Assembly (NCBI GenBank): GCA_030998225.1
Contig: JAPYXD010000704.1
Coordinates: forward strand, 4,898,001 to 4,962,000
DNA length: 64,000 nucleotides
Direction: 5' to 3'
Source of the DNA: Diplolepis rosae
Lineage: Eukaryota > Arthropoda > Insecta > Hymenoptera > Diplolepididae
In this document: piece after piece, positions 1 through 64,000 of the stretch
Numbering within the stretch: the stretch's first letter is position 1
Layout of the letters: every line of letters begins with the position of its first letter
The notes under the pieces: model-generated
The model's input: the letters and a program-made list of their open reading frames with translations, nothing else
What the model was told of the DNA's origin: nothing
Database searches by the model: none
Made by a program: the position numbers and the translations under genes

Positions 1-295
1 CAAAGATATCGTTGTCTCCCATTAAAATATCATTCTCCAGAATAGGAGGTGAATTATCGTTGATCACTGAAGCATCTTTAATTGTTGCATCAGTATGAGA
101 ATGCAAAGAGGATAGCAGTGCAAACTGAGAAATTTCTTTTCTGCAATTTACACACAGTTTCGCATCGATGGGTATACTGGGATACTTTTTTTGAAGAATT
201 GCAGAAATTGTTCTTAAACTGCACGGATCACGCTTGTGATTTTCCGTAGAAAAAGGATTGTAACAACGACGACCCAAGCTGGTTCTTCTTGGCAT
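1..295 (-). CDS. N-terminal part of an unrecognised Cys-containing protein, cut by the window edge
   Basis: An ATG at 293-295 (reverse strand) opens 98 codons with no stop before the window edge. The protein starts MPRRTSLGRRCYNPF and holds C11, H20, C25 and a C48-V-N-C51 pair followed by basic residues, a spacing that suggests a small metal-binding N-terminal module. The rest is polar and acidic. Similar short Cys/His N-termini occur in uncharacterised arthropod proteins, some of them transposon-linked, but I cannot name a family. The start is the first ATG after AT-rich non-coding sequence. It could be a first exon or an intact small ORF. The absence of stops over about 295 bases in AT-rich DNA is the main support. 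Confidence 0.5.
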   Translation of the reverse strand, partial: MPRRTSLGRRCYNPFSTENHKRDPCSLRTISAILQKKYPSIPIDAKLCVNCRKEISQFALLSSLHSHTDATIKDASVINDNSPPILENDILMGDNDIF

Positions 296-1481
296 GATTG
301 AAAATTAAGCAGAAGAAAAAGCTAAGTTGAGGCACTGAATAACAATGCGAGTTCAACCACGGAAGGCGGGTAAGTGTTCGAAATATAGTATTCAAGTAAT
401 ACTATGTCTATTTTGAATAATGAGAAAAGTAAATGAGAATAAATAATATATGGGAAAGTACAAACCTGCAGTATTATGACGTCGAAATAAGCCGAAGCTA
501 AATCGCATAAAAGCAATTTCTCATCGAAAAATAATTGGCAATTAAAATAACTGACAATGAATTTTGTTACGAGAAAGGTATCGAAGTCATTCATCTAGTG
601 GTCAAATATGTGTACTAATTTTTTCCGCGGGTTTTCCAAATTCTCTCTAAAGTCTTAAAAATGAAGTATCGACATAAAAGTGGATTTTACTTGTCCAATA
701 AATAATAAAAATTATTATCCGTGTAATAATTTATAACGATAATAACTATTTAGTTAAAAAATGCAGTTTGTAGTCGATTATTTGTAGTCGACTAGAAACC
801 GTACATTCTGAATTTGAAACATGGGCGCTCGCGACACAAAAACCGCGGGCAAGAAGTGTTATATATCTCCACCAATTTCTTTCGCCCCACTTTCGACCAT
901 GGCTCATTTTAAAGGGAAAAAGTCAAGCTTTTTTTGAACATAATTTTGGAAAGAAAATTAATTGGCGCACTTGGGGAAAAACTCAAAAATATGTTTAAAA
1001 TTAAAAATTGAAGTTCAAATAATTTTTTTTTAATCTAAAACCATTGCTGTTAGCGTAAAGCCGATGAAAAAACGTTTCTAAGAACTCCATAAAAAAATTA
1101 ATTTGGATAACTTTTGTAGAAGCAATGGTTAATTGAGTATCAGCGTGCACGGTAAAATGTTGAAAGTTCGAGCTTCTGTATACTGACAACCCGTCGTACT
1201 AGAGACGTTCTCTTAGCGGAATTAAAAGAGGTTCACTAGGACAATAATTTCGCGGACTTTCAAGGAAATCGGAGACAAAAAGTTTTTAGGCGGGTACACT
1301 TGACGAATTTTGCCCTATATGTACTTTTCCTACTTTTCTTTTGTTCATGGGAGATACAGAACGCATTTACGCACGTTGTGTGGGACTCAGCCGAAGCAAT
1401 ATCCACCAAGCTTAAAACTCCCCTCCTTTCCCACCAGCCCATGACCCCGGAACCTCGTTAGCTTTAAACTTCAGAGTAATG
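296..1481. other. AT-rich stretch with no supported gene
   Basis: Short ORFs here lack recognisable motifs and codon coherence. The right end (about 1,260-1,480) becomes GC-richer and may belong to the R1 remnant next to it. Nothing else is seen. Confidence 0.5.
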
Positions 1482-2764
1482 TTATACAGGTGCTCTACGC
1501 CGAGCGTCGGCATCCCTATATGCTGCCTGCTTGGCTTCATATGCGGCCTCTCAAAGGCTTCCCCTTCGGGGCTGCCTTCCGCAAAGTCGCGCAACGTATT
1601 GTTCCCGGGATATGGTCGTCCCGGGGGTTATCTTCTTTAGCGGAGCAAAGGTAGCACTGCGGTTTCTTCTTCTTCTTCTTGGTTGTTTCCTTGTGCAGGA
1701 GCCCGCAGCGTGCCTCCCTTCGCCGCACCTTCAGCAACTTCTGCTACAGCCGGGCCCCCGGCAGTTCGCCGCCATGTGGCCAAAGCCAAGGCAGTGGTAA
1801 CATCGATTTATCTTCATTTTTTGGCGGATTCTGCAGGAGACTTATCCGATTTTGATGTGGGTCGCCTTGAGTAATTTCAAGGCTCGTGCCTGCTTCAGTA
1901 GAACGTACGCCTTCCTGTTTCCTCAGTATGGTCTCCTAGAAAGAGACACCTTGAGTTCTATCTCCGATGCATGATCAGAAAAGCCTCTTACAGCATTCTC
2001 AACATCCTCGGCTTCAATGCTAGGTTCTATGTCTGCGATCTCCACCTCGATCCTGAGGATGAGGCGACGGACAGTTCCACTAGCAACAATAACCTCTTCC
2101 AAGGCGGTATCTAGCCGTCTTCTGCCTTCTTTGGAACATTTCAGTTTTACCAGCAGGTCTTTAGAATGCGTCACGCTAATTCCATGGACTGTGACGCCCA
2201 GTTCGTCAGGTTTGACGTGCTTTTTGAGGTCTTTGAAAATGGCTGAGTAGCTCACTCCCTCAGTAGGCTTTATCAGCACCGCTTCTGGGCGAGCACGCCT
2301 TGGCCAATCCGGTTTGTTAGCCTCCGGTTTAGGCTTTTTCTTACGGAGGATCTTCCTGGCTGGAACCTTCATATATTCCCCTTCCCCTGGGGTCCATTTA
2401 GGCCTCTTCATCTCCGTCTTCTTTGCTGCAGTGTCTTGCGGGCTCAGACTCAGCTCTCTCGGCCGTTTCCGCAACTCCGGAGTACTGCTCACTACAATTT
2501 GTGGGGCTGTGTGGCAGCCCTCATCCCTGAAGCTCTTAACACTTTGATCCCGCGCTAGTTTCACATCCCCGCCAGGAGATTTTCCCAGCTGAGCCCAAAT
2601 GATTCGGCCCAGCCCTCCGTCTGTTCGGTATCTTTGCGGAGTTGCTCCAATTCGTGCCAAACTTCAGCGATACCCTCTCTAATTGACAAGAACATGTTTT
2701 TTTTTATCCTGCAGCATTCATCCAACTTCTGGACCATTTCTTTAATAGTGGAAATGCGTTTCAC
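1482..2764 (-). pseudogene. R1-clade non-LTR retrotransposon ORF1 (gag-like), frameshifted
   Basis: This is the nucleic-acid-binding ORF1 product of an R1-type LINE. The start (2,764) begins with a heptad-like, coiled-coil-prone region. The frame then shifts near 2,600 into a 245-residue stretch with a basic KKKPKP region and the segment VSYSAIFKDLKKHVKPDELG, typical of R1 ORF1. After another shift near 1,925 comes a zinc-knuckle array: CYHCLGFGHMAANC (CX2CX4HX4C, about 1,761-1,803), a second knuckle whose first half carries a stop, and a third finger CX2CX10HX6C in another frame (about 1,570-1,640). Three fingers at the C-terminus are a hallmark of R1 ORF1. ORF2 (endonuclease/RT) is absent downstream, so the copy is truncated. 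At least three frameshifts and two stops make it non-functional. Confidence 0.88.
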
Positions 2765-3173
2765 TGAATTCTGAAGTGTCCCGTACTTTATTCCATGTTA
2801 TTCCCACGATTAGCTAGGGAAGTATAAGGTACACCCCTGCAGAGCCCCGCATGCAGAGGTGAGGTCTGAGTACTCCAGGAGACGACCTGGTTTCATGGAG
2901 ACACCGTAGGAGACACCACTCCCTGGTGCCATGCAGCCCTTGGAACGGTCGTTGACACCTTGGCTTGGGGGTTATTACTTCGGGACCCTCTCTGGAACAT
3001 TGTCCGCGACTGCTTGTTTAGTTTTGTATCCGTATTCAGCAGCAACCCTCGGTACAGGGCCCCTCCATCCGCAACCTGAGGTCGCCCCCGGTCGCCTGTT
3101 CTAAGGGCCCCTGATCGGTTTCCGAAGAAACCAATACAGGACCGGGTGTACTAGCGTCAGTTAGCGATGTCTG
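2765..3173 (-). other. Probable 5' UTR of the R1-type element
   Basis: This is a GC-rich stretch directly upstream of the R1 ORF1 start with no sustained ORF. Composition drops sharply to AT-rich host-like sequence at about 3,180, which probably marks the 5' end of the element. Extent is inferred from composition only. Confidence 0.5.
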
Positions 3174-3902
3174 CTAAAAGTTTCAAAAATTAAATTATTA
3201 AATTTTAAAATAAATTAAATTAAATTAAATTATTGAAAACTTCTCGAAAATTATTAATAATTATTGGATATGCGATTACAGCTTTTGCTGAACTAATTTC
3301 AATAATAATTATTTTCATTACCTTTAGGTTCAGCTGCAGTTACAAAGGCGCAATGTCCTATTACGATAACACCTTTCATTTCGTAGGCTTACGTAAATTC
3401 AAAAGGACTTATTTTTTGTGCGTTCATTTATATACACGAGTTCTTATCGTCTAAGTTTATCCAAGCACCACATAAGTGGGGCACTACCGTCCGAGCAGAA
3501 ATTTGTGGAGAAAAAAATGGTTTCTGTCTAAGAGTTTTCCAGCAGCACCCAATTTTCTTAATCTAGAGACATTGTTAATATAAAGTTTTGCTACTGGAAA
3601 GAGTATCTTTGCATGTAGCACCATTTGAAATTTCTTCGACGGATATTCAATTAAGTCACTGGTGAACTGCAAGACAGAGGTACTTGAAAAAATTCAAATA
3701 GCAACATCGATCAAAAACTGTAAACTTACTGGGTCAAAAAATTGCAAAATTTATACAGTTATTCACCAGTCCATTGAAAAATATACTAAAACATTGTGAA
3801 GAATATCTTTCACGTAGTTAGATTACGCAGGTCTACATCAAATTTGTTTTTTTATTCTTATCATGCCTCGTTCATCAGAAATAATACACCATCAGCAGGC
3901 TG
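3174..3902. other. AT-rich stretch, nothing recognised
   Basis: It holds (TTAAA)n-like runs near 3,180-3,235 and only short ORFs without motifs. No gene is supported. Confidence 0.5.
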
Positions 3903-4403
3903 GTCCGAAAAAGTAAATGCACAAACCCGAGTGCTTTCAACAGCGTCCAAATAGGAACGTACTGGTTTACTGCTCTAATTGACCCTGGATCCATCCGCTC
4001 ATACGTGGACCAGAAAACCGGCCAACAATGCCGGGAACAACGATGGAGGGTGGAAGATAACGGCGAGACCGCCACCCTCGCTGACGGATCAGAGCTCAAC
4101 TTGGGAAAGAAACTTACCGGTACAATCACTGCCGTCAACCGAAACATCGAAAGTGAGTTCCTGGAACTTCCAAATCTGAGCCCAGGGGTCCTTTTGGGAA
4201 TGGACGCTTTGAGTAAACTGGGGCTCCAGATTTTTATAAACGGGATAAACATCACGCCAAAAAAGAGCAGTAAAAAGAATCCCGGCTGCGTCATCGAGGG
4301 CCCAACCGCCATGACAAACCTAAAGAAGCATGAGCAAGCCGGAATGGAGAAATTTCTAACGAAGCAGCTGAAACGTTTAGACAAAATTAAAGGCTTATCT
4401 TAA
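3903..4403 (+). pseudogene. pol: Gypsy-type aspartic protease fragment
   Basis: An open frame reads a retropepsin-like domain: ALIDPGSIRSYV (the active-site D-T-G is D-P-G here), then LADGS, a beta-hairpin region, and LPNLSPGVLLGMDALSKLGL, the typical C-terminal GMD flap of Ty3/gypsy proteases. The tail EKFLTKQLKRLDKIKG looks like the protease-RT linker, after which the frame stops and the RT is missing. The Asp-Pro-Gly triad may be decay or a lineage variant, as gypsy-1 also shows DPG. It is a short orphan piece in AT-rich sequence with no LTR nearby. Confidence 0.75.
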
Positions 4404-5435
4404 AAGGTTTTCTTTTCAATATAATCTAAAGTGGAGATTGCATTTCTGAAATGTTTTACACTTATATTACTATGAACTTCAAAGAAAGAATAGAATAAAG
4501 ATATTAAATTTTAGAATTACATATTAGAATTACGTTACAACATGGTTCTATTTGAATATCTTTAATTTAGAAAAATATAAAGCCGATCATTGGAAGACTG
4601 GTAAAGAGCGAAGTAGAAGGAAAAGAGCGAAAAAGCTGTATTGTAAAATTCTGTCCTCAAGCTACGGGTGAATTGACGAGGACTACCTGAACCATCATGA
4701 ATACGGCAGACTCACCAACACAAGTTTGGGTGCTTAAGTACCCTTGACGTATTTCCCCGCAAGGTCTGGGACATTCAATCGCCCTAGATGTTTCCTATAT
4801 ACCTATCTTCACTCAACGGTTTTTCTTTTTGAAGGGTGAACTTTTTACAAATATGAAATGTTGAAAATATGTAACTTTTTGAATTTAAAAAATGATTGGG
4901 ATTTTGAATTTTGGAAATAACTAACTTGAATCAGCATTGCAGCTTGGTTTTTCTAGTATTTTTATCAAAAGTATTGTTTGCTGTACAGTTAATTATACTT
5001 AACTGGATCATTTCGAGTCCGAACAGAGTAAAGATAAGAAAAGTAAATAAAGCTGTAAAAAATACATTTCGAACAAAAATTTTGTAGAAACTAACTGCTT
5101 ACAGTCCAAAGACTTCGACTCAAAAATCTATCATAATTATTACCTCTTTAAGTGAATGATTCTTATATTTGAAAAAAATTCATATAATCTTATGTGATCT
5201 TGGACGTCACATTGTTCTGTTTGAACATTGTATGAATTTACTTATTTATTTTATAATAAAAAGTTGTAATAATCATTACTTTTCATATTTGAAACAAATA
5301 AGGTAAGCATACCAGTTTGTGGACATGTAAGATATAGAGGAATGATAGATCGGGAATAAAATAAATTCAATGCGTGTTTGAGATGTGAAATGGATTTTCA
5401 TGTGATACGTGTTTATTAAAGTTGTGAAAAATACT
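4404..5435. other. AT-rich stretch, nothing recognised
   Basis: No ORF with coding character, no inverted repeats of note and no tandem array were seen. Confidence 0.45.
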
Positions 5436-5556
5436 TTTATGTGCCTCAGCCGCGGAAACTCGTTTTTCCGTTACAGCTGAGAGTAAAGCAATGTTGTATA
5501 TTCCGTTACAGAGGAATACAATGTAGAAATTGAACTGCGCATGTGCATTATAGTCT

Positions 5557-5660
5557 TACAGCGGAACGCAATCTATTTCTTATTCTTCTTCTGCTCACTT
5601 CTTCTTCGTACAGCGGAACGCAATCTATTTCTTATTCTTCTTCTTCTCACTTCTTCTTCG
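5557..5660 (+). repeat. 52-bp tandem duplication inside repeat copy A
   Basis: Two nearly identical 52-bp units, each starting TACAGCGGAACGCAATC and continuing into a (TTC)n-rich tract, lie head to tail. Copy C has one unit at the same place, so the duplication is specific to copy A. Confidence 0.85.
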
Positions 5661-5904
5661 TACAGCGTTAGCACTGACTACTACACAAGACCGATAAAAT
5701 CAAAATGGCCGGGACTAGTCACCAATTTGCGCCCGCTTCGTACAATTAGCGCAGCAAACAACTACAATAAGTACTAGATTAAATTCCAATGTATGCATAA
5801 AAACTCGTATCCGCACCACAGTCACATAAAATAGAATATGTGCCAATGCACACAATTCGGGACATTGCGAGACTCGCGACAATGCTCGCAGAACTGATCG
5901 CGCC

Positions 5905-6035
5905 TCGGATTCGTCTCGGCTTTGTCTCGACTTCGTCTCGGCTTTGCCTCAGCTACGTCTTGGCTACGCCTCGACTACGCATCGGCTACGCTTCGACTAT
6001 GTCTCACCTACGTCTCGACTACGCCTTGGCTTAGA
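5905..6035 (+). repeat. Minisatellite in the loop of the copy A palindrome
   Basis: About ten degenerate 12-bp units around CTCGRCTACGTC lie between the arms of the long palindrome. In copy C the same loop is only about 25 bp, so the array grew within the hairpin loop of this copy. Confidence 0.75.
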
Positions 6036-6105
6036 TCTCCTGCGAACATTGTCGCTCGTCACGCAATCACCCTCATTGTGTGCCTAGGCACATAATATAC
6101 TATTA

Positions 6106-6733
6106 CATGCTTCTTTGAAGCCTTTTATTATTTAATATGAATTTTTTTCTCAAGCAGTATCGCTGCACAAGTTTGTACGCACTAGATTTTTTTCAGCACC
6201 AGTTTGTGAACAATGGATGTACCAGTTTGTGGACCCTCAGTTTTATTCCGACTTACTTTGTCAACCATGATTCATATAAACTTGCATGACGTTTTAATGA
6301 AAACAATCACTTCATTATTTATAATTTCATGCTTTTTCAATAAATTAATATCTTATAATAAAGTTTAGGAGTATGTTAAATTTTTCTGTATTAGATGGTG
6401 CTAGATTTTTATGAAAAACGACAAGTTTTTCGCATGAAAATCAATCAATCAAAATATAATGCGACATAATTAAGATGGAACAGTAAATATTCAGTAATTA
6501 ATGTTCATATTAAGAAAAAAAATAGCCATATGATAAATGAATTTTTTCACATGACTGTCTACAGACAGGTACATGGACGTATTTTCTGTACTAGTTTGTA
6601 GGCTGCTGTATTCAAGAATACATGATAAGAAATTAAGACTTTTCAGTGACGCTTGTGTAAAATATAAACATCCTTGATTTTGTAGCATCCCGGTTACTCG
6701 CCTTTTATTATATTATTTATTTTTCCTCGTTTT
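6106..6733. other. AT-rich stretch, nothing recognised
   Basis: No coding or repeat structure is supported between repeat copy A and the next transposon fragment. Confidence 0.45.
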
Positions 6734-7279
6734 TTGATCGGTGATTACTTTTTATGGAGATTTGTCAAAGAACGCGTAATGGCGGCAGCACCTACCTCGC
6801 CTGACGACATGAAAGGAAGAATACGCCGAGCATGTACCGAAATTACACCACAAATGTTGACTCAAGTTAGACGGTCTTTTCATCAGCGAATTAACAAATG
6901 CTTACAAGTCGAGGGTCATCACTTTGAGCATCTTCTGTAGGTAGACCCAAACCAAGGTTAGTGGGTCCTTTAAAAGTGATTATTCCGATAAGTTTTGATT
7001 TATTGACTATTTTCATACTTTGCCTGACTAGAATGACCTTGTATTGTAGGTCGCTGAATTTGTCTTAAAATCGGTAATAATGTCATCGAAAAAAATACAT
7101 GGTTCCATTTTAAAAAGTGGAGTTGACCTTGACGCAGCTTCAGCACCTCCACCGATAAAAAAAAGGGTGGTCGAGTATGACGGCCTTCTCGAACATTGAA
7201 ACTTTAGTCTGAAACATTCTTGGATATGATCAATAATTCGAGTGCTATCGCTCTGTAACACTTTATGTACCTCACCCTG
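6734..7279 (+). mobile_element. 3' end of a Tc1/mariner-like transposon (transposase C-terminus plus one terminal repeat)
   Basis: The open frame at 6,734-6,940 reads DYFLWRFVKERV, then PTSPDDMKGRIRRACTEITP and ends near EGHHFEHLL. This is the C-terminal tail seen in arthropod transposases that carry the LDFFLWG motif after the catalytic domain. The N-terminus and catalytic core are missing. About 330 bp of 3' sequence follows, ending TACCTCACCCTGT next to TA (7,280-7,281), a typical inverted-repeat end for TA-targeting elements. The 5' end is lost, so this is a truncated fossil. Confidence 0.65.
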
Positions 7280-7309
7280 TATATATGTATATAAAAGTAT
7301 ATATAAATA

Positions 7310-8151
7310 CGAGGTGTGTCCGAAAAGTATTCGATCTGCGTTCATATATCTGCGTTGGTGCTATTCTTCGTCATCCGGACCGTGTCATCCTTCGAAGTAG
7401 TCCCCATTTTATTGAACCACACGCTCCCAGCGGTGCTTTCACATCTTAAAGCAGTCCTCGAACGCAGATTTTGGAATGACCTTCAGCTCGCACGTCGCAT
7501 TACTCTGAATCGTCTCGATGTCATCGAATCGCTTTCCTTTGAGCGACATTCTCAATTTTGGGAACATCTAAATGTCGCATGGAGCTATTTCGGAACTGTA
7601 CAGAGGCTGGAAAAGCTGTACAATCTTATGTTTCGCCAAAAATTGCTGCACAAGGTTCGATGAATACGCTGGCGCGTTATTTTGGTGAAGAAGCCAGTCA
7701 CCGTTTGACCAGAAACGCGGTCGTTTTCTTCTCACGGCATCACGCAATTTTTTCAGAACTTCAACGTAATATTCTTTGTTGATCATCTGATGTCTTGGAG
7801 CTAATTCGTAGTGCACAACTCTCTCACAATCGAAAAAAATAATCAGCATTGACTTGACACAGCTCCGACTTTGACGTGCCATTTTTAAACCGCCTGTACC
7901 ACTCCTATATCTGTGTTATGCCCATACTTCCGTCCACAAAGGCATTTTCAACTGTAAACAAATGCGACAAACGGAAAAAACACGTTGGACATAAACACAC
8001 GCTGCGTGCGACCCGAGGCTTCCGGCCGGTAACTACGGCATTCAGGGAGTTCGTGAGGTACTACTGGTTACGCTCATACCCCGCAGAGGCCAATCGAGCG
8101 CTCTGGCGCGAAGATATAAATGCAGGTCAGATACTTTCCGGATACACCGCG
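7310..8151 (-). mobile_element. Internally deleted mariner-type transposon with both inverted repeats
   Basis: Imperfect inverted repeats of about 28 bp bound the unit (left CGAGGTGTGTCCGAAAAGTA, right the complement of TACTTTCCGGATACACCGCG), with TA on both sides (7,308-7,309 and 8,152-8,153). On the reverse strand, 7,568-7,882 encodes the central and C-terminal mariner transposase core: SMLIIFFD, then WLLHQNNAPAYSS (the second catalytic Asp of HHDNAPAH is replaced by Asn) and APCD. Upstream a short DNA-binding-domain piece containing EWYRRFKNG is joined directly to the catalytic part after an internal deletion and carries a stop. It is SETMAR-like in motif style and inactive. Confidence 0.85.
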
Positions 8152-8391
8152 TATATATATTCTTAAGTCTAAGAATGAAAATTAATTACGATTTAAATTA
8201 AATTTTTAGGTATCTAAGTATTTTTTACAATTTGTAAATTTATTGTATGTCTAAATCAATCAGTTTATCATCCGGGCAAAAGCCCGCTTAAAGAGATTGT
8301 CAAAAACCTTTTTCTCAAATTTTGCATGAAAATGGAATTTTATGTGCGGAATCGCTAAAAATGTTACAGAAGGCTTACGGTGAATCGATTT

Positions 8392-8783
8392 TTATCCAAA
8401 ATACGTGAATATGAGTGATACAGTGCATTCAAAAACCTCGGCAGCCTCTCCAACACTCGTTTTGATGGTGATCAGGGTGTTTTGACGCATCCCGTCTTGG
8501 ATCACTTCAAGGGCCAAGCCCAGCTCCTCCACTTTTTTACTTTGCTTCTTCAGGAGCTGGAGGATATCTTTCAATCTCCCAAAAGAGTCTCGTAGTCTTC
8601 ATTTCCCATGTTTTTTCGCATGCTTTTTTGTTTTTTTATCTATGAATAGTTTTACCAGCGCATCGTGCGTTGAGAAGCGTGTCGGAATAGTTGGGAACGG
8701 GTATACCCTCGGACCGCTGACCTACCTCAGTTCCCTGAGGTCCAACCTCGACTTAGCCGGTTCCGGAATACACGGACGCAGAA
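8392..8783 (-). pseudogene. R1-like ORF1 N-terminus with GC-rich 5' leader
   Basis: On the reverse strand, GC-rich leader sequence (about 8,640-8,783) precedes an ORF with heptad repeats (LGRLKDILQLLKKQSKKVEE and onward), ending at 8,392. This matches the layout of R1-type elements: 5' UTR then a coiled-coil ORF1 start, as in the copy at 2,765. The zinc knuckles and everything downstream are missing. The family call rests on layout and composition, not on a diagnostic motif, so it is tentative. Confidence 0.4.
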
Positions 8784-8798
8784 ATTTAATGCTGAAAT

Positions 8799-9094
8799 TC
8801 AAGCTCTTGTGCTCTTTAGTAGAGAGACTGAATTTTAAACTTCAATCTTTATTCACATTTTCCTTCATTAAAGATTTACTCTTGTGCTCTTTAGCAGAGT
8901 GTCAATCTTAGAATTAAATCTTTTGTGCTCTTTAGCAGAAAGTCTTAATTCGAAAGAAAGAAAATAATCCCTTCTTTCCAATAAAAAATTGAGTTTTTGA
9001 GAATTCACTTTTGTGCTCTCTAGCAGAAAGTTAATTCTGAAGTTCAAGCTCTTGTGCTCTTTAGCAGAGAGACTGAATTTTAAAACTTCAATTT
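8799..9094 (+). repeat. Interrupted minisatellite, unit TTGTGCTCTTTAGCAGAGAG
   Basis: Five copies of a core close to CTTGTGCTCTTTAGCAGAGAG occur near 8,808, 8,879, 8,921, 9,011 and 9,052, with variable spacers. The first and last share a longer 3' extension (ACTGAATTTTAAA). The array lies just before the 5' ORF of gypsy-1 and may be part of its leader or LTR. Confidence 0.8.
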
Positions 9095-9143
9095 TTGTTA
9101 TCATTATCTTTTGAATTCAAATTTTCCTTCTGGACTCTTCCAT

Positions 9144-9389
9144 ATGTCCCCACCTATCGCTAATCAAGATTGTAAGCGCAAACATAGATCGCGTGCGGGT
9201 CGACAAGCAAGAGAAAAATTTGACCAGAGGTTGGATAAAGTGAGAGACACTCCTCGTGATTCTGGGGAACCTCTTAATAGCATAACACCCGAGGCTTCAA
9301 CCCAAACTTTCAACCCGCAGGAATTCGAAATCAGAGAGATAAATAATTTTGACGAATTTTCAATTTTTTTTGAAAATCTGCTCGATTAG
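9144..9389 (+). CDS. Small ORF upstream of gypsy-1 gag, function unknown
   Basis: The ATG at 9,144 opens about 81 residues. The N-terminal third is very basic (CKRKHRSRAGRQAREKF) and the rest is polar and acidic. A second short ORF at 9,732-9,917 has the same mixed character and ends in an acidic tail (IIIDSESETEQMPE). Their place between the minisatellite and gag fits an extra 5' ORF of the element or remnants of a longer gag precursor. No family is recognised and coding status is uncertain. Confidence 0.3.
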   Translation: MSPPIANQDCKRKHRSRAGRQAREKFDQRLDKVRDTPRDSGEPLNSITPEASTQTFNPQEFEIREINNFDEFSIFFENLLD

Positions 9390-10319
9390 GCAGAAATTAA
9401 TTCAAAGAAATTCCAGAAGGCGAAACGAGAGTCTCAAAATGCGTCCACCTCCAAATATTGAAGATACTCATTTATTAGTCCTTACCAAACCCTTATTGCA
9501 TATTTCTCATTTAGAATCATTTATTGTTTTTACCTTCTCTCATAATCTATGATCAATCCCAGGCCTACAACAAATACTTGTTGTCAGGGTTTTCTCCTGT
9601 AAATCTTATATACCGGTGCAAAGAGAATATTGTAACAGAGTTTTGATTGAGTTTTTATTCAATCAAAATTCTAGTGGTTCTTTCGCTCTGTAATGCGTAC
9701 GTGAGACGTTACAATAATAACAATAATAGATTTGGAAATTAGTGAGGTCCTTGAACTAAGAAGGCAAGCTTATAGACAGGAGAATCACCCCCCACGTCAA
9801 ATCGACCAAGTTAATATCGGAAGGGCCCAAAATGCGGGTATTTCGGAGAAACAAATTTCTGACGCTGAAACTATCATAATTGATTCAGAATCAGAAACTG
9901 AACAAATGCCAGAGTAATCCGATTCCTACACCGTCGAACTTTAAGACGCCAGACACGGTTCAAAGTCACCCTTTCTCTTTTTTTTTCTTCTACTCCTAGT
10001 GAGGACGAAATTTTGAGGCTCTTGAATTTGCCTCAGCTGAAATAATAATAAAACAAAGGTCACTGCAAGCTGAAGATTCTCAGTTCTAATAACAGGCCAC
10101 TATCAAGTACATTTTTGTTTCTCTCTTTCCCTTTCACCTGTATATTGTTTTTTTTTATGTGTGTGCATAAGTGTCTGTGTATATATATTCTATTATAAGC
10201 ATATCACTATACTCATATATTTTTCCACCCATAGGAACACAAAAACCTATTTAAAAATAAACGTTTACAACCTGTCAAAAATTCACGTCGAATTTTCCGG
10301 ATCCTCAGCACATTTTAAA

Positions 10320-11615
10320 ATGTCGAACGACAATCGAACCCGTAATCCTAGGGAGCCAATCGGTAATGACCCTAATGAATCAAGTACTGAAGCATACCCG
10401 AATATCACTAATTCATTATCCGGGCCCAACTCAAATATCGCGCCTCCTAATCAATCAATGAATTTAGATGCTAGTGCGGCTATGGCCTCGGTATTAGAGT
10501 GCATGACTCTTCAACAAAGCACCTATCACATACCACAATTTGACGGTAAAAATCCTCCACTGAAGGAATTTTTACAGGATATCGCAAACGGCGCAGTATA
10601 CATTGCGGAATCCACAGAACCCGGTTTCATAAAAGTTGTTTTAAGTAAGCTCAAGGGTGTCGCGCGAGAAAGTGTCAGGGACAAAAGATTTAATCGGGTA
10701 AACGACTTAATGGCACATTTAAAAAAACGTTTCGCCCCTTCGAAGAAATATCAATGGTACTTCGAGTCTATCGTGAACCTACGGATGAAACAAACGGAAA
10801 CAGTAAGCGACTATTACGACCGAGTACAGGGTTTGCTGAGTGGGGCAAAACATGCAATCGAGGATAAGTATACGCAGGTTCATTATGCCGGTACTCCTCA
10901 TGAAGTAAGTGAGAGTACCATCATGATGAAACCGGTAGTGGATTGTGCACTAGACACCTTCATTAAGGGTCTCCCGGACGAAATGTCTACATTTTTAGAC
11001 ACCAGAAATCCGAAGGACCTTAGTGAAGCCCTCGAACATGCCCTCCACATAGAGGAAAGACTAAGGCAAACGGAAAGACTACGGCCCACTGCGTCATCTT
11101 ATCACATCATGCGGCAAAACGAGAAAATCCCGGAACGCGCCCGATCACCTAGCCCTTATACCAGACAGATGGTTAAGGCAGATAAGGCAGAAAGGGAAAA
11201 AGGCGAGGTTGCACCAGAAGTCCCCAACCTATGCAATCCAACACCTCCACATCAACCATTTCATCAATACCCACCACAGTTCCCCTACTCATATCCCCCA
11301 CCATACCCTCCAACCTACCAATACCACTACTCATACCCACCCCTTCAACCTATGCCGCAGTACCCTTCTGAACCCCCGAATAGAAACGGACCCGGGAGTA
11401 ATCAACCATGGCATGGGTATAGTAGGCCGCCAGGAGCCATGACACCTCCTAGATTAACTTCACCAGGGCCTCCGGAGAATTTAAACTCCCAGCAGGTTCG
11501 TCGCTTGGACGTGGCAACGATCCATACTCACCGAGAGCGTCCCAAGACAGTCCACTTCCAAGACAGCTCAGTAGGATCTTTCGAACAAGATCCAAAACCG
11601 AAGACTCACCCGTAG
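10320..11615 (+). CDS. gag: Gag of gypsy-1
   Basis: Structural polyprotein of about 431 residues, with the start taken at ATG 10,320 (MSNDNRTRN) because upstream in-frame sequence is AT-rich and untypical. Residues about 65-250 form a retrotransposon capsid-like region: YHIPQFDGKNPPLKEF, then KLKGVARESV, LMAHLKKRFAPSKK and TVSDYYDRVQGLLSGAK. The C-terminal third is rich in Pro, Tyr and Gln and has no CCHC zinc knuckle, as in errantivirus-type Gags. It acts in particle assembly in the cytoplasm. The frame is fully open. pol overlaps its end in the -1 frame, so Pol would be made by -1 frameshifting. Confidence 0.88.
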   Translation: MSNDNRTRNPREPIGNDPNESSTEAYPNITNSLSGPNSNIAPPNQSMNLDASAAMASVLECMTLQQSTYHIPQFDGKNPPLKEFLQDIANGAVYIAESTEPGFIKVVLSKLKGVARESVRDKRFNRVNDLMAHLKKRFAPSKKYQWYFESIVNLRMKQTETVSDYYDRVQGLLSGAKHAIEDKYTQVHYAGTPHEVSESTIMMKPVVDCALDTFIKGLPDEMSTFLDTRNPKDLSEALEHALHIEERLRQTERLRPTASSYHIMRQNEKIPERARSPSPYTRQMVKADKAEREKGEVAPEVPNLCNPTPPHQPFHQYPPQFPYSYPPPYPPTYQYHYSYPPLQPMPQYPSEPPNRNGPGSNQPWHGYSRPPGAMTPPRLTSPGPPENLNSQQVRRLDVATIHTHRERPKTVHFQDSSVGSFEQDPKPKTHP

Positions 11616-11620
11616 TTAAG

Positions 11621-13678
11621 TTGAGTGCCCCTGAGTTCCGCAACAGCAAAACTAGTTTTCTTGTGGACCCAGGTTCGGACGTTAATTTAATTAAACTGAG
11701 CGCCTTGCGTCAAGAACTAATTCTTGATCCGAAAGGATCAATCCCGATCACCGGTATAACAAACCACCCCGTAATCACGATAGGCACCATCAACCTTTCG
11801 ATACTGAACACCTTAGTGGAATTCCATGCCGTGGAAAATAGTATCCCTATTTCACCAGACGGAATTCTAGGGAGACCTTATTTAAGGCAAGAACAGGCTA
11901 AAATTTCCTTCCGGCACAACGCATTAGTGACTGCTTCTAACCCTATCACACCGATTCCATTCATCGATCGAGAATCACAGGAAGCTAGAAAATCACTTAA
12001 AACCGAAATCAAACCTTTTTCCAGAATATTAAAAATTAGGGCTAGAACGAGGCAACATATTGCTATAAGCATCACAAACCCAGAGGTTGCTGAAGGCTAC
12101 CTGCCTAAGCTGAACACTCCTGAAGGGCTCTAACTTGGAGAGGCAGCAGTCTTGACACACAATAGCGTCTGTCACGCAATTGCCATCAATACCACTGAAG
12201 ACGATATAGATATAGAAATTGCCCCCCAGGAGGTCATACCGTTCGATTTCTGTACATTTCCCGGTGAAGAATCCGCTGACTCAGAACTCGAGTACTCTAC
12301 CCTAGGGATACAGGAACATCCGAGCTCTTATACAGAGCGTGCCGAAAGAGTAAAAAGGAACCTGCGCCTTTCTCATTTAAATAATGAAGAGAAGGATTAC
12401 GTCCTTAGGTGGGCAGATGAATACGCTGATATTTTTCACCTAAATGGCGAGAGACTTAGCAGCACTCATCTGATCCAGCACCGAATTCCAACAATGGATA
12501 ACGAAGTGATTGCCAATAAACAATATAGGTATCCTCACGATGCGACAGACCAGGTCATTCTGCAAACTGAAAGACAATACGACAGCGGGATTATTGGTGA
12601 CTCTAAGTCCCCTTACAATTCTCCACTTTGGATTGTCCCAAAAAACCTCGATGCCTCGAGAGAGAAGAAGTGGAGAGTTGTTATTGATTACAGAGCCCTC
12701 AACGAAAAAGTAATCGGGGATGCCTACCCCTTGCCCAACATCACAGATATTTTAGACCACTTGGGGAATGCACAGTTTTTTTCTGTGTTTGATCTGGCCT
12801 GTGGCTTCCACCAAGTAGAAACGCATCCCGACGATCGATCAAAAACGGCTTTCTCGACCCCCCGTGGACACTTTGAGTATCTGCGAATGCCAATGGGGAT
12901 TAAAAATGCTCCTGCTACCTTCCAACGCCTCCTGGACGTCGTTTTGAAGAGCATGCATGGGACCGAAGTTTTTGTCTATCTGGATGACATTGTTATTCAT
13001 TCAGAAACCTTAGAAGTACACGATACAAAAGCCAGAAGTCTGTTCAATAGACTAAGAGAAGCGCATCTAAAGCTTTAAGCGGATAAGTGTGAATTCTTAC
13101 GAACCGAGGTAGCTTATCTGGGCCATATAATCGGCCGTAATGGAGTTGAACCCAACCCCGCTAAGATAGTCGCTATTAGAAAATTCCCAAAATCGAGGAC
13201 CGTCCGGGCTATTCGACAATTCCTAGGCCTTTCAGGATACTATAGGAGATTTATAAAAGACTATGCAAGGCTAGCAAAACCCTTGTCCAATCTCCTGAAG
13301 AAGGACACAAAATGGGAATGGGGACGCTCGCAACGGAAAAGCTTCCGAAGAATACGCAGATACCTCTGCAGCGAACCCGTACTCCAATATCCCGACTTTA
13401 ACAAGCCCTTTAAGCTAACCACAGATGCCTCTGAGCATGCTGTCGGGGCTATGTTAACCCAAGAAAAGGATGGAGTAGATATGCCCATCGTCTACTTTTC
13501 CAAGGTGATGAATTCCTGCGAACAAAACTACTCGAAAGCAGAAAAGCAATGTCTGGCGGTGTTGTACGCTGTCACGAACTTTCGCCTATATTTATATGGA
13601 AGGGAGTTCGTGCTGGCCTGCGACTACGAACCAGTTCACTGGATGACTTATATTTATAATCCAGGATTACCAATGTAA
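11621..13678 (+). pseudogene. pol: Pol of gypsy-1: protease, RT and first RNase H, two in-frame stops
   Basis: One frame runs from the gag overlap to 13,678, broken by TAA at 12,131 and 13,076. Protease: FLVDPGSDVNLIK (D-P-G for D-T-G) and GILGRPYL. RT: QYRYP, YNSPLWIVPKK-like, RVVIDYRALNEK, SVFDLACGFHQ, FSTPRGHFEYLRMPMGIKNAP and YLDDIVIHS, with all catalytic aspartates. Then KCEFLRTEVAYLGHI, the RT thumb, and the gypsy RNase H with TTDASEHAVGAML (D), EKQCLAV (E) and LACDYEPVHW (D kept, but the His usual in TDHKPL is lost). The end is damaged by a small deletion and frameshift at 13,678, after which EYKQGKLNRGVEAL continues in another frame. Confidence 0.9.
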
Positions 13679-14156
13679 GTTTGAGTATAAACAAGGGAAA
13701 CTGAATAGGGGTGTTGAAGCCTTGTCAGGAAACCCTGTGGCTAACGAACAATGCTGAGAGTCTTCTGACTCAACTGACTCCTATGATTCTGACGATTCCA
13801 ATAAATCCTACAATTCTTCTTCCCTCCAAAACAACTCTGCAGACATTAAGAGCTCCACATCAGAACCTCCAGACATCCGAAAGATATTAGTAATAACGCA
13901 TTCCGGAGCATCGCGGGCAGAACCTAGTCGAGGTGAACCTTCCTCCACCAGTCAGGAACCCTCAGATTCTACTTGACGCATAACTTAAACAAAGAAATTC
14001 ATACAGTCGAAGAACCAATCTATTTCCAGATCCAGCGTGGAATCTGCGTTGCCACTAAGAAACAAAGAAAAACCTTCTGTACCCTGATCCATCCCCTTCA
14101 ACGCAGTAAGAACTAAACCCACAGTTTCTCCACAATCGTCCACCTCAACCGGAGCA
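13679..14156 (+). pseudogene. Acidic Ser-rich linker after gypsy-1 RNase H, frameshifted
   Basis: The end of the RNase H/connection region (GKLNRGVEALSGNPVANEQ) runs into Ser/Asp/Glu-rich low-complexity sequence with stops and shifts. It corresponds in place to the acidic linker of gypsy-5 at 57,000-58,430. Confidence 0.6.
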
Positions 14157-14783
14157 ATGCCTAAACGACGGGGAAGGCCAAGAAAGGATTCGGCTCCTGA
14201 AAATCCCCAAGCAGCTCACAAACCCCAAGGTGAACCAAAAGCAACCAACCTTGACGAACGTTGCATTGGTAAAGGACTTTCGAGACGAAGAGGAATTAGT
14301 GAGGCCCCAGTGTTAAACGAAAACTCTTCCAGTGATCCATCGTCAGATGACGAGGATAGTGACGACTCCGACCCCCCAGTGATTCGCGAATCCCGTAGTG
14401 TTTTGCCGAACTTAAAGTCAACTCTTGCAGCAAAAACGGACAAAACTGCCCCTAAAAGTGCACCCCCTAGACTTCCAGGTCCAAGCCCTTGGTCAGCCCC
14501 ATTGCAGGACACTTACATAGATGTTTACGTCGACGGAGCGTGCAGTTACAACGGACGTGGTGTACCAAGGGCAGGAATAGGAGTCTGGTTTGGACCTAAC
14601 CATCCGCTAAACGTTTCACGCCCCTCCCAGGGATGTCAAACAAACAACTCAGCCGAAATTGAAGCAGTAACCGTAACAGCTCAACAGGCTCACGAGGCTG
14701 GTATCAAGAAGCTGAGGATAAAGACTGATTCCAAGTTTTTAGTAAACGAACTTAGAAGCTCTCGATCCCTGTGGAGAATATGA
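14157..14783 (+). pseudogene. AT-hook linker plus second, RNase H1-like domain of gypsy-1, C-terminally cut
   Basis: The ORF starts MPKRRGRPRK, a textbook AT-hook (RGRP core), then an acidic Ser/Asp stretch. From about residue 120 it reads a domain unlike the pol RNase H upstream: DVYVDGAC (first catalytic Asp), GRGVPRAGIGVWFGPNHPLN, then QTNNSAEIEAV (catalytic Glu) and RIKTDSKFLVN (second Asp). The GIGVWFGPNHPLN strand and QTNNSAEIEA helix are the signature of cellular RNase H1, so this looks like a captured host-type domain. The last catalytic segment (the H-x-GHxG...N..AD part) is missing: the frame ends at 14,783 and other-frame linker sequence follows. It is therefore inactive as it stands. 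The role known from elements with dual RNase H is RNA-strand removal by the second domain. Confidence 0.8.
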
Positions 14784-14817
14784 CGACGTCGAGTTCTCCA
14801 ATAGAGTAAGGAACTTT

Positions 14818-15213
14818 TTGGAAAAATACGAAAAGGAAATAAGCAAGGAAGCATGCACACCACAAGATTGGGAAACCGCACCCAGTTCCTCTACAGGCCC
14901 AGCACAACCCGCAGGCGAACAGAGAACCACTGGGCAGATAATCAAGTCAACGGAATTTTCTGACAAAAATTCCGGGGTGGCGAGGAAAAGCATGGTCCGA
15001 TTTAAGGATGCTCCTGAGGAAATCGAATCATCTTCAGAGTCCCCAATAATTGGGAAACAGCCCCCCCCCCGAAGGTCCTTGCTCATGACCCCAGCAGCGC
15101 CTGCGACGCCAGGAGCCAGATTAATGCCCTTCACAAGGTCATTCATCGACCCAGATGAGGGTAGAAAGGACTCGATAGGAAAAGGAGCAGGAATGAAACC
15201 AAGAAGACTGTAA
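14818..15213 (+). pseudogene. Pro/Ser/Glu-rich linker of gypsy-1 pol
   Basis: An open stretch of 131 codons without domain motifs, rich in Ser, Pro, Glu and Thr, joins the second RNase H to the macrodomain-like segment. A run of ten cytosines at 15,061-15,070 is a likely frameshift spot. No catalytic motif is visible. Confidence 0.5.
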
Positions 15214-15291
15214 GAAACAAAACCATTTCACGAACCCGTCGAAGGTCCCATATCCCATCCTAGCTCCATCATTGACGTTAAGATACCGTAT

Positions 15292-17065
<1,774 letters not shown>

Positions 17066-17722
17066 ATGGAAAAAACCGAATATCGTGCAGTGATAAAATT
17101 CTTCGTTTTGGAAGGTTTATCAGCAACGGAAATTCATACAAAAATGGTGAAAGTGTTAAAGGAAGCTGCTCCTTCATTTCCAACTGTGCATCGATGGGTT
17201 TTAGAGTTTAGACGTGGTCGAAAAAGCGTTGAAGACGATCCACGCTCAGGACGTCCAAAAAGTGCATCAATACCAGCATTCATAGCAAAAGTACAGGATA
17301 TGATTTTGAAAGATCGTCGATTGACCGAGAGAGAGTTAGCAGAGGCCCTAGACATCTCATTAGGCAGTGTGAGTCATATTTTACGTGAAGTTTTGGGTTT
17401 CAGAAAGCTCTGTGCACAATGGGTGCCGCATTCGCTCACAATGGAACAAAAACACGTTCGAATGCGACTTTCTGAGCAACATTTGGAGCGTTTTCGAAAG
17501 GATAAAAAGGATTTTTTGCGTCGATTCATCACTATGGATGAGACTTGGGTCTTCCATCATGATCCTGAATCAAAACAAGAGGCTAAGGAGTGGTGTGAAC
17601 CAGGCACTTCGGCACCGAAGCGAGTTCGTGTCCAGAAATCGGCGAAGAAGGTGCTGGCATCAGTTTTTTGTGATGCAAAAGGGATTTTGTTCGGGGATTA
17701 TCTCCAAACTGGCATCTTTTGA
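17066..17722 (+). pseudogene. Mariner transposase, 3'-truncated
   Basis: An uninterrupted 218-residue frame starts at ATG 17,066 (MEKTEYRAVIKFF). It holds the two helix-turn-helix DNA-binding motifs (about residues 8-60 and 70-115, with GRPKSASIPAF between and ISLGSVSHILRE in the second), the mariner signature WVPHSLT (about residue 119) and the first catalytic Asp in FITMDETWVFHHD (about residue 155). The frame then ends after LASVFCDAKGILFGDYL. The second Asp (HDNAPAH region) and the third Asp are missing, so only about two thirds of the usual 340-350 residues remain. The good frame suggests a fairly young copy truncated by deletion. The terminal repeats are not resolved. Confidence 0.9.
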
Positions 17723-17913
17723 TGCAAACACCCGTAAATTTTCTGAGAACTCCATTTCTTTACTGATGTTTTTGAAAGTACTTTTTCTTAACTTTACTAT
17801 TTTGAGAGGTTTGATAAAAGGGGAAATAGAGCAATTTATTGGTTTTAGGGAAATAGTAGGGGAAAATCTGAAAAAGGAAGTGAAAAGGGAAAAAGGGGTA
17901 TTATCGCCCATCT

Positions 17914-18201
17914 CACTTGACATTTCGCGAATACTTCCGGACATTTTGATTTTCTCAATCTTGTGTAAAAGTAGCGTATTGTAATAGACGCATGCGTAGT
18001 TCAGATGTACAAGGCTTTGTCAGTACGGTGCCAACGCTGTGCGAAGAAGAAGAAGAATAAGAAGAAGATTACGCTCCGCTGTATCGTAATAGGCGCATGC
18101 GCAGTACAATTTTCACGTGACATTCCTCTGTATTGTAAAATAAAACATTACGCTAGTCTCAACTGTAGCGTAAAAACTTTGGATATTCAGGCACAGGAAT
18201 A
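17914..18201 (-). repeat. Palindrome-rich interspersed repeat, copy B (partial)
   Basis: It matches copies A and C over CGCATGCGYAGTTCA, the (GAA)n-rich tract and the small hairpin, but lacks the long palindrome end. It ends near CAGGCACAGGAATAAAG. It is diverged and truncated. Confidence 0.7.
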
Positions 18202-18329
18202 AAGGATAACCTCGTTAATATATCAATATGGCACGGGCCTATTCCGTTACCGTTTCGATAGTAAAAGTTTTCATGAGTAAAAGTTTTTGGCATCCATAAC
18301 TAGGGATACACCAGTGAGGATAGTAGCCC

Positions 18330-18960
18330 CACTGAGGTGGGACTCCTATGATGGGCTCTTTATTGCTAATACGGTGTTGAGGAAGCTAACAGGTTCTCGG
18401 TAGTCTTCTTAACACTCACAAGAAGCCTCTAACTCCTGTCTTCAAGTGGAAAAGTTCCTTAGGGGCAGGGAAAAGCAGAGGTCGGTCCTTCTCAAAAAGG
18501 GGGAGAAGCCACTAGATAAAGCTTCATACTATAGAACAATTAGGTCTACTGATCACAATGGAAAAACTGCTAGAGAAATTGATTCTGCAGTCTTCAAAGT
18601 CACAGGGAAAGCGAGAAAAATCTGTCAGAGAACCAGTTCGGCTTTGGGAAAGGGAAGTCTACAGTGGACGCCATTTGGGCTGTGGTAGACATCGACACAA
18701 AAGCAAAAAGGGCAATCAATGAGCGAAAGAGATTCTGTGCATTGATCAGCATTAACATACGCAATATATTCAATACAGCGAGATGGAAGAATTGCATTAA
18801 GGCGATGATGCTTAAAAAGTTCTCAGTCTACCTGTTGCGGATGAAAGAAGACTATCTAAGATGGACCTACCTGCTGGAACGAGCATCATCAGCTTTGCAA
18901 ATGAAGCACTTGGCGTGTATGCTGACGATGACATCGGAATCTTGGAGCTGAGGATAAGTT
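18330..18960 (+). pseudogene. R1-clade reverse transcriptase fragment
   Basis: Two overlapping frames carry pieces of an R1 RT: VLLKKGEKPLDKASYYR, then (shifted) a region ending TVDAIWAVVDIDTKAKRA-like, RFCALISINIRNIFNTARW and MLKKFSVYLLRMKEDYL. The DNA is closely similar to the R1 insertion at 60,463-62,412 over the palm region, so the two belong to one family. The catalytic FADD box and everything downstream are missing. Frameshifts make it non-coding. Confidence 0.8.
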
Positions 18961-20394
18961 TTTTAAAAAAATTAACTCACTTTACTTACTTTTTACCATT
19001 TTTTTTTTAATAATTATAAATATTTAGGATCAAATGGACGTTCCCTAGTGCTTTTAACATAATTATTTAAAGTTTTAACTCGATATCTCAATTAATGTGG
19101 AAAGTCTAAGGAAGAAAATAGTATTGGTAAGGTAGGATTTGGATAAGTAAGACATGGCCTTAATCTATAAAAACACTGTTGAAAATTTAAAAAAAGGCTA
19201 TTTTTCAACCAAAATATTCGATATATAGAAAAAATTCATAATTATAAATTTTTTACGTAAATGAGTTCTACAAATTTACATTCACATATTTTTTTGAATT
19301 ATAGGTATATAAGAGAAATTAACAGGAATAAATAAAATTTATTAATAAAATTATTTTTCTGTTTCAAATTTTTTTCCTGTCAAATAATCTTTTCTCTTTC
19401 AAAATAGCCCTTCAATAATAACTGCTATTCTTGAAAGCAAAATTATCTATTTTTGCCTGAGGTCTAATTTTCATGGATGAAAACTGCCTCAAATAAATCT
19501 ACATTATTGTATCGATTTGAAGTACGTTGCCAGCAGCGATGATTGATTATAACAGAAGATCCTTGACAATCGTGAGCGTCAATTACTACCAGCCTCACTT
19601 CTTATTTTCTGCTTTCGTATTTTGCGATAGAGGGCGATTATCACTTAGTCTGGGAATTCGCTTCGTAGCAGTTTTCCGGCAAATCAAATAAATATTATGT
19701 AGTATCTTCACCTTCTGTTATGGACGGATAATACATCTAACTTTAGTTCTTTCTCAGAGACACGACTCCGACCTGAGTGTCTGCAGAGGTTTGTAATAAC
19801 TTTAGTCGCGAAACTTTCTATTGGTTTTTACACAACTCAGAAACTGTCAAAATAGGAGGTTCTTGGAATGCGAAAAATATCCTACAATTCGATTACAGAC
19901 CTTCAAGACTGATTTTATTAGACATCGGCCTAGAAAATTTATTTCAGAAGCCATTTTCTAGAGAGAAAACTTCCTCTTACAAAATCTGCTGGAAAAAAGG
20001 AAAATCCTGCAAGACTATTGAATGTTTATTGAGAAAGTGATTTCTCACAACGCCCCTGCTGGAAATCCAACTTTCGACACCTATGTAGTGCATCGAATCT
20101 GAGCATTATCAGACCACTTTACTGATTTGAAAATTTAGAAAATATTTTAAGATGCTTGGGAAATTTTACCTAGTTGTCTAATGCGACGCACTTTCAGTTG
20201 AATTTACGCAAGCAATGTAAAAAATATTTAATGAATTAGGTAAATCAAATTTGAGTGCAGAAATGGAGTTAAATTTAGATTAAAATGTCATTTTAGTTCA
20301 CAAAAATTATTCTTATACTTAAACAATTCTTCACGGTATAATATAGTACAGAACATATTGAACTTCTTATACATGTAAAAAACATAAGCGAGTA
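18961..20394. other. AT-rich stretch, nothing recognised
   Basis: Short ORFs (for example 19,777-20,040) lack motifs. No repeat or transposon structure was seen. Confidence 0.45.
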
Positions 20395-21473
20395 CACTGA
20401 GAGACTTTTCGTTAGAATAAATCGTAAAAGTGAATCATATTTTAGTATAATATCGTTTCAAAGTGAGGCAAGCAGTGTTTACGTATCAGAAATTAATATA
20501 GTGGTTTTCATGGGCAAGGTTGATATTTTCGTTTGTATAAATGGAATATATGTTTCACTATCTGTTATAAAACCGACGAGAATTTGAAATTCACTATATT
20601 AAAGTTGCGAAGCGAATTTAAAGTGGCGTTAATACATTTTATTCGAAGGACTGAAATAATATTTTCAAATTTTCAAACAAAGAATATGGGAATCTGAAAA
20701 CCACTATATGAAAAATCACTCACTCCACCAAAAGGTTTGACCTTGAGAAGTGACGGCTTCAGAAAAGAAATTCTTGTGTCTTTTTCTGATGCGACATGCT
20801 GAAACACATACATAAATATTATTATCATACCTTATTTATGTTCAGATATTTAAGTACGCAATAATACACTATTTTATAATAACATACTTGAATTAAATTT
20901 TAGAATCGCTTTTTAGGTTCGAACCCTCTAACCCTACCTATATCTACATAACTAAACGCATGTCTAACGCCTAAAGCCTCTCGGCTATTCTCGCATGCCA
21001 TATTCCGAAAGAAATATCGCTTATAAGCCACTACTGAGTTGGGCAGACTTGGATTGAGTCTACGAAGTCAATCGGAAAACATCGGAAGCACTCGTACTGC
21101 ATTCTGAAACGAATTATACGAAAAACCGAGAGTAAATGTTTCGATTTTTGCTACGCGTCTCCAGATTTCTAGCAAGTTCATATTCATAATATGATATTCA
21201 TTATTCATCTTATTCAAATTATTTTTAGACAACTTAGAAATCATAATATTATTTTCTCGTACTTTCAATTTCTTGAATAGAGTTTCATAATATTTAGTAT
21301 TTAAAATACTACTTTATTTTTTTCATGTATTAAAGACCGTTATGACTATATCAAACTTCGAAATCATAATATGAATAAGTATAATAAAGCCTCGGCTTTC
21401 CCCATTTTGAAACGATATTATACTAAATTTTGATTCATCTTTATTATTTACTCTAACGAAAAGTCTCTCAGTG
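20395..21473. mobile_element. Non-autonomous DNA transposon with about 70-bp inverted repeats
   Basis: The ends are CACTGAGAGACTTTTCGTTA and its complement. Similarity between the two arms continues for about 70 bp (20,395-20,464 and 21,403-21,473), through TTTAGTATAATATCGTTTCA. TA flanks both sides (20,393-20,394 and 21,474-21,475). The 0.94-kb interior has no transposase ORF. The first seven bases match the element at 42,834-43,444. Confidence 0.85.
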
Positions 21474-21475
21474 TA

Positions 21476-23827
21476 CGTAAAATCACAGTAGATTGTAGAA
21501 TCTGTGAGATCAAATTATTTATTTTATATATTATATAGAGAAACTTTTTTCTTTTGGTTCTTAGTACTTTTACTACTCGAAACTTTACAAATATCAGATT
21601 GGATTAGATGTAACTTAAATATAAACACTAGCAGCAGTTTTCGATTCCTTTTCTATGTTATCTTTTTTAATGAGAATCTTTGGCGCTATTTCTTCTATTT
21701 TGTGTGCCTGCTTTCCCTTATGACATATTAGCTTCTATAATATTTACTTTGTTTTCTATAGATATTCAGTTTCATTATTTACTTTTTGGTTCAAATTTCT
21801 CAAATAAATTGTGGAATCACTTTTATGCAAAAATTAAAATGAATCATAGGAATTCTATACCTTTTTTCCCTAATCTGCGACATTAGTGAATCCAAGTGTG
21901 CATGTATGTACTTGAACCTGAGATCCTTTTTTTAAAGTTAAATTTAAATAAATATTTATTTAAAATTAATTATTTTTGTATCTGGAAAGTGTATCAAAGC
22001 TATAAAATTTTTTAAAAGTGTACTTGAAGACCATTATAAACTATTATGTATGAAGTAATAAGATAAGAATTTCACTTCGAAAATTGGTCACTTTTTTCTT
22101 GTAATTTTCACTTTCTCTCTTGTGTAAAGTAGTGTTTATTACTCCTAATAGTAAGTCACAAGAATCGCCAAGCTGTTCATCGATTTCTGTGTCGCGAATT
22201 GCTAGTATTGCGTATAATGGCGTGACTTTAGGCGATAAATACCCTCACAAGCATTTGAAAATCTCAAATTCGTGCTAGCTGGAAGTGTTGAAGCATTTAA
22301 AAAGTATTTGAAATTGGTCTGCTACTCTAATGATCGATTACAATTTGAATCGCGCAATTAACACTTCCGTATTTAAGTTTAAAGTAATCTGAATAATATT
22401 TTTATGCAGCCAGTATTTACAGTATTTAGAAACATGAATTTGAAATGAGTTATATTTATCACAAGCTAACAGATTTCCGAGCTTCATATCAAACACAAAA
22501 TTAGATTATACTAATAACTGTATCTGTCCGTGCATTCGTGCACACTCAAGTAGACTTAAGGATTGAAACCGATTGGAATGTTAGTCCGAATGAGTCTTTC
22601 GTTCGTTTGGATTCAACTTGATCATACTCTCATTATGAGAAATATTTTTAATTTAATTAGAAATCATTTTATTTCAAATATTCAGCTTTAAATCATTTTA
22701 TCATTAATTGGAAGTTTGAAACTCTGGTTCGTTATGTATATTATCAAACAGCAAGATAGCCAGAGCGCATTAATGTGCAGACACTCTGTGTAAGTAAAAA
22801 CTTTATTCGCCTATGCGGACTTTTTGCAGTTTTTGGCTCTCCGCCAACTTTATAGACATAATTAGTGCCAGATTTACGACGTGTTATAAGCTGAAAATTT
22901 ACGTAATTGTTAACCCATCCCCAATGGGTGAAGTTGGTTCGTATTGCTTGTACCATACATCAGCGAAAAACTGATAATGAACTTGGATTTCTGAGCTTCA
23001 CGTGGATAACTCTTTAAAAAATGACTCTTTGTCAAAATTAGCTTGATATTGTTGATCAAAGATTAGTGATAGAACAAAATTATATGCAATAATAAAAAAT
23101 TTCAGGTTATAAATATACTTTTTATTAGACTGAAGAACAAAACAGAAATTGACCAAATAATTACAAAGGATAAAGGTCTTCCAGACTCTAATCTGTTTTA
23201 GATAATTGAAAAATTAATTTCTGTTATAGTAACATTAAAATATTTTGATTCTTCAAAACTAATTCAAGTCTTAATATCCCCATTAGCACATCCTTCATCT
23301 TGTCCCGAAACTTTAGCCAAAAATATTCTTTGTTGTAAAAAAATCTTGGGAGAAACTAAAATACTTTTCATCAGTGTAGTTATTTTTAATTATGTTTGAA
23401 AATATTCTATATACATGAAATAAAGTCTTAATTTATATTTTGAAAACATTCATTTTTAATTGTGACAACATACTTGATTTTAAAAATTGTTATCAAAATA
23501 GTTTGGGTTTTTTATGTTTAATTTGAATCTAAAGTGAGTTACAGTTCTGGTATTGATAATTTGATCATATCTTAATAAAATTCAAAAATCATTTAATGTT
23601 TACTAATTTATGAAGCCAGACGAAATTTACAAAATCAAGTGATTTGCAGTCAAATTTAGTATATATTTTCTTCAGAAATTTATAAATGTAATATGACAGT
23701 GGAGGAAGTAAAAACAGTTCTAGAAAATTTGTTACAGTTTATTATGTGTCAAATATCAGGAGTAGAAGTGTAAACTATTCGGTAAACAAATAAGTTTTGA
23801 GGGATTGACAAAATATGGTGTTACTAG
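21476..23827. other. AT-rich stretch, nothing recognised
   Basis: A 70-residue reverse ORF at 22,744-22,956 lies in a patch of more balanced composition but shows no motif. Otherwise no genes or repeats were recognised. Confidence 0.4.
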
Positions 23828-23829
23828 TA

Positions 23830-24756
23830 AAGGGTGATCAATTTAGATGTATAGGATTTTAAATTGAAATAAAACAACGAAAATTCAAATTGATAGGGCA
23901 ATCTTTTTTATTTTTGTGTAGAACCATTGACGACATTTATTTTTTAAAGATAACCCCTTTTGAATGTTGACCGCAACTGCGCTTTAATTCGTCCATCCGT
24001 AAACACCAATTTTGAATGTCTCGCTCGAGGACTTTGGTCGGTATCTTGCTAATAATTTCAGTAATGTTGGCTTCCAATGCCTCAATAGTAGCTGGTTTAT
24101 CCACAAAACATTTAGACTTTACAACCCCCACAAATAAAAGTCCAAAGGTGTGATATCACACGATCTTGGAGGCCAATCCACCGTTCCGAGACGAGAGATA
24201 AATTGCTCACCGAAACGACTACGCAGTAAATCCATTGTTTCACGGGCTGTATGACATGTAGCACTGTCTTGTTGGAACCAAATGTCGTGGAGATTACGGG
24301 CTTCAATTTCCGGCATCAAAAATCGCCCAAGTAGTGCCATAAGATAGGCCAAATTGTTGAGATCGGCGCCGAATCGATTGTTCCGGGTCTTCGGCAAAAC
24401 TCTCATTTACAGCCGCAATATTCTCTACAGTTCGGGCTGTACGTGGTCTAATCGGTCGAGTATCATCCAATAATATTAAATTATTCTCGAGTTTGCCGAC
24501 GGTATGCCGAATAGTGCGTTCGGTAGGACGATTATGTACACCATAAATTGGCATGAGCGCGCGATAAACACTTTTCACAGAGCGTCCATTTTCGTAATAT
24601 AATTGTACGATTTGTAAACTTTTTCGAGGCGTAAGTCTTTCTATGATGAAATGTCAATAAAAACTGAATAAAATTGTGTATCTAGTTTGACAGTAGTCAC
24701 GCGTGACTTGTCAATAAAACCCTATTGGAAAAAGTACCTCCAATTTGACCACACTT
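23830..24756 (-). mobile_element. Internally deleted TA-targeted transposon with transposase pieces
   Basis: The ends are similar inverted repeats (left AAGGGTGATCAATTTAGA; right, read inward, AAGTGTGGTCAAATTGGA), flanked by TA (23,828-23,829 and 24,757-24,758). On the reverse strand the transposase is present in three pieces. The first is an N-terminal HTH region (YGVHNRPTERTIRHTVGKLE, then RRRSQQFGLSYGTTWAIF). After an internal deletion comes the catalytic C-terminal part WFQQDSATCHTARETMDLL, then WPPRSCDITPLDFYLWG. Last is the tail KCFVDKPATIEAL. The Asp of QQDSATCHTA is one catalytic residue; the first Asp block is deleted. The same family style occurs at 54,853-55,609. Confidence 0.85.
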
Positions 24757-24839
24757 TATTAAATCGCGTCGGTCCATCTTGTAACTATATTCATGTTAAA
24801 GCGTTACCATTTTCCTCTAATAATCAGTATGTGTCATTT

Positions 24840-25575
24840 CGCTGAAGTGTAAACAACACGCCTTCTTTGTGCTCTAACCATGTCAACTTTTGTGCCAACA
24901 CAACAACATTCGCGGGAAGCGCTGCTTTTCTGCTTTAACTTGAAGAAAAGTGCAGCTGAAGGACATCGATTGCTATGTGAAGCATATGGGGAACATGATC
25001 CATCAATAAAAACATGTGAGTATTTGTTCCGGCGTTTCAAGTGTGGCAAGAAGCTAATGCTGTGCATCAGGTAGGATCAGCTCGGAGTGGTCAGTTATGA
25101 GCTACTCCAGCCTAACGAAACCATCACTGCAGAACGTTACCAACAACAATTGATGCAATTGAGCTGAACATTGAAGTTTAAACGCCCCCAAAATGATCTT
25201 TTAGCATGACAACGCTCGGCGAGACGTTGCTAAAGTCGTCAAGGAAACTTTGGAAGCACTTAACTGGGATGTCCTACCTTACCCACCGTATTCACCGGAC
25301 ATTGGTTCTCCGGACTATCTGTTGTTCGGGTCGATGGCTCATGGCATGGCTGAGCAGCACTTCACTTCTTATGAAGAAGCCAAAAATTGGGTCAATTCTT
25401 GGATCGCCTCAAAAGATGAGGAATTTTTTAAACGCGGTATCCGTATGCTGCCTGAAAGATGGTCAAAGGTAGTAGAAAGAGATGGGCAATACTTTGAATA
25501 ACATACATTAAACCAACTTTTCTGAATAAAGCTTCAAAATCACCAAAAAAACCCTCAAAACTTATTTGTACACAC
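24840..25575 (+). mobile_element. Internally deleted mariner (irritans-like)
   Basis: Forward ORF 24,880-25,074 gives the N-terminal mariner domain (FVPTQQHSREALLFCFNLKK, then AAEGHRLLCEAYGEHDPSI and YLFRRFK). The far C-terminal domain is at 25,250-25,501 (LPYPPYSPDIGSPDYLLFGS, where the third catalytic Asp block SPDYLLF is kept, then ERWSKVVERDGQYFE). The middle, with the first two catalytic Asp residues, is missing or shifted. The 3' end holds CCCTCAAAACTTATTTGTAC, a typical mariner terminal repeat. No matching left repeat was found. Confidence 0.85.
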
Positions 25576-26048
25576 AATATTAGCGACACAAGAACGTCAC
25601 ATATGTAAACTACATGGATGCTTTTCAAAATTAGTCACACATTTTTGAATGTCCTTTATACGCAAAACATTCTGTCTGTGACAAAAACAATCTCACAATA
25701 CTTATATTGCCTAGTTTTCGTATATCAATATTTTTAAACAACTTCATATCTTTTAAATAATTAAAAATAAATACACATGAAATCAAATGTACGATTAACA
25801 ATTTGACAATGGAAAGCATCTATTCTTGCTGAAATATTGGTGAAATCAAATAAAAGTCACTAGGGAAGATCTGACAATTGCTACAATTTTATAATCAATT
25901 ACTGATCAAAATGTTTCCAAAAATTGCTTGTAAATATAAATTTTTTGGAGTTCATAGACATCTTTATTGTCTTTTATGAAGAATGAGTTTATAAATTGAT
26001 ATCTCAGGCTACATGGAAATGAGTTCACAGGCAAAACAATACCGGTAA
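25576..26048. other. AT-rich stretch, nothing recognised
   Basis: No supported feature lies between two mariner remnants. Confidence 0.4.
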
Positions 26049-26440
26049 AGTACGAGGGTCGTTCGATAAGTAAGGTGAATTTCCCATTAAATGACGCCAC
26101 AATGAATTTTGAAGTATATAGCCAGAAATTAGCACTCTTTAGGCAGGCCTATATCAAGTTTTAGTCCAAGCCGACGCTTAGTCTACCTTTAGCATACATT
26201 TTAAGTAAGCTTGTTAGTAGTTTACATAAAAATAGAGTAAAAAGACACTAACATAAGACAAAGCCTGCAGTTGAGGTTACCGCGCTGAAAATTATTGAAA
26301 AAATCAATTCTATCGTTATCGAAGATCGCTTAATGAAGGTGAGTAAGATAGATGAGATCGTCGACATCTCAGCACATAGTGCATGATATCCTGCACGAAA
26401 AATATTTTTTGATTGCGCTACTAGCAATAATACTGATCAG
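26049..26440 (+). mobile_element. Decayed mariner 5' end
   Basis: TACGAGGGTCGTTCGATAAG at 26,049 is a typical mariner terminal repeat. About 220 bp later a short frame reads KIIEKINSIVIEDRLMKVSK and IDEIVDIS, matching the second helix-turn-helix of SETMAR-type transposases, followed by a shifted ILHEKYF-like piece. The catalytic domain is gone. Confidence 0.6.
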
Positions 26441-26445
26441 ATAAT

Positions 26446-26756
26446 ACTGGTTGTTTCCGATAGTTAGCTTCAAGCGCGCTCTGAGGTTACGAAAAAGAGC
26501 CAATTGATGTTCCCCAATAATCTCGTATCAGTAGAAAGTAATAAGAACAGCGAATAATATATGAATGCCAACAAAAACAGAGCACGCCATGTTCGGACGG
26601 AGCGGCAGTGTCAGACTACGTACTAGTGGCACTCATATATTATTCGCTGTTTTTACTACTTTTTACTGGTGCGAGATTATTGAGGCTCATCAATTCGCTC
26701 ATCTTGTAACCTCATAGTGCGCTCTGTGCGTAATTTCGGAGGCAACAATCTCTCTT
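26446..26756. repeat. Foldback palindrome with about 100-120-bp arms
   Basis: The left arm (about 26,446-26,570) and right arm (about 26,632-26,756) are reverse complements at roughly 80 percent by eye. Both include CAGCGAATAATATATGA and an AATAATCTCG block. The loop is about 60 bp and GC-richer. There is no ORF. It has the form of a foldback or MITE-like element. Flanking duplications were not resolved. Confidence 0.8.
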
Positions 26757-28036
26757 GCATATAGACGGAAAATATTTAATTACAACTCTCTATGACGTGT
26801 CTTTTTCATGAATTTTTATCACTCTAGCACAGTGTCTCCAGAACGGGGCAAAACCCACCACACGACCCACGAGCTCATACTTTTTTTCCCTATCAACAGG
26901 ATCGTAACTGCTGATAGAAGAAGAAAGCCTGAAAAAAAAGAATCGGTTTCCTGATTCTGGGAGTAGAGAATCGATTTTCACGAAAATCGAACATCAAAGA
27001 ATCGATTCAAAAATCGAAATCGTTTCACCAAAAATAAATTTTTTAAAGAATCGAATCGGAATCGAAAATCCCTACTTTTAATTTCCAACCATCAAGATAT
27101 GGTTCGGTGAAAAGAGATTTCACTTGAATGAGGGAGCCATCTTCGCTATGGATGAGTATTTGAAAGGTCTCGAGGCCTGCTAATTTTTTAGGAAAATCAA
27201 AAAATTGGAAGATCGCTAGACCAAGTGCGCGGATCATCAAGGAAAGTATCTTGAGAATTAGAGGCGAATTTTTCAAAAAGAAAATTTTGTACCTCAATTT
27301 TTTCAGTTTATGTAACGCCATTTCCACGAAAATTGAGATACAAAGTTTAACATTTGAGAAATTAAATAAAAAATACTGTGATAGGTTTGTCTGGCTACAA
27401 ATGTTTATAATTGCAAAAATTGGAACGCGTGAAATATCACGTGTTCTAGTTGGTCCATGGTTTTAAGTTTTCGAAAAAAAATTCGTTTTGACTAATAATA
27501 ATAATAATATTCACATTACACTGATTCAAGGCCAACTCTTCTTTCTTCGGTTGGATTTCAATTAGGATTCCAAACCCCACTTTGGAATTCCGATTAGTTG
27601 ATCAGAGGTTTAAACACCCATTATTCAAACATAAATGATTTTTAGATGGGAATGATTGATTATCGGTCAGGAATGACTGACTGTAAATAAAGAAACCAGT
27701 CACTAATTGAAATTATTAAGAATTCTTACTGATTTAAAGTTAGAGAGTAGATTTCGTGATTATTAGTAATAAGGCCTTTTACAAAAAATTAATTTGTTTA
27801 TTTATTTATTTTCAATTGTGGTTGTTCTCTTCTAAACAATTAAGACTTATCAGGGCAAGAGGAGTGAGTATAATCAAAAGATAAATATACGATATATATC
27901 ACAATAAAAAAAAATAAAACTGCCACATTTATAATTTTAAATAAAAACGGTTGTAACCATTTTGATAAAAAATAAAACTACAGACGCGTAGAAGAATAAA
28001 AAATTATTTAAAAAAAACAGAACTTAAGTTTAGTAT
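26757..28036. other. Non-coding stretch before gypsy-3
   Basis: AT-rich with only short ORFs (27,043-27,327 and 27,251-27,466 overlap on opposite strands and lack motifs). Nothing recognised. Confidence 0.4.
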
Positions 28037-28362
28037 TGTAACAAGGTTACATAAGTGCCCCGTGGGGACACAGCCCTGCGACCGAAATTTTGGGGAACGC
28101 GGCCCGACATGCTTCGCAGTCGCGTGCCGACGCCGGTTCCTTCTTCTTCACCGGTCTCGCGATGGTGATGGTCAGCGCTGTCGAGCGAGTTACGTTTTCC
28201 CGCGGCATCGGTCGTTTTTTTCATGTCTAAGTGCCTTGGTCTACGATCCACGAAGTGTAAATGCGCAATAAACTGATTATGTGGTAAATGCTCGCTTAAT
28301 TTTTGTGTATTCCTTTCTCGGCGTCCCTCCTACCCTTCCCTTAGTTAGCGGCCCCGGTCGCA
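28037..28362 (+). repeat. 5' LTR of gypsy-3
   Basis: It starts TGTAACAAGGTTACATAAG and ends CCCCGGTCGCA. An AATAAA signal lies near 28,268 (GCGCAATAAACTG). The next bases, ACTTGGCGCCCAACC (28,364-28,378), look like the tRNA primer-binding site common in animal gypsy elements. Confidence 0.85.
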
Positions 28363-28547
28363 AACTTGGCGCCCAACCAAAATAACCCATAAAGTCCTTC
28401 AGCCGAGAAAGCACTTTTAACAGTAAAAATTGCCAAGTGATAAATAAAGTGAGTAATGGAAAATTCAGTGAGTAAATGATGAAAGTGACCAAGAAATAAA
28501 TAAGAGGAATAGCAGACATCACGAGTGAGTAAAATAGAAATAGATTA

Positions 28548-30170
28548 ATGAAATTAAGGTCAGGAAAAATAAAGAACAGAAAAATGGCCAATAAAAATGA
28601 AATTGGCGAAAATGAAAAAATAAAGGAGATTGAGTTGGAAAATACATTGTCGAAGAGTAAATTAAAAGGGGAAGAGAGCGAAAATAGAGAAATAGCGAGA
28701 AATAATAAAAGAGAGGTAGAGTTATTAGAAATAAGAAATAAAGAGGTAGAATTAGGGAGAGATAGAAGAATAGAAATAGAGGTTAGAGAGAGACAGCATG
28801 CAAACAAAATGAGTACAATACCTAAAGCCACAATACGTAACATAGAGACAATTTCAAGACCACGTGACAAAGAAGGACAAAGCAAGGACACACTACAGAA
28901 ACCCAACGAAAACACAGAAATAATAAATAGTACCCACAAACGCATGCTATCTCCTAATACGGAAAATACGGTAGGTTATTGGCGAAATTAGAGGAAGAAG
29001 AGAATTTAGATTTAGATAAAATAAAATTTCGGGAATTAGAATAAAAGTACTTAGAGAGAGAACGCGAAACAAAAAGAAGCGAAATGAAAAAACTAGATAA
29101 GGAGAAACTAGAAATCGAAAAAATAATTAGGGAAAAATTGGAAAGGGATAAATTAGAGCTGGAGATATACAAAAGAACGCAAAGGGAAGAAGGAGATAGA
29201 ACATTCGAAGTAGACTCGTTTATAGAAACGAATAATAAATTTTGGAAAGGAGCGGAAATACTGATTGAAAACGAAGAACAAAAAAACGATAAGTCAAAAA
29301 TTCAAGAATTAACCCTAGAAATAGAGTCATTAAAAGAGAAAATGGAACAGATCTTAAAAAGTACACAAAATGAAACTTTAAAAACGCCTAATGCTCAAAA
29401 CATAGTTAACCTTGAAGCAGAAAGCCAAGTAAAAGTAAAATCGACTATTCCAGAAAATAAACGAAACGAGGCGCAAGTCGAACTATACGATAACCAACGT
29501 AGAGAGAATAACAATCTAAGCGATGAAAACATACAGGACAACGAATTACAAGCAATGCGAGCATCGCTCTTCCCATTCGGAATGGTCCAAACACCTTTCC
29601 AAATCATGTTAAATTGGCCAGTTAAATTCGGAAACAATACAGATGACAGCCCAACAATCTTCTTAAATAACTTATTAAGGTTTAAAAGGGGGTACAAAAT
29701 CAACGAACAAGATACTTTAGAAAATTTAGACGCCGTGTTGATAGGAGAGGCTCAAAGTTGGTACCAAGTAAATAAAAGGAATTGGCACAACTTGGAAAAT
29801 TTCATACAAGAATTCAAACAAGTCTAATTAAATGAAAAATACGTAGAGGTAATTCACAACAAAATAAAATGTTGCAATCAAAAGAAAAACCAAGAAATTC
29901 ACAGTTTCATAATAGAAATGAGACAGTTATTCGAGAAATTAGAACCACTTCCCAGCTTGGAATGGCAATTAAAAAAAGTTTACGAGAATTTGAGACTCGA
30001 ATATAAAATTTACATTACAAGGAATTCATTCAAGAACTTTACAGAATTAGAAATAGTATGAAGAGAGTGGGAAGCTTAAATGGAAAAATCAAGAATAAAA
30101 GGACAACAAATTAAAATAATGGAAAATGACGGGAACGACAGATATTATCAAAAGAAAGAAAAGAACAAGA
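28548..30170 (+). pseudogene. gag: Gag of gypsy-3
   Basis: Lys/Glu-rich N-terminal frame from 28,548 (MKLRSGKIKNRK) shifts frame near 28,975 and has a stop at about 29,041. It continues from 29,084 as a long charged coiled-coil region and then a capsid-like domain (LFPFGMVQTPFQIMLNWPVK, then NLLRFKRGYKINEQD, AQSWYQ and NLENFIQEFKQ), with a stop at 29,825. The frame then goes on with EMRQLFEKLEPLPSLEWQLK before further stops. No clear zinc knuckle is seen. The very A-rich coding strand makes long open antisense frames (for example 28,277-28,945) that are artefacts. Confidence 0.75.
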
Positions 30171-30465
30171 TATAAACCGGGAAAAACAGCATAGTCAAGA
30201 CTATGAAAATAATTATGAAAAACAGAATAATTTTAGGCGTAAATTACACAACACACAGTATAGACCACAATTCCAACCAAGGTACGCTAACAATGACACA
30301 AGATATTTTTATAACAACTAAAAAAGTCAAAACACATACCCACGAACTCGAGATAATAATGAATTCCTAAACAGAACAAAGTTTAATGACAACCGTAGTT
30401 TCAGATACCAAAATCCAAACAAATGGTTTGCTATTTAGACTGGTACCAGAACTAAGATCTATAGG

Positions 30466-32802
30466 GTGATATGGAACGAGGATGGAGAAAAAAGAGAACT
30501 AAGAAAGGAGAGTCTAGAAGACAGAACGAGAGTAAGAAATAAAATAAAGTTGCGAAATCAAGAAGTAAGACCAGCAAACAACCTAAAATGGGGAGCAATA
30601 GCCACTAGTACCCCAACCAACCATACCCTACCTGAAGTCGGCCAGATAATGAACACAAGATGGTCCGAAATACCAGGGAGACAGAAAAGTCTGATTTCAC
30701 GAGAGCTGGAAGTCCCTAGTTCTAGTCCCTTAGAAAAAGAAAAGGCAGTACAAACAGCTGTCAAAGCAAAAGCCAAGCGTGGGGACAAACGAATGGTAAA
30801 TGAAATAGAGGAGGAACCCGAAAAGGAAAAACAGAATAAATTAAAACTGAAAAAAAAACGAAACGAAGGAAGCAAGAATGAAAAAGTATCGAGAGAAAGA
30901 AAAGAAACAGAAAACAAAAAATGCGAGGGAATAATAGAACTAAACGAAAATCAAGGACAGCAATTAAGAAAATTAATCGAAAGAAAGGTTAACAAAACAG
31001 GAACAAAACTCGAACCCACACACATGACAAAACACAAAATAGATTTACAAGGCCACGAACCAATAAAACAAAGATATTACCACGTCTCGCCCAAAGTAAT
31101 AGAGTATATGTACGAGGAAATTGATAAAATGTTGGAAGAGGACGTAATCGAACCCTCGAATAGCGACTGGTCGAACCCAGTAGTTATGATCAAGAAACCA
31201 AACGGAAAATATAGATTCTGCTTAGATTTCAGAAAAGTAAATAAAATAACGAAAAAAGACTTGTACTCAATACCAATCATGGCAGAAATTTTAGATGCAT
31301 TGAGGTCAGCAAGACACATATCAAAAGGAAAATGCCATTCGGATTAACAAACGCCCCAGCTATATTTCAGCGCTTAATGGACAAGGTAATAACACCAGAT
31401 CTAAAACCTAATGTATTCTGTTTAAAGTGCTAAGAGACCACATGACGTTAAAATGGCTGCATAATTTGAAAAACCCAACAGGACGGCTAGCAAGATGGGC
31501 GCTGGAACTACTAGAATACGACTACGAGATAGTATACAGAAAAGGCTCACTAAATTATGCACCAGACGCTTTATCAAGAACAAGCGAAAAGTTAAATTCA
31601 ACAGCAAGTACACTAGCACTAATAAAAAAAAAGAAAGAAAACAAAAGAAACGAAGTTAAGGATGAATGGTATAATCACAAACTAATGCAAGTAAAGGAAA
31701 AACCAACAGAAAACCCAAACTGGCGAATAAGAGATAACCAACTACATTTTTTCAGACCAGACCCGTTAAAATCAAGTCTAGATCTAAATAGCAATCCATG
31801 AAAGTTAACAATACCAAAGGAATTAAGAGAGCAAGTGTTGAGAGAAAACCACGATAGTAAACAGGCAGGACACTTGGGTATGGAAAAAACATACGCAAGA
31901 ATCGCAGAGAACTATTTTTGGCCGGGAATGTATTCAGAAACATTGAAATACGTAAAAGAATGCGACACATGCCAAAGAATTAAACCTAAAATTAGCAACC
32001 AAGTGGGACTATTAGGAAGAAGAATAATTGAAGAACCATGGACAGTAGTGGCGGCAGATATAGTAGGCCCACTACCGAGATCAAAGTTAAAAAATCAATA
32101 TATGCTGGTTTTTGTAGATATGTCCAATAAACGGGTGGAAATAATTCCGGTAAAGAACAAACTAGCAACAACGATAGAAAATGAATTCCACAGGAAAATC
32201 ATAATAAAATGGGGAATACCGAGAATCCTGTTTACGGATAACGGTCAAGAGTTCGTAAACAACAGCATGGTAAAACTAACAAAAATTTCGGAATACGACA
32301 TTCTAAAACACCACGATACCATCCACAATCAAATCCGACAGAAAAGTGCAACAGATCAATAAAAACGGCAATAAAAGCATACTTAGAAAAAGATCGCAAA
32401 GAATGGGATAAAAATTTAGATGACCTACAATTCGCGTTAAATGCGAGTAAACACACGTCAACAGGTTTGACACCAGCATTTCTAAACTTTCGAAGGTAAC
32501 TAGAACCAATTCAAACGTTAAAAAAAGATTTAATAAACATAGAGAAAATAGAATCACAAGAATTAGGAAAGTGAATAGAGAGACTAAACAGGTTGAAAAT
32601 AGTAAAAGACGAGTTACAGAAAAATTTAGAATTAGCAAATGAAAGACAGTCAAAATATTATAATTTAAGACGTGGACCAATTAGCTACGAGATTGGAGAA
32701 CAGGTACTAAGAAGCGAAAAGACGCTGTCAAATAAAGCAGATAATATAGCAAAAAAGTTAAACAAAAATTTCGAATATATATATATAGAAAAAACTAAAT
32801 AA
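30466..32802 (+). pseudogene. pol: Pol of gypsy-3: RT fingers, RNase H tail and integrase, with deletions
   Basis: From about 31,010 the RT N-terminus reads TKHKIDLQGHEPIKQRYYHV, then VIEPSNSDWSNPVVMIKKP and RFCLDFRKVNKITKKD. The palm with its Y-x-D-D box is deleted: a small piece MPFGLTNAPAIFQRLMDK (another frame, about 31,332) is followed at once by the RNase H end (TLKWLHNLKNPTGRLARWAL, YRKGSLNYAPDALSR). Integrase (from about 31,800) has the HHCC finger (HDSKQAGHLGMEKTY, CDTCQ), catalytic Asp in VVAADIVGPLP and in LFTDNGQEF, then shifts frame near 32,300. The Glu region (RCNRSIKTAIKAYL) lies in another frame. Protease is not identifiable. The first part of the ORF (30,466-30,950) is a charged linker. 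Confidence 0.85.
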
Positions 32803-32888
32803 ACAAGTAGAAACGCACATACAATAATAAGTTAAAAAAAAAACAATACAAAGCACAACAGAAAGAACTACTTTTATGTTGACAGATT

Positions 32889-33377
32889 ATGGAGCAGAAA
32901 CCAAAACTGAAGTGTGAGCAGTGTTACCGAGAGATAACGGTCGTGGAGTCCCTGAAACACAAGTGCCCAAGGCTACTAGACCTGCTCCAGGCCCGGCTAA
33001 CCCCAGAAACATGGGAGGAAGTTAACCAGAGGAAAGAAGAAGTAAGAAGAAGAGAAGCAGCAAGAAAGGAAATAGAATTGAAAAACGAATTTAGGAAGAT
33101 ACACAGAGAGGAAAAATTAAAACAATAAGGACAAGAAGGACAAGAACGTAAAGAAGAGAAAGAAAGAAGAATATGGAACGAAGGAATAGAACGAATGAAG
33201 AAGGAACTGAGGAAGGAGAAAGAACGTGAAGCAAAGAAAGAAGAAATTGAAAAAAAAAACACTGAGAAAGTAAAAGACGCAGACAAGAAAGAAAAGGACA
33301 AAGACAGCGATACAGAGACAGACAGCGACACAGAATCAGACGATTCAACGGAAACAGTAGTATATAAAGGAAAATAG
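32889..33377 (+). pseudogene. Accessory ORF of gypsy-3: Cys/His finger plus charged coiled coil
   Basis: It lies after pol and before the 3' LTR, the env position. One frame of about 163 codons is broken by a single TAA at 33,126-33,128. The start MEQKPKLKCEQCYREI and LKHKCPRLL give C-x2-C and H-x-C, a probable zinc-binding pair. Then comes WEEVNQRKEEVRRREAARK and a long Lys/Glu helix, ending in an acidic (DS/DT)n tail. There is no signal peptide, membrane segment or fusion motif, so it is not an Env. The same layout (H/C residues, W-E-E, charged helix) appears in the reverse ORF at 45,893-46,254. Function unknown. Confidence 0.6.
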
Positions 33378-33608
33378 ACTAAAGTTAAGAAATTATAATT
33401 AAGAAAATACTTTTAAGAAACTTAGTATTTGATTTAATAGATATATTCATCGAAAAAAAATATATTTGTTTTTTTTTTAGTTATTTAAAATGTATAATTA
33501 TAGAAAATGTCTTTTTGGGTTTCGGTCAAAGCCATACAAAAAAAAAAAAGAAAACAATAAAAAACAGAAGCAAAGAATAGACCGCAACCCGATTAGGGGA
33601 AAGGGGGT

Positions 33609-33681
33609 TGTAACAAGGTTACATAAGTATTTCTTTCTCGGCGTCCCACCTTCCCTTCCCTTAGTGAGCGGCCCCGGTCGG
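33609..33681 (+). repeat. 3' LTR of gypsy-3, internally deleted
   Basis: It keeps the first about 20 bases (TGTAACAAGGTTACATAAGT) and the last about 50 bases (TTTCTCGGCGTCCC to CCCCGGTCG) of the 326-bp 5' LTR. About 250 bp between them is gone. AGTAT follows. Confidence 0.85.
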
Positions 33682-33686
33682 AGTAT

Positions 33687-34848
33687 AAAAGATACAACTT
33701 TCCAAAGGAATATACTTTCATTCACACGATTTACACAACATTTTTGCCTGAAATAGCTACACTAGTGTGAACTTCAAACATTTCTTTGGAATTCCAACTC
33801 AATGGCCTTCTACACGCAAATATTTTCTTTAAAAGACAAAACTCAGAAGAAATTGTATTGAACACTCAAGTTTTCTTCGTATTCTTGAAAACGTTTTTTC
33901 AGTTGTTTCAATTAATCGATTGGGTCAATTGATTGATTTTTTAAAGTTATCTTAATCAGGATAAATAAGTAAATAAAATGAGAATCAAAATCACAACACC
34001 CCTACTACCGTAAATTATTTTATAAAACATGATCGTTCAATATTCTCAGCTAAGAGAAAAGTTCGTTCGCAAAACAGCACAGAATGAGACATGAAGCCGT
34101 CTATGAATTCACATTTCATACCCTTTGCGAACTTAGCGTAGTTTATATCCACCTTTTCATTGCGTATTATAAAAAATAATTACGTTAAAACGGAAAAGGC
34201 CAGGTGTTATATTTACCCAGACTCTGGTGCATAATATAGATTCCATTCAAGAATTATGTGTTATACATAATATTTGAGTTCTAAGCTCTCTAAATCTGAA
34301 TTAGTCAATATTAACTAAAACTAAGTAAAATTTACTGATGGATCAGCGAGAGTGTGTGCACTTTCAATTATTAGGGAACTTTTACAATAAATTAGTTTAA
34401 AAATTACTTTGAATTGGTCAAATTTTACTATGGATTTTCCTAATCACTTATTATTCCCTAATCGTGATATACTCAGAACATATATATATATATATATTCT
34501 CCCTAAATTTTACACAAAAATCAGGGTAACATATCATCCGAAGGCGGTTTTCACTCGCGAGTATGTCTAAATAAGGGACGAATAGCATTATGAAATATGA
34601 GCGAGTCGGAGCAAGTCAACGTTGTCGTGTGTGTACATGTATATCAACGTCTTCGCGTGTGAATACGCATAAAGTATCAACAAATCAGCGTGGTTTCTCC
34701 AGATAATATTTTACAGTTTTATTTTCCATGTGATTTCAATTATGCGCCCAGCAACCCCTAAAATCATAATTCACGAGGTACCAACACTCGTGTTGAATTA
34801 AATAGGGATGTCGGTAAAATAGTGCGCCAGTGGAATTAAAAATTTAAT
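33687..34848. other. AT-rich stretch between gypsy-3 and gypsy-4
   Basis: It contains a short (TA)n run near 34,480-34,497. No genes are recognised. A 5' LTR for gypsy-4 was looked for here and not found. Confidence 0.4.
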
Positions 34849-36213
34849 GATTCGTCAAAGGCAAGCATGGAAGATTTTCTAACGCGAGTAGATGAGTGCA
34901 GAATTTTCTCTCCGTTATCGGACATGGAATTAATTAGCGCACTACCATTGCTGTGGACAGGTGTCGCTTTACAATGGTATTGGATTAAGAAGTCGTAATG
35001 GACATCATGATCCACATTTAGAACGGCTTTTAGAAGTCGATTCGGCAACGACAATTTCGACCGCCGCGTAAGAGATCAAATCAGCGCGCGTACTCAAGGC
35101 ACGGAAGAGAAAATTGAAGATTATTTAACTTGCCTGTTAGGTCTATACGACAAGTTAGACGGCCCGTACTCGGTCGAAGAGCGGCTTGATAATGCTCATA
35201 GGGGGTTGAGACCGGAATTTAGGCGCGTAATGAAACGCAAAGATATAGTCGATTTTGAGGAGCTCGCGCAGATTGGCAAAGATTGGGAAGCTGAATGGGC
35301 AACCATGCGTGATTACAACTCCCTCCCCCCTCCTGCGCTCGAAACGTCATTTTTACCGGAATTCGTGTATAAGAGCGAAGAAACTCAAAACACGAGGACA
35401 AGTTTGGCAGCTATGGACGCGCATATTGAGGAGAAAAATACTCCTAGGAAAAAAACGCATTCACCCCCTCGAACAGTGAGATGCGACGCGATGTCACATA
35501 GCCCACCTAGGCAAAAGATTCCCAGACCGGGTAGAAAAATAAGGGATAACCACGCGCAGAGATTCCTCTCTTTAAACAAACCTAGGCAAAACGTGGCGAA
35601 AATAAATGTAGAGGCGATTTCTCAAGCGCCGTCTACTTCAACGACGATTATATGCAGAAATTGCCTTTCTTACGGCATATCTGCACCACACGACCATAGT
35701 ACAATAAAATGTACGAAAGAACAGCAAATCTTTTGCTACAAATACTCTGGCGGGGTGAGGGCGTGTTTGTCACCAGGCGAATCACGCACATACCTCGATT
35801 CCGATAAGTTCTCGGAAAACGTCTGCGCAGCCTTGAAATTTTATAAACAAGGCACACGATTTTTCGTAAAATTGAAGATTGCCAGCAGAGAATTCGAGGC
35901 GCTATTGGACTCGGATTCCACTAAATCCATTCTGGGTAATCAGGGGATAGAATTAGTCGCAGAATTTAACCAAGAGATTAAACCCTCTGAAGTGAAAGCT
36001 ACACTATTCCCGAATGGCAGTAGAGAGTCAGATTTAGCGCAGGTAGTGCTACCTAGCACCCTAGATGTCGTCCAAAAATGCGTAGAGTACAAAGTGGTAC
36101 TGAATTTTAAGTACCAATGTGTTCTGTTTGTATGCCATTCGACAATGGTCGGACCATGTTCGGTCTCCTGCTGTGTTGGACGAGATGAACAAGCTAATAG
36201 ACAAGCTGATTGA
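34849..36213 (+). pseudogene. gag: Gag and protease of 'gypsy-4'
   Basis: Capsid-like region: ASMEDFLTRVDECRIFSPLS, LLWTGVALQWYW, then after a stop near 34,996 a shifted frame reading FRSRFGNDNFDRRVRDQISA, RTQGTEEKIEDYLTCLLG and RLDNAHRGLRPEFRRVMKRK. These match the retrotransposon gag domain. The 335-residue frame from 35,206 goes on through a basic Ser/Pro-rich part, a damaged Cys/His knuckle region (CRNCLSYG...C, CYKYSGGVRAC) and a protease-like segment FFVKLKIASREFEALLDSDS (D-S-D in place of D-T-G). It ends at 36,213 in shifted RT sequence. Confidence 0.8.
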
Positions 36214-37840
36214 ACAAAAATTAGTTGAGCCGTCCAATAGTGCTTGGTCCTCACCGGTTGTTATAGCAAGGAAGTTGTTATAGAAGGAAGAACTTATCGT
36301 CCTAAGAAGGACGCTTATCCTCTTCCACCAACGACGAAAATTCTGGATAAACTCCAGAAGGCTAATTAAATCAGCACAATTGACCTGGACCATGCTTTCC
36401 ATCGCGTACCATTAGATAAAAAGAGTGAGAAACTCACCGCGTTCACGGTACCGGGACGTGGTCTTTTTCATTTCACTCGGATGCCTTTGGACTTACCAAC
36501 GCCCCTGCGACGTTCCAGCATTTAATTGATGAGGTCATTGGCCCGGAATTGGAACCTCATGCGTTCGCTTATTTAGACAACGTCATAATAGTGAAGGAAA
36601 CCTTCGAAGATTACCTCAAATGGTTAAAAGAGGTATCAAATCGAGTCGCTGCTGCTGGTCTGTCTGTCAACCCTGAGAAATGCCTGTATTTCCGAAGTGA
36701 GATCAAGTACCTTGGGTTCCTCATTAGCAACGAGGGCGTTAAGGTTGATCCCAGCAAACTGGCCGCTATTCTGGATTTGCCAGCGCCGCGAAATGTTCGC
36801 AAGCTTCGGAGTTTTCTAGGCTCGGCAGGTTGGTATCGGCGCTTTATACCGAACTTTGCGACCGTAGCAGAGCGCCTTATCTGACTGTTAAAAGAAGCGC
36901 AGCCCTTTGATTGGCAGGAAGAGCAGGAGGCTGCATTTCAGCCAATTAAAACCTCCTTGACTACAGCGCCAGTAGTTGCTCGCCCAGACTTCGCGCACCC
37001 GTTCACTTTGCAAGCGGATGCAAGCTCCACTGGAATTGGAGCAGTATTGATCCAACTGATAGAAGGCGTAGAGCGTATAATCGCTTACGCCAGCCGCTTC
37101 CTATCAGGGACTGAGCGTAATTACTCAGTGACTGAGAAGGAATGCTTGGCCGTCGTATGGTCCATTAAAAAGTTCCGTCAATATCTGGAAGGATTCCATT
37201 TCACGGTCGTAACAGACCACAGTAGCCTTCGATGGCTCAGGTCGCTAAAAGACGCGACTGGGCGACTGTCCCGTTGGGCACTAAGCCTACTAGAGTATGA
37301 CTTCGAACTCCAGTATAGAAAGGGGGCTTTGAACGTCGTTCCCGACTTCCCGTCACGGCTTGACCAGGACCTCGATGATCCTGAAGAGGTTGCCACAATG
37401 GACAAACCCGAGGACGCTTGCTATCTTAAGTGCATCTTGAACGTCCAGAAGAATCCGCGCGCGTTCCCTATGTGGAAAGTTGGAAAGGACTCATGTTACA
37501 CCAGCGTGCAAATAAATGGCTCGATCCCATTCTTCCAGATTTAGATTCTTGAAAAATGATCCCCCCTAAAGAGCATCATGCTGCAGCTCTGGCTGAGGCA
37601 CACGATCAGCCTCAATCAGGACATTTGCGGGTGGACGACGTTGCGCAGTACGTTAGAGTCTGCCATATTTTCCAACGTTTTAAGGTAGAGCAGGCAAGAC
37701 CTGATGGTGAGATGGACCACAGGGTGATCGAAGAGCCATGGCTCATGGTTAGCGCGGACATAATGGGTCCTTACACACCCTCATTCGCCCAGTATCGCTA
37801 AGTCCTCGTTTTCCAGGATTTTTTCACGCCTATCGAGAGT
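36174..37840 (+). pseudogene. pol: Pol of 'gypsy-4': RT, RNase H and start of integrase
   Basis: The RT finger region (LIEQKLVEPSNSAWSSPVVI) is followed by several frameshifts through the palm. From 36,549 the frame reads FAYLDNVIIV (Y-L-D-N, so the second catalytic Asp of the Y-x-D-D box is changed), KCLYFRSEIKYLGFLIS, LRSFLGSAGWYRRFIPNF, a stop at about 36,882, then RNase H with LQADASSTGIGAVLI, VTEKECLAVVWSIKKFR and VVTDHSSLRWL. The integrase finger region (EHHAAALAEAHDQPQSGHL, CHIFQRF) and VSADIMGPYTPS follow after stops, and homology fades at about 37,840. It is more diverged than gypsy-1 or gypsy-5. Confidence 0.88.
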
Positions 37841-38151
37841 GGTAATATAGTTCGGGAGGAATTGTTTGTCCTTGCCCGTCCATGTGAGTTGAATGTGTTG
37901 TCCTGTATACATGCACGGCTCATCGGCGCAAAACGCCCGAATGAATGCGTATGGAATGCATATGTAATGCGTAATGAATGTAGGCTTACGTCTTTTAATT
38001 ATTTTTTTTAGCTCGTAAGTTTATATTCATGTTCATTATAAAAGCACGCTCTCAGACAGCCTGGGCCATGGGTTTATGCTTTTTTTTGCTATTTAGACCT
38101 AATAATTGTGGTCTTGGAGACTCGGGGGTCGTTTCCGGTCTGTCCGGGGAG

Positions 38152-38499
38152 TGTTGTAACGTGGTGAATTACGTTGAATTCTTTTACCTCGACCGACAAC
38201 GATAGGATCGAGCCCAAAACCACCCTTTTTAGAAACCTTGAAAATATTAAGGATAGTCTGAGAGCTGCTTCGAAAATTCTTTTATTTTATGTTCTTTGCT
38301 GGCCGTTTTTCATTTTTTTTTTTGTTCCATTACTACACCAGCTTGAAAGGCGCCGCCAAAAAGATCGCTGTGTTATCATCGCACGTCAGAGGTGTTCACA
38401 GGCAAGTCACAGAGGGCATTACACTGCAAGCATAGCATCTGAAACCAACCACGTGCTGCAGCCCATAAATGCCAACACCTTTACAACGATATTGTTACG
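38152..38499 (+). repeat. Candidate LTR (possible 3' LTR of gypsy-4)
   Basis: A purine-rich GTCCGGGGAG precedes TGTTGTAACGTGGTGAATTACG, and the candidate ends ACGATATTGTTACG, giving a TGTAAC...GTTAC-type end pair. It sits 310 bp after the last gypsy-4 coding sequence. No second copy is in the window, so the call rests on end structure only. Confidence 0.4.
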
Positions 38500-39472
38500 A
38501 TCAATATGAAAAAAAGGGATATATTATGTTGGAGTCATTTATATTAAGTATTGTATATTTTATATGTGCGTAGCCTAATTGTAACTGTTGTGTTATGCAA
38601 TACGAACTCTTCGTAGTTTAATCGCACCCCTCGACGTTTCAAGCCAATAGGGGAAGCTGACCTATAGACGTTTCAGCTTATTGGTTGCCTGGCGCCGTCG
38701 TCCTTGCAAGACGAGTCGCCCACGCAAACCTGAGCTTCATGCGCGTGCGCCAGCCTTTCCAGCTCATGTAATAAAACTGCGCGACACCTGTGGCACGTAG
38801 CTTCATTCTGCCGTTGTTAACCGAGTGACAAGTAGTGGCAAAAAAACTAGTTTTTTTAAATTCTCGTTCAAATGGACGCCACCAATTTATATAATAAATC
38901 GTTCCATGGTGATAAATTCCTTTTATCTTTTTGTCTCTTGTGACACCAGCGGCTCTCAGGCTTTCCAAGAACCTGTATTTTATGCTTAGGCGCTGTACGC
39001 CATTTTGGCAACAATTTCTGTATTTTAGAAACAGTAATATTACCCTCCGTGGTTAATTCTTAGAAAGATTTGTGTCGATCAGTCAGGGTATAAAATTAAG
39101 AAACGAAAGACAGAATGTTGCGTTGTTAAGTGCGACGTTTCATTGGCATGGGTACGCTAACCTCATCAGGCTTAAGCTCTATTGAAAAAAACACAAAAAA
39201 CACTTGAAAAAAGCACATCTTATGAAACCAATAACAAATAAATAATACTAAAACAGACAATGATTACCATAATAAATAAGTTAAAATAATTTATAAAAGT
39301 CACATAACGTTAATAATTAAAAGCTGAGTCCGTCATTATAATAGGTGTTAGACGAGCAAACAGAGTTTGTAAACTAAGGGAATACATCGACGAGAGTTTA
39401 TAGTATAAGTTAACAACGAAGAAACTAACACAAATAAGAACCAATGTGTAATAAATTCAAACCTAAATTCAA
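38500..39472. other. Unclassified sequence and 3' flank of a Penelope-like element
   Basis: 38,580-38,990 is GC-richer, with CCAAT-like pairs (AAGCCAATAGG and CTTATTGGTTGCC) and an ATGTAATAAAAC signal, reminiscent of LTR control DNA but unpaired. From about 39,100 to 39,472 the sequence is probably the 3' region of the Penelope-like element. Confidence 0.35.
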
Positions 39473-40165
39473 TCACGAATCTAATAATTTTAATAATGGG
39501 AAGTAAATTCTATTTAAAGTAAATATATCCTCCTTTTTGTTGATAGTAAATTTGTTGCATTTTATATGAATCATCTCAGATGTTAGTCTTTTTTTATAAT
39601 CAGATTCGTAATCAATAATTTTAACATGTTCCCAATCAAACTCGTGATTAAATTCAGCCCGATGTTTAAATACGACAGATTCGCTATTTTTGTTGTATTT
39701 ATGTTCATTAATACGAGTTTTTAGAGATCTTTTCGTTTCACCTATATATATGGCAGGACAGTTATGACACTTGAAGCTATAAACAATGTTAGTTTGTTGC
39801 CATTTTTCTGTGAAATCCTTACATAATTTAATAATTGAATTTAAACTTTTTTCCACTAACGGAATCGTAGAAATGTTATATTTTTTTAAAATTTTGGATA
39901 ATGTTATAAAATTATTATTTGAAAAGGGAAGACAAACTTTTTGTTGGTATTTTCGTGGGCATAAAGAGTTATTACTAATGTTGGAATTGTCAGAAGAGTG
40001 ATATTTAATTTTATTCAAACGTTTTTCAATGTTCTTACCAATGAAATTAATTGGATAATCATTGTTAATTAAAAGTTGTTTAACTTTTTTTAAATTGGTA
40101 TGATGAAAGGATTCATGGGACATCAAAATCGCTCTATCAAGTTGTATAGAATATTATTTGAATTT
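39473..40165 (-). pseudogene. Penelope-like element C-terminus with GIY-YIG endonuclease
   Basis: A 217-residue reverse frame (40,126 to 39,473), extendable upstream to about 40,165 (QLDRAILMSHESFHHTNL). It holds the post-RT region of Penelope-like elements and then a GIY-YIG endonuclease: TNIVYSFKCHNCPAIYIGET (V-Y and Y-I-G core, preceded by the C-x2-C pair seen in these elements), KRSLKTRINEH (the catalytic-Arg helix) and FDWEHVKIIDYESDYKKRLT (the Glu-bearing helix region). The RT domain is lost by 5' truncation. The frame is open, so the copy is moderately young. Confidence 0.88.
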
Positions 40166-40950
40166 ATATCGAGCCATGGCCTTGCCCGTGACAATGAAAT
40201 AAGTTGTAGCTTTATTTTGTTTCGATGTCGCTTAATTTATTTATTTCTTTTCGCTTTGCGAGAGCTTCTATATTCTAGGTTAAGTTTCCCTCCTAACCTG
40301 AAATATTACCTGATCCAAACTCTCGAATTCATCCAGACCTAGCCGCACCCTATTGCTTTTGCTTTGCCTTCTTTTTTGCATGCGCGTAATTTTATTTTCA
40401 GGGTCAACGAATTTATAAATAAATTCATTTTAAAGCCGCTTTAGTAACGCCGGTGGCGCCGAGGGTAATCCCGAATCCTCGGGTTCACATCGATAAAATT
40501 TCATTTTTCTTTATTGTTTCAGCGTAAGTCACCCGTTATAAGTTTAATTAAGATAAGTGAGTTTTCAATGCCAGTTCCTGTTCGGGTCGACTCTTCATCA
40601 GGGAAAAGAACGTACTCGTCATTCTGAATTTCAGTTACGGTAGATACCTTTTCTTTATTCTCGGAGTTTTGAGCTATTATAACAAAGTTACGAAGCGAAA
40701 ACAGTGCTTCTGCACCATCATCTTTACAATTTCCTTTTGATGTTTTCGCAGATGTAAGATTATTAATCAGAAGAGCTTTATATGAAGCTTCAAATTGCAC
40801 TTAGCTTCAGCAATAGAAATATTTTCTGTAATCAATTTCAGCCTACCAATAAAATGTTATTAAAATTCAATGCAGCGACGATGTATTGCGAAAAAGAGCC
40901 TAAAAATTCAAAGAAAAGGAAGACTGATAAAGTAAGTGAAGAAATCGATG
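40166..40950. other. No supported gene
   Basis: A 93-residue reverse ORF at 40,519-40,800 shows no motif. The left end continues the Penelope flank. Confidence 0.35.
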
Positions 40951-40952
40951 TA

Positions 40953-42096
40953 GGGGAGAAGCGGCGAAATTGGCGCACCTAATACAAAGTGCGAGTTTAA
41001 AAAGAAAGTATATGACTAAAAATTATGAAAAAATATTGATTTAATAGCTGGATATCTTTTCTAAACTTTCCAATGGATAAAGATTGCATTGAAAATTATT
41101 AAAGCAGGTTTTTATTCAGATTTCCGAAGGACTGCACCTGCGTCAATTTACCCGCCATGTCGGGTAAATTGACGCACTAATATTATAATCTTCTCTTGCC
41201 ACGCATTAGTTATATTTTCATAGATTTAGAATTACATTTCAGTAGCAAAGGTTGATGAAAAGAGGTAGTTATAATTTGAAACTAAATTTGAGATAGTATA
41301 TCAAGATATGTGAAGTTTTTTATACCTTTATTCACATAAACCAGCCAAAGTTAAAATATATTTTATATTTGTACAATAAAATACTGGCAATTGTGGATAT
41401 TTAAGTGAATATTCAAGTTGAAATCATTTTTATACAGAATTATTTGAATTTGTAATCAGAATTATATACAATTATTAACTTTAGAAGACTTATGAATAAT
41501 AGAAACAATCAATCAAAAATACAAATTTTTTACTTACATTTCTTTCACATCTTAAAATCCAGCAACATTCAAATGTATATATCTATATATTAATAATTGT
41601 TTACTAACTATCTTCTTTATATTTTCAATCATAAACATCCGAGCACTTGACTTCAGTCACCGGTTTCCAGAAACACAACACGTGTGCCAACTTCGTCTCT
41701 GATTTGAATCTCGTATGCGCCAATTTTGCCGCAAGTGTATCGTTCATTAATTAAATACTTTTTACGTAAAATGCTTATTTTTTCATACAAATATTCTATC
41801 CTAATCGTATGATTAAATATCAAAGATTATAAAATCGTTGCATTAATCTAATTCACCTTGAATTACTATTATTTAACGATTTAACTCAATGGCTTCGAAC
41901 ATAACCATTATGCCAAAAAACGATTAATCGCAATAAAACTGTATTAAGCAATTAGATTTTTATAATGTTTTCTATCAAATACATATCATACAAGAATGCA
42001 CACGATAGAACTATTTTTATTTTTTGTTATGTTATCATTTTCTGAAAAATAGGGTGCGCCAATTTAGACGACGCGCAAATTTCGCCGCTTCTCCCC
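40953..42096. mobile_element. Non-autonomous TA-flanked DNA element 1
   Basis: The ends GGGGAGAAGCGGCGAAATT are exact inverted copies, with TA at 40,951-40,952 and 42,097-42,098. Several GCGCCAATTT-like motifs in both orientations lie near the ends and at about 41,717. A hairpin at about 41,141-41,176 has 15-bp arms GCGTCAATTTACCCG around a CCATGT loop. The interior has no ORF. Confidence 0.88.
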
Positions 42097-42098
42097 TA

Positions 42099-42460
42099 CA
42101 GTCGGAAAGTATTAGAACAAGATAAAAAAAGTTGCTTTTGTCAGTTTATCGTATCATTTATTAAAAAATTATTCACATATTTGCAGTAATTTTGTATGTT
42201 CGACGTAGCTTTATTATTTGAAGACATTTTTAATGCATTTTACTGAAATTTCCATCAAAATTTATAAGAAAACAGCCTATGACCGAAAATCGTGAAAAGT
42301 GTCCAAAACTGCCGCATTGGGTTTTCAGTTGTTTTTCGCACAAAAATCGATTCGGCTGCATTTTAAAAGGTTACATGTCAATCATTTAAACAAAAAAAGA
42401 TGGTATTATCCTATCCGGTGCATTGAAGTGTTTTTATCTTGTTCTAATACTTCCCGACTG
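42099..42460. mobile_element. Non-autonomous TA-flanked DNA element 2 (MITE)
   Basis: 362 bp with about 30-bp inverted repeats (CAGTCGGAAAGTATTAGAAC left; the complement with one or two changes right), flanked by TA (42,097-42,098 and 42,461-42,462). The left TA is the same dinucleotide that closes element 1. Confidence 0.88.
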
Positions 42461-42833
42461 TACTGTAATACTTTGAAAATTATAAAACTATATTTCAAAT
42501 AAAATTTTATAAATTTTACTGTAATTCACATGCCAGTTTTTTTTTTCAAGAATATTTTCTGGTTTTTTAATTTTATATTGTATGTTATGATGTAAATATT
42601 TATTATGAGTTAAACAATTACGTAAGTGAATGAATTATGAATCTTAGATCAAGACTAAAGCTCGTACAATATAATAACAATATAATAATAGTAATACGTC
42701 AGGTGCCCCTGATCGAGTTCTACCTGAAGTGGCCACCGAACCAGCCCGAACACTACTGGCCGCACTACCGAACACTACCGCGCGTAACCGACTTTTCTCA
42801 GGACGTCTAGATTCGACCGTCGGGACATACCTG

Positions 42834-43444
42834 CACTGAGAAAACTGGAGTGTCAAACTTTGAGTGTCAAAATGTAGATAGTCAGTCTGAACTTCTAGAT
42901 AGTACAACACTTTTTCCGAAATTTTTTCTTTTTGGTCAGGGAGACACTCATTTGATATTCTGCTTAACTGTTACCAGAGTGTCAGAATCACTATAAAGAG
43001 TGTCGATTGGCGAAATACGCGCCAAAATTGTAAAGTCACGTGGGTTTGCCTATTTTTCCTACAATATCACCAGCGTGGACTTTAACCTCATTGCCGGTTT
43101 TGCGTCCTTTACATGTTAAAGTGTCACGAGGGTTATTTTTGCCAACTAATTGGCGAGTACCTATTTCACTTGCTATAATAACATAATAATTGTGAAAGCT
43201 TAAATGTAATAGTTTTGAGGTTAGCCATAGAGGTAGATTATAGTATATTTTTCCCTCTTCGATAATCTATTTTTCTCTCTGCGATGATCAACTTTTCCCT
43301 CTAAAGTATTCAAGTTGACCATCTTATTTTCACAATTTACAGGTAATAAGTTACACTATCTAGAAGGCTGTCCTATAGTTTAACCTCAAATATAGTCTGC
43401 TTCACCCTCCAAATGTTTAGGTTGACACTCCAGTTTTCTCAGTG
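42834..43444. mobile_element. Non-autonomous element with CACTGAGAAAACTGGAGTGT ends
   Basis: 611 bp. The inverted repeats CACTGAGAAAACTGGAGTGT and their complement match over at least 23 bp. Further AGTGTC motifs lie inside. No ORF is supported. No clear target duplication was seen (CTG left, TGA right). It interrupts a GC-rich sequence that continues on both sides (about 42,690-42,833 and 43,445-43,760). Confidence 0.8.
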
Positions 43445-44345
43445 TGAAACTTCGGCCCTACGGTTACCGCCGTGGCCAAGGTGTAGAGGGCGAGGCACTG
43501 CCCAGATACCGCTGGGAGCGTCTCTCCCTAAACCAGACACTGATCAGGACCACGACCACGACCGACTTACGAACGTACGACCTCGACGGAAGGTCAACGC
43601 GCCCTGGACAGGAAGCCGGACTCGACGATCTCAATCATGTACGCACAACGCCTAACTCGGGTATATGTATGTGCCGAATTCCAGAAACGACGTTGTTAAC
43701 TACGATGCGTCGGTCAGATGACCGCTCTGCGACCTAGCGACAACCAGGCCTGTGCCCACACTGGCTCACACCATTCACGCATCCACATACAACTATACAT
43801 AAACACACACCCACCTTACACTCATTCACGCACGCTGACACCGACACACTAAATCTTTTATTATGTTTACACACACATTTACAAACCATTTTCTCTGTAC
43901 CATATAATTCTTTTTTTTTTTTTAATGAATAAATGTTTATTGTTTTTGTTTAAATTTCGACTGCTTCGACTCATTTCATCACCTACCGAACCCTGGCTGA
44001 CTGAAGCGTCTGGGCAGCAAGGGGGAAAGTAGGGATGTTACAATGTTATAACGAAAATCAGCCCGGCTTGCGAAGACATTTTGAAATGCGTTGGGGAGGG
44101 AGCGCGACGAACGAGTGCTAGATTGATGGTTGTAGCCCAAAAGGACCCAAGCTCAATCGACCGTGAGAGCACAGCAAATCGACACCCTATCCTGGCGAAA
44201 GCACAAATATGGAGCCGACAATTGGAACAGTCTCAGGAATCTGAAGGGATCTGCATGAGAGGATGGAGATCTACGAGATTCCACAGGAATGCTGGTCTCG
44301 CCACTGGCGCTCGTCGAAAAATGGATAAAAATCACAAAGTTTGAA
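43445..44345. other. GC-rich unclassified sequence, possibly an LTR-element 3' end
   Basis: The ORF at 43,444-43,737 is rich in Arg, Thr and Leu and has no recognised motif. Downstream are a poly(T) run, AATAAA near 43,927, and GGGGGAAAGTAGGGA then TGTTACAATG at about 44,020-44,045, which resembles a polypurine tract followed by an LTR start. No partner LTR is present. Confidence 0.3.
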
Positions 44346-45892
44346 GTTTAAAAGAAAATGCAATTTATTTTCACAGGTGGTAGACGGAAAGCTATCCTTA
44401 CACGGTCTCGATCAAGATTATGGAATTTAAATTAGAAAAAAAAAGTTCGGATTAAATACTATGGAAAATTTTTTTAAATACAAATATAAACATTGAGATT
44501 TCTCTGACACGTAGTAAAATTGAAAAATATGTCTTTGGAATAAAATATTTTGAATTTTTTTTATAATACGTAACATCTCTTACATGACATTTTGAATATA
44601 CAAGTGTGAAGAAAAGGTAAAATTCACGAATATTATAATAATAAAATACTAAAACAAAACTTTTTTAAATACTTAGAAACTTTTAATTCCTATAAAATAT
44701 TTTTCAATTTTACTTCATGTCAGGGTAATCTCATGATGTAATTTCTTATGCATATTAAGAGACAATTAATTTTATTTCATATTTATACCCTTCATTTTTA
44801 CAGACATGGAATTTATTATATAATTAAGCATCGGTAATTAAATGTTCACCATCTGTTGCTTCAGATTTTTTTCAAGTGACTTTATGTTTATGAAAACAAA
44901 TTAAATTTGTTCCTTCTGTTTTTTCATCTATATTGAAAGTGATTTGATTTTGATAATATCAACTCAACTAAAATTCCTGATAATATCAAGAAAGTTAATA
45001 AAATTCTTGACCTTATGAGCTCAAGTTGGAAGCAAAGTGTGTATTTCCTCAAAAGATACTGCAGAAAACACCAAATTTCTATATATAGTCCAAAAGTTTA
45101 AAATTAAAAACTGTATTAAAAATTTTAAAACTCCTGCGAATGTGTCAGGTACTTTAGTACAATTCACCGCTTTTTCATAAGCATAAGACATTTGTTGACA
45201 ATCATTATCAAAATGTCCTTAAATTGATAAAATAACAAATTGTCTTCAAAATTTTAATTTTAACAGGCATTTTTGTAATATTTATCGATTAAACTGTTAT
45301 TTTAAAAAATGCATTAAATTGTACTCAAATACCTGTTAATTTTACAAAAATGTTATGCTTTCACTACATTAACTCATAGACTCAGTGAATGTGACAAGTA
45401 CTTAATCTCCGTTGAAAGAGTTTGTAATAGTCCTAGATTAATACTAATTAGTTTAAATAATGTTTGCGGACCCAAAGGTGTTGGAATGAATCATAGGCGT
45501 TAATTGTAGATAAGTTATAAAAAAAATCTTTTATTATAATTTAATATCCCTACATGTAAGGACCGTAGACAGTAGACCGTAGACTGTTCAGACGCCGGGT
45601 GGTAGAACCATGGCTGGAGGTACCGCTGAGAGTTGAGTGCGCTCGGTTATAGACCAGTGTGCTCAGATTGCAAACCGGGGTACCTACAGATGCGATTGCA
45701 CGCCGTATCCGTGTGAAGCGAGTAGGGAGAGACGACGGTGCGCGCTGCTTTTGTTCCTTCCTTGTCGTTCTTGTCAGTGTTTTTCGTCTTGGGTCGCTTG
45801 TTTTCTGAATGAAGGAAAATGAATTTTTGTTTCTACTTTGTCTTTATTTAGACTTCTACTACATTAAACCATTAAGGACTTCACTTAATTTT
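44346..45892. other. AT-rich stretch with a GC-richer right end
   Basis: 44,346-45,555 shows nothing recognisable. 45,560-45,800 is GC-richer without motifs and may be regulatory DNA of the unit that includes the next ORF. Confidence 0.35.
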
Positions 45893-46285
45893 TTAGTCTT
45901 TGTTAAGTTTGAAGCCTGCCTCCTGGCATTCCTTCAGGTAGTCCAGCTCCCTTCTTCTCCTTAGCTGTTTCCATTCCTCCTCAATTCTTCTTCGCTCCTC
46001 TTCCCCTTGTCTTTCTCCCTTTGCTCTCTCTTCCTTTTTTCCTTCTGACGTTCCCTTTCCTCCTCTCTCCTTCGCTCCTCTGCCTCTCTTTCCTTCCTTC
46101 TCTCCTCCTCTCTCCTACCCATTTCCTCCCACCCCTCATTGATGAAACATCGTACGTGTCTGTGGGGGTGGTAGGTAAACCGGTCCTCTGGGATCCCGGC
46201 TTTCCGCTGGGCCACCCATTTTAATGCCAGGGAAATTTTGGCATGCTCTGACATTGCTGATTCTGCCGCCTCGTTCTGGAACCAC
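45893..46285 (-). pseudogene. Orphan reverse ORF: Trp/His/Cys-containing start and charged coiled coil
   Basis: The reverse frame reads CWWFQNEAAESAM (from about 46,285), LALKWVAQRKAGIPEDRFTY, HPHRHVRCFINEGWEEMGRR and then about 50 residues of Arg/Glu helix, to a stop at 45,961. In a neighbouring frame the end continues RRRRELDYLKECQEAGFKL to TAA at 45,893-45,895, suggesting one frameshift near 45,965. The layout parallels the accessory ORF of gypsy-3 (H/C pair, W-E-E-x-x, charged helix), so it may be the accessory gene of a lost related element. No RT or gag is nearby. Function unknown. Confidence 0.45.
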
Positions 46286-46372
46286 CAGCAGTGTGCTCAG
46301 ATCGAACACGCCAACCATTCGTACACAATTACAGGCTAGGTCCGTGTGAATAAAGTAGGAGCTGTAAGTTTG

Positions 46373-46386
46373 GTTGCGCGCGCAAC
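46373..46386. repeat. Perfect 14-bp palindrome GTTGCGCGCGCAAC
   Basis: A self-complementary GC-rich site in AT-rich surroundings. It may be chance or a leftover of a terminal structure. Confidence 0.5.
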
Positions 46387-48760
46387 TGACTTCTCCTCTT
46401 CTGAATTCAAAAACTCGGAGATGCCCGAAAATCTTCGGGAAACTTCGGCTCTCTCCTTATTTCGTCTATATTTAGCATATACGAACTAAAGTAAAAGCAA
46501 GCGTTCCCTAACTTTCTGAGTTTCTGCGATTTCTTCAATTCTATGTCTCGTGCATCTCTGTCGTCTGCTCGCCCGGCTACTTCTGTTTACAAAATTTGAC
46601 AGCAAACAAATTTTGTAAAAAATCTTAAATAATGTTGATGACGTGACATAAATTTTATGAATTTCAGGAAATGTTAAATAATTCTTTCGAGTGTGTGATT
46701 TGCAAGGACTATTTATTCGATACTATTTGTAGAATTTAAATTCAGAATTTGAGGTTAGGTTCATAATCTGTTGTATTCAAGTAGTTTTATTTTTTAACTT
46801 TCTTTGATTTCACTCAATTTATTTTGAATATTGTAAATTCAGAATGTTAATTAATTGTATTTTTATGTAAATTTTAGAAATAGTAATCATTTTTAATTAA
46901 TAAATCCTGTTATATTTATCTTTCTTGTAATTCTATTTTCTGAGAATATAAAAATACTGCTTTAAAGAAAAAATGTGGCAACCTAGCTTCAAGTTTGCTT
47001 ACGTTGGAAAAACTTTTCAGCTAACACGAAATTTACGAAATTACTAAATAAATAATTACTTACAGGAAATAACTCTTTAATATTCTTTCTTACTTATACC
47101 TTAAGTAACAAAGTACATATATGAAGGGAAAAATTGTTACTGTCAATATTTTTGGTCGAAATGAGAAATTGAAATTTTGAGTTTAGAATTTAAATCCAAT
47201 ACTCTCACAGTCTTGCAAATGAAAATGAAATTACAGATATCAAAATTTCACAAAAGTACAATATAAATCAGTAAATTAATGATACAATGATCTAAAAATG
47301 AAAGAGTTTTAAAATCGTTTGAACTCAAAAGTTTTTTAATTTTCAAAGGCTTTTTTAAGGCTATAAGTGCTTTTCAAAAATGATTAATTAAAAGCTTACA
47401 TGAAAATAATAAGTGGATAAATAAAAAAATAATGATGTATTGAAAATTGTTTAATTAGTAATATTTCCAATTTTAAATTGAATAAGTTGGGAATATTGAA
47501 GTAAAAAGTGATATAAAACATTTGGCATTTAATACGACCGTCGCTTGCTCCTTTTAATTCTAGGAACTCCGTCGACGGCTAACATAGCCAGACGGTATTG
47601 TAGGTAGCCAGCTAGCGCTTTCTCCTTTTCACGCCTTCTTCCTTCTCCTTGTCTCCTTCGTTCGCTCGAGCGCACTCTCCTTCTTTACTTATCTCCTCCT
47701 TTCGTTTTTCCCCTTTTCTTTTGATTGGAAGCGCTTCAAGACAGTCATTCTTTAAATTCCTTCGTTTTTAAATAAGTTGCAAATTATTTAAAAGCGTGGA
47801 AATTAAAGATTGATATCCAACAATACTTAGGCTTGGATTTTTAATTTAAGGATAATTAATTTCACAAAATTAAATTCTAATATTTTTATTTTGAAGCTAA
47901 AATAAAAATCTGTTTTAGCTTGGGGATTCCTTTGAAAAATGCATTAATATTATCATATTTTACTTTTATACATATATTTTACTTAATTAATTTAACAGTT
48001 ATATTGTACTTTATTGATTTTATTTGAAGACAAATATTTTAAATGGAATTCGGAGAATTTCCTCAAGCTGGATTTAACCAGTAAAGACTCCCCGCCACGG
48101 GTTTCGAGCAACGAGCATTGGTCGTTGCTATGACGACATTGACACGTCCGGCCAATCGGATGCCTCAACTCGAAACTCGAGGAGGAGGAAATCGTCAACG
48201 GAGACTCAGTCGATCCCTGATCAAGACATAGAAATCGAATTCCAAGAACTTAGTTTTCAAAAAAATAAGTTCGGTTGCAGCTTGGATAAAATTCGAACGG
48301 AGACATAGTTTGTTTAAACAATATAATTGTTCAATAATAACTTTAAATTCGTGATCAGTGATCCTAGAAACCGCCGAGTACACATTTTCAAGTCATACTA
48401 TGAACTTTTTACATCATTATGGTCAAATGTCAAAATCAGATAACCCAGGTAGAAATTTCTTAAGTTTCACTTGACAGTTGATTAGTTAATAGTAAGTCAA
48501 AACTAGTAAGAAAATATTCGTAAGGAACTTGCTAATTATTTGTGAGTTTAACTATTACAAGCTAAACTGGAGTAAAACTTGTCTAGTTTCCCCCGTGATT
48601 AACTTTTGAATATTGCCTGTAAGTAACTGTTGAGGCATTTGTATGCGAAAACTTGGAGTAATTTCATTGGATGTGTGCGTACTAAAAATACAAGTTACAT
48701 GTCAACCTAAAATTTAGTGCGTTTATGAGGTGTTGGGAAAAAACTTTTGCATATCGAAGA
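46387..48760. other. Mostly AT-rich stretch, nothing recognised
   Basis: Short GC-richer islands at about 47,540-47,715 and 48,080-48,190 have no motifs. A reverse ORF across 47,992-48,383 breaks and lacks coding character. Confidence 0.35.
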
Positions 48761-48851
48761 ATGGACGAAAAAGGGGAAGGAAACGGAAACCGAGTGAAAC
48801 GGTTTCTCCTCAAAAGGAAAAAAATTAGCCAAAAGTATCAGTATGAGTCTG
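48761..48851 (+). CDS. Possible short first coding exon with splice donor
   Basis: ATG at 48,761 (context AAGAATGG) opens MDEKGEGNGNRVKRFLLKRK and ten more codons, then meets G|GTAAGT at 48,851-48,852, a strong donor, before any stop. No acceptor or next exon was identified. It could be host-gene remains or chance. Confidence 0.25.
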
Positions 48852-49861
48852 GTAAGTATTCATCGCAATACGTCTATATTTTATAGGTTGTGACATTATT
48901 TTTTCAATAAAATTGGCAACTAACCTTCTTTTGTTTCTTGGCAAAAATGTTGCAAAACCATGTCACGTACAATTTATTTTTTAATCTACAAAGTTCTTTG
49001 ATTAATTCCTTACTTAATCTATAAATTCCTCGGAATCCCGCATAATTTTTCGTTACCTGGTTTTCAAAAACCTTTCTGTATTCTCATTTTTGGTATTAGG
49101 TTTTTATATAACGGTTTTTGTGACAGACGGATCAACTGATGCCGACAAATTTTTTGGAATCGACGTTCAATTCTTAACAAAGAACTGTCTATTGCCTCAA
49201 AAATAACTAGAGAGTGCCTTAACAACACTTCAAAAGTTTAGACTCACTAATAACTAAAATGGCGTAGCATTACATTTCTTCTGAATACCTAACAAGTTTT
49301 CCTCAAGAGGTCCTCACTAGTTGAAAAGGAAAACTTACGAGTATCTCAAATAAAACTTTTGAAAATGTCTACTTGGGAAATTATAAATCGCGTAAAGCTG
49401 CGTCAGAAAGCGCCATCTGCGCAATGTTAGCAATCCGCAAGTGAACTTCGAGTTTTATGTCTATGGACGCGAGAAAAACGATTTCTGCGGTTTTTGGAAT
49501 TCGATTTCCATGTGTTTCGTTGGTTTTACAAGTATTCAATCTCGATAGTTTCACTTTTTTTTCAATAACATTGTTAATAACAATTAGGGCTTACGTTTTA
49601 TTAAAAAATTAGGGCAAGATTCTCAAAGAGGATGAAATTTGACTTCAGAAAAATCTTGGCTGGATTTTTTATAAACTTTCTAAATAATTTTTTTATGGCC
49701 GGAAAGTTTGCAGGACAAAACGTCCGTTCAGGCGCTAATGGGTTAAAAAAACACATATAGTTACAGAGGTTTATTCTTTATATATATATCACACATATAC
49801 AACGCACACATATGTCTATTTTGCATGTTTTTTGGATTTTTGCTTTTATCAAATTTTTCGT
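48852..49861. other. AT-rich stretch, nothing recognised
   Basis: No supported coding or repeat feature. The right end (about 49,760-49,860) has (TA)n and an AATAAA and may be part of the gypsy-5 3' LTR. Confidence 0.35.
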
Positions 49862-50403
49862 ATAATAGTATATTACATGCCTAGGCACACAATGAGGGTT
49901 ATTGCGTGACGAGCGACAATGCTCGCAGGGGACCGAAGCCGAGGCGCGATCAGTCCTGCGAGCATTGTCGTGCGTCTCGCAATTTCCCGAATTGTGTGCA
50001 TTGGCACGTATTCTATTTTATGTGACTTTGGTGTGGATACGAGTTTTTATGCGTACACTCGAATCTAATCTAGTATTTTAGTTTCTTGCGGCGCTAGTCA
50101 TTACACTTGATATGTCACGACTAGTCCCGGCCATTTTGATTTTATCGATCTTGTGTAGTAGTAATGGATTCTAATAGACGCATGCGCAGTTCAAATGTAC
50201 AAGGCTTTGCCAGCAAGGTGCTAACGCTGTACGAAGAAGAAGTGAGAAGAAGAAGAATAAGAAAAAGATTGCGTTCCGCTGTAAGACTATATGCGCATAC
50301 GCAGTTCAATTTTTACACTGTATTCCTCTGTAGCGGAATACAGAACATTCCGTTACTCTCAGCTGTAACGGAAAAACGAGTTTCCGTGCCTGCGGCACAT
50401 AAA
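49862..50403 (-). repeat. Palindrome-rich interspersed repeat, copy C
   Basis: Reverse-strand copy, complete from AACTTTATGTGCC (50,403) to TAATATACTATTA (49,862). The long palindrome (about 49,880-50,015) has arms of about 48-50 bp that include GAGCGACAATGCTCGCAGG and a loop of about 25 bp. It is placed 45 bp downstream of the gypsy-5 polypurine tract, so it may be inserted in, or form part of, the 3' LTR. Confidence 0.75.
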
Positions 50404-50447
50404 GTTGATTAACTTAATCGTATTCGTGATAGTTACGGAACGTGAAA

Positions 50448-50464
50448 CCTCCCCCCTTTTGTTT
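50448..50464 (-). promoter_or_regulatory. Polypurine tract, probable plus-strand primer site of gypsy-5
   Basis: The reverse strand reads AAACAAAAGGGGGGAGG, the usual sequence type just before a 3' LTR. It lies 140 bp after the dsRBD ORF. The following bases (TTTCACGTTCCG) would start the LTR, but there is no second copy to confirm this. Confidence 0.55.
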
Positions 50465-50604
50465 GAACATGGGGATGAAATTAACATGTTCGAACTTATT
50501 TGTTAACTGTACTTAAATTTATGAGAAAAATGTGTAACATCGCGTGCAAATCATATATCTATCCGTATAAAATTTATTATCTTCTTTGACAAAAACTTTA
50601 AAAT

Positions 50605-51045
50605 TTACTCTACAAACTTTTTATTACGCTTTGGACCATGCCTCTTTACTGGTTTGTGACCTCTTTGATAACAACGCTCGCATGTAACCATCCATTTATA
50701 TAGTATAATTTTTTCGGAGTCGTTTTCTACAGTTATTTTCAAGTCATTTTCGGGCTCTCTTAGTTCACTAAATAAATAGTCTTTATATAAAAACTCTAAC
50801 AGCTTCCGTGCTGAAATATGCTTGGCTTCTTTTTTTGTTTTTGAATTTTCCCCTGTGCTTATGTATGTATTTAATCCTTTTTGGATTTCGCAAGTTGCTA
50901 CAAAAATTGGCATATGGCTCGACGTATTACATTGTATAATTTCGAATTTTGGGTCGCTAAAGTTGTATTCTAGGCTAATTTCGTACATAGTTTGTACTGG
51001 ACTATTGGTAATTGTAATATCTCTGGCTTTAAATTTTTCTCCCAT
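50605..51045 (-). CDS. dsRNA-binding-domain protein, accessory ORF of gypsy-5
   Basis: An open frame of 146 residues. Residues about 15-87 fit a double-stranded-RNA-binding domain: SPVQTMYEISLEYNFSDPKF (helix 1 and strand 1), a middle strand with MPIFVATCEI, KGLNTYISTGENSKT and KKEAKHISARKLLEFL (the K-K-x-A-K helix 2 that contacts the RNA backbone). The C-terminus has CERCYQRGH and a basic tail (KRHGPKRNKK), which could add RNA affinity. Free-standing dsRBD proteins of viruses often hide dsRNA from Dicer. Such a role here is inference. It follows another ORF by 48 nt, and the gypsy-5 polypurine tract lies next downstream. No stop or shift is seen. Confidence 0.78.
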   Translation of the reverse strand: MGEKFKARDITITNSPVQTMYEISLEYNFSDPKFEIIQCNTSSHMPIFVATCEIQKGLNTYISTGENSKTKKEAKHISARKLLEFLYKDYLFSELREPENDLKITVENDSEKIILYKWMVTCERCYQRGHKPVKRHGPKRNKKFVE

Positions 51046-51093
51046 TTTTTCTGAAACAAAAAGTTATTTTAAAGTTTCAAATACAGAATCATT

Positions 51094-51609
51094 CTAGACT
51101 ACATCATTTCCATCTGGATCATTTATGTGCATTTCATTCATAGTAGTTTCAAGTAAACAATGGTTTTTTACTTTAATTTCGTATCCTAAGTTTATTTTAC
51201 CAACATGATCCAAATATTGTTCAATACAGTCTAAACATTTGTGTGATGGTTGGAATCGCTGAAATATTTCTGTTTCGCAAAATTGACATTTTGTATTTAA
51301 TACTTCGTTTTTTACTATTGAGTGCCAGGAATTTTCAACGTTATAATTGAGTCGATAGGGAACATGTATTTGCAGATAACATAATTCGCAAACTTTAATC
51401 ATTGATATTTTGTGTACATATATTCGTTCTATTTCTGGTAATGCAGAAACACAAGAACAATTCAAGAGAATTTGATAATTTGTAGGGTAGTCTTGTGGAC
51501 AAACACCGTCAATATATCTTGGAAAATTGAATGGAAGATTCTCGGTTGTTGGAATCATTATATATGAAAAGTGATAAAATTGTGAGTTCAAGATATACTT
51601 TTCATTCAT
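51094..51609 (-). CDS. Cys-rich putative zinc-binding protein, accessory ORF of gypsy-5
   Basis: An open frame of 171 residues with paired cysteines: CSC near residue 51, KVCELCYLQIH (about 72-82), KCQFCETEIF (about 107-116) and HKCLDC (about 122-128). These suggest one or two treble-clef or ribbon zinc sites. There is no signal peptide or membrane helix. The C-terminus is acidic. Its stop lies 48 nt before the dsRBD ATG, a polycistron-like arrangement unusual for insect host genes but normal for viruses and retroelements. I do not recognise the family. A role with the dsRBD protein is possible but unproven. Confidence 0.55.
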   Translation of the reverse strand: MNEKYILNSQFYHFSYIMIPTTENLPFNFPRYIDGVCPQDYPTNYQILLNCSCVSALPEIERIYVHKISMIKVCELCYLQIHVPYRLNYNVENSWHSIVKNEVLNTKCQFCETEIFQRFQPSHKCLDCIEQYLDHVGKINLGYEIKVKNHCLLETTMNEMHINDPDGNDVV

Positions 51610-52190
51610 TCGATTCCTCTTTAAAGGTATGTAAAATTTCTACTAAGGTACGTATTTTGAATTTTGTATACAGATTGACTCTTGTGATAAGTTGATTTTA
51701 TTATGTGGTCTAATTTGTCATTATTTTAAATTATTAATAATAATAGGTTTAAATTTAAACCCATTATTATATAAGTATTCTAAGATCTTATTAATTTATT
51801 CGTTTGAATATTAATTTAAATTGACAAATTATTCTTTCTTCATATAAATGCAAATGTAAGGATTTTTGAATTTAGTGCTTTTAAATGTTTGATGAAATTG
51901 TCTTGCAGGTACTTTATCTTCAAATTTCTTTGCTTCTGTTGCTGGAATCGTTTCTGTGAGGAAATGATTTCAGTTATGTATTATGATTTAAACAAATGGG
52001 AGATGATATGTTTCTAAAAAAAAGTAAAATATGAAAAATCGTAGTGGAAAGAGAATAGTAGTGGGTTTTAGGTAAGGTGTGAAGAGTAAACACCGCATCA
52101 GGTCTGGGGATGGCTAGGCTATATGGCAGGAAGTTGGCTGATGATGCTTTTTTGTTTCTTTACATATTATTGAAGGGATGATAGCGGTTT
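51610..52190. other. AT-rich spacer between accessory ORFs of gypsy-5
   Basis: No coherent reverse-strand frame. Its left end may hold the leader of the zinc-binding ORF. Confidence 0.4.
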
Positions 52191-52200
52191 TATATAAAGA
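52191..52200 (+). promoter_or_regulatory. TATA box for the antisense ORF
   Basis: TATATAAAGA lies 224 bp before the ATG at 52,415. The start region between them is T/C-rich. Confidence 0.4.
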
Positions 52201-52414
52201 TCTCTATATCGTAGATAAAAAAGGGTTTCTAGTTCACGGTCTATTTGTTAATTTTATCTAAAATTGGTGTGAGTATGCAGTTCGAATTTGTATGGTGTCA
52301 GTTTCCAAAGTTCTTTCGTGCGTTTTATTTCGTGTCTTTTCGTTTTTCTTATGCTCGACTTTTTGAGTTTTGTGTTTATTTGACTTTTCTTTTCTTTTGA
52401 AAAAAAAAGAAAAA

Positions 52415-52996
52415 ATGTCGGGCAGTGACGTTATTTTGGACCAAATTTTAATGGATCTCGGTCTTACTCAAGAAACGGCCCAGGAAGAAGTTCCTGTAAT
52501 GGATGCAGAAGAGATGGATTTTTTAGTGGATTTTTTATCATTCGAGGGGTGTATTTCTAGTGAAAGTGTGTAAGATTTTTCTCTGGAAAATGCTTGTGAA
52601 CCCATAGATTTTGCAAGCATTGTAGAATTTCAAGACGTGAAGGTGGAAGATTTTCTTGAAAGTCGGTGTTCCTCTGAAGAGCTTTTAAATCGGGAAGATG
52701 TTCGTTCAAGGATGGAGCCCTTATTATCCGAAATGTGGTGTTTAACACCGTGGAAGCCGCAACCGTGTTCCTGTACATATAGTGTACAGTTTTCCTCCGA
52801 AACTTTTTATTTACCATCTTGGTGGATTCATTTTCCGGCGAAGCAGAGGGAGAATTTGGAAAAACTGGTTTGTTCGGAATATGTGAAATTGTATCGTCGT
52901 GGGACTTTATTCGTCGGAGGAGAGTGGTGTGCTTTCAATAGCGAAAAAATTCTGACCAGGGTAAGTTATCATTTTCATTATTTTTATGTAGTTTAT
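52415..52996 (+). pseudogene. Antisense ORF inside gypsy-5 with one in-frame stop and a splice donor
   Basis: ATG 52,415 (AAAAATGTCG) opens MSGSDVILDQILMDLGLTQE and an acidic, Leu/Phe-rich segment (AEEMDFLVDFLSFEGC) that resembles an acidic activation domain. TAA at 52,571-52,573 interrupts it. The same frame then continues with similar acidic sequence (VEDFLESRC) and an aromatic, Cys-rich part: LTPWKPQPCSCTYSVQF, YLPSWWIHFP and LYRRGTLFVGGEWCAF. At 52,960 AGG|GTAAGT is a strong donor, so the last codons to 52,996 may be intronic. The only downstream exon would lie in AT-rich sequence and was not found. It runs opposite to gypsy-5. It may be an antisense gene of the element, a captured host gene or an older insertion. 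Family unknown. Confidence 0.45.
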
Positions 52997-54076
52997 TAGT
53001 TTTATGTGAAAAAAAAATGACTCGAATTTTCATCAAATCATTACGTTTTGAGATCCTCTGAGTCAGAAAAACGGTTTTTTCGAAAGTGTCTGTCTCGATA
53101 GAATTATCAGATTGAATTGAGTTTTGGTACACTTTCTTGGAGCCGAAAAAGTAAGGGCTAGTTCGTTAACCAGCCACATCCAATCAAAATTGAGGGATTG
53201 GGCAGTATTGTTGTATTTTTGAAAATAACTTTTTGAAGAAAAATTCAAAAATTTCAATACTGGTTTTTGATAGTGCTCATAAATCTCTACAAATTATCCT
53301 GATAACATTTTTTGATTTAATCAAAATTATAAATGTTACAGCATACTAAAACTTGAAAAAAGTCAATATCAAAATTTCATTTTCCAGTTAAATTATACGA
53401 GATACGAAAAAACGTCATGATAAAATATTATTTTCTATAAAAAAACCTACAAATTTGAATTGTAATATTTTTTTATAAGATGTATATTTTTCTTTAAATT
53501 TAAAAAAAGACTATTGAAAATCCAAAAATTCAATTTTTTAACAATAATATGTGGAATACGAAAAAGAACGTCAGGATACAAAGTTGTTCGTTTCAAAAAG
53601 ATCTACAAATTTTGTCTCACACAGTTTTCGAGAAACATATATTTTTTCGTTTCAATTAAAAAAAAAAATACGAATAAAATTCAAGAATTCCATTTTTTAG
53701 ACGAAATATACATAAAAACGTTTAGATGAACTGAAAAAAAAAAATTTAGTGAATTTGAGAATCTGTGTGCGTAGTAATTTTTTAGAAATAAGTTAAAACT
53801 TGAAAGACTGCATTGTATTTAGGATTAGTGCGGAAAACTGTGTTTGAGGAAGATTTATATATAGTTAAATATATGATGTTTCTGGTGGTGTTTTTTTTTA
53901 ATATGTCGGTGTGATGATTTTATAAATTTATTCATAAATTTTTAATAGACTTTCAGAATGTTTCGTTAATATTGAAAGTAGTGTTAAAATCAGTTAACGT
54001 TTTATTTAAAGGGTGTGGTGATAAATATGAATAGTACTTTGACTCTTTAAAAATAATAATTATTTCTTCTTCAAGT
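52997..54076. other. AT-rich spacer, possible intron of the antisense ORF
   Basis: Only short motif-free ORFs on both strands. Nothing recognised. Confidence 0.4.
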
Positions 54077-54382
54077 TCAGTCATTTTTTATGAAATTGGG
54101 TAAAAATTTTGGGACGATAATTTTAATATCGTTAAATAAATAATAGATTTTTTCTATTAAATTCGCTGTTCTTAATTTCTGGCTAATGAATCTTTTGTGA
54201 CTATAATCTTTAATACAGTATATGTTTTCTTGAATGTTTCTGCAAAAATCAATGGCATTTTTGTAAATTTGGACTAATGAATTTTGCATATTTAATATTT
54301 CATATATGTCTAGATAGGACATTAAATGACTTTCTTCTTCAAAAAAATGTACTTTTTCAATTGCTATATTTCCTGTAGACAT
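54077..54382 (-). CDS. Unknown accessory ORF of gypsy-5, possibly the continuation of the CARD ORF
   Basis: 101 residues, helical and Lys/Ile/Phe-rich (YLDIYEILNMQNSLVQIYKN and IVPKFLPNFIKND at the end), with three cysteines at most. No family is recognised. Its frame is also open upstream of the ATG, through the 35-nt gap and into the end of the CARD ORF. One frameshift could therefore have split a single protein of about 200 residues with an N-terminal CARD. Alternatively the two are separate ORFs in a polycistron. Confidence 0.45.
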   Translation of the reverse strand: MSTGNIAIEKVHFFEEESHLMSYLDIYEILNMQNSLVQIYKNAIDFCRNIQENIYCIKDYSHKRFISQKLRTANLIEKIYYLFNDIKIIVPKFLPNFIKND

Positions 54383-54417
54383 TACTGTTTGATTTCCTTG
54401 ATTTTTGGTTTCATCAC

Positions 54418-54696
54418 TCAGTTGGGCATAACTAAAATTTCGGACAAAAATTTTTGATCAGATTGTCGTAAGCTTCTTAGTAAGTCGTAATATGCGTAAG
54501 GTCCTCTCGTTTTAATACTTAAAACTATGTCTTTAAATGTTTCTGGATTTGTTATGTTTTGAGACCAATTTGGTACGTTACAGTCGTAGTTAAATATTCC
54601 ACTAATAATTAAATATGGCCATAATGCCTTTATATCAGCTTGGCGAACGATTAAATCACACAATAAAACAATGCGTTTGCGATGTTTTTGTTCCAT
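54418..54696 (-). CDS. CARD-domain protein, accessory ORF of gypsy-5
   Basis: A 92-residue open frame whose whole length fits a caspase-recruitment domain. HRKRIVLLCDLIVRQ forms helix 1. A helix 2-3 region with ALWPYLIISGIFN follows, then FKDIVLSIKTRGPYAYYDLL (helices 4-5, with the conserved R-G-P-x-A-Y turn) and SLRQSDQKFLSEIL (helix 6). The RGPxAY motif and its spacing are like the CARD of the insect initiator caspase Dronc. No protease domain follows, so a stand-alone CARD could act as a decoy for Dronc/Dark-type assemblies (inference). The ATG lies 28 nt after the pol stop. The stop codon overlaps an ATG (TGATG). Confidence 0.72.
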   Translation of the reverse strand: MEQKHRKRIVLLCDLIVRQADIKALWPYLIISGIFNYDCNVPNWSQNITNPETFKDIVLSIKTRGPYAYYDLLRSLRQSDQKFLSEILVMPN

Positions 54697-54724
54697 TGTG
54701 ATCTGTAATCATTTTTATTTAATT

Positions 54725-54850
54725 TTAATTCTTTCTCCTCTGATTGGTTGCTGATGGGGTTATAGATGAAAGTATAAGTCTATTAATATTAACGATTTTA
54801 GGTTTATTTTTAACTGAAATTTTTATGTTTCCTTTGCCTAATATTTCAAG
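54725..54850 (-). pseudogene. pol: Last part of gypsy-5 pol, downstream of the transposon insertion
   Basis: The reverse strand reads LEILGKGNIKISVKN, KPKIVNINRLILS and ends at TAA 54,725-54,727. This is the small barrel-like tail typical after gypsy integrase (GPY...). It joins in frame to the part at 55,612 once the transposon and one TA are set aside. Confidence 0.85.
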
Positions 54851-54852
54851 TA

Positions 54853-55609
54853 AAGGGTTTCGCAATAGGGGTGATATGATTTTGAATGTCCCTATCGGGC
54901 TCATTTGAACTGAAATTTTTGACGTCTGCTGTCAGTTGTCATCAGTAAGGTTTGCCATTTAATCATGAGTAGTTTCACGCTTCCACAACGTTTGGAAATT
55001 GTCCAATTATTTTATCAAAATTCGAGAAGTTTTGTCGGTGTTCAAAGAGCATATCGTGCAAAATATGGTCGTCATTCTGCTCCATCCGCGCTCTCAATTC
55101 GTCGAATAATCGATAAGTTGGAGAGTGAATTTACTCTATTGGATACTAAGCCTAAAAATCGTATGCGTACCGCACGTTCTACACAGAATATAGCCGCCGT
55201 ACAGGCCAGTATCGAGGAAAACCGTGAATTGTCCGTGCCACGCCGATCTCAGGAATTGGGCCTGTCCAGGATGACTACCTGGCGTATTTTGCGATTGGAT
55301 CTTGGCCTGCATCCCTATAAGATGATTCTGGCCCAAGAACTGAAGCCTAATGACCATCGTTTGCGTCGGGAGTTCGCGGATTGGGCTCTGGAATCAATTG
55401 AAAATGATCCCAATTTTCATCAAAAAATCATCTTTTCTGATGAGGCGCATTTTTGGCTCAAGTCTCGGGGGACATTTGGCCGATATATTGTTTAAATCAT
55501 AAATGGCATAGAATATCCAATATAATAAAAAAGATTTCGATCAATTCCGAATGAATATTCAGTGTTTTTTTTCAATTTCAAAACATATCACCCTTATTGG
55601 GAAACCCTT
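54853..55609 (+). mobile_element. TA-flanked transposon with truncated transposase, inserted in gypsy-5 pol
   Basis: 757 bp. The inverted repeats are AAGGGTTTCGCAATAGGGGT left and, read inward from the right, AAGGGTTTCCCAATAAGGGT, with similarity over about 33 bp. TA stands at 54,851-54,852 and 55,610-55,611. Inside, a 176-residue forward ORF (54,965-55,495) gives the N-terminal HTH domains (LPQRLEIVQLFYQNSRSFVG, then RRSQELGLSRMTTWRILRLD) and the first catalytic Asp in FHQKIIFSDEAHFWL, then breaks off. The rest of the catalytic core is deleted. It is the same broad family as 23,830-24,756. Confidence 0.92.
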
Positions 55610-55611
55610 TA

Positions 55612-57000
55612 CTTAGTATGGTCCTGAATATTGATTTTCAAATTTCTTTAGTTCTCATCCTTCCAGTAAAAATACATTATCTCCGATTTTAAAATTTTGT
55701 AGATTAATTTTTCTGTCGTAATACTCTTTTAATTTTTCTTTAGGTGCAATTAAATTTTGTCTTGCTATTCCACGCATTTCATGTAATTTTGTAATCAATT
55801 TTGTCAAGTACATATCGTAAGTTTCTATTTTTTCATGTTCTGGTAGAGGACGCCGGATGGTAATCGTGCTAATTTTCCAAAAACTAATTCATAGGGTGTA
55901 CATTTCGTTCCCTCATGAACACTTGTGTTATATGAAAACATTGCTAGTTCAATCCAGTCATCCCATTCTGCATTATTTTCGATACATTGTTTAAGATATT
56001 CTTTAAGAACGTGATGGGATCTCTCCAAGGATCCGTTTGATTGAGGATCATAAGCAGTAGTCTTAAACTGACGTATTCGAAATCGTTTTGCCATTTTTCT
56101 GATTAAATTGCTTAGAAAATCTGCTCCTTGGTCTGTTAAGACCGCTTTTGGTGATCCATATATGCAGATAAATTTTTTGACAAAAGCGTCTGCTATTGTT
56201 ACAGCTTGGTGATTTGGGAGTGGGATTGCTAAAGAGTATTTAGTAAAATTATCCTAAATTGTAAGTATATATTGATTTTGTGATGAAGTTATTGGTAACT
56301 TCCTAACAATATCTATCGAAATTTTCTCTAATGCTGTTCCTGGGGTATCGGTAATTATCATAGGGTTTTTTGTTTTGACCCGAACAAGTTTTTTAAGTTA
56401 ACATTGTAAACAGAGTTGTATATATTTTTGTATGTCCAATTTCATATTTTCCCAATAGTATCTTTGTCTGATTGTATTATAAGTTTTTGTTACTCCTTTA
56501 TGTCCTCCAATTACAGATGAATGAGCTTCTTCAATTAATTGATTTCTTTGCTCTTTTGTAGGGTATTGTGTGATTCCATTACAAATTATTATTTTAATTG
56601 TTGAATCCAAAAATGCTATTTTTAATGTAGCCAAAATTTCTTCCCACTTAAAATTGTTAATGTGTGGTCATTTCGCAATACTAATTGATTTAATATTTAA
56701 TTCTTTTACCATGGAATGAAGGGAATAAATCGCTAATTTAATATCTTTAGTCGTTTCTCCTAGACTTGCCTTAAATTTGTCTTCTATTGGAAGTACAAAA
56801 TGGTATTGATTCCCCTTACGTAATTTTTGGACTATTCCTTTTTGTAAATTTTTAAAATTAGATAATTTTCCACATTTTTCCAAAAATTTAGAGCCTATAT
56901 CGCGAGGTTCTCCTTTATTGCTTACAAAATACGCATAATTATCTTTTCTCATCGTTAATTGGTCTCGGCATTCAACTATATTTTTCTGTGTACTAGTCAA
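55612..57000 (-). pseudogene. pol: Macrodomain-like segment and integrase of gypsy-5
   Basis: One reverse frame with stops at 56,668, 56,398, about 56,255 and about 55,660. Macrodomain-like part (56,943 to 56,575): DNYAYFVSNKGEPRDIGSKF, GIVQKLRKGNQYHFVLPIED, MVKELNIKSISIAK and FKWEEILATLKIAF, then a final strand IKIIICNG. This aligns segment by segment with gypsy-1 at 15,418-15,798 and in fold order with OARD1. Integrase: finger with EEAHSSVIGGHKGVTKTY and LCLQC, core with SIDIV (Asp), AVLTDQGADF (Asp) and SNGSLERSHHVLKEYL (Glu), so the D,D,E triad is kept. Then IGDNVFLLEG and YSGPY just before the transposon insertion. Confidence 0.9.
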
Positions 57001-58430
57001 TCCGGATGTTGACGGTTGATCAGGGGGTGGCTCTGGGGATGGCCTTTCTTCTGTAAAATCGCCTTCGTCAGAGTTTTCAGAATTCTCTATTTCTAGTATA
57101 TCCGGTTATTCGTTTTCGTTTCCATGTTCTACATTTTGAAAATTTTCCTGGATTTCTTCTTCGTTTTCTCTTGATAAGTCTGAATTTGATTCAAAATTTC
57201 TTCCTTCTTTAAATTCTTCTTTAAATTCTTCGTCTTCATTTACCTTAACATGTTTTTTCTTTTTATTTGCTTTAGGCTTTTGCTTAATATCATAATCTGC
57301 ATCAGAATCAGATTCGTCTTCTGATTCTATAAATTTACGTTTTCTATCATTCTTAGGTGATTTATTTATAACTTTTCTCAGTCTACCTCTTTTTTTAATC
57401 GGTTCATGTAATTTTACTTCTTGAATAATCTTTCGCGGCCTTCCACGCTTCTTTTGTACCTTATTCGTTACTTCAACATTTCTTAGTAGTTTATTTTAAT
57501 TAGTATCTTCATTTTTATCCATATTTATGTTTCTTAATTTTTTTAACTGACCCCTTGTTTGCATAGCATAACATTCTTTTTTATTTTCTTATAAAGTTGG
57601 AATCGAGTCCATAACGCATTTTAAAAATTGTGAAACAAATGTTTCCGAAATATTTTCTTCATTAATTGATTTGCAAAAAGCGATTCCATTTTCCTTATTT
57701 TTCATTTTATTCATTATTATATTAATTAACCTTTTATAAATTATATCAAATTCCTCGTCCAATTGTTCAGTAGTTTGTTCATTGTTTTCATATATTGCTT
57801 CTTTTTTGTATTCTTAAAATCTAATTCGATACAGCTTTTTCCATCCTTTTCATCATCATTTTTAAATAAGTATTCTTCTTTTAATAATTGTTTAATTCCT
57901 TAAGTGTCATTTCCATCAATTTTTTCTTCATTAAAATCATCATAATAGCGTTTATTAATATTTTCAAATAACGTTCCTTCGTATAATTCCTTAATTTCTT
58001 CATAATTTTCACAAATTTTTTGTTTCTCAATATCTTCATTATTTATGTCATCGTTTTGTTCCTTATTTTTCATATTCTTAATTAAATTTCCATCATTTAT
58101 CAGTATCTCTTCGTTTCCTCTTAAATAACTATAATCAGTACCTTCATCTTCAATAGCCTTATATTTTAATCCATCATAATTTCTTCGATTATTCTTATTC
58201 CTTAAAATTATTTTCTTCAATATTTCCTTCAATTATATCATAATCAATTTTTTCATAGCACTTAAGATTTGTTTCTGGTACTTTTTTCTTACATTTAAAA
58301 TCAGATATGCTTTTTGCATTTCTTTGTTCGATTGAATTTATTTCAATACTATTATTATTATTCATATCATCATTTTCAATATCGTCTAAATCAATAGGGT
58401 TTCTAGATAAAGCGTCTGCATTCACATTAG
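57001..58430 (-). pseudogene. Long acidic linker with AT-hooks between RNase H and integrase of gypsy-5
   Basis: About 470 codons of Asn/Asp/Glu/Lys-rich low-complexity sequence with several frameshifts. Around 57,380-57,460 it reads KKRGRPRK and, about 15 residues later, KKRGRLRK, two AT-hook motifs. Gypsy-1 has the same motif at 14,157. These could tether the integrase complex to AT-rich chromatin. Confidence 0.65.
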
Positions 58431-59889
58431 TTTTACCTGCTTTGTATGCAACATCAAAATCATATTCTGCCAGTTTTAGTTTCCACCTAGTTACTCGTGA
58501 GCAAGGGTCTTTCGAGTTTTGAAACCATACTAATGGTTTATGGTCTGTGACCAAGGTAAATTTTCGTCCATATAGGTAAGGGCGAAAATATGTTACACAA
58601 TAAATAATTGCTAATGCTTCTTTTTCATATGTATCATATTTTCTCTCACAATCATTTAATGATCTAGAAGTATAAGCTATAGGTTTATCTTTACCTATTT
58701 TACCTTGAGAAAGTATTCCCCCTATAGCGAATCCTGACGCATCAGTTGTTAAAATGAAAGGTTGTGAGAAGTCTGGTCTTTGTAAAAGGGGTTCTTCACA
58801 CAATTTTTCTTTTAGAAGTTCAAATTCCTCTTGCTGCTTTTATGACCAATTAAATTTTACATCTTTCTGTAAAAGTTGGTTCAAGGGTGTTGCAATTTTA
58901 GAGAATCCATCAATAAATCTTCTATAATATCCAGCTAGTCCTAAAAATTGCTTAATATTTTTAGGGTTTTTGGGGGTTGGAAAATTCTTTACTGTTTCTA
59001 TTTTCTTAGGGTCTGGGCGTACTCCTTCTTTGTCTATTATATGTCCTAAGTATGCGACTTCTGGACGTAAAAATTCGCATTTATCTGGTTGTAATTTTAG
59101 ATTTTCTGCGCTTAGTCTTTCCATCAGTTTGTTAAACTTTTCCTCATGTTCTTCTAAGGAATTTGCATATAAAACGATGTCATCTAGGTAGAAATATAAT
59201 TCAGTTCCTTGAAGTCCTGTTAAAACTAAATCCATTAATCGCTGAAAAGTAGCTGGTGCATTTTTCAAACCAAATGGCATACGGTCAAATTCATAATGGC
59301 CATAGGGGGTTGAAAAAGCCGTCTTATGTGAATCTTCTAGACTCATTTTTATTTGATGAAATCCTGAAGCAAGATCAAATACGGAAAAATATTGTGCTGA
59401 TCCTAATTGGTCTAAAATACCAATAATATTCGGTAGAGGGTAAGAATCTCCAATCGTTTTTTCATTAAGTTTGCGAAAATCGAGTACCATTCGCCATTTC
59501 CTATTTCCATGTGAGTCTAATTTCTTTGGTACTATCCAAACAGGTGTATTATATGGTGATTGCGAAGGTTTGATAATTTTATTATTGATCAGTTCATTCA
59601 CTTGTCGTGAAATCTCTTCTTTATGTACTGGAGGAAATCTATATTGTTTTGAAAATATAGGTTGATCATCTGTCGTTGGAATATTATGTTGTAAGACAGT
59701 TGTTGCTCCTAAGGGTTCTCCTGGTATATGAAAACAATCTGCAATTTTTTGGATTAAATTTTCAACATATTGCTTTTCTTCTCGATTTAAATGATCCAAT
59801 CTTAATAATTCTTTAATGGAATTTTCCCGATTTTTATTTGAAATGTTAAATGATTGATCATAATCATTTATTTTTGGAATCTGGTACAT
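58195..59889 (-). pseudogene. pol: Reverse transcriptase and RNase H of gypsy-5
   Basis: A single frame with one stop at 58,837-58,839. RT: KQYRFPPVHKEEISRQVNEL, YNTPVWIVPKKLDSHGNRKW, RMVLDFRKLNEKTIGDSYPL, YFSVFDLASGFHQI, FDRMPFGLKNAPATFQRL and YFYLDDIVLYA (intact Y-L-D-D). The thumb includes YLGHIIDKEGVRPDPKK and FLGLAGYYRRFI. RNase H: LTTDASGFAIGGIL (D), YEKEALAIIYC (E) and LVTDHKPLVW (D), with all three catalytic acids present, then GKTNVNADALSR. The upstream part (to about 60,060) continues pol with a frameshift. It is the best-preserved pol core in the window. Confidence 0.93.
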
Positions 59890-60059
59890 AAAATCATTGA
59901 AAATTTGTTGTGAAAAATTAAATTCTTTTCTGTAACCTAAATTTGTTTTTGTGTTTCTTCACTTATTGGTACTTCTTCAAAATCAATTAGTTCAACAGTT
60001 GGTATGGTTAACTTTTGAGGTGTTGTGTTTGTATTAAATATTTTCATGTACGCTTTATT

Positions 60060-60459
60060 GTTGTAATTAGACAATTGCATTTCCTAAATAAACTCCATTT
60101 TATCGATGTAACTGTGGAATAAATCCCTGTTTTTGTTCACTGTTTTTAATCCTTACATAAAAATCTGAAATTGTTCTTGCTGGTACCAATATAGTTTCTT
60201 GCATTTCAAATGGGTAAATTTGATCATTTATTTCAAGCTGTTTTTCTGCATAATTAATTTATGCGTTATTGTTTCTGAACAATTCTGTACCTAGTATACT
60301 ATCATGTTCAATAGGTACTTCGTTCGGTATTATGTTGAGGGTAGTCAAGTAGCCGAAAATATTGATTGTTATTTGGCCAAGTGTAAATACAGGGTGTTCA
60401 TTTATACCTGTTAGCTTTAGACACTCAAATTTATTCATTTTCACATTTGTTTTGACTGG
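60060..60459 (-). pseudogene. pol: C-terminal half of gypsy-5 protease
   Basis: The reverse frame KFECLKLTGINEHPVFTLGQ, then HDSILGTELFRNNNA, gives the later strands and the I-L-G flap region of a gypsy aspartic protease. A stop at 60,259 and a second at about 60,106 interrupt it. The N-terminal part with the catalytic Asp is absent: the R1 insertion starts here at 60,463. Confidence 0.75.
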
Positions 60460-60462
60460 TTG

Positions 60463-62412
60463 TATAGACCAATATGTCTGTTGGATACGATGGGGAAACT
60501 TCTGGAGGAAATGATCCTTCAAAGACTACAGGGTCACATGGTTCGCGAGAATGGTCTCTCGGAAAACCAGTTCGGCTTTCGGAAAGGCAGGTCCACAGTT
60601 GACGCCATCCAGGCAGTGGTAGACATCGCTACTAAAGCAAGAAGAGGAACTGGTAAGCGTAAGGGATTCTGCGCGTTGATCAGCATTGACATACGCAATG
60701 CGTTCAATACCGCGAGATGGAACATCTGCATCGAGGCGATGGTGCGGAAAAAGGTTCCAGACTACCTATTGCGAATGATAGATGACTATCTGAGTGACAG
60801 GTGGGTGATATATGAGAGCGACAAATAGTCTCTCAACAAAGAGATGACATGTGGCGCCCCTCAAGGGTCGCGGGTGGGTCCACTCGTTTGGAACGTCATG
60901 TACGACGATTTCCTGCGCATAGACCTGCCTGCTCGAACGAGCATCATCGGCTTCGCGGATGAGGCACTTGTTGTGTGCGCTGCTGACAACGTCGGAATTC
61001 TGGAACTGAGGATTAATGATACTTTGTGTCGGGCAAAGCGTTGGTTAGATAGCAGAGGCCTGAAAATGGCCTCTGAAAAGACCGAGGCTTAGCTGGTCAC
61101 GGACAGGAGATCCTTCCAATATCCGAGGATCGTTCTCGGAGAACATGAAATCGAGTGGAAAAAGAGCATTAAGTACCTGGGAGTGCAGTTGGATCGAAGG
61201 CTTAGCTTCAACGAACACCTGCAGATCGCGACTGCCAAAGCCATCCGATGCGGGGCCGCCCTGACTCGGCTCATGTCCAACATTGGTGGACCCAGGGAAG
61301 CTAAGAGAAGGCTGGTGGCGAGCGTGGTAAACTCGAAGCTGCTTTATGCAGCTCCGATCTGGACAAGTGCCCTTAACAACCATGCTATCCTGAAGAAGCT
61401 GTTCTCGGCACAGAGAGGTGTGGTGATGAGAATTGTCTCAGCATACCGAATTGTCTTGACGTGTGCTGTGCTGGTCCTGGCGAGCGTCCCGCCAATTGAC
61501 TTATTGGCGGAGGAAAGACAGGAGACCTTTCAGCTTCGCAAGGAGCTTACCTGCGCCGACCTGCAGGAAATCGCTCGGGCGAAGGAGGCGATCCGCAAGG
61601 ATGGAAGGCGCAGACTCGTCGAGAAATGGCAGACGAGATGGCATGGTGACCAATCCGGGAGTTGGACACACCGTCTAATCCCGGAGCTCACCACCTGGCT
61701 GGATAGAAAGCACGGTCAAGTCGGCTTTTACCTGGCGCAAGCGCTTTCAGGCCATGGCTGCTTTAATGCCTACCTGAAGCGCTTCAAGAAAAGAGACGAA
61801 GAGTCGTGTAGCTACTGCGGTTCCCTTGTGGAAAATGCAGAGCACACACTCTTTGTCTGTGCCAAGTAGGGCGCGGAAAGGGAGGCCGTCGGTCGGGCAG
61901 TGGGCGCACAACTCACTCCTTACACGATGGTCTCTCTGATGCTCCAGTCTGAACAGATATGGATGTTTATCGAGTCATTCGTCACCCTGGTGATGAAGAC
62001 GAGGGAGCTCGATGGGCGTGCAGAGCGCGGAAGCAACGGGGGCCAGTAGAAATCGCATCGGGGCCTGCACCCACGGTCTTGCGTCTTCGGCGGACTTGGC
62101 TGTCAGCGTCGTTCAGGGGAGGGATCGCTTTATTCCTCCCCTGGCCGGCGCGGCTAGTCAGTCTGCCTAACGGGCGTGTGGCCGCGGATGGGAGTCCCGG
62201 GCGAACGGATGACGAAAGAGTCGCACGCGACTTTAAGCTGGAACCAACCACCCGTGAAGTTTAAAGCCGAAAGGCAGTTCCGTGGGCGGTGTATTGGTTC
62301 GAGAGAGGGGTTTTTTTGGTTTTAACAGGTATGCCTAGACCCGTGCTAGGAGAGCCCTGTACAACGTCTATTAAAGATTTCGCCATTTTTTCTCCTCACC
62401 AAGAAAAAAAAA
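60463..62412 (+). mobile_element. 5'-truncated R1-clade element inserted in gypsy-5 protease
   Basis: One forward RT frame with stops at 60,826 and 61,090. It begins YRPICLLDTMGKLLEEMI, then NQFGFRKGRSTVDAIQAVVD, ALISIDIRNAFNTARW and GAPQGSRVGPLVWNV. The catalytic box is GFADEALVV (F-A-D-E for F-A-D-D). After RT come KYLGVQLDRRLSFNEHL and the R1-type C-terminal finger CSYCGSLVENAEHTLFVC (CX2CX8HX4C). About 500 bp of GC-rich 3' UTR follows, ending in A-rich AAGAAAAAAAAA. ORF1, endonuclease and the RT N-terminus are lost, the usual result of incomplete target-primed reverse transcription. No target duplication was found. Confidence 0.92.
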
Positions 62413-62513
62413 TCCTTTAGCTGATAAAATTATATGGGGAATTGTATTGCTTGTACTTAAATTGACTTTTTCTGTTTTAATTTCAATAAAGTTAGGTGCA
62501 TTCAGCTGTTCAT

Positions 62514-64000
62514 TTAAGCCCTCCTTTGTGCATCCGTTCCGGGAAGGGCATTGGAGTTTTCCTGTTTATTAAATTCTTGTTGCTGTTGCTGTTGCTTTTG
62601 TTGTGGTGGTTGTTGTAATTGTTGATTCATATTAAATTGTTTGTTACAATTCCTAGATGTATGTCCTGGTGTGTTATATGAATAGCAAATAAGTTCAAAA
62701 TTCGGACCTGGATTTGGGTTCTGATTAAAATTTGGATTCTGATTTCTATTTTGATTGTAGTTTGCATTGTAATTTTGTCTTTGGTTGAAATAAGGGTTGT
62801 GATTGAAATTCCTGCTTCGATTGAATTTTTGACCTTGATTGAAGTTTTGACTTTGATTGGAATTTTGACGTTGAATAAGATTTCTATTGAAATTTGAATT
62901 TGGATTAAAATTTCTGTTAAAATTCGAATTTTTGTTAAAATTTCGACTTTGATTATTTGGAGTAGGATTGCGATACATATTTTGATCACTGCGATTAAAG
63001 TTTGGGCTTTGGTTGAATCTATTCGCTTGGGAAAAATTTGGGTGGGTTGGGGAAATATTTATGTCTCTATTATCGTTTCTACCTCCTGGTTGATTTAGGT
63101 TTTGCATCTGATATCTCTGTGAGGGTCTCCACTGAGTTCCCTGACCCTGCCTATTTCCATCGTATTGATTATTTTGTCTATTTAAGTTATTTCTCGACTG
63201 ATACCCTTGTAAGCTTTTGTTTGTTATTTGTTGAATATATTGAAAACAGGTTGCTGCTGTGTGACCTATTTTCTGACAGATTTGGCATTTAATTGGTTCT
63301 TCTTGCGCTAAGTTAATATTATTTGTTTTTGCGAATTCTCGGTTATTATGTGTTGATTTTTCAGCTTCTTGAAATAATGAATGTTGTCTGTTTCCTCCTC
63401 GTAGTTCGTTTCTGGCTGTTAAATTTCTTTCTTCTCGTATTGCTCTTTTTACTATTTGGACAAATTTACTGACTGTTCCTATTCGAATTTCTATTTCTGG
63501 TTTTAAACCTCAGAGAAAACAATCGATCGCGTCTCTTTCTAAGTTGTTTTCAAATTCAGCAGCTTCTTTACCATTATTATTTTGTTTATGACATTCGAGG
63601 ATTTCTGCTGCAATTTCCTGTATGCGTATTGCATAAGATAAAACACTTTCATTTTCCCACATATATATTCTGCCTAAATCTCCTTGTAGTTGGTATGCAG
63701 TTTTTGAATGGGCAAAAATGATTTTTAATTTCAAAATGAAGTCTTCTAAATTATTAAAATAATTTCCGATGATGCATCTCCTGGCTTCTCCTGTAAGTTT
63801 ACTTCTTAACAATTTTACCAAATTTACTTCTGCATTAGGGACCATTTCTTTGGCTTCTTTACAAGCTTCGATAAGAATTGTCAATGGTACTTTACTTGAT
63901 CCGTCAAAATATGGAATAATCTCTAAAGCATCTCGTAGAGATACTTGTTGTTTTGTCGGTAAATTCATTTCGGTAGGTTGTGTTGGTAAATTATTTGGCA
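62514..64000 (-). pseudogene. gag: Gag of gypsy-5, prion-like C-terminus, runs off the right edge
   Basis: One frame with a single TGA at 63,510-63,512. The capsid-like part (63,968 to about 63,400) reads QVSLRDALEIIPYFDGSSKV, LLRSKLTGEARRCIIGNYF and YMWENESVLSYAIRIQEIA. A zinc knuckle CQICQKIGHTAATC (CX2CX4HX4C) follows near 63,270. Then about 130 residues are built of Asn/Phe/Gln repeats (NFNRN-, NPNFNQ-like), a second, damaged knuckle CYSYNTPGHTSRNC (Cys to Tyr), and a polyGln tail. It ends at TAA 62,514-62,516, and the pol frame (LNEQLNAPNFIEIKTEKVNL) continues in the -1 phase. The frame is also open upstream of the first Met to the window edge, so the true start lies outside. Confidence 0.9.

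What the first reader, a model, noticed from the sequence alone, without database searches (positions are those of the whole stretch)
50448..54727. Gypsy element with a 4.3-kb accessory region holding CARD and dsRBD genes
Directly seen: the pol stop at 54,725 is followed after 28 nt by a CARD-like ORF, then an unknown ORF, a Cys-rich ORF and a dsRBD ORF, all on the pol strand, then a polypurine tract. Known: the region after pol in gypsy elements usually holds env or nothing; CARDs act in apoptosis signalling and dsRBDs can suppress RNAi. Inferred: the element carries immunity-modulating genes like a virus would. I know of no described retrotransposon with this pair.
Basis: partly seen in the sequence, partly recalled or inferred. 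Interest (0 to 1): 0.93.

Follow-up and report, generated by a model that had tools for sequence, protein, structure and literature searches.

The report
Insect retrovirus carrying predicted immunity-decoy genes
This stretch is the worn-out tail of a retrovirus-like gypsy element in what is probably a wasp- or bee-like insect; related copies in the same genome hold up to two membrane-fusion envelope genes beside a CARD (a cell-suicide signalling domain) and several double-stranded-RNA-binding domains, which are predicted to block cell suicide and RNA interference the way a true virus would.

The parts
50433..50447 (-). Start of the 3' LTR (TTTCACGTTCCGTAA here); its far end was not determined
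   Evidence: PPT followed directly by T[GTA]TCAC in 26 of 30 dsRBD loci, 23 of them TGTCACG; not by this pattern in L003, L022, L024, L029; same junction in L061, L062, L068, L069
50448..50460 (-). Polypurine tract AAAAGGGGGGAGG
50605..51045 (-). dsRBD ORF, 146 aa; most relatives end in a C-x2-C-x4-H-x4-C knuckle such as CERCYQRGHKPVNC, whose last Cys is lost here
   Evidence: PF00035 E 1.5e-8; capped 150 matches in own genome; knuckle in 28 of 30 loci, not in L001 (the window) or L028; alignments
51051..51062 (-). Splice-acceptor-like TTTTTGTTTCAG, 5 nt before the dsRBD ATG
   Evidence: motif in 27 of 31 dsRBD copies against 313 of 4387 other ATGs
51094..51609 (-). Cys-rich ORF (CYS), 171 aa; a Cys/His pattern that would fit two zinc sites; no significant known family
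   Evidence: invariant C53, C74, C77, H96, C108, C111, C125, C128 in six sequences of A5; Pfam only E 0.38 and worse for the window, 0.0047 and under cut-off for L005; solved structures E 0.076 at best
52000..53950 (.). Insert (edges approximate) that separates ORF2 from CYS; holds an unrelated + strand ORF 52574-52999; source not identified
   Evidence: gap ORF2-CYS is 2.47 kb here and 0.53 kb in L029; no Pfam match
54077..54382 (-). 'Unknown ORF' (ORF2): likely remnant of the 5' part of the F-type envelope gene
   Evidence: 33% to L061:734-1015, E 5e-9, where F_L064 also aligns; colinear with the N-terminus of the F protein in L067, E 0.003
54418..54696 (-). CARD ORF, 92 aa, CARD alone
54703..54709 (-). 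Splice-acceptor-like ATTACAG, 6 nt before the CARD ATG
   Evidence: motif in 31 of 33 CARD copies
54725..54727 (-). pol stop codon TAA
54848..55614 (+). Mariner-like element (label recalled) inserted in the integrase C-terminal part: terminal inverted repeats and a DUF4817 helix-turn-helix ORF 54965-55495
   Evidence: inverted repeats; PF16087 E 7e-13
55825..56253 (-). Integrase core of pol
   Evidence: PF00665 E 2.4e-8
58195..58839 (-). RNase H of pol
   Evidence: PF17917 E 3.4e-39
58840..59889 (-). Reverse transcriptase of pol
   Evidence: PF00078 E 3.8e-38
62514..63509 (-). Likely gag part with a CCHC knuckle; a non-LTR-type reading lies between it and pol
   Evidence: PF00098 E 9e-4, just under its cut-off; position read

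Best explanation
The block is the 3' accessory region of a degraded, likely once envelope-bearing Ty3/gypsy retrovirus-like element, whose CARD-only protein would act as a decoy of the apoptosome and whose dsRBD proteins likely shield its RNA from Dicer-type RNA interference. Shown: related copies in this genome follow pol with CARD, then a chuvirus-type fusion glycoprotein (G) and/or a baculovirus-F-type envelope (F), dsRBD and dsRBD-CCHC ORFs, Cys-rich ORFs, a polypurine tract and an LTR start. Shown: CARD, dsRBD and CYS are under purifying selection between subfamilies. Inferred: the CARD descends from the prodomain of a Dronc/caspase-9-like initiator caspase of a hymenopteran host, taken up without its intron. 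Inferred: free CARD binds the Dark/Apaf-1-type CARD, keeps pro-Dronc from docking, and so keeps an infected follicle or germ cell alive. Inferred: the dsRBDs sequester long dsRNA or siRNA, or compete with Loqs/R2D2-type Dicer partners. Inferred: CARD, G and dsRBD are each made from a spliced subgenomic mRNA, so the element would work like a complex retrovirus. The window copy itself has lost env and is not expected to be functional.
Confidence: 0.55

Rival explanations
1. The accessory proteins serve replication or assembly, not immunity: dsRBD-CCHC proteins act as extra nucleocapsid-like RNA chaperones and the CARD is a self-assembling scaffold.
For: dsRBD ORFs end in a retrovirus-type CCHC knuckle in 28 of 30 loci; gag-like CCHC also present; CARD filaments are among the solved matches.
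Against: Gag already has a knuckle; a copy with about four dsRBD-like domains (L063, L068) is more than packaging should need; by sequence profile the CARD is closest to initiator-caspase prodomains, though by fold alone MDA5 and RIG-I CARDs score nearly as well.
Confidence: 0.2
2. The CARD turns death or NF-kB-like signalling on rather than off, for example to free particles or to provoke a host response.
For: Initiator-caspase CARD fold; CARD-only proteins can act either way (recalled).
Against: The ORF is a CARD alone; a germline element that kills its cell should lose transmission (reasoning); purifying selection over several subfamilies.
Confidence: 0.12
3. Passenger host sequences caught by an element, kept only because copies are young.
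For: Many copies with equal scores; dN/dS about 0.48 in close pairs; frequent internal deletions.
Against: Open frames persist at 53-62% identity to the window CARD; median dN/dS 0.12-0.19 for CARD and dsRBD across subfamilies; order CARD...dsRBD-PPT-LTR kept across subfamilies.
Confidence: 0.06
4. CARD and dsRBD ORFs are an unrelated virus or element that landed beside pol in the window.
For: The window region does hold other insertions.
Against: Same order, strand and near-fixed spacing in many copies; no relative confirmed in viral contigs.
Confidence: 0.02

Closest known systems
Errantiviruses and other env-bearing Ty3/gypsy elements of insects (PMC13172572, passages read)
   Same: gag-pol-env plan, F-type env related to baculovirus F; passages also mention gypsy regions with type III fusion glycoproteins in mosquitoes
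   Different: Extra CARD, several dsRBDs and Cys-rich ORFs; some copies carry two unrelated envelopes. The passages read do not mention these
Anakin: BEL/Pao elements with chuvirus glycoprotein in mosquitoes (PMC7642597, passages read)
   Same: Envelope of the chuvirus type after pol
   Different: Backbone here looks Ty3/gypsy, with accessory genes; the passages read describe none
Jingchuvirales-derived glycoproteins in arthropod genomes (PMC10084718, passages read)
   Same: Reports glycoprotein copies next to Gypsy fragments in Hymenoptera and two cases within complete transposon boundaries
   Different: States 'no clear evidence' of capture by Gypsy or Copia; no CARD or dsRBD in the passages read
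MDG1-group sORF1/sORF2 of Drosophila (PMC11952523, abstract and passages read)
   Same: LTR retrotransposons with conserved small accessory ORFs outside gag-pol
   Different: Those lie upstream of gag, sORF2 is a membrane fusogen and sORF1 a putative helix-turn-helix
Bdelloid rotifer LTR elements with varied ORF3 (PMC5408684, abstract read)
   Same: Capture of non-envelope ORFs (esterase, DEDDy exonuclease) and modules shared between elements
   Different: The abstract names no CARD and no dsRBD
IIV-6 dsRNA-binding RNAi suppressor (PMC4231766, title and start of abstract in search listing)
   Same: An insect-virus dsRNA-binding protein that counters RNAi
   Different: DNA virus; no sequence comparison made here
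CARD-only proteins and initiator-caspase CARDs (Dronc, caspase-9, CED-3)
   Same: Six-helix CARD; closest solved sequences are initiator caspases
   Different: Encoded alone by a retroelement; binding partner not tested

Membership tests
Env-bearing Ty3/gypsy retrovirus-like element (Metaviridae) | RT, RNase H and rve integrase on one strand in gypsy order | tested here: met
   PF00078, PF17917/PF17919, PF00665. The BEL/Pao marker Peptidase_A17 (recalled) was not among the hits for the pieces scanned
Env-bearing Ty3/gypsy retrovirus-like element (Metaviridae) | 3' polypurine tract next to an LTR beginning TG | tested here: met
   PPT then TGTCACG in 23 of 30 dsRBD loci, TTTCACG in the window; also L061, L062, L068, L069
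Env-bearing Ty3/gypsy retrovirus-like element (Metaviridae) | Two matching LTRs and target-site duplication | not tested
   5' LTR lies beyond the window; complete copies were not fetched
Env-bearing Ty3/gypsy retrovirus-like element (Metaviridae) | Envelope gene after pol | tested here: met
   In relatives: PF24664 and PF12259; only a likely remnant in the window copy
CARD | Sequence match to the CARD family | tested here: met
   16 of 18 members at E up to 1, best 4.8e-7; L061 above the curated cut-off; window, L063 and L064 under it
CARD | Six-helix CARD fold | tested here: met
CARD | Homotypic CARD-CARD binding to Dark/Apaf-1 | not testable with these tools
   needs a binding assay
dsRBD | PF00035 above gathering score | tested here: met
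   35.5 bits against 23 for the window; tandem 50.3 bits in L063 and 35.1 in L065, but 13.8 in L064 and 18.2 for the second L063 ORF, 20.3 in L061
dsRBD | dsRNA binding | not testable with these tools
   KKEAK stretch present in the window ORF; its role in RNA contact is recalled
Anakin (BEL/Pao plus chuvirus G) | Chuvirus-type glycoprotein after pol | tested here: met
   in relatives
Anakin (BEL/Pao plus chuvirus G) | BEL/Pao pol | tested here: inconclusive
   pol domains match gypsy-type models; no RT tree with BEL/Pao references was made
MDG1 sORF2 elements | Accessory ORFs upstream of gag | tested here: not met
   the accessory ORFs described lie after pol; the region upstream of gag was not looked at

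The most novel reading that the evidence does not exclude
Insects have their own complex retroviruses: gypsy-type elements that arm themselves with a stolen caspase-prodomain decoy, a stack of up to four dsRNA-binding RNAi suppressors and two unrelated fusogens (chuvirus-type G and baculovirus-type F), several of them expressed by splicing, a counterpart of the accessory-gene strategy of vertebrate lentiviruses.
Probability: 0.45. Interest if true: 0.95.

Novelty: new variant of a known kind. Interest (0 to 1): 0.86.

Why it matters
Vertebrate complex retroviruses counter host immunity with accessory genes; insect gypsy viruses are usually described as gag-pol-env (recalled), with small ORFs in the MDG1 group (PMC11952523) as an exception. 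A family with a caspase-type CARD and several dsRBDs would make it directly testable whether insect endogenous retroviruses fight apoptosis and RNAi, and whether host genes were captured to do so. Copies with both a chuvirus-type and an F-type envelope raise the question of why one element keeps two fusogens. It also gives repeated, positional evidence for a chuvirus-type glycoprotein inside a gypsy element, which PMC10084718 looked for without clear evidence and PMC13172572 mentions for mosquitoes. One practical point: small 'caspase-9-like' or uncharacterised proteins in hymenopteran annotations may in part be such element ORFs.
Full report
What is there. The window lies in a 757.7-Mb, 428-contig genome. 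On the minus strand a gypsy-type element can be followed: a gag-like CCHC ORF (62514-63509), reverse transcriptase, RNase H, integrase, pol stop at 54727-54725, CARD ORF, an unknown ORF, a Cys-rich ORF, a dsRBD ORF, polypurine tract and the start of an LTR. The copy is dead: a non-LTR-type reading splits gag from pol, a mariner-like element sits in the integrase, and about 1.9 kb of other sequence lies between the unknown and the Cys-rich ORF.

Is it part of the element? The dsRBD ORF, the CARD ORF and the integrase piece each gave the capped 150 matches in the same genome. Of the best 30 matches each (window included), 23 dsRBD and 27 CARD matches have no stop inside. Of 150 CARD matches 30 have a dsRBD match within 12 kb downstream on the same strand, 2 in the reverse order and 0 on the other strand. 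Of 150 integrase matches 61 have a CARD match within 3 kb downstream (395-1407 nt, median 420), 45 a dsRBD match within 9 kb, 14 both, 58 neither; controls: CARD upstream 0 and opposite strand 0, dsRBD upstream 1 and opposite strand 0. All lists are capped, so these are lower bounds. In 26 of 30 CARD loci a stop codon lies 28 nt before the CARD start, as in the window. In 26 of 30 dsRBD loci a polypurine tract is followed directly by a T[GTA]TCAC start, 23 of them TGTCACG. Four of the 58 integrase copies without a match were read: three begin with 43-57 residues of CARD after pol and are then deleted, one is broken inside pol and runs into a TGTCACG start.

What relatives have. I read the region after pol, or parts of it, in further copies. 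In 25 of 29 other CARD loci (L032-L060) a G-type envelope match follows CARD; the exceptions are L034, L035, L048 and L059. It is PF24664, Monjiviricetes fusion glycoprotein: E 8.5e-180 for a 469-aa piece of L054, 4.1e-252 for an open 670-aa ORF in L064. L061 instead has F-type envelope pieces, one PF12259 at 2.8e-9, the other without a Pfam hit. In the C413 copy (L063, L067, L068) the order is CARD, G (in two frames; 60-67% to the other G pieces), tandem dsRBD 243 aa, dsRBD-CCHC 194 aa, F (588-aa reading, PF12259 5.8e-19), CYS, a second Cys-rich ORF, dsRBD-CCHC 149 aa (by similarity, 39-46%), PPT, LTR start. In the C427 copy (L064, L066, L069) it is CARD, G, a 230-aa ORF with a weak dsRBD match, F in two pieces, CYS, a second Cys-rich reading, dsRBD-CCHC, PPT, LTR start. 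The F pieces of C427 have no Baculo_F hit of their own; they are called F by similarity to L067 (E 3.5e-28) and L061 (E 2e-11). The C408 copy (L053, L065, L062) has CARD, G, tandem dsRBD, an ORF whose end carries a knuckle, and a dsRBD match with stops, then PPT and LTR start. The tandem dsRBD ORF matches PF00035 twice (3.7e-13 in L063, 2.1e-8 in L065) but once and only at 0.089 in L064; the second dsRBD ORF of L063 is at 0.0038. The window's unknown ORF matches the 5' envelope zone of L061 (33%, 5e-9) and, weakly, the N-terminus of the L067 F protein (0.003), so it is likely an F-envelope remnant. A further class has open pol readings and an open dsRBD but, where seen, a truncated CARD, and no envelope match in the stretch read.

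The dsRBD. The window ORF is PF00035 at 35.5 bits. A C-x2-C-x4-H-x4-C knuckle ends the protein in 28 of 30 loci; the window copy has lost its last Cys. The tandem dsRBD's best solved matches are Loquacious (0.018) and R2D2 (0.56), too weak for more than membership of the dsRBD fold.

Selection and expression. Nei-Gojobori dN/dS on chosen open copies (30 CARD, 17 dsRBD, 10 CYS, 4 G; copies with stops left out, dsRBD, CYS and G copies picked by hand) gives medians of 0.18 (214 pairs) and 0.12 (108 pairs) for CARD at pS 0.15-0.4 and 0.4-0.65, 0.16 (17) and 0.19 (70) for dsRBD, 0.13 (3) and 0.16 (14) for CYS, 0.09 (2) for G at pS 0.15-0.4. Close pairs give about 0.48 for CARD (65 pairs, up to 1.1) and 0.46 for dsRBD (14 pairs, up to 1.6), as expected of decaying copies. 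Pairs at pS above 0.65 are near saturation (medians 0.16-0.30). A TT-YAG motif 2-13 nt before the start codon is found for CARD 31 of 33, G 14 of 14, dsRBD 27 of 31, CYS 1 of 6, tandem dsRBD 0 of 3, one of one each for the second Cys-rich ORF and the second dsRBD ORF, and 313 of 4387 other ATGs. Copies are not independent and the motif was chosen after inspection, but it recurs in L063 and L064, whose CARDs are only 53-55% identical to the window's.

How it likely works. Env-carrying gypsy elements in insect ovaries are held down by piRNAs (PMC13172572, passages); that siRNA silencing and cell death also limit such viruses is recalled. A CARD without a caspase, closest to initiator-caspase prodomains, is best read as a decoy of the Dark-Dronc platform; dsRBD proteins as dsRNA-masking suppressors, of which IIV-6 provides an insect-virus precedent (PMC4231766, listing). 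These steps are inferred. Rivals are listed separately.

Novelty. Gypsy elements with F-type env and BEL/Pao elements with chuvirus G are known. PMC10084718 reported glycoprotein copies beside Gypsy fragments in Hymenoptera but no clear evidence for capture by Gypsy; PMC13172572 mentions gypsy regions with type III fusion glycoproteins in mosquitoes. Accessory ORFs are known in MDG1 elements (PMC11952523) and rotifers (PMC5408684). A CARD, multiple dsRBDs, or two unrelated envelopes in one element were not seen in ten searches, but a directly relevant survey (Chary and Hayashi 2025) could not be read. I therefore call it a new variant of a known kind.

Noticed in passing
54848-55614: Mariner-like element (label recalled) with about 40-nt inverted ends and a DUF4817 helix-turn-helix ORF, nested in the integrase end
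   Followed up: partly
52000-53950: About 1.9 kb inserted sequence with an unidentified + strand ORF (52574-52999) whose reading runs into a donor-like GTAAGT after 'EKILTR'
   Followed up: no
60421-61869: Non-LTR-type RT readings on the + strand, nested between gag and pol; similar readings also sit in L080 and L055
   Followed up: no
10074-16479: A second gypsy element (+ strand) whose pol ends in a long GA microsatellite (Glu-Arg repeat readings)
   Followed up: no
49869-50015: Two 61-nt inverted arms, 80% complementary, 25 nt apart, beyond the LTR start
   Followed up: no
L024, L081, L082, L083; C195 and C204 places: Class with open pol readings nearby, a CARD cut at about 43-66 residues and no envelope match in the stretch read; several keep an open dsRBD. 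A likely cell-bound derivative of an infectious lineage
   Followed up: partly
one search list: Dozens of CARD copies with the same 94.2-bit score and no stops, suggesting a recent burst of one subfamily
   Followed up: no
56668-57495: Long charged linker with an AT-hook match between RNase H and integrase; a similar reading occurs in L025
   Followed up: no
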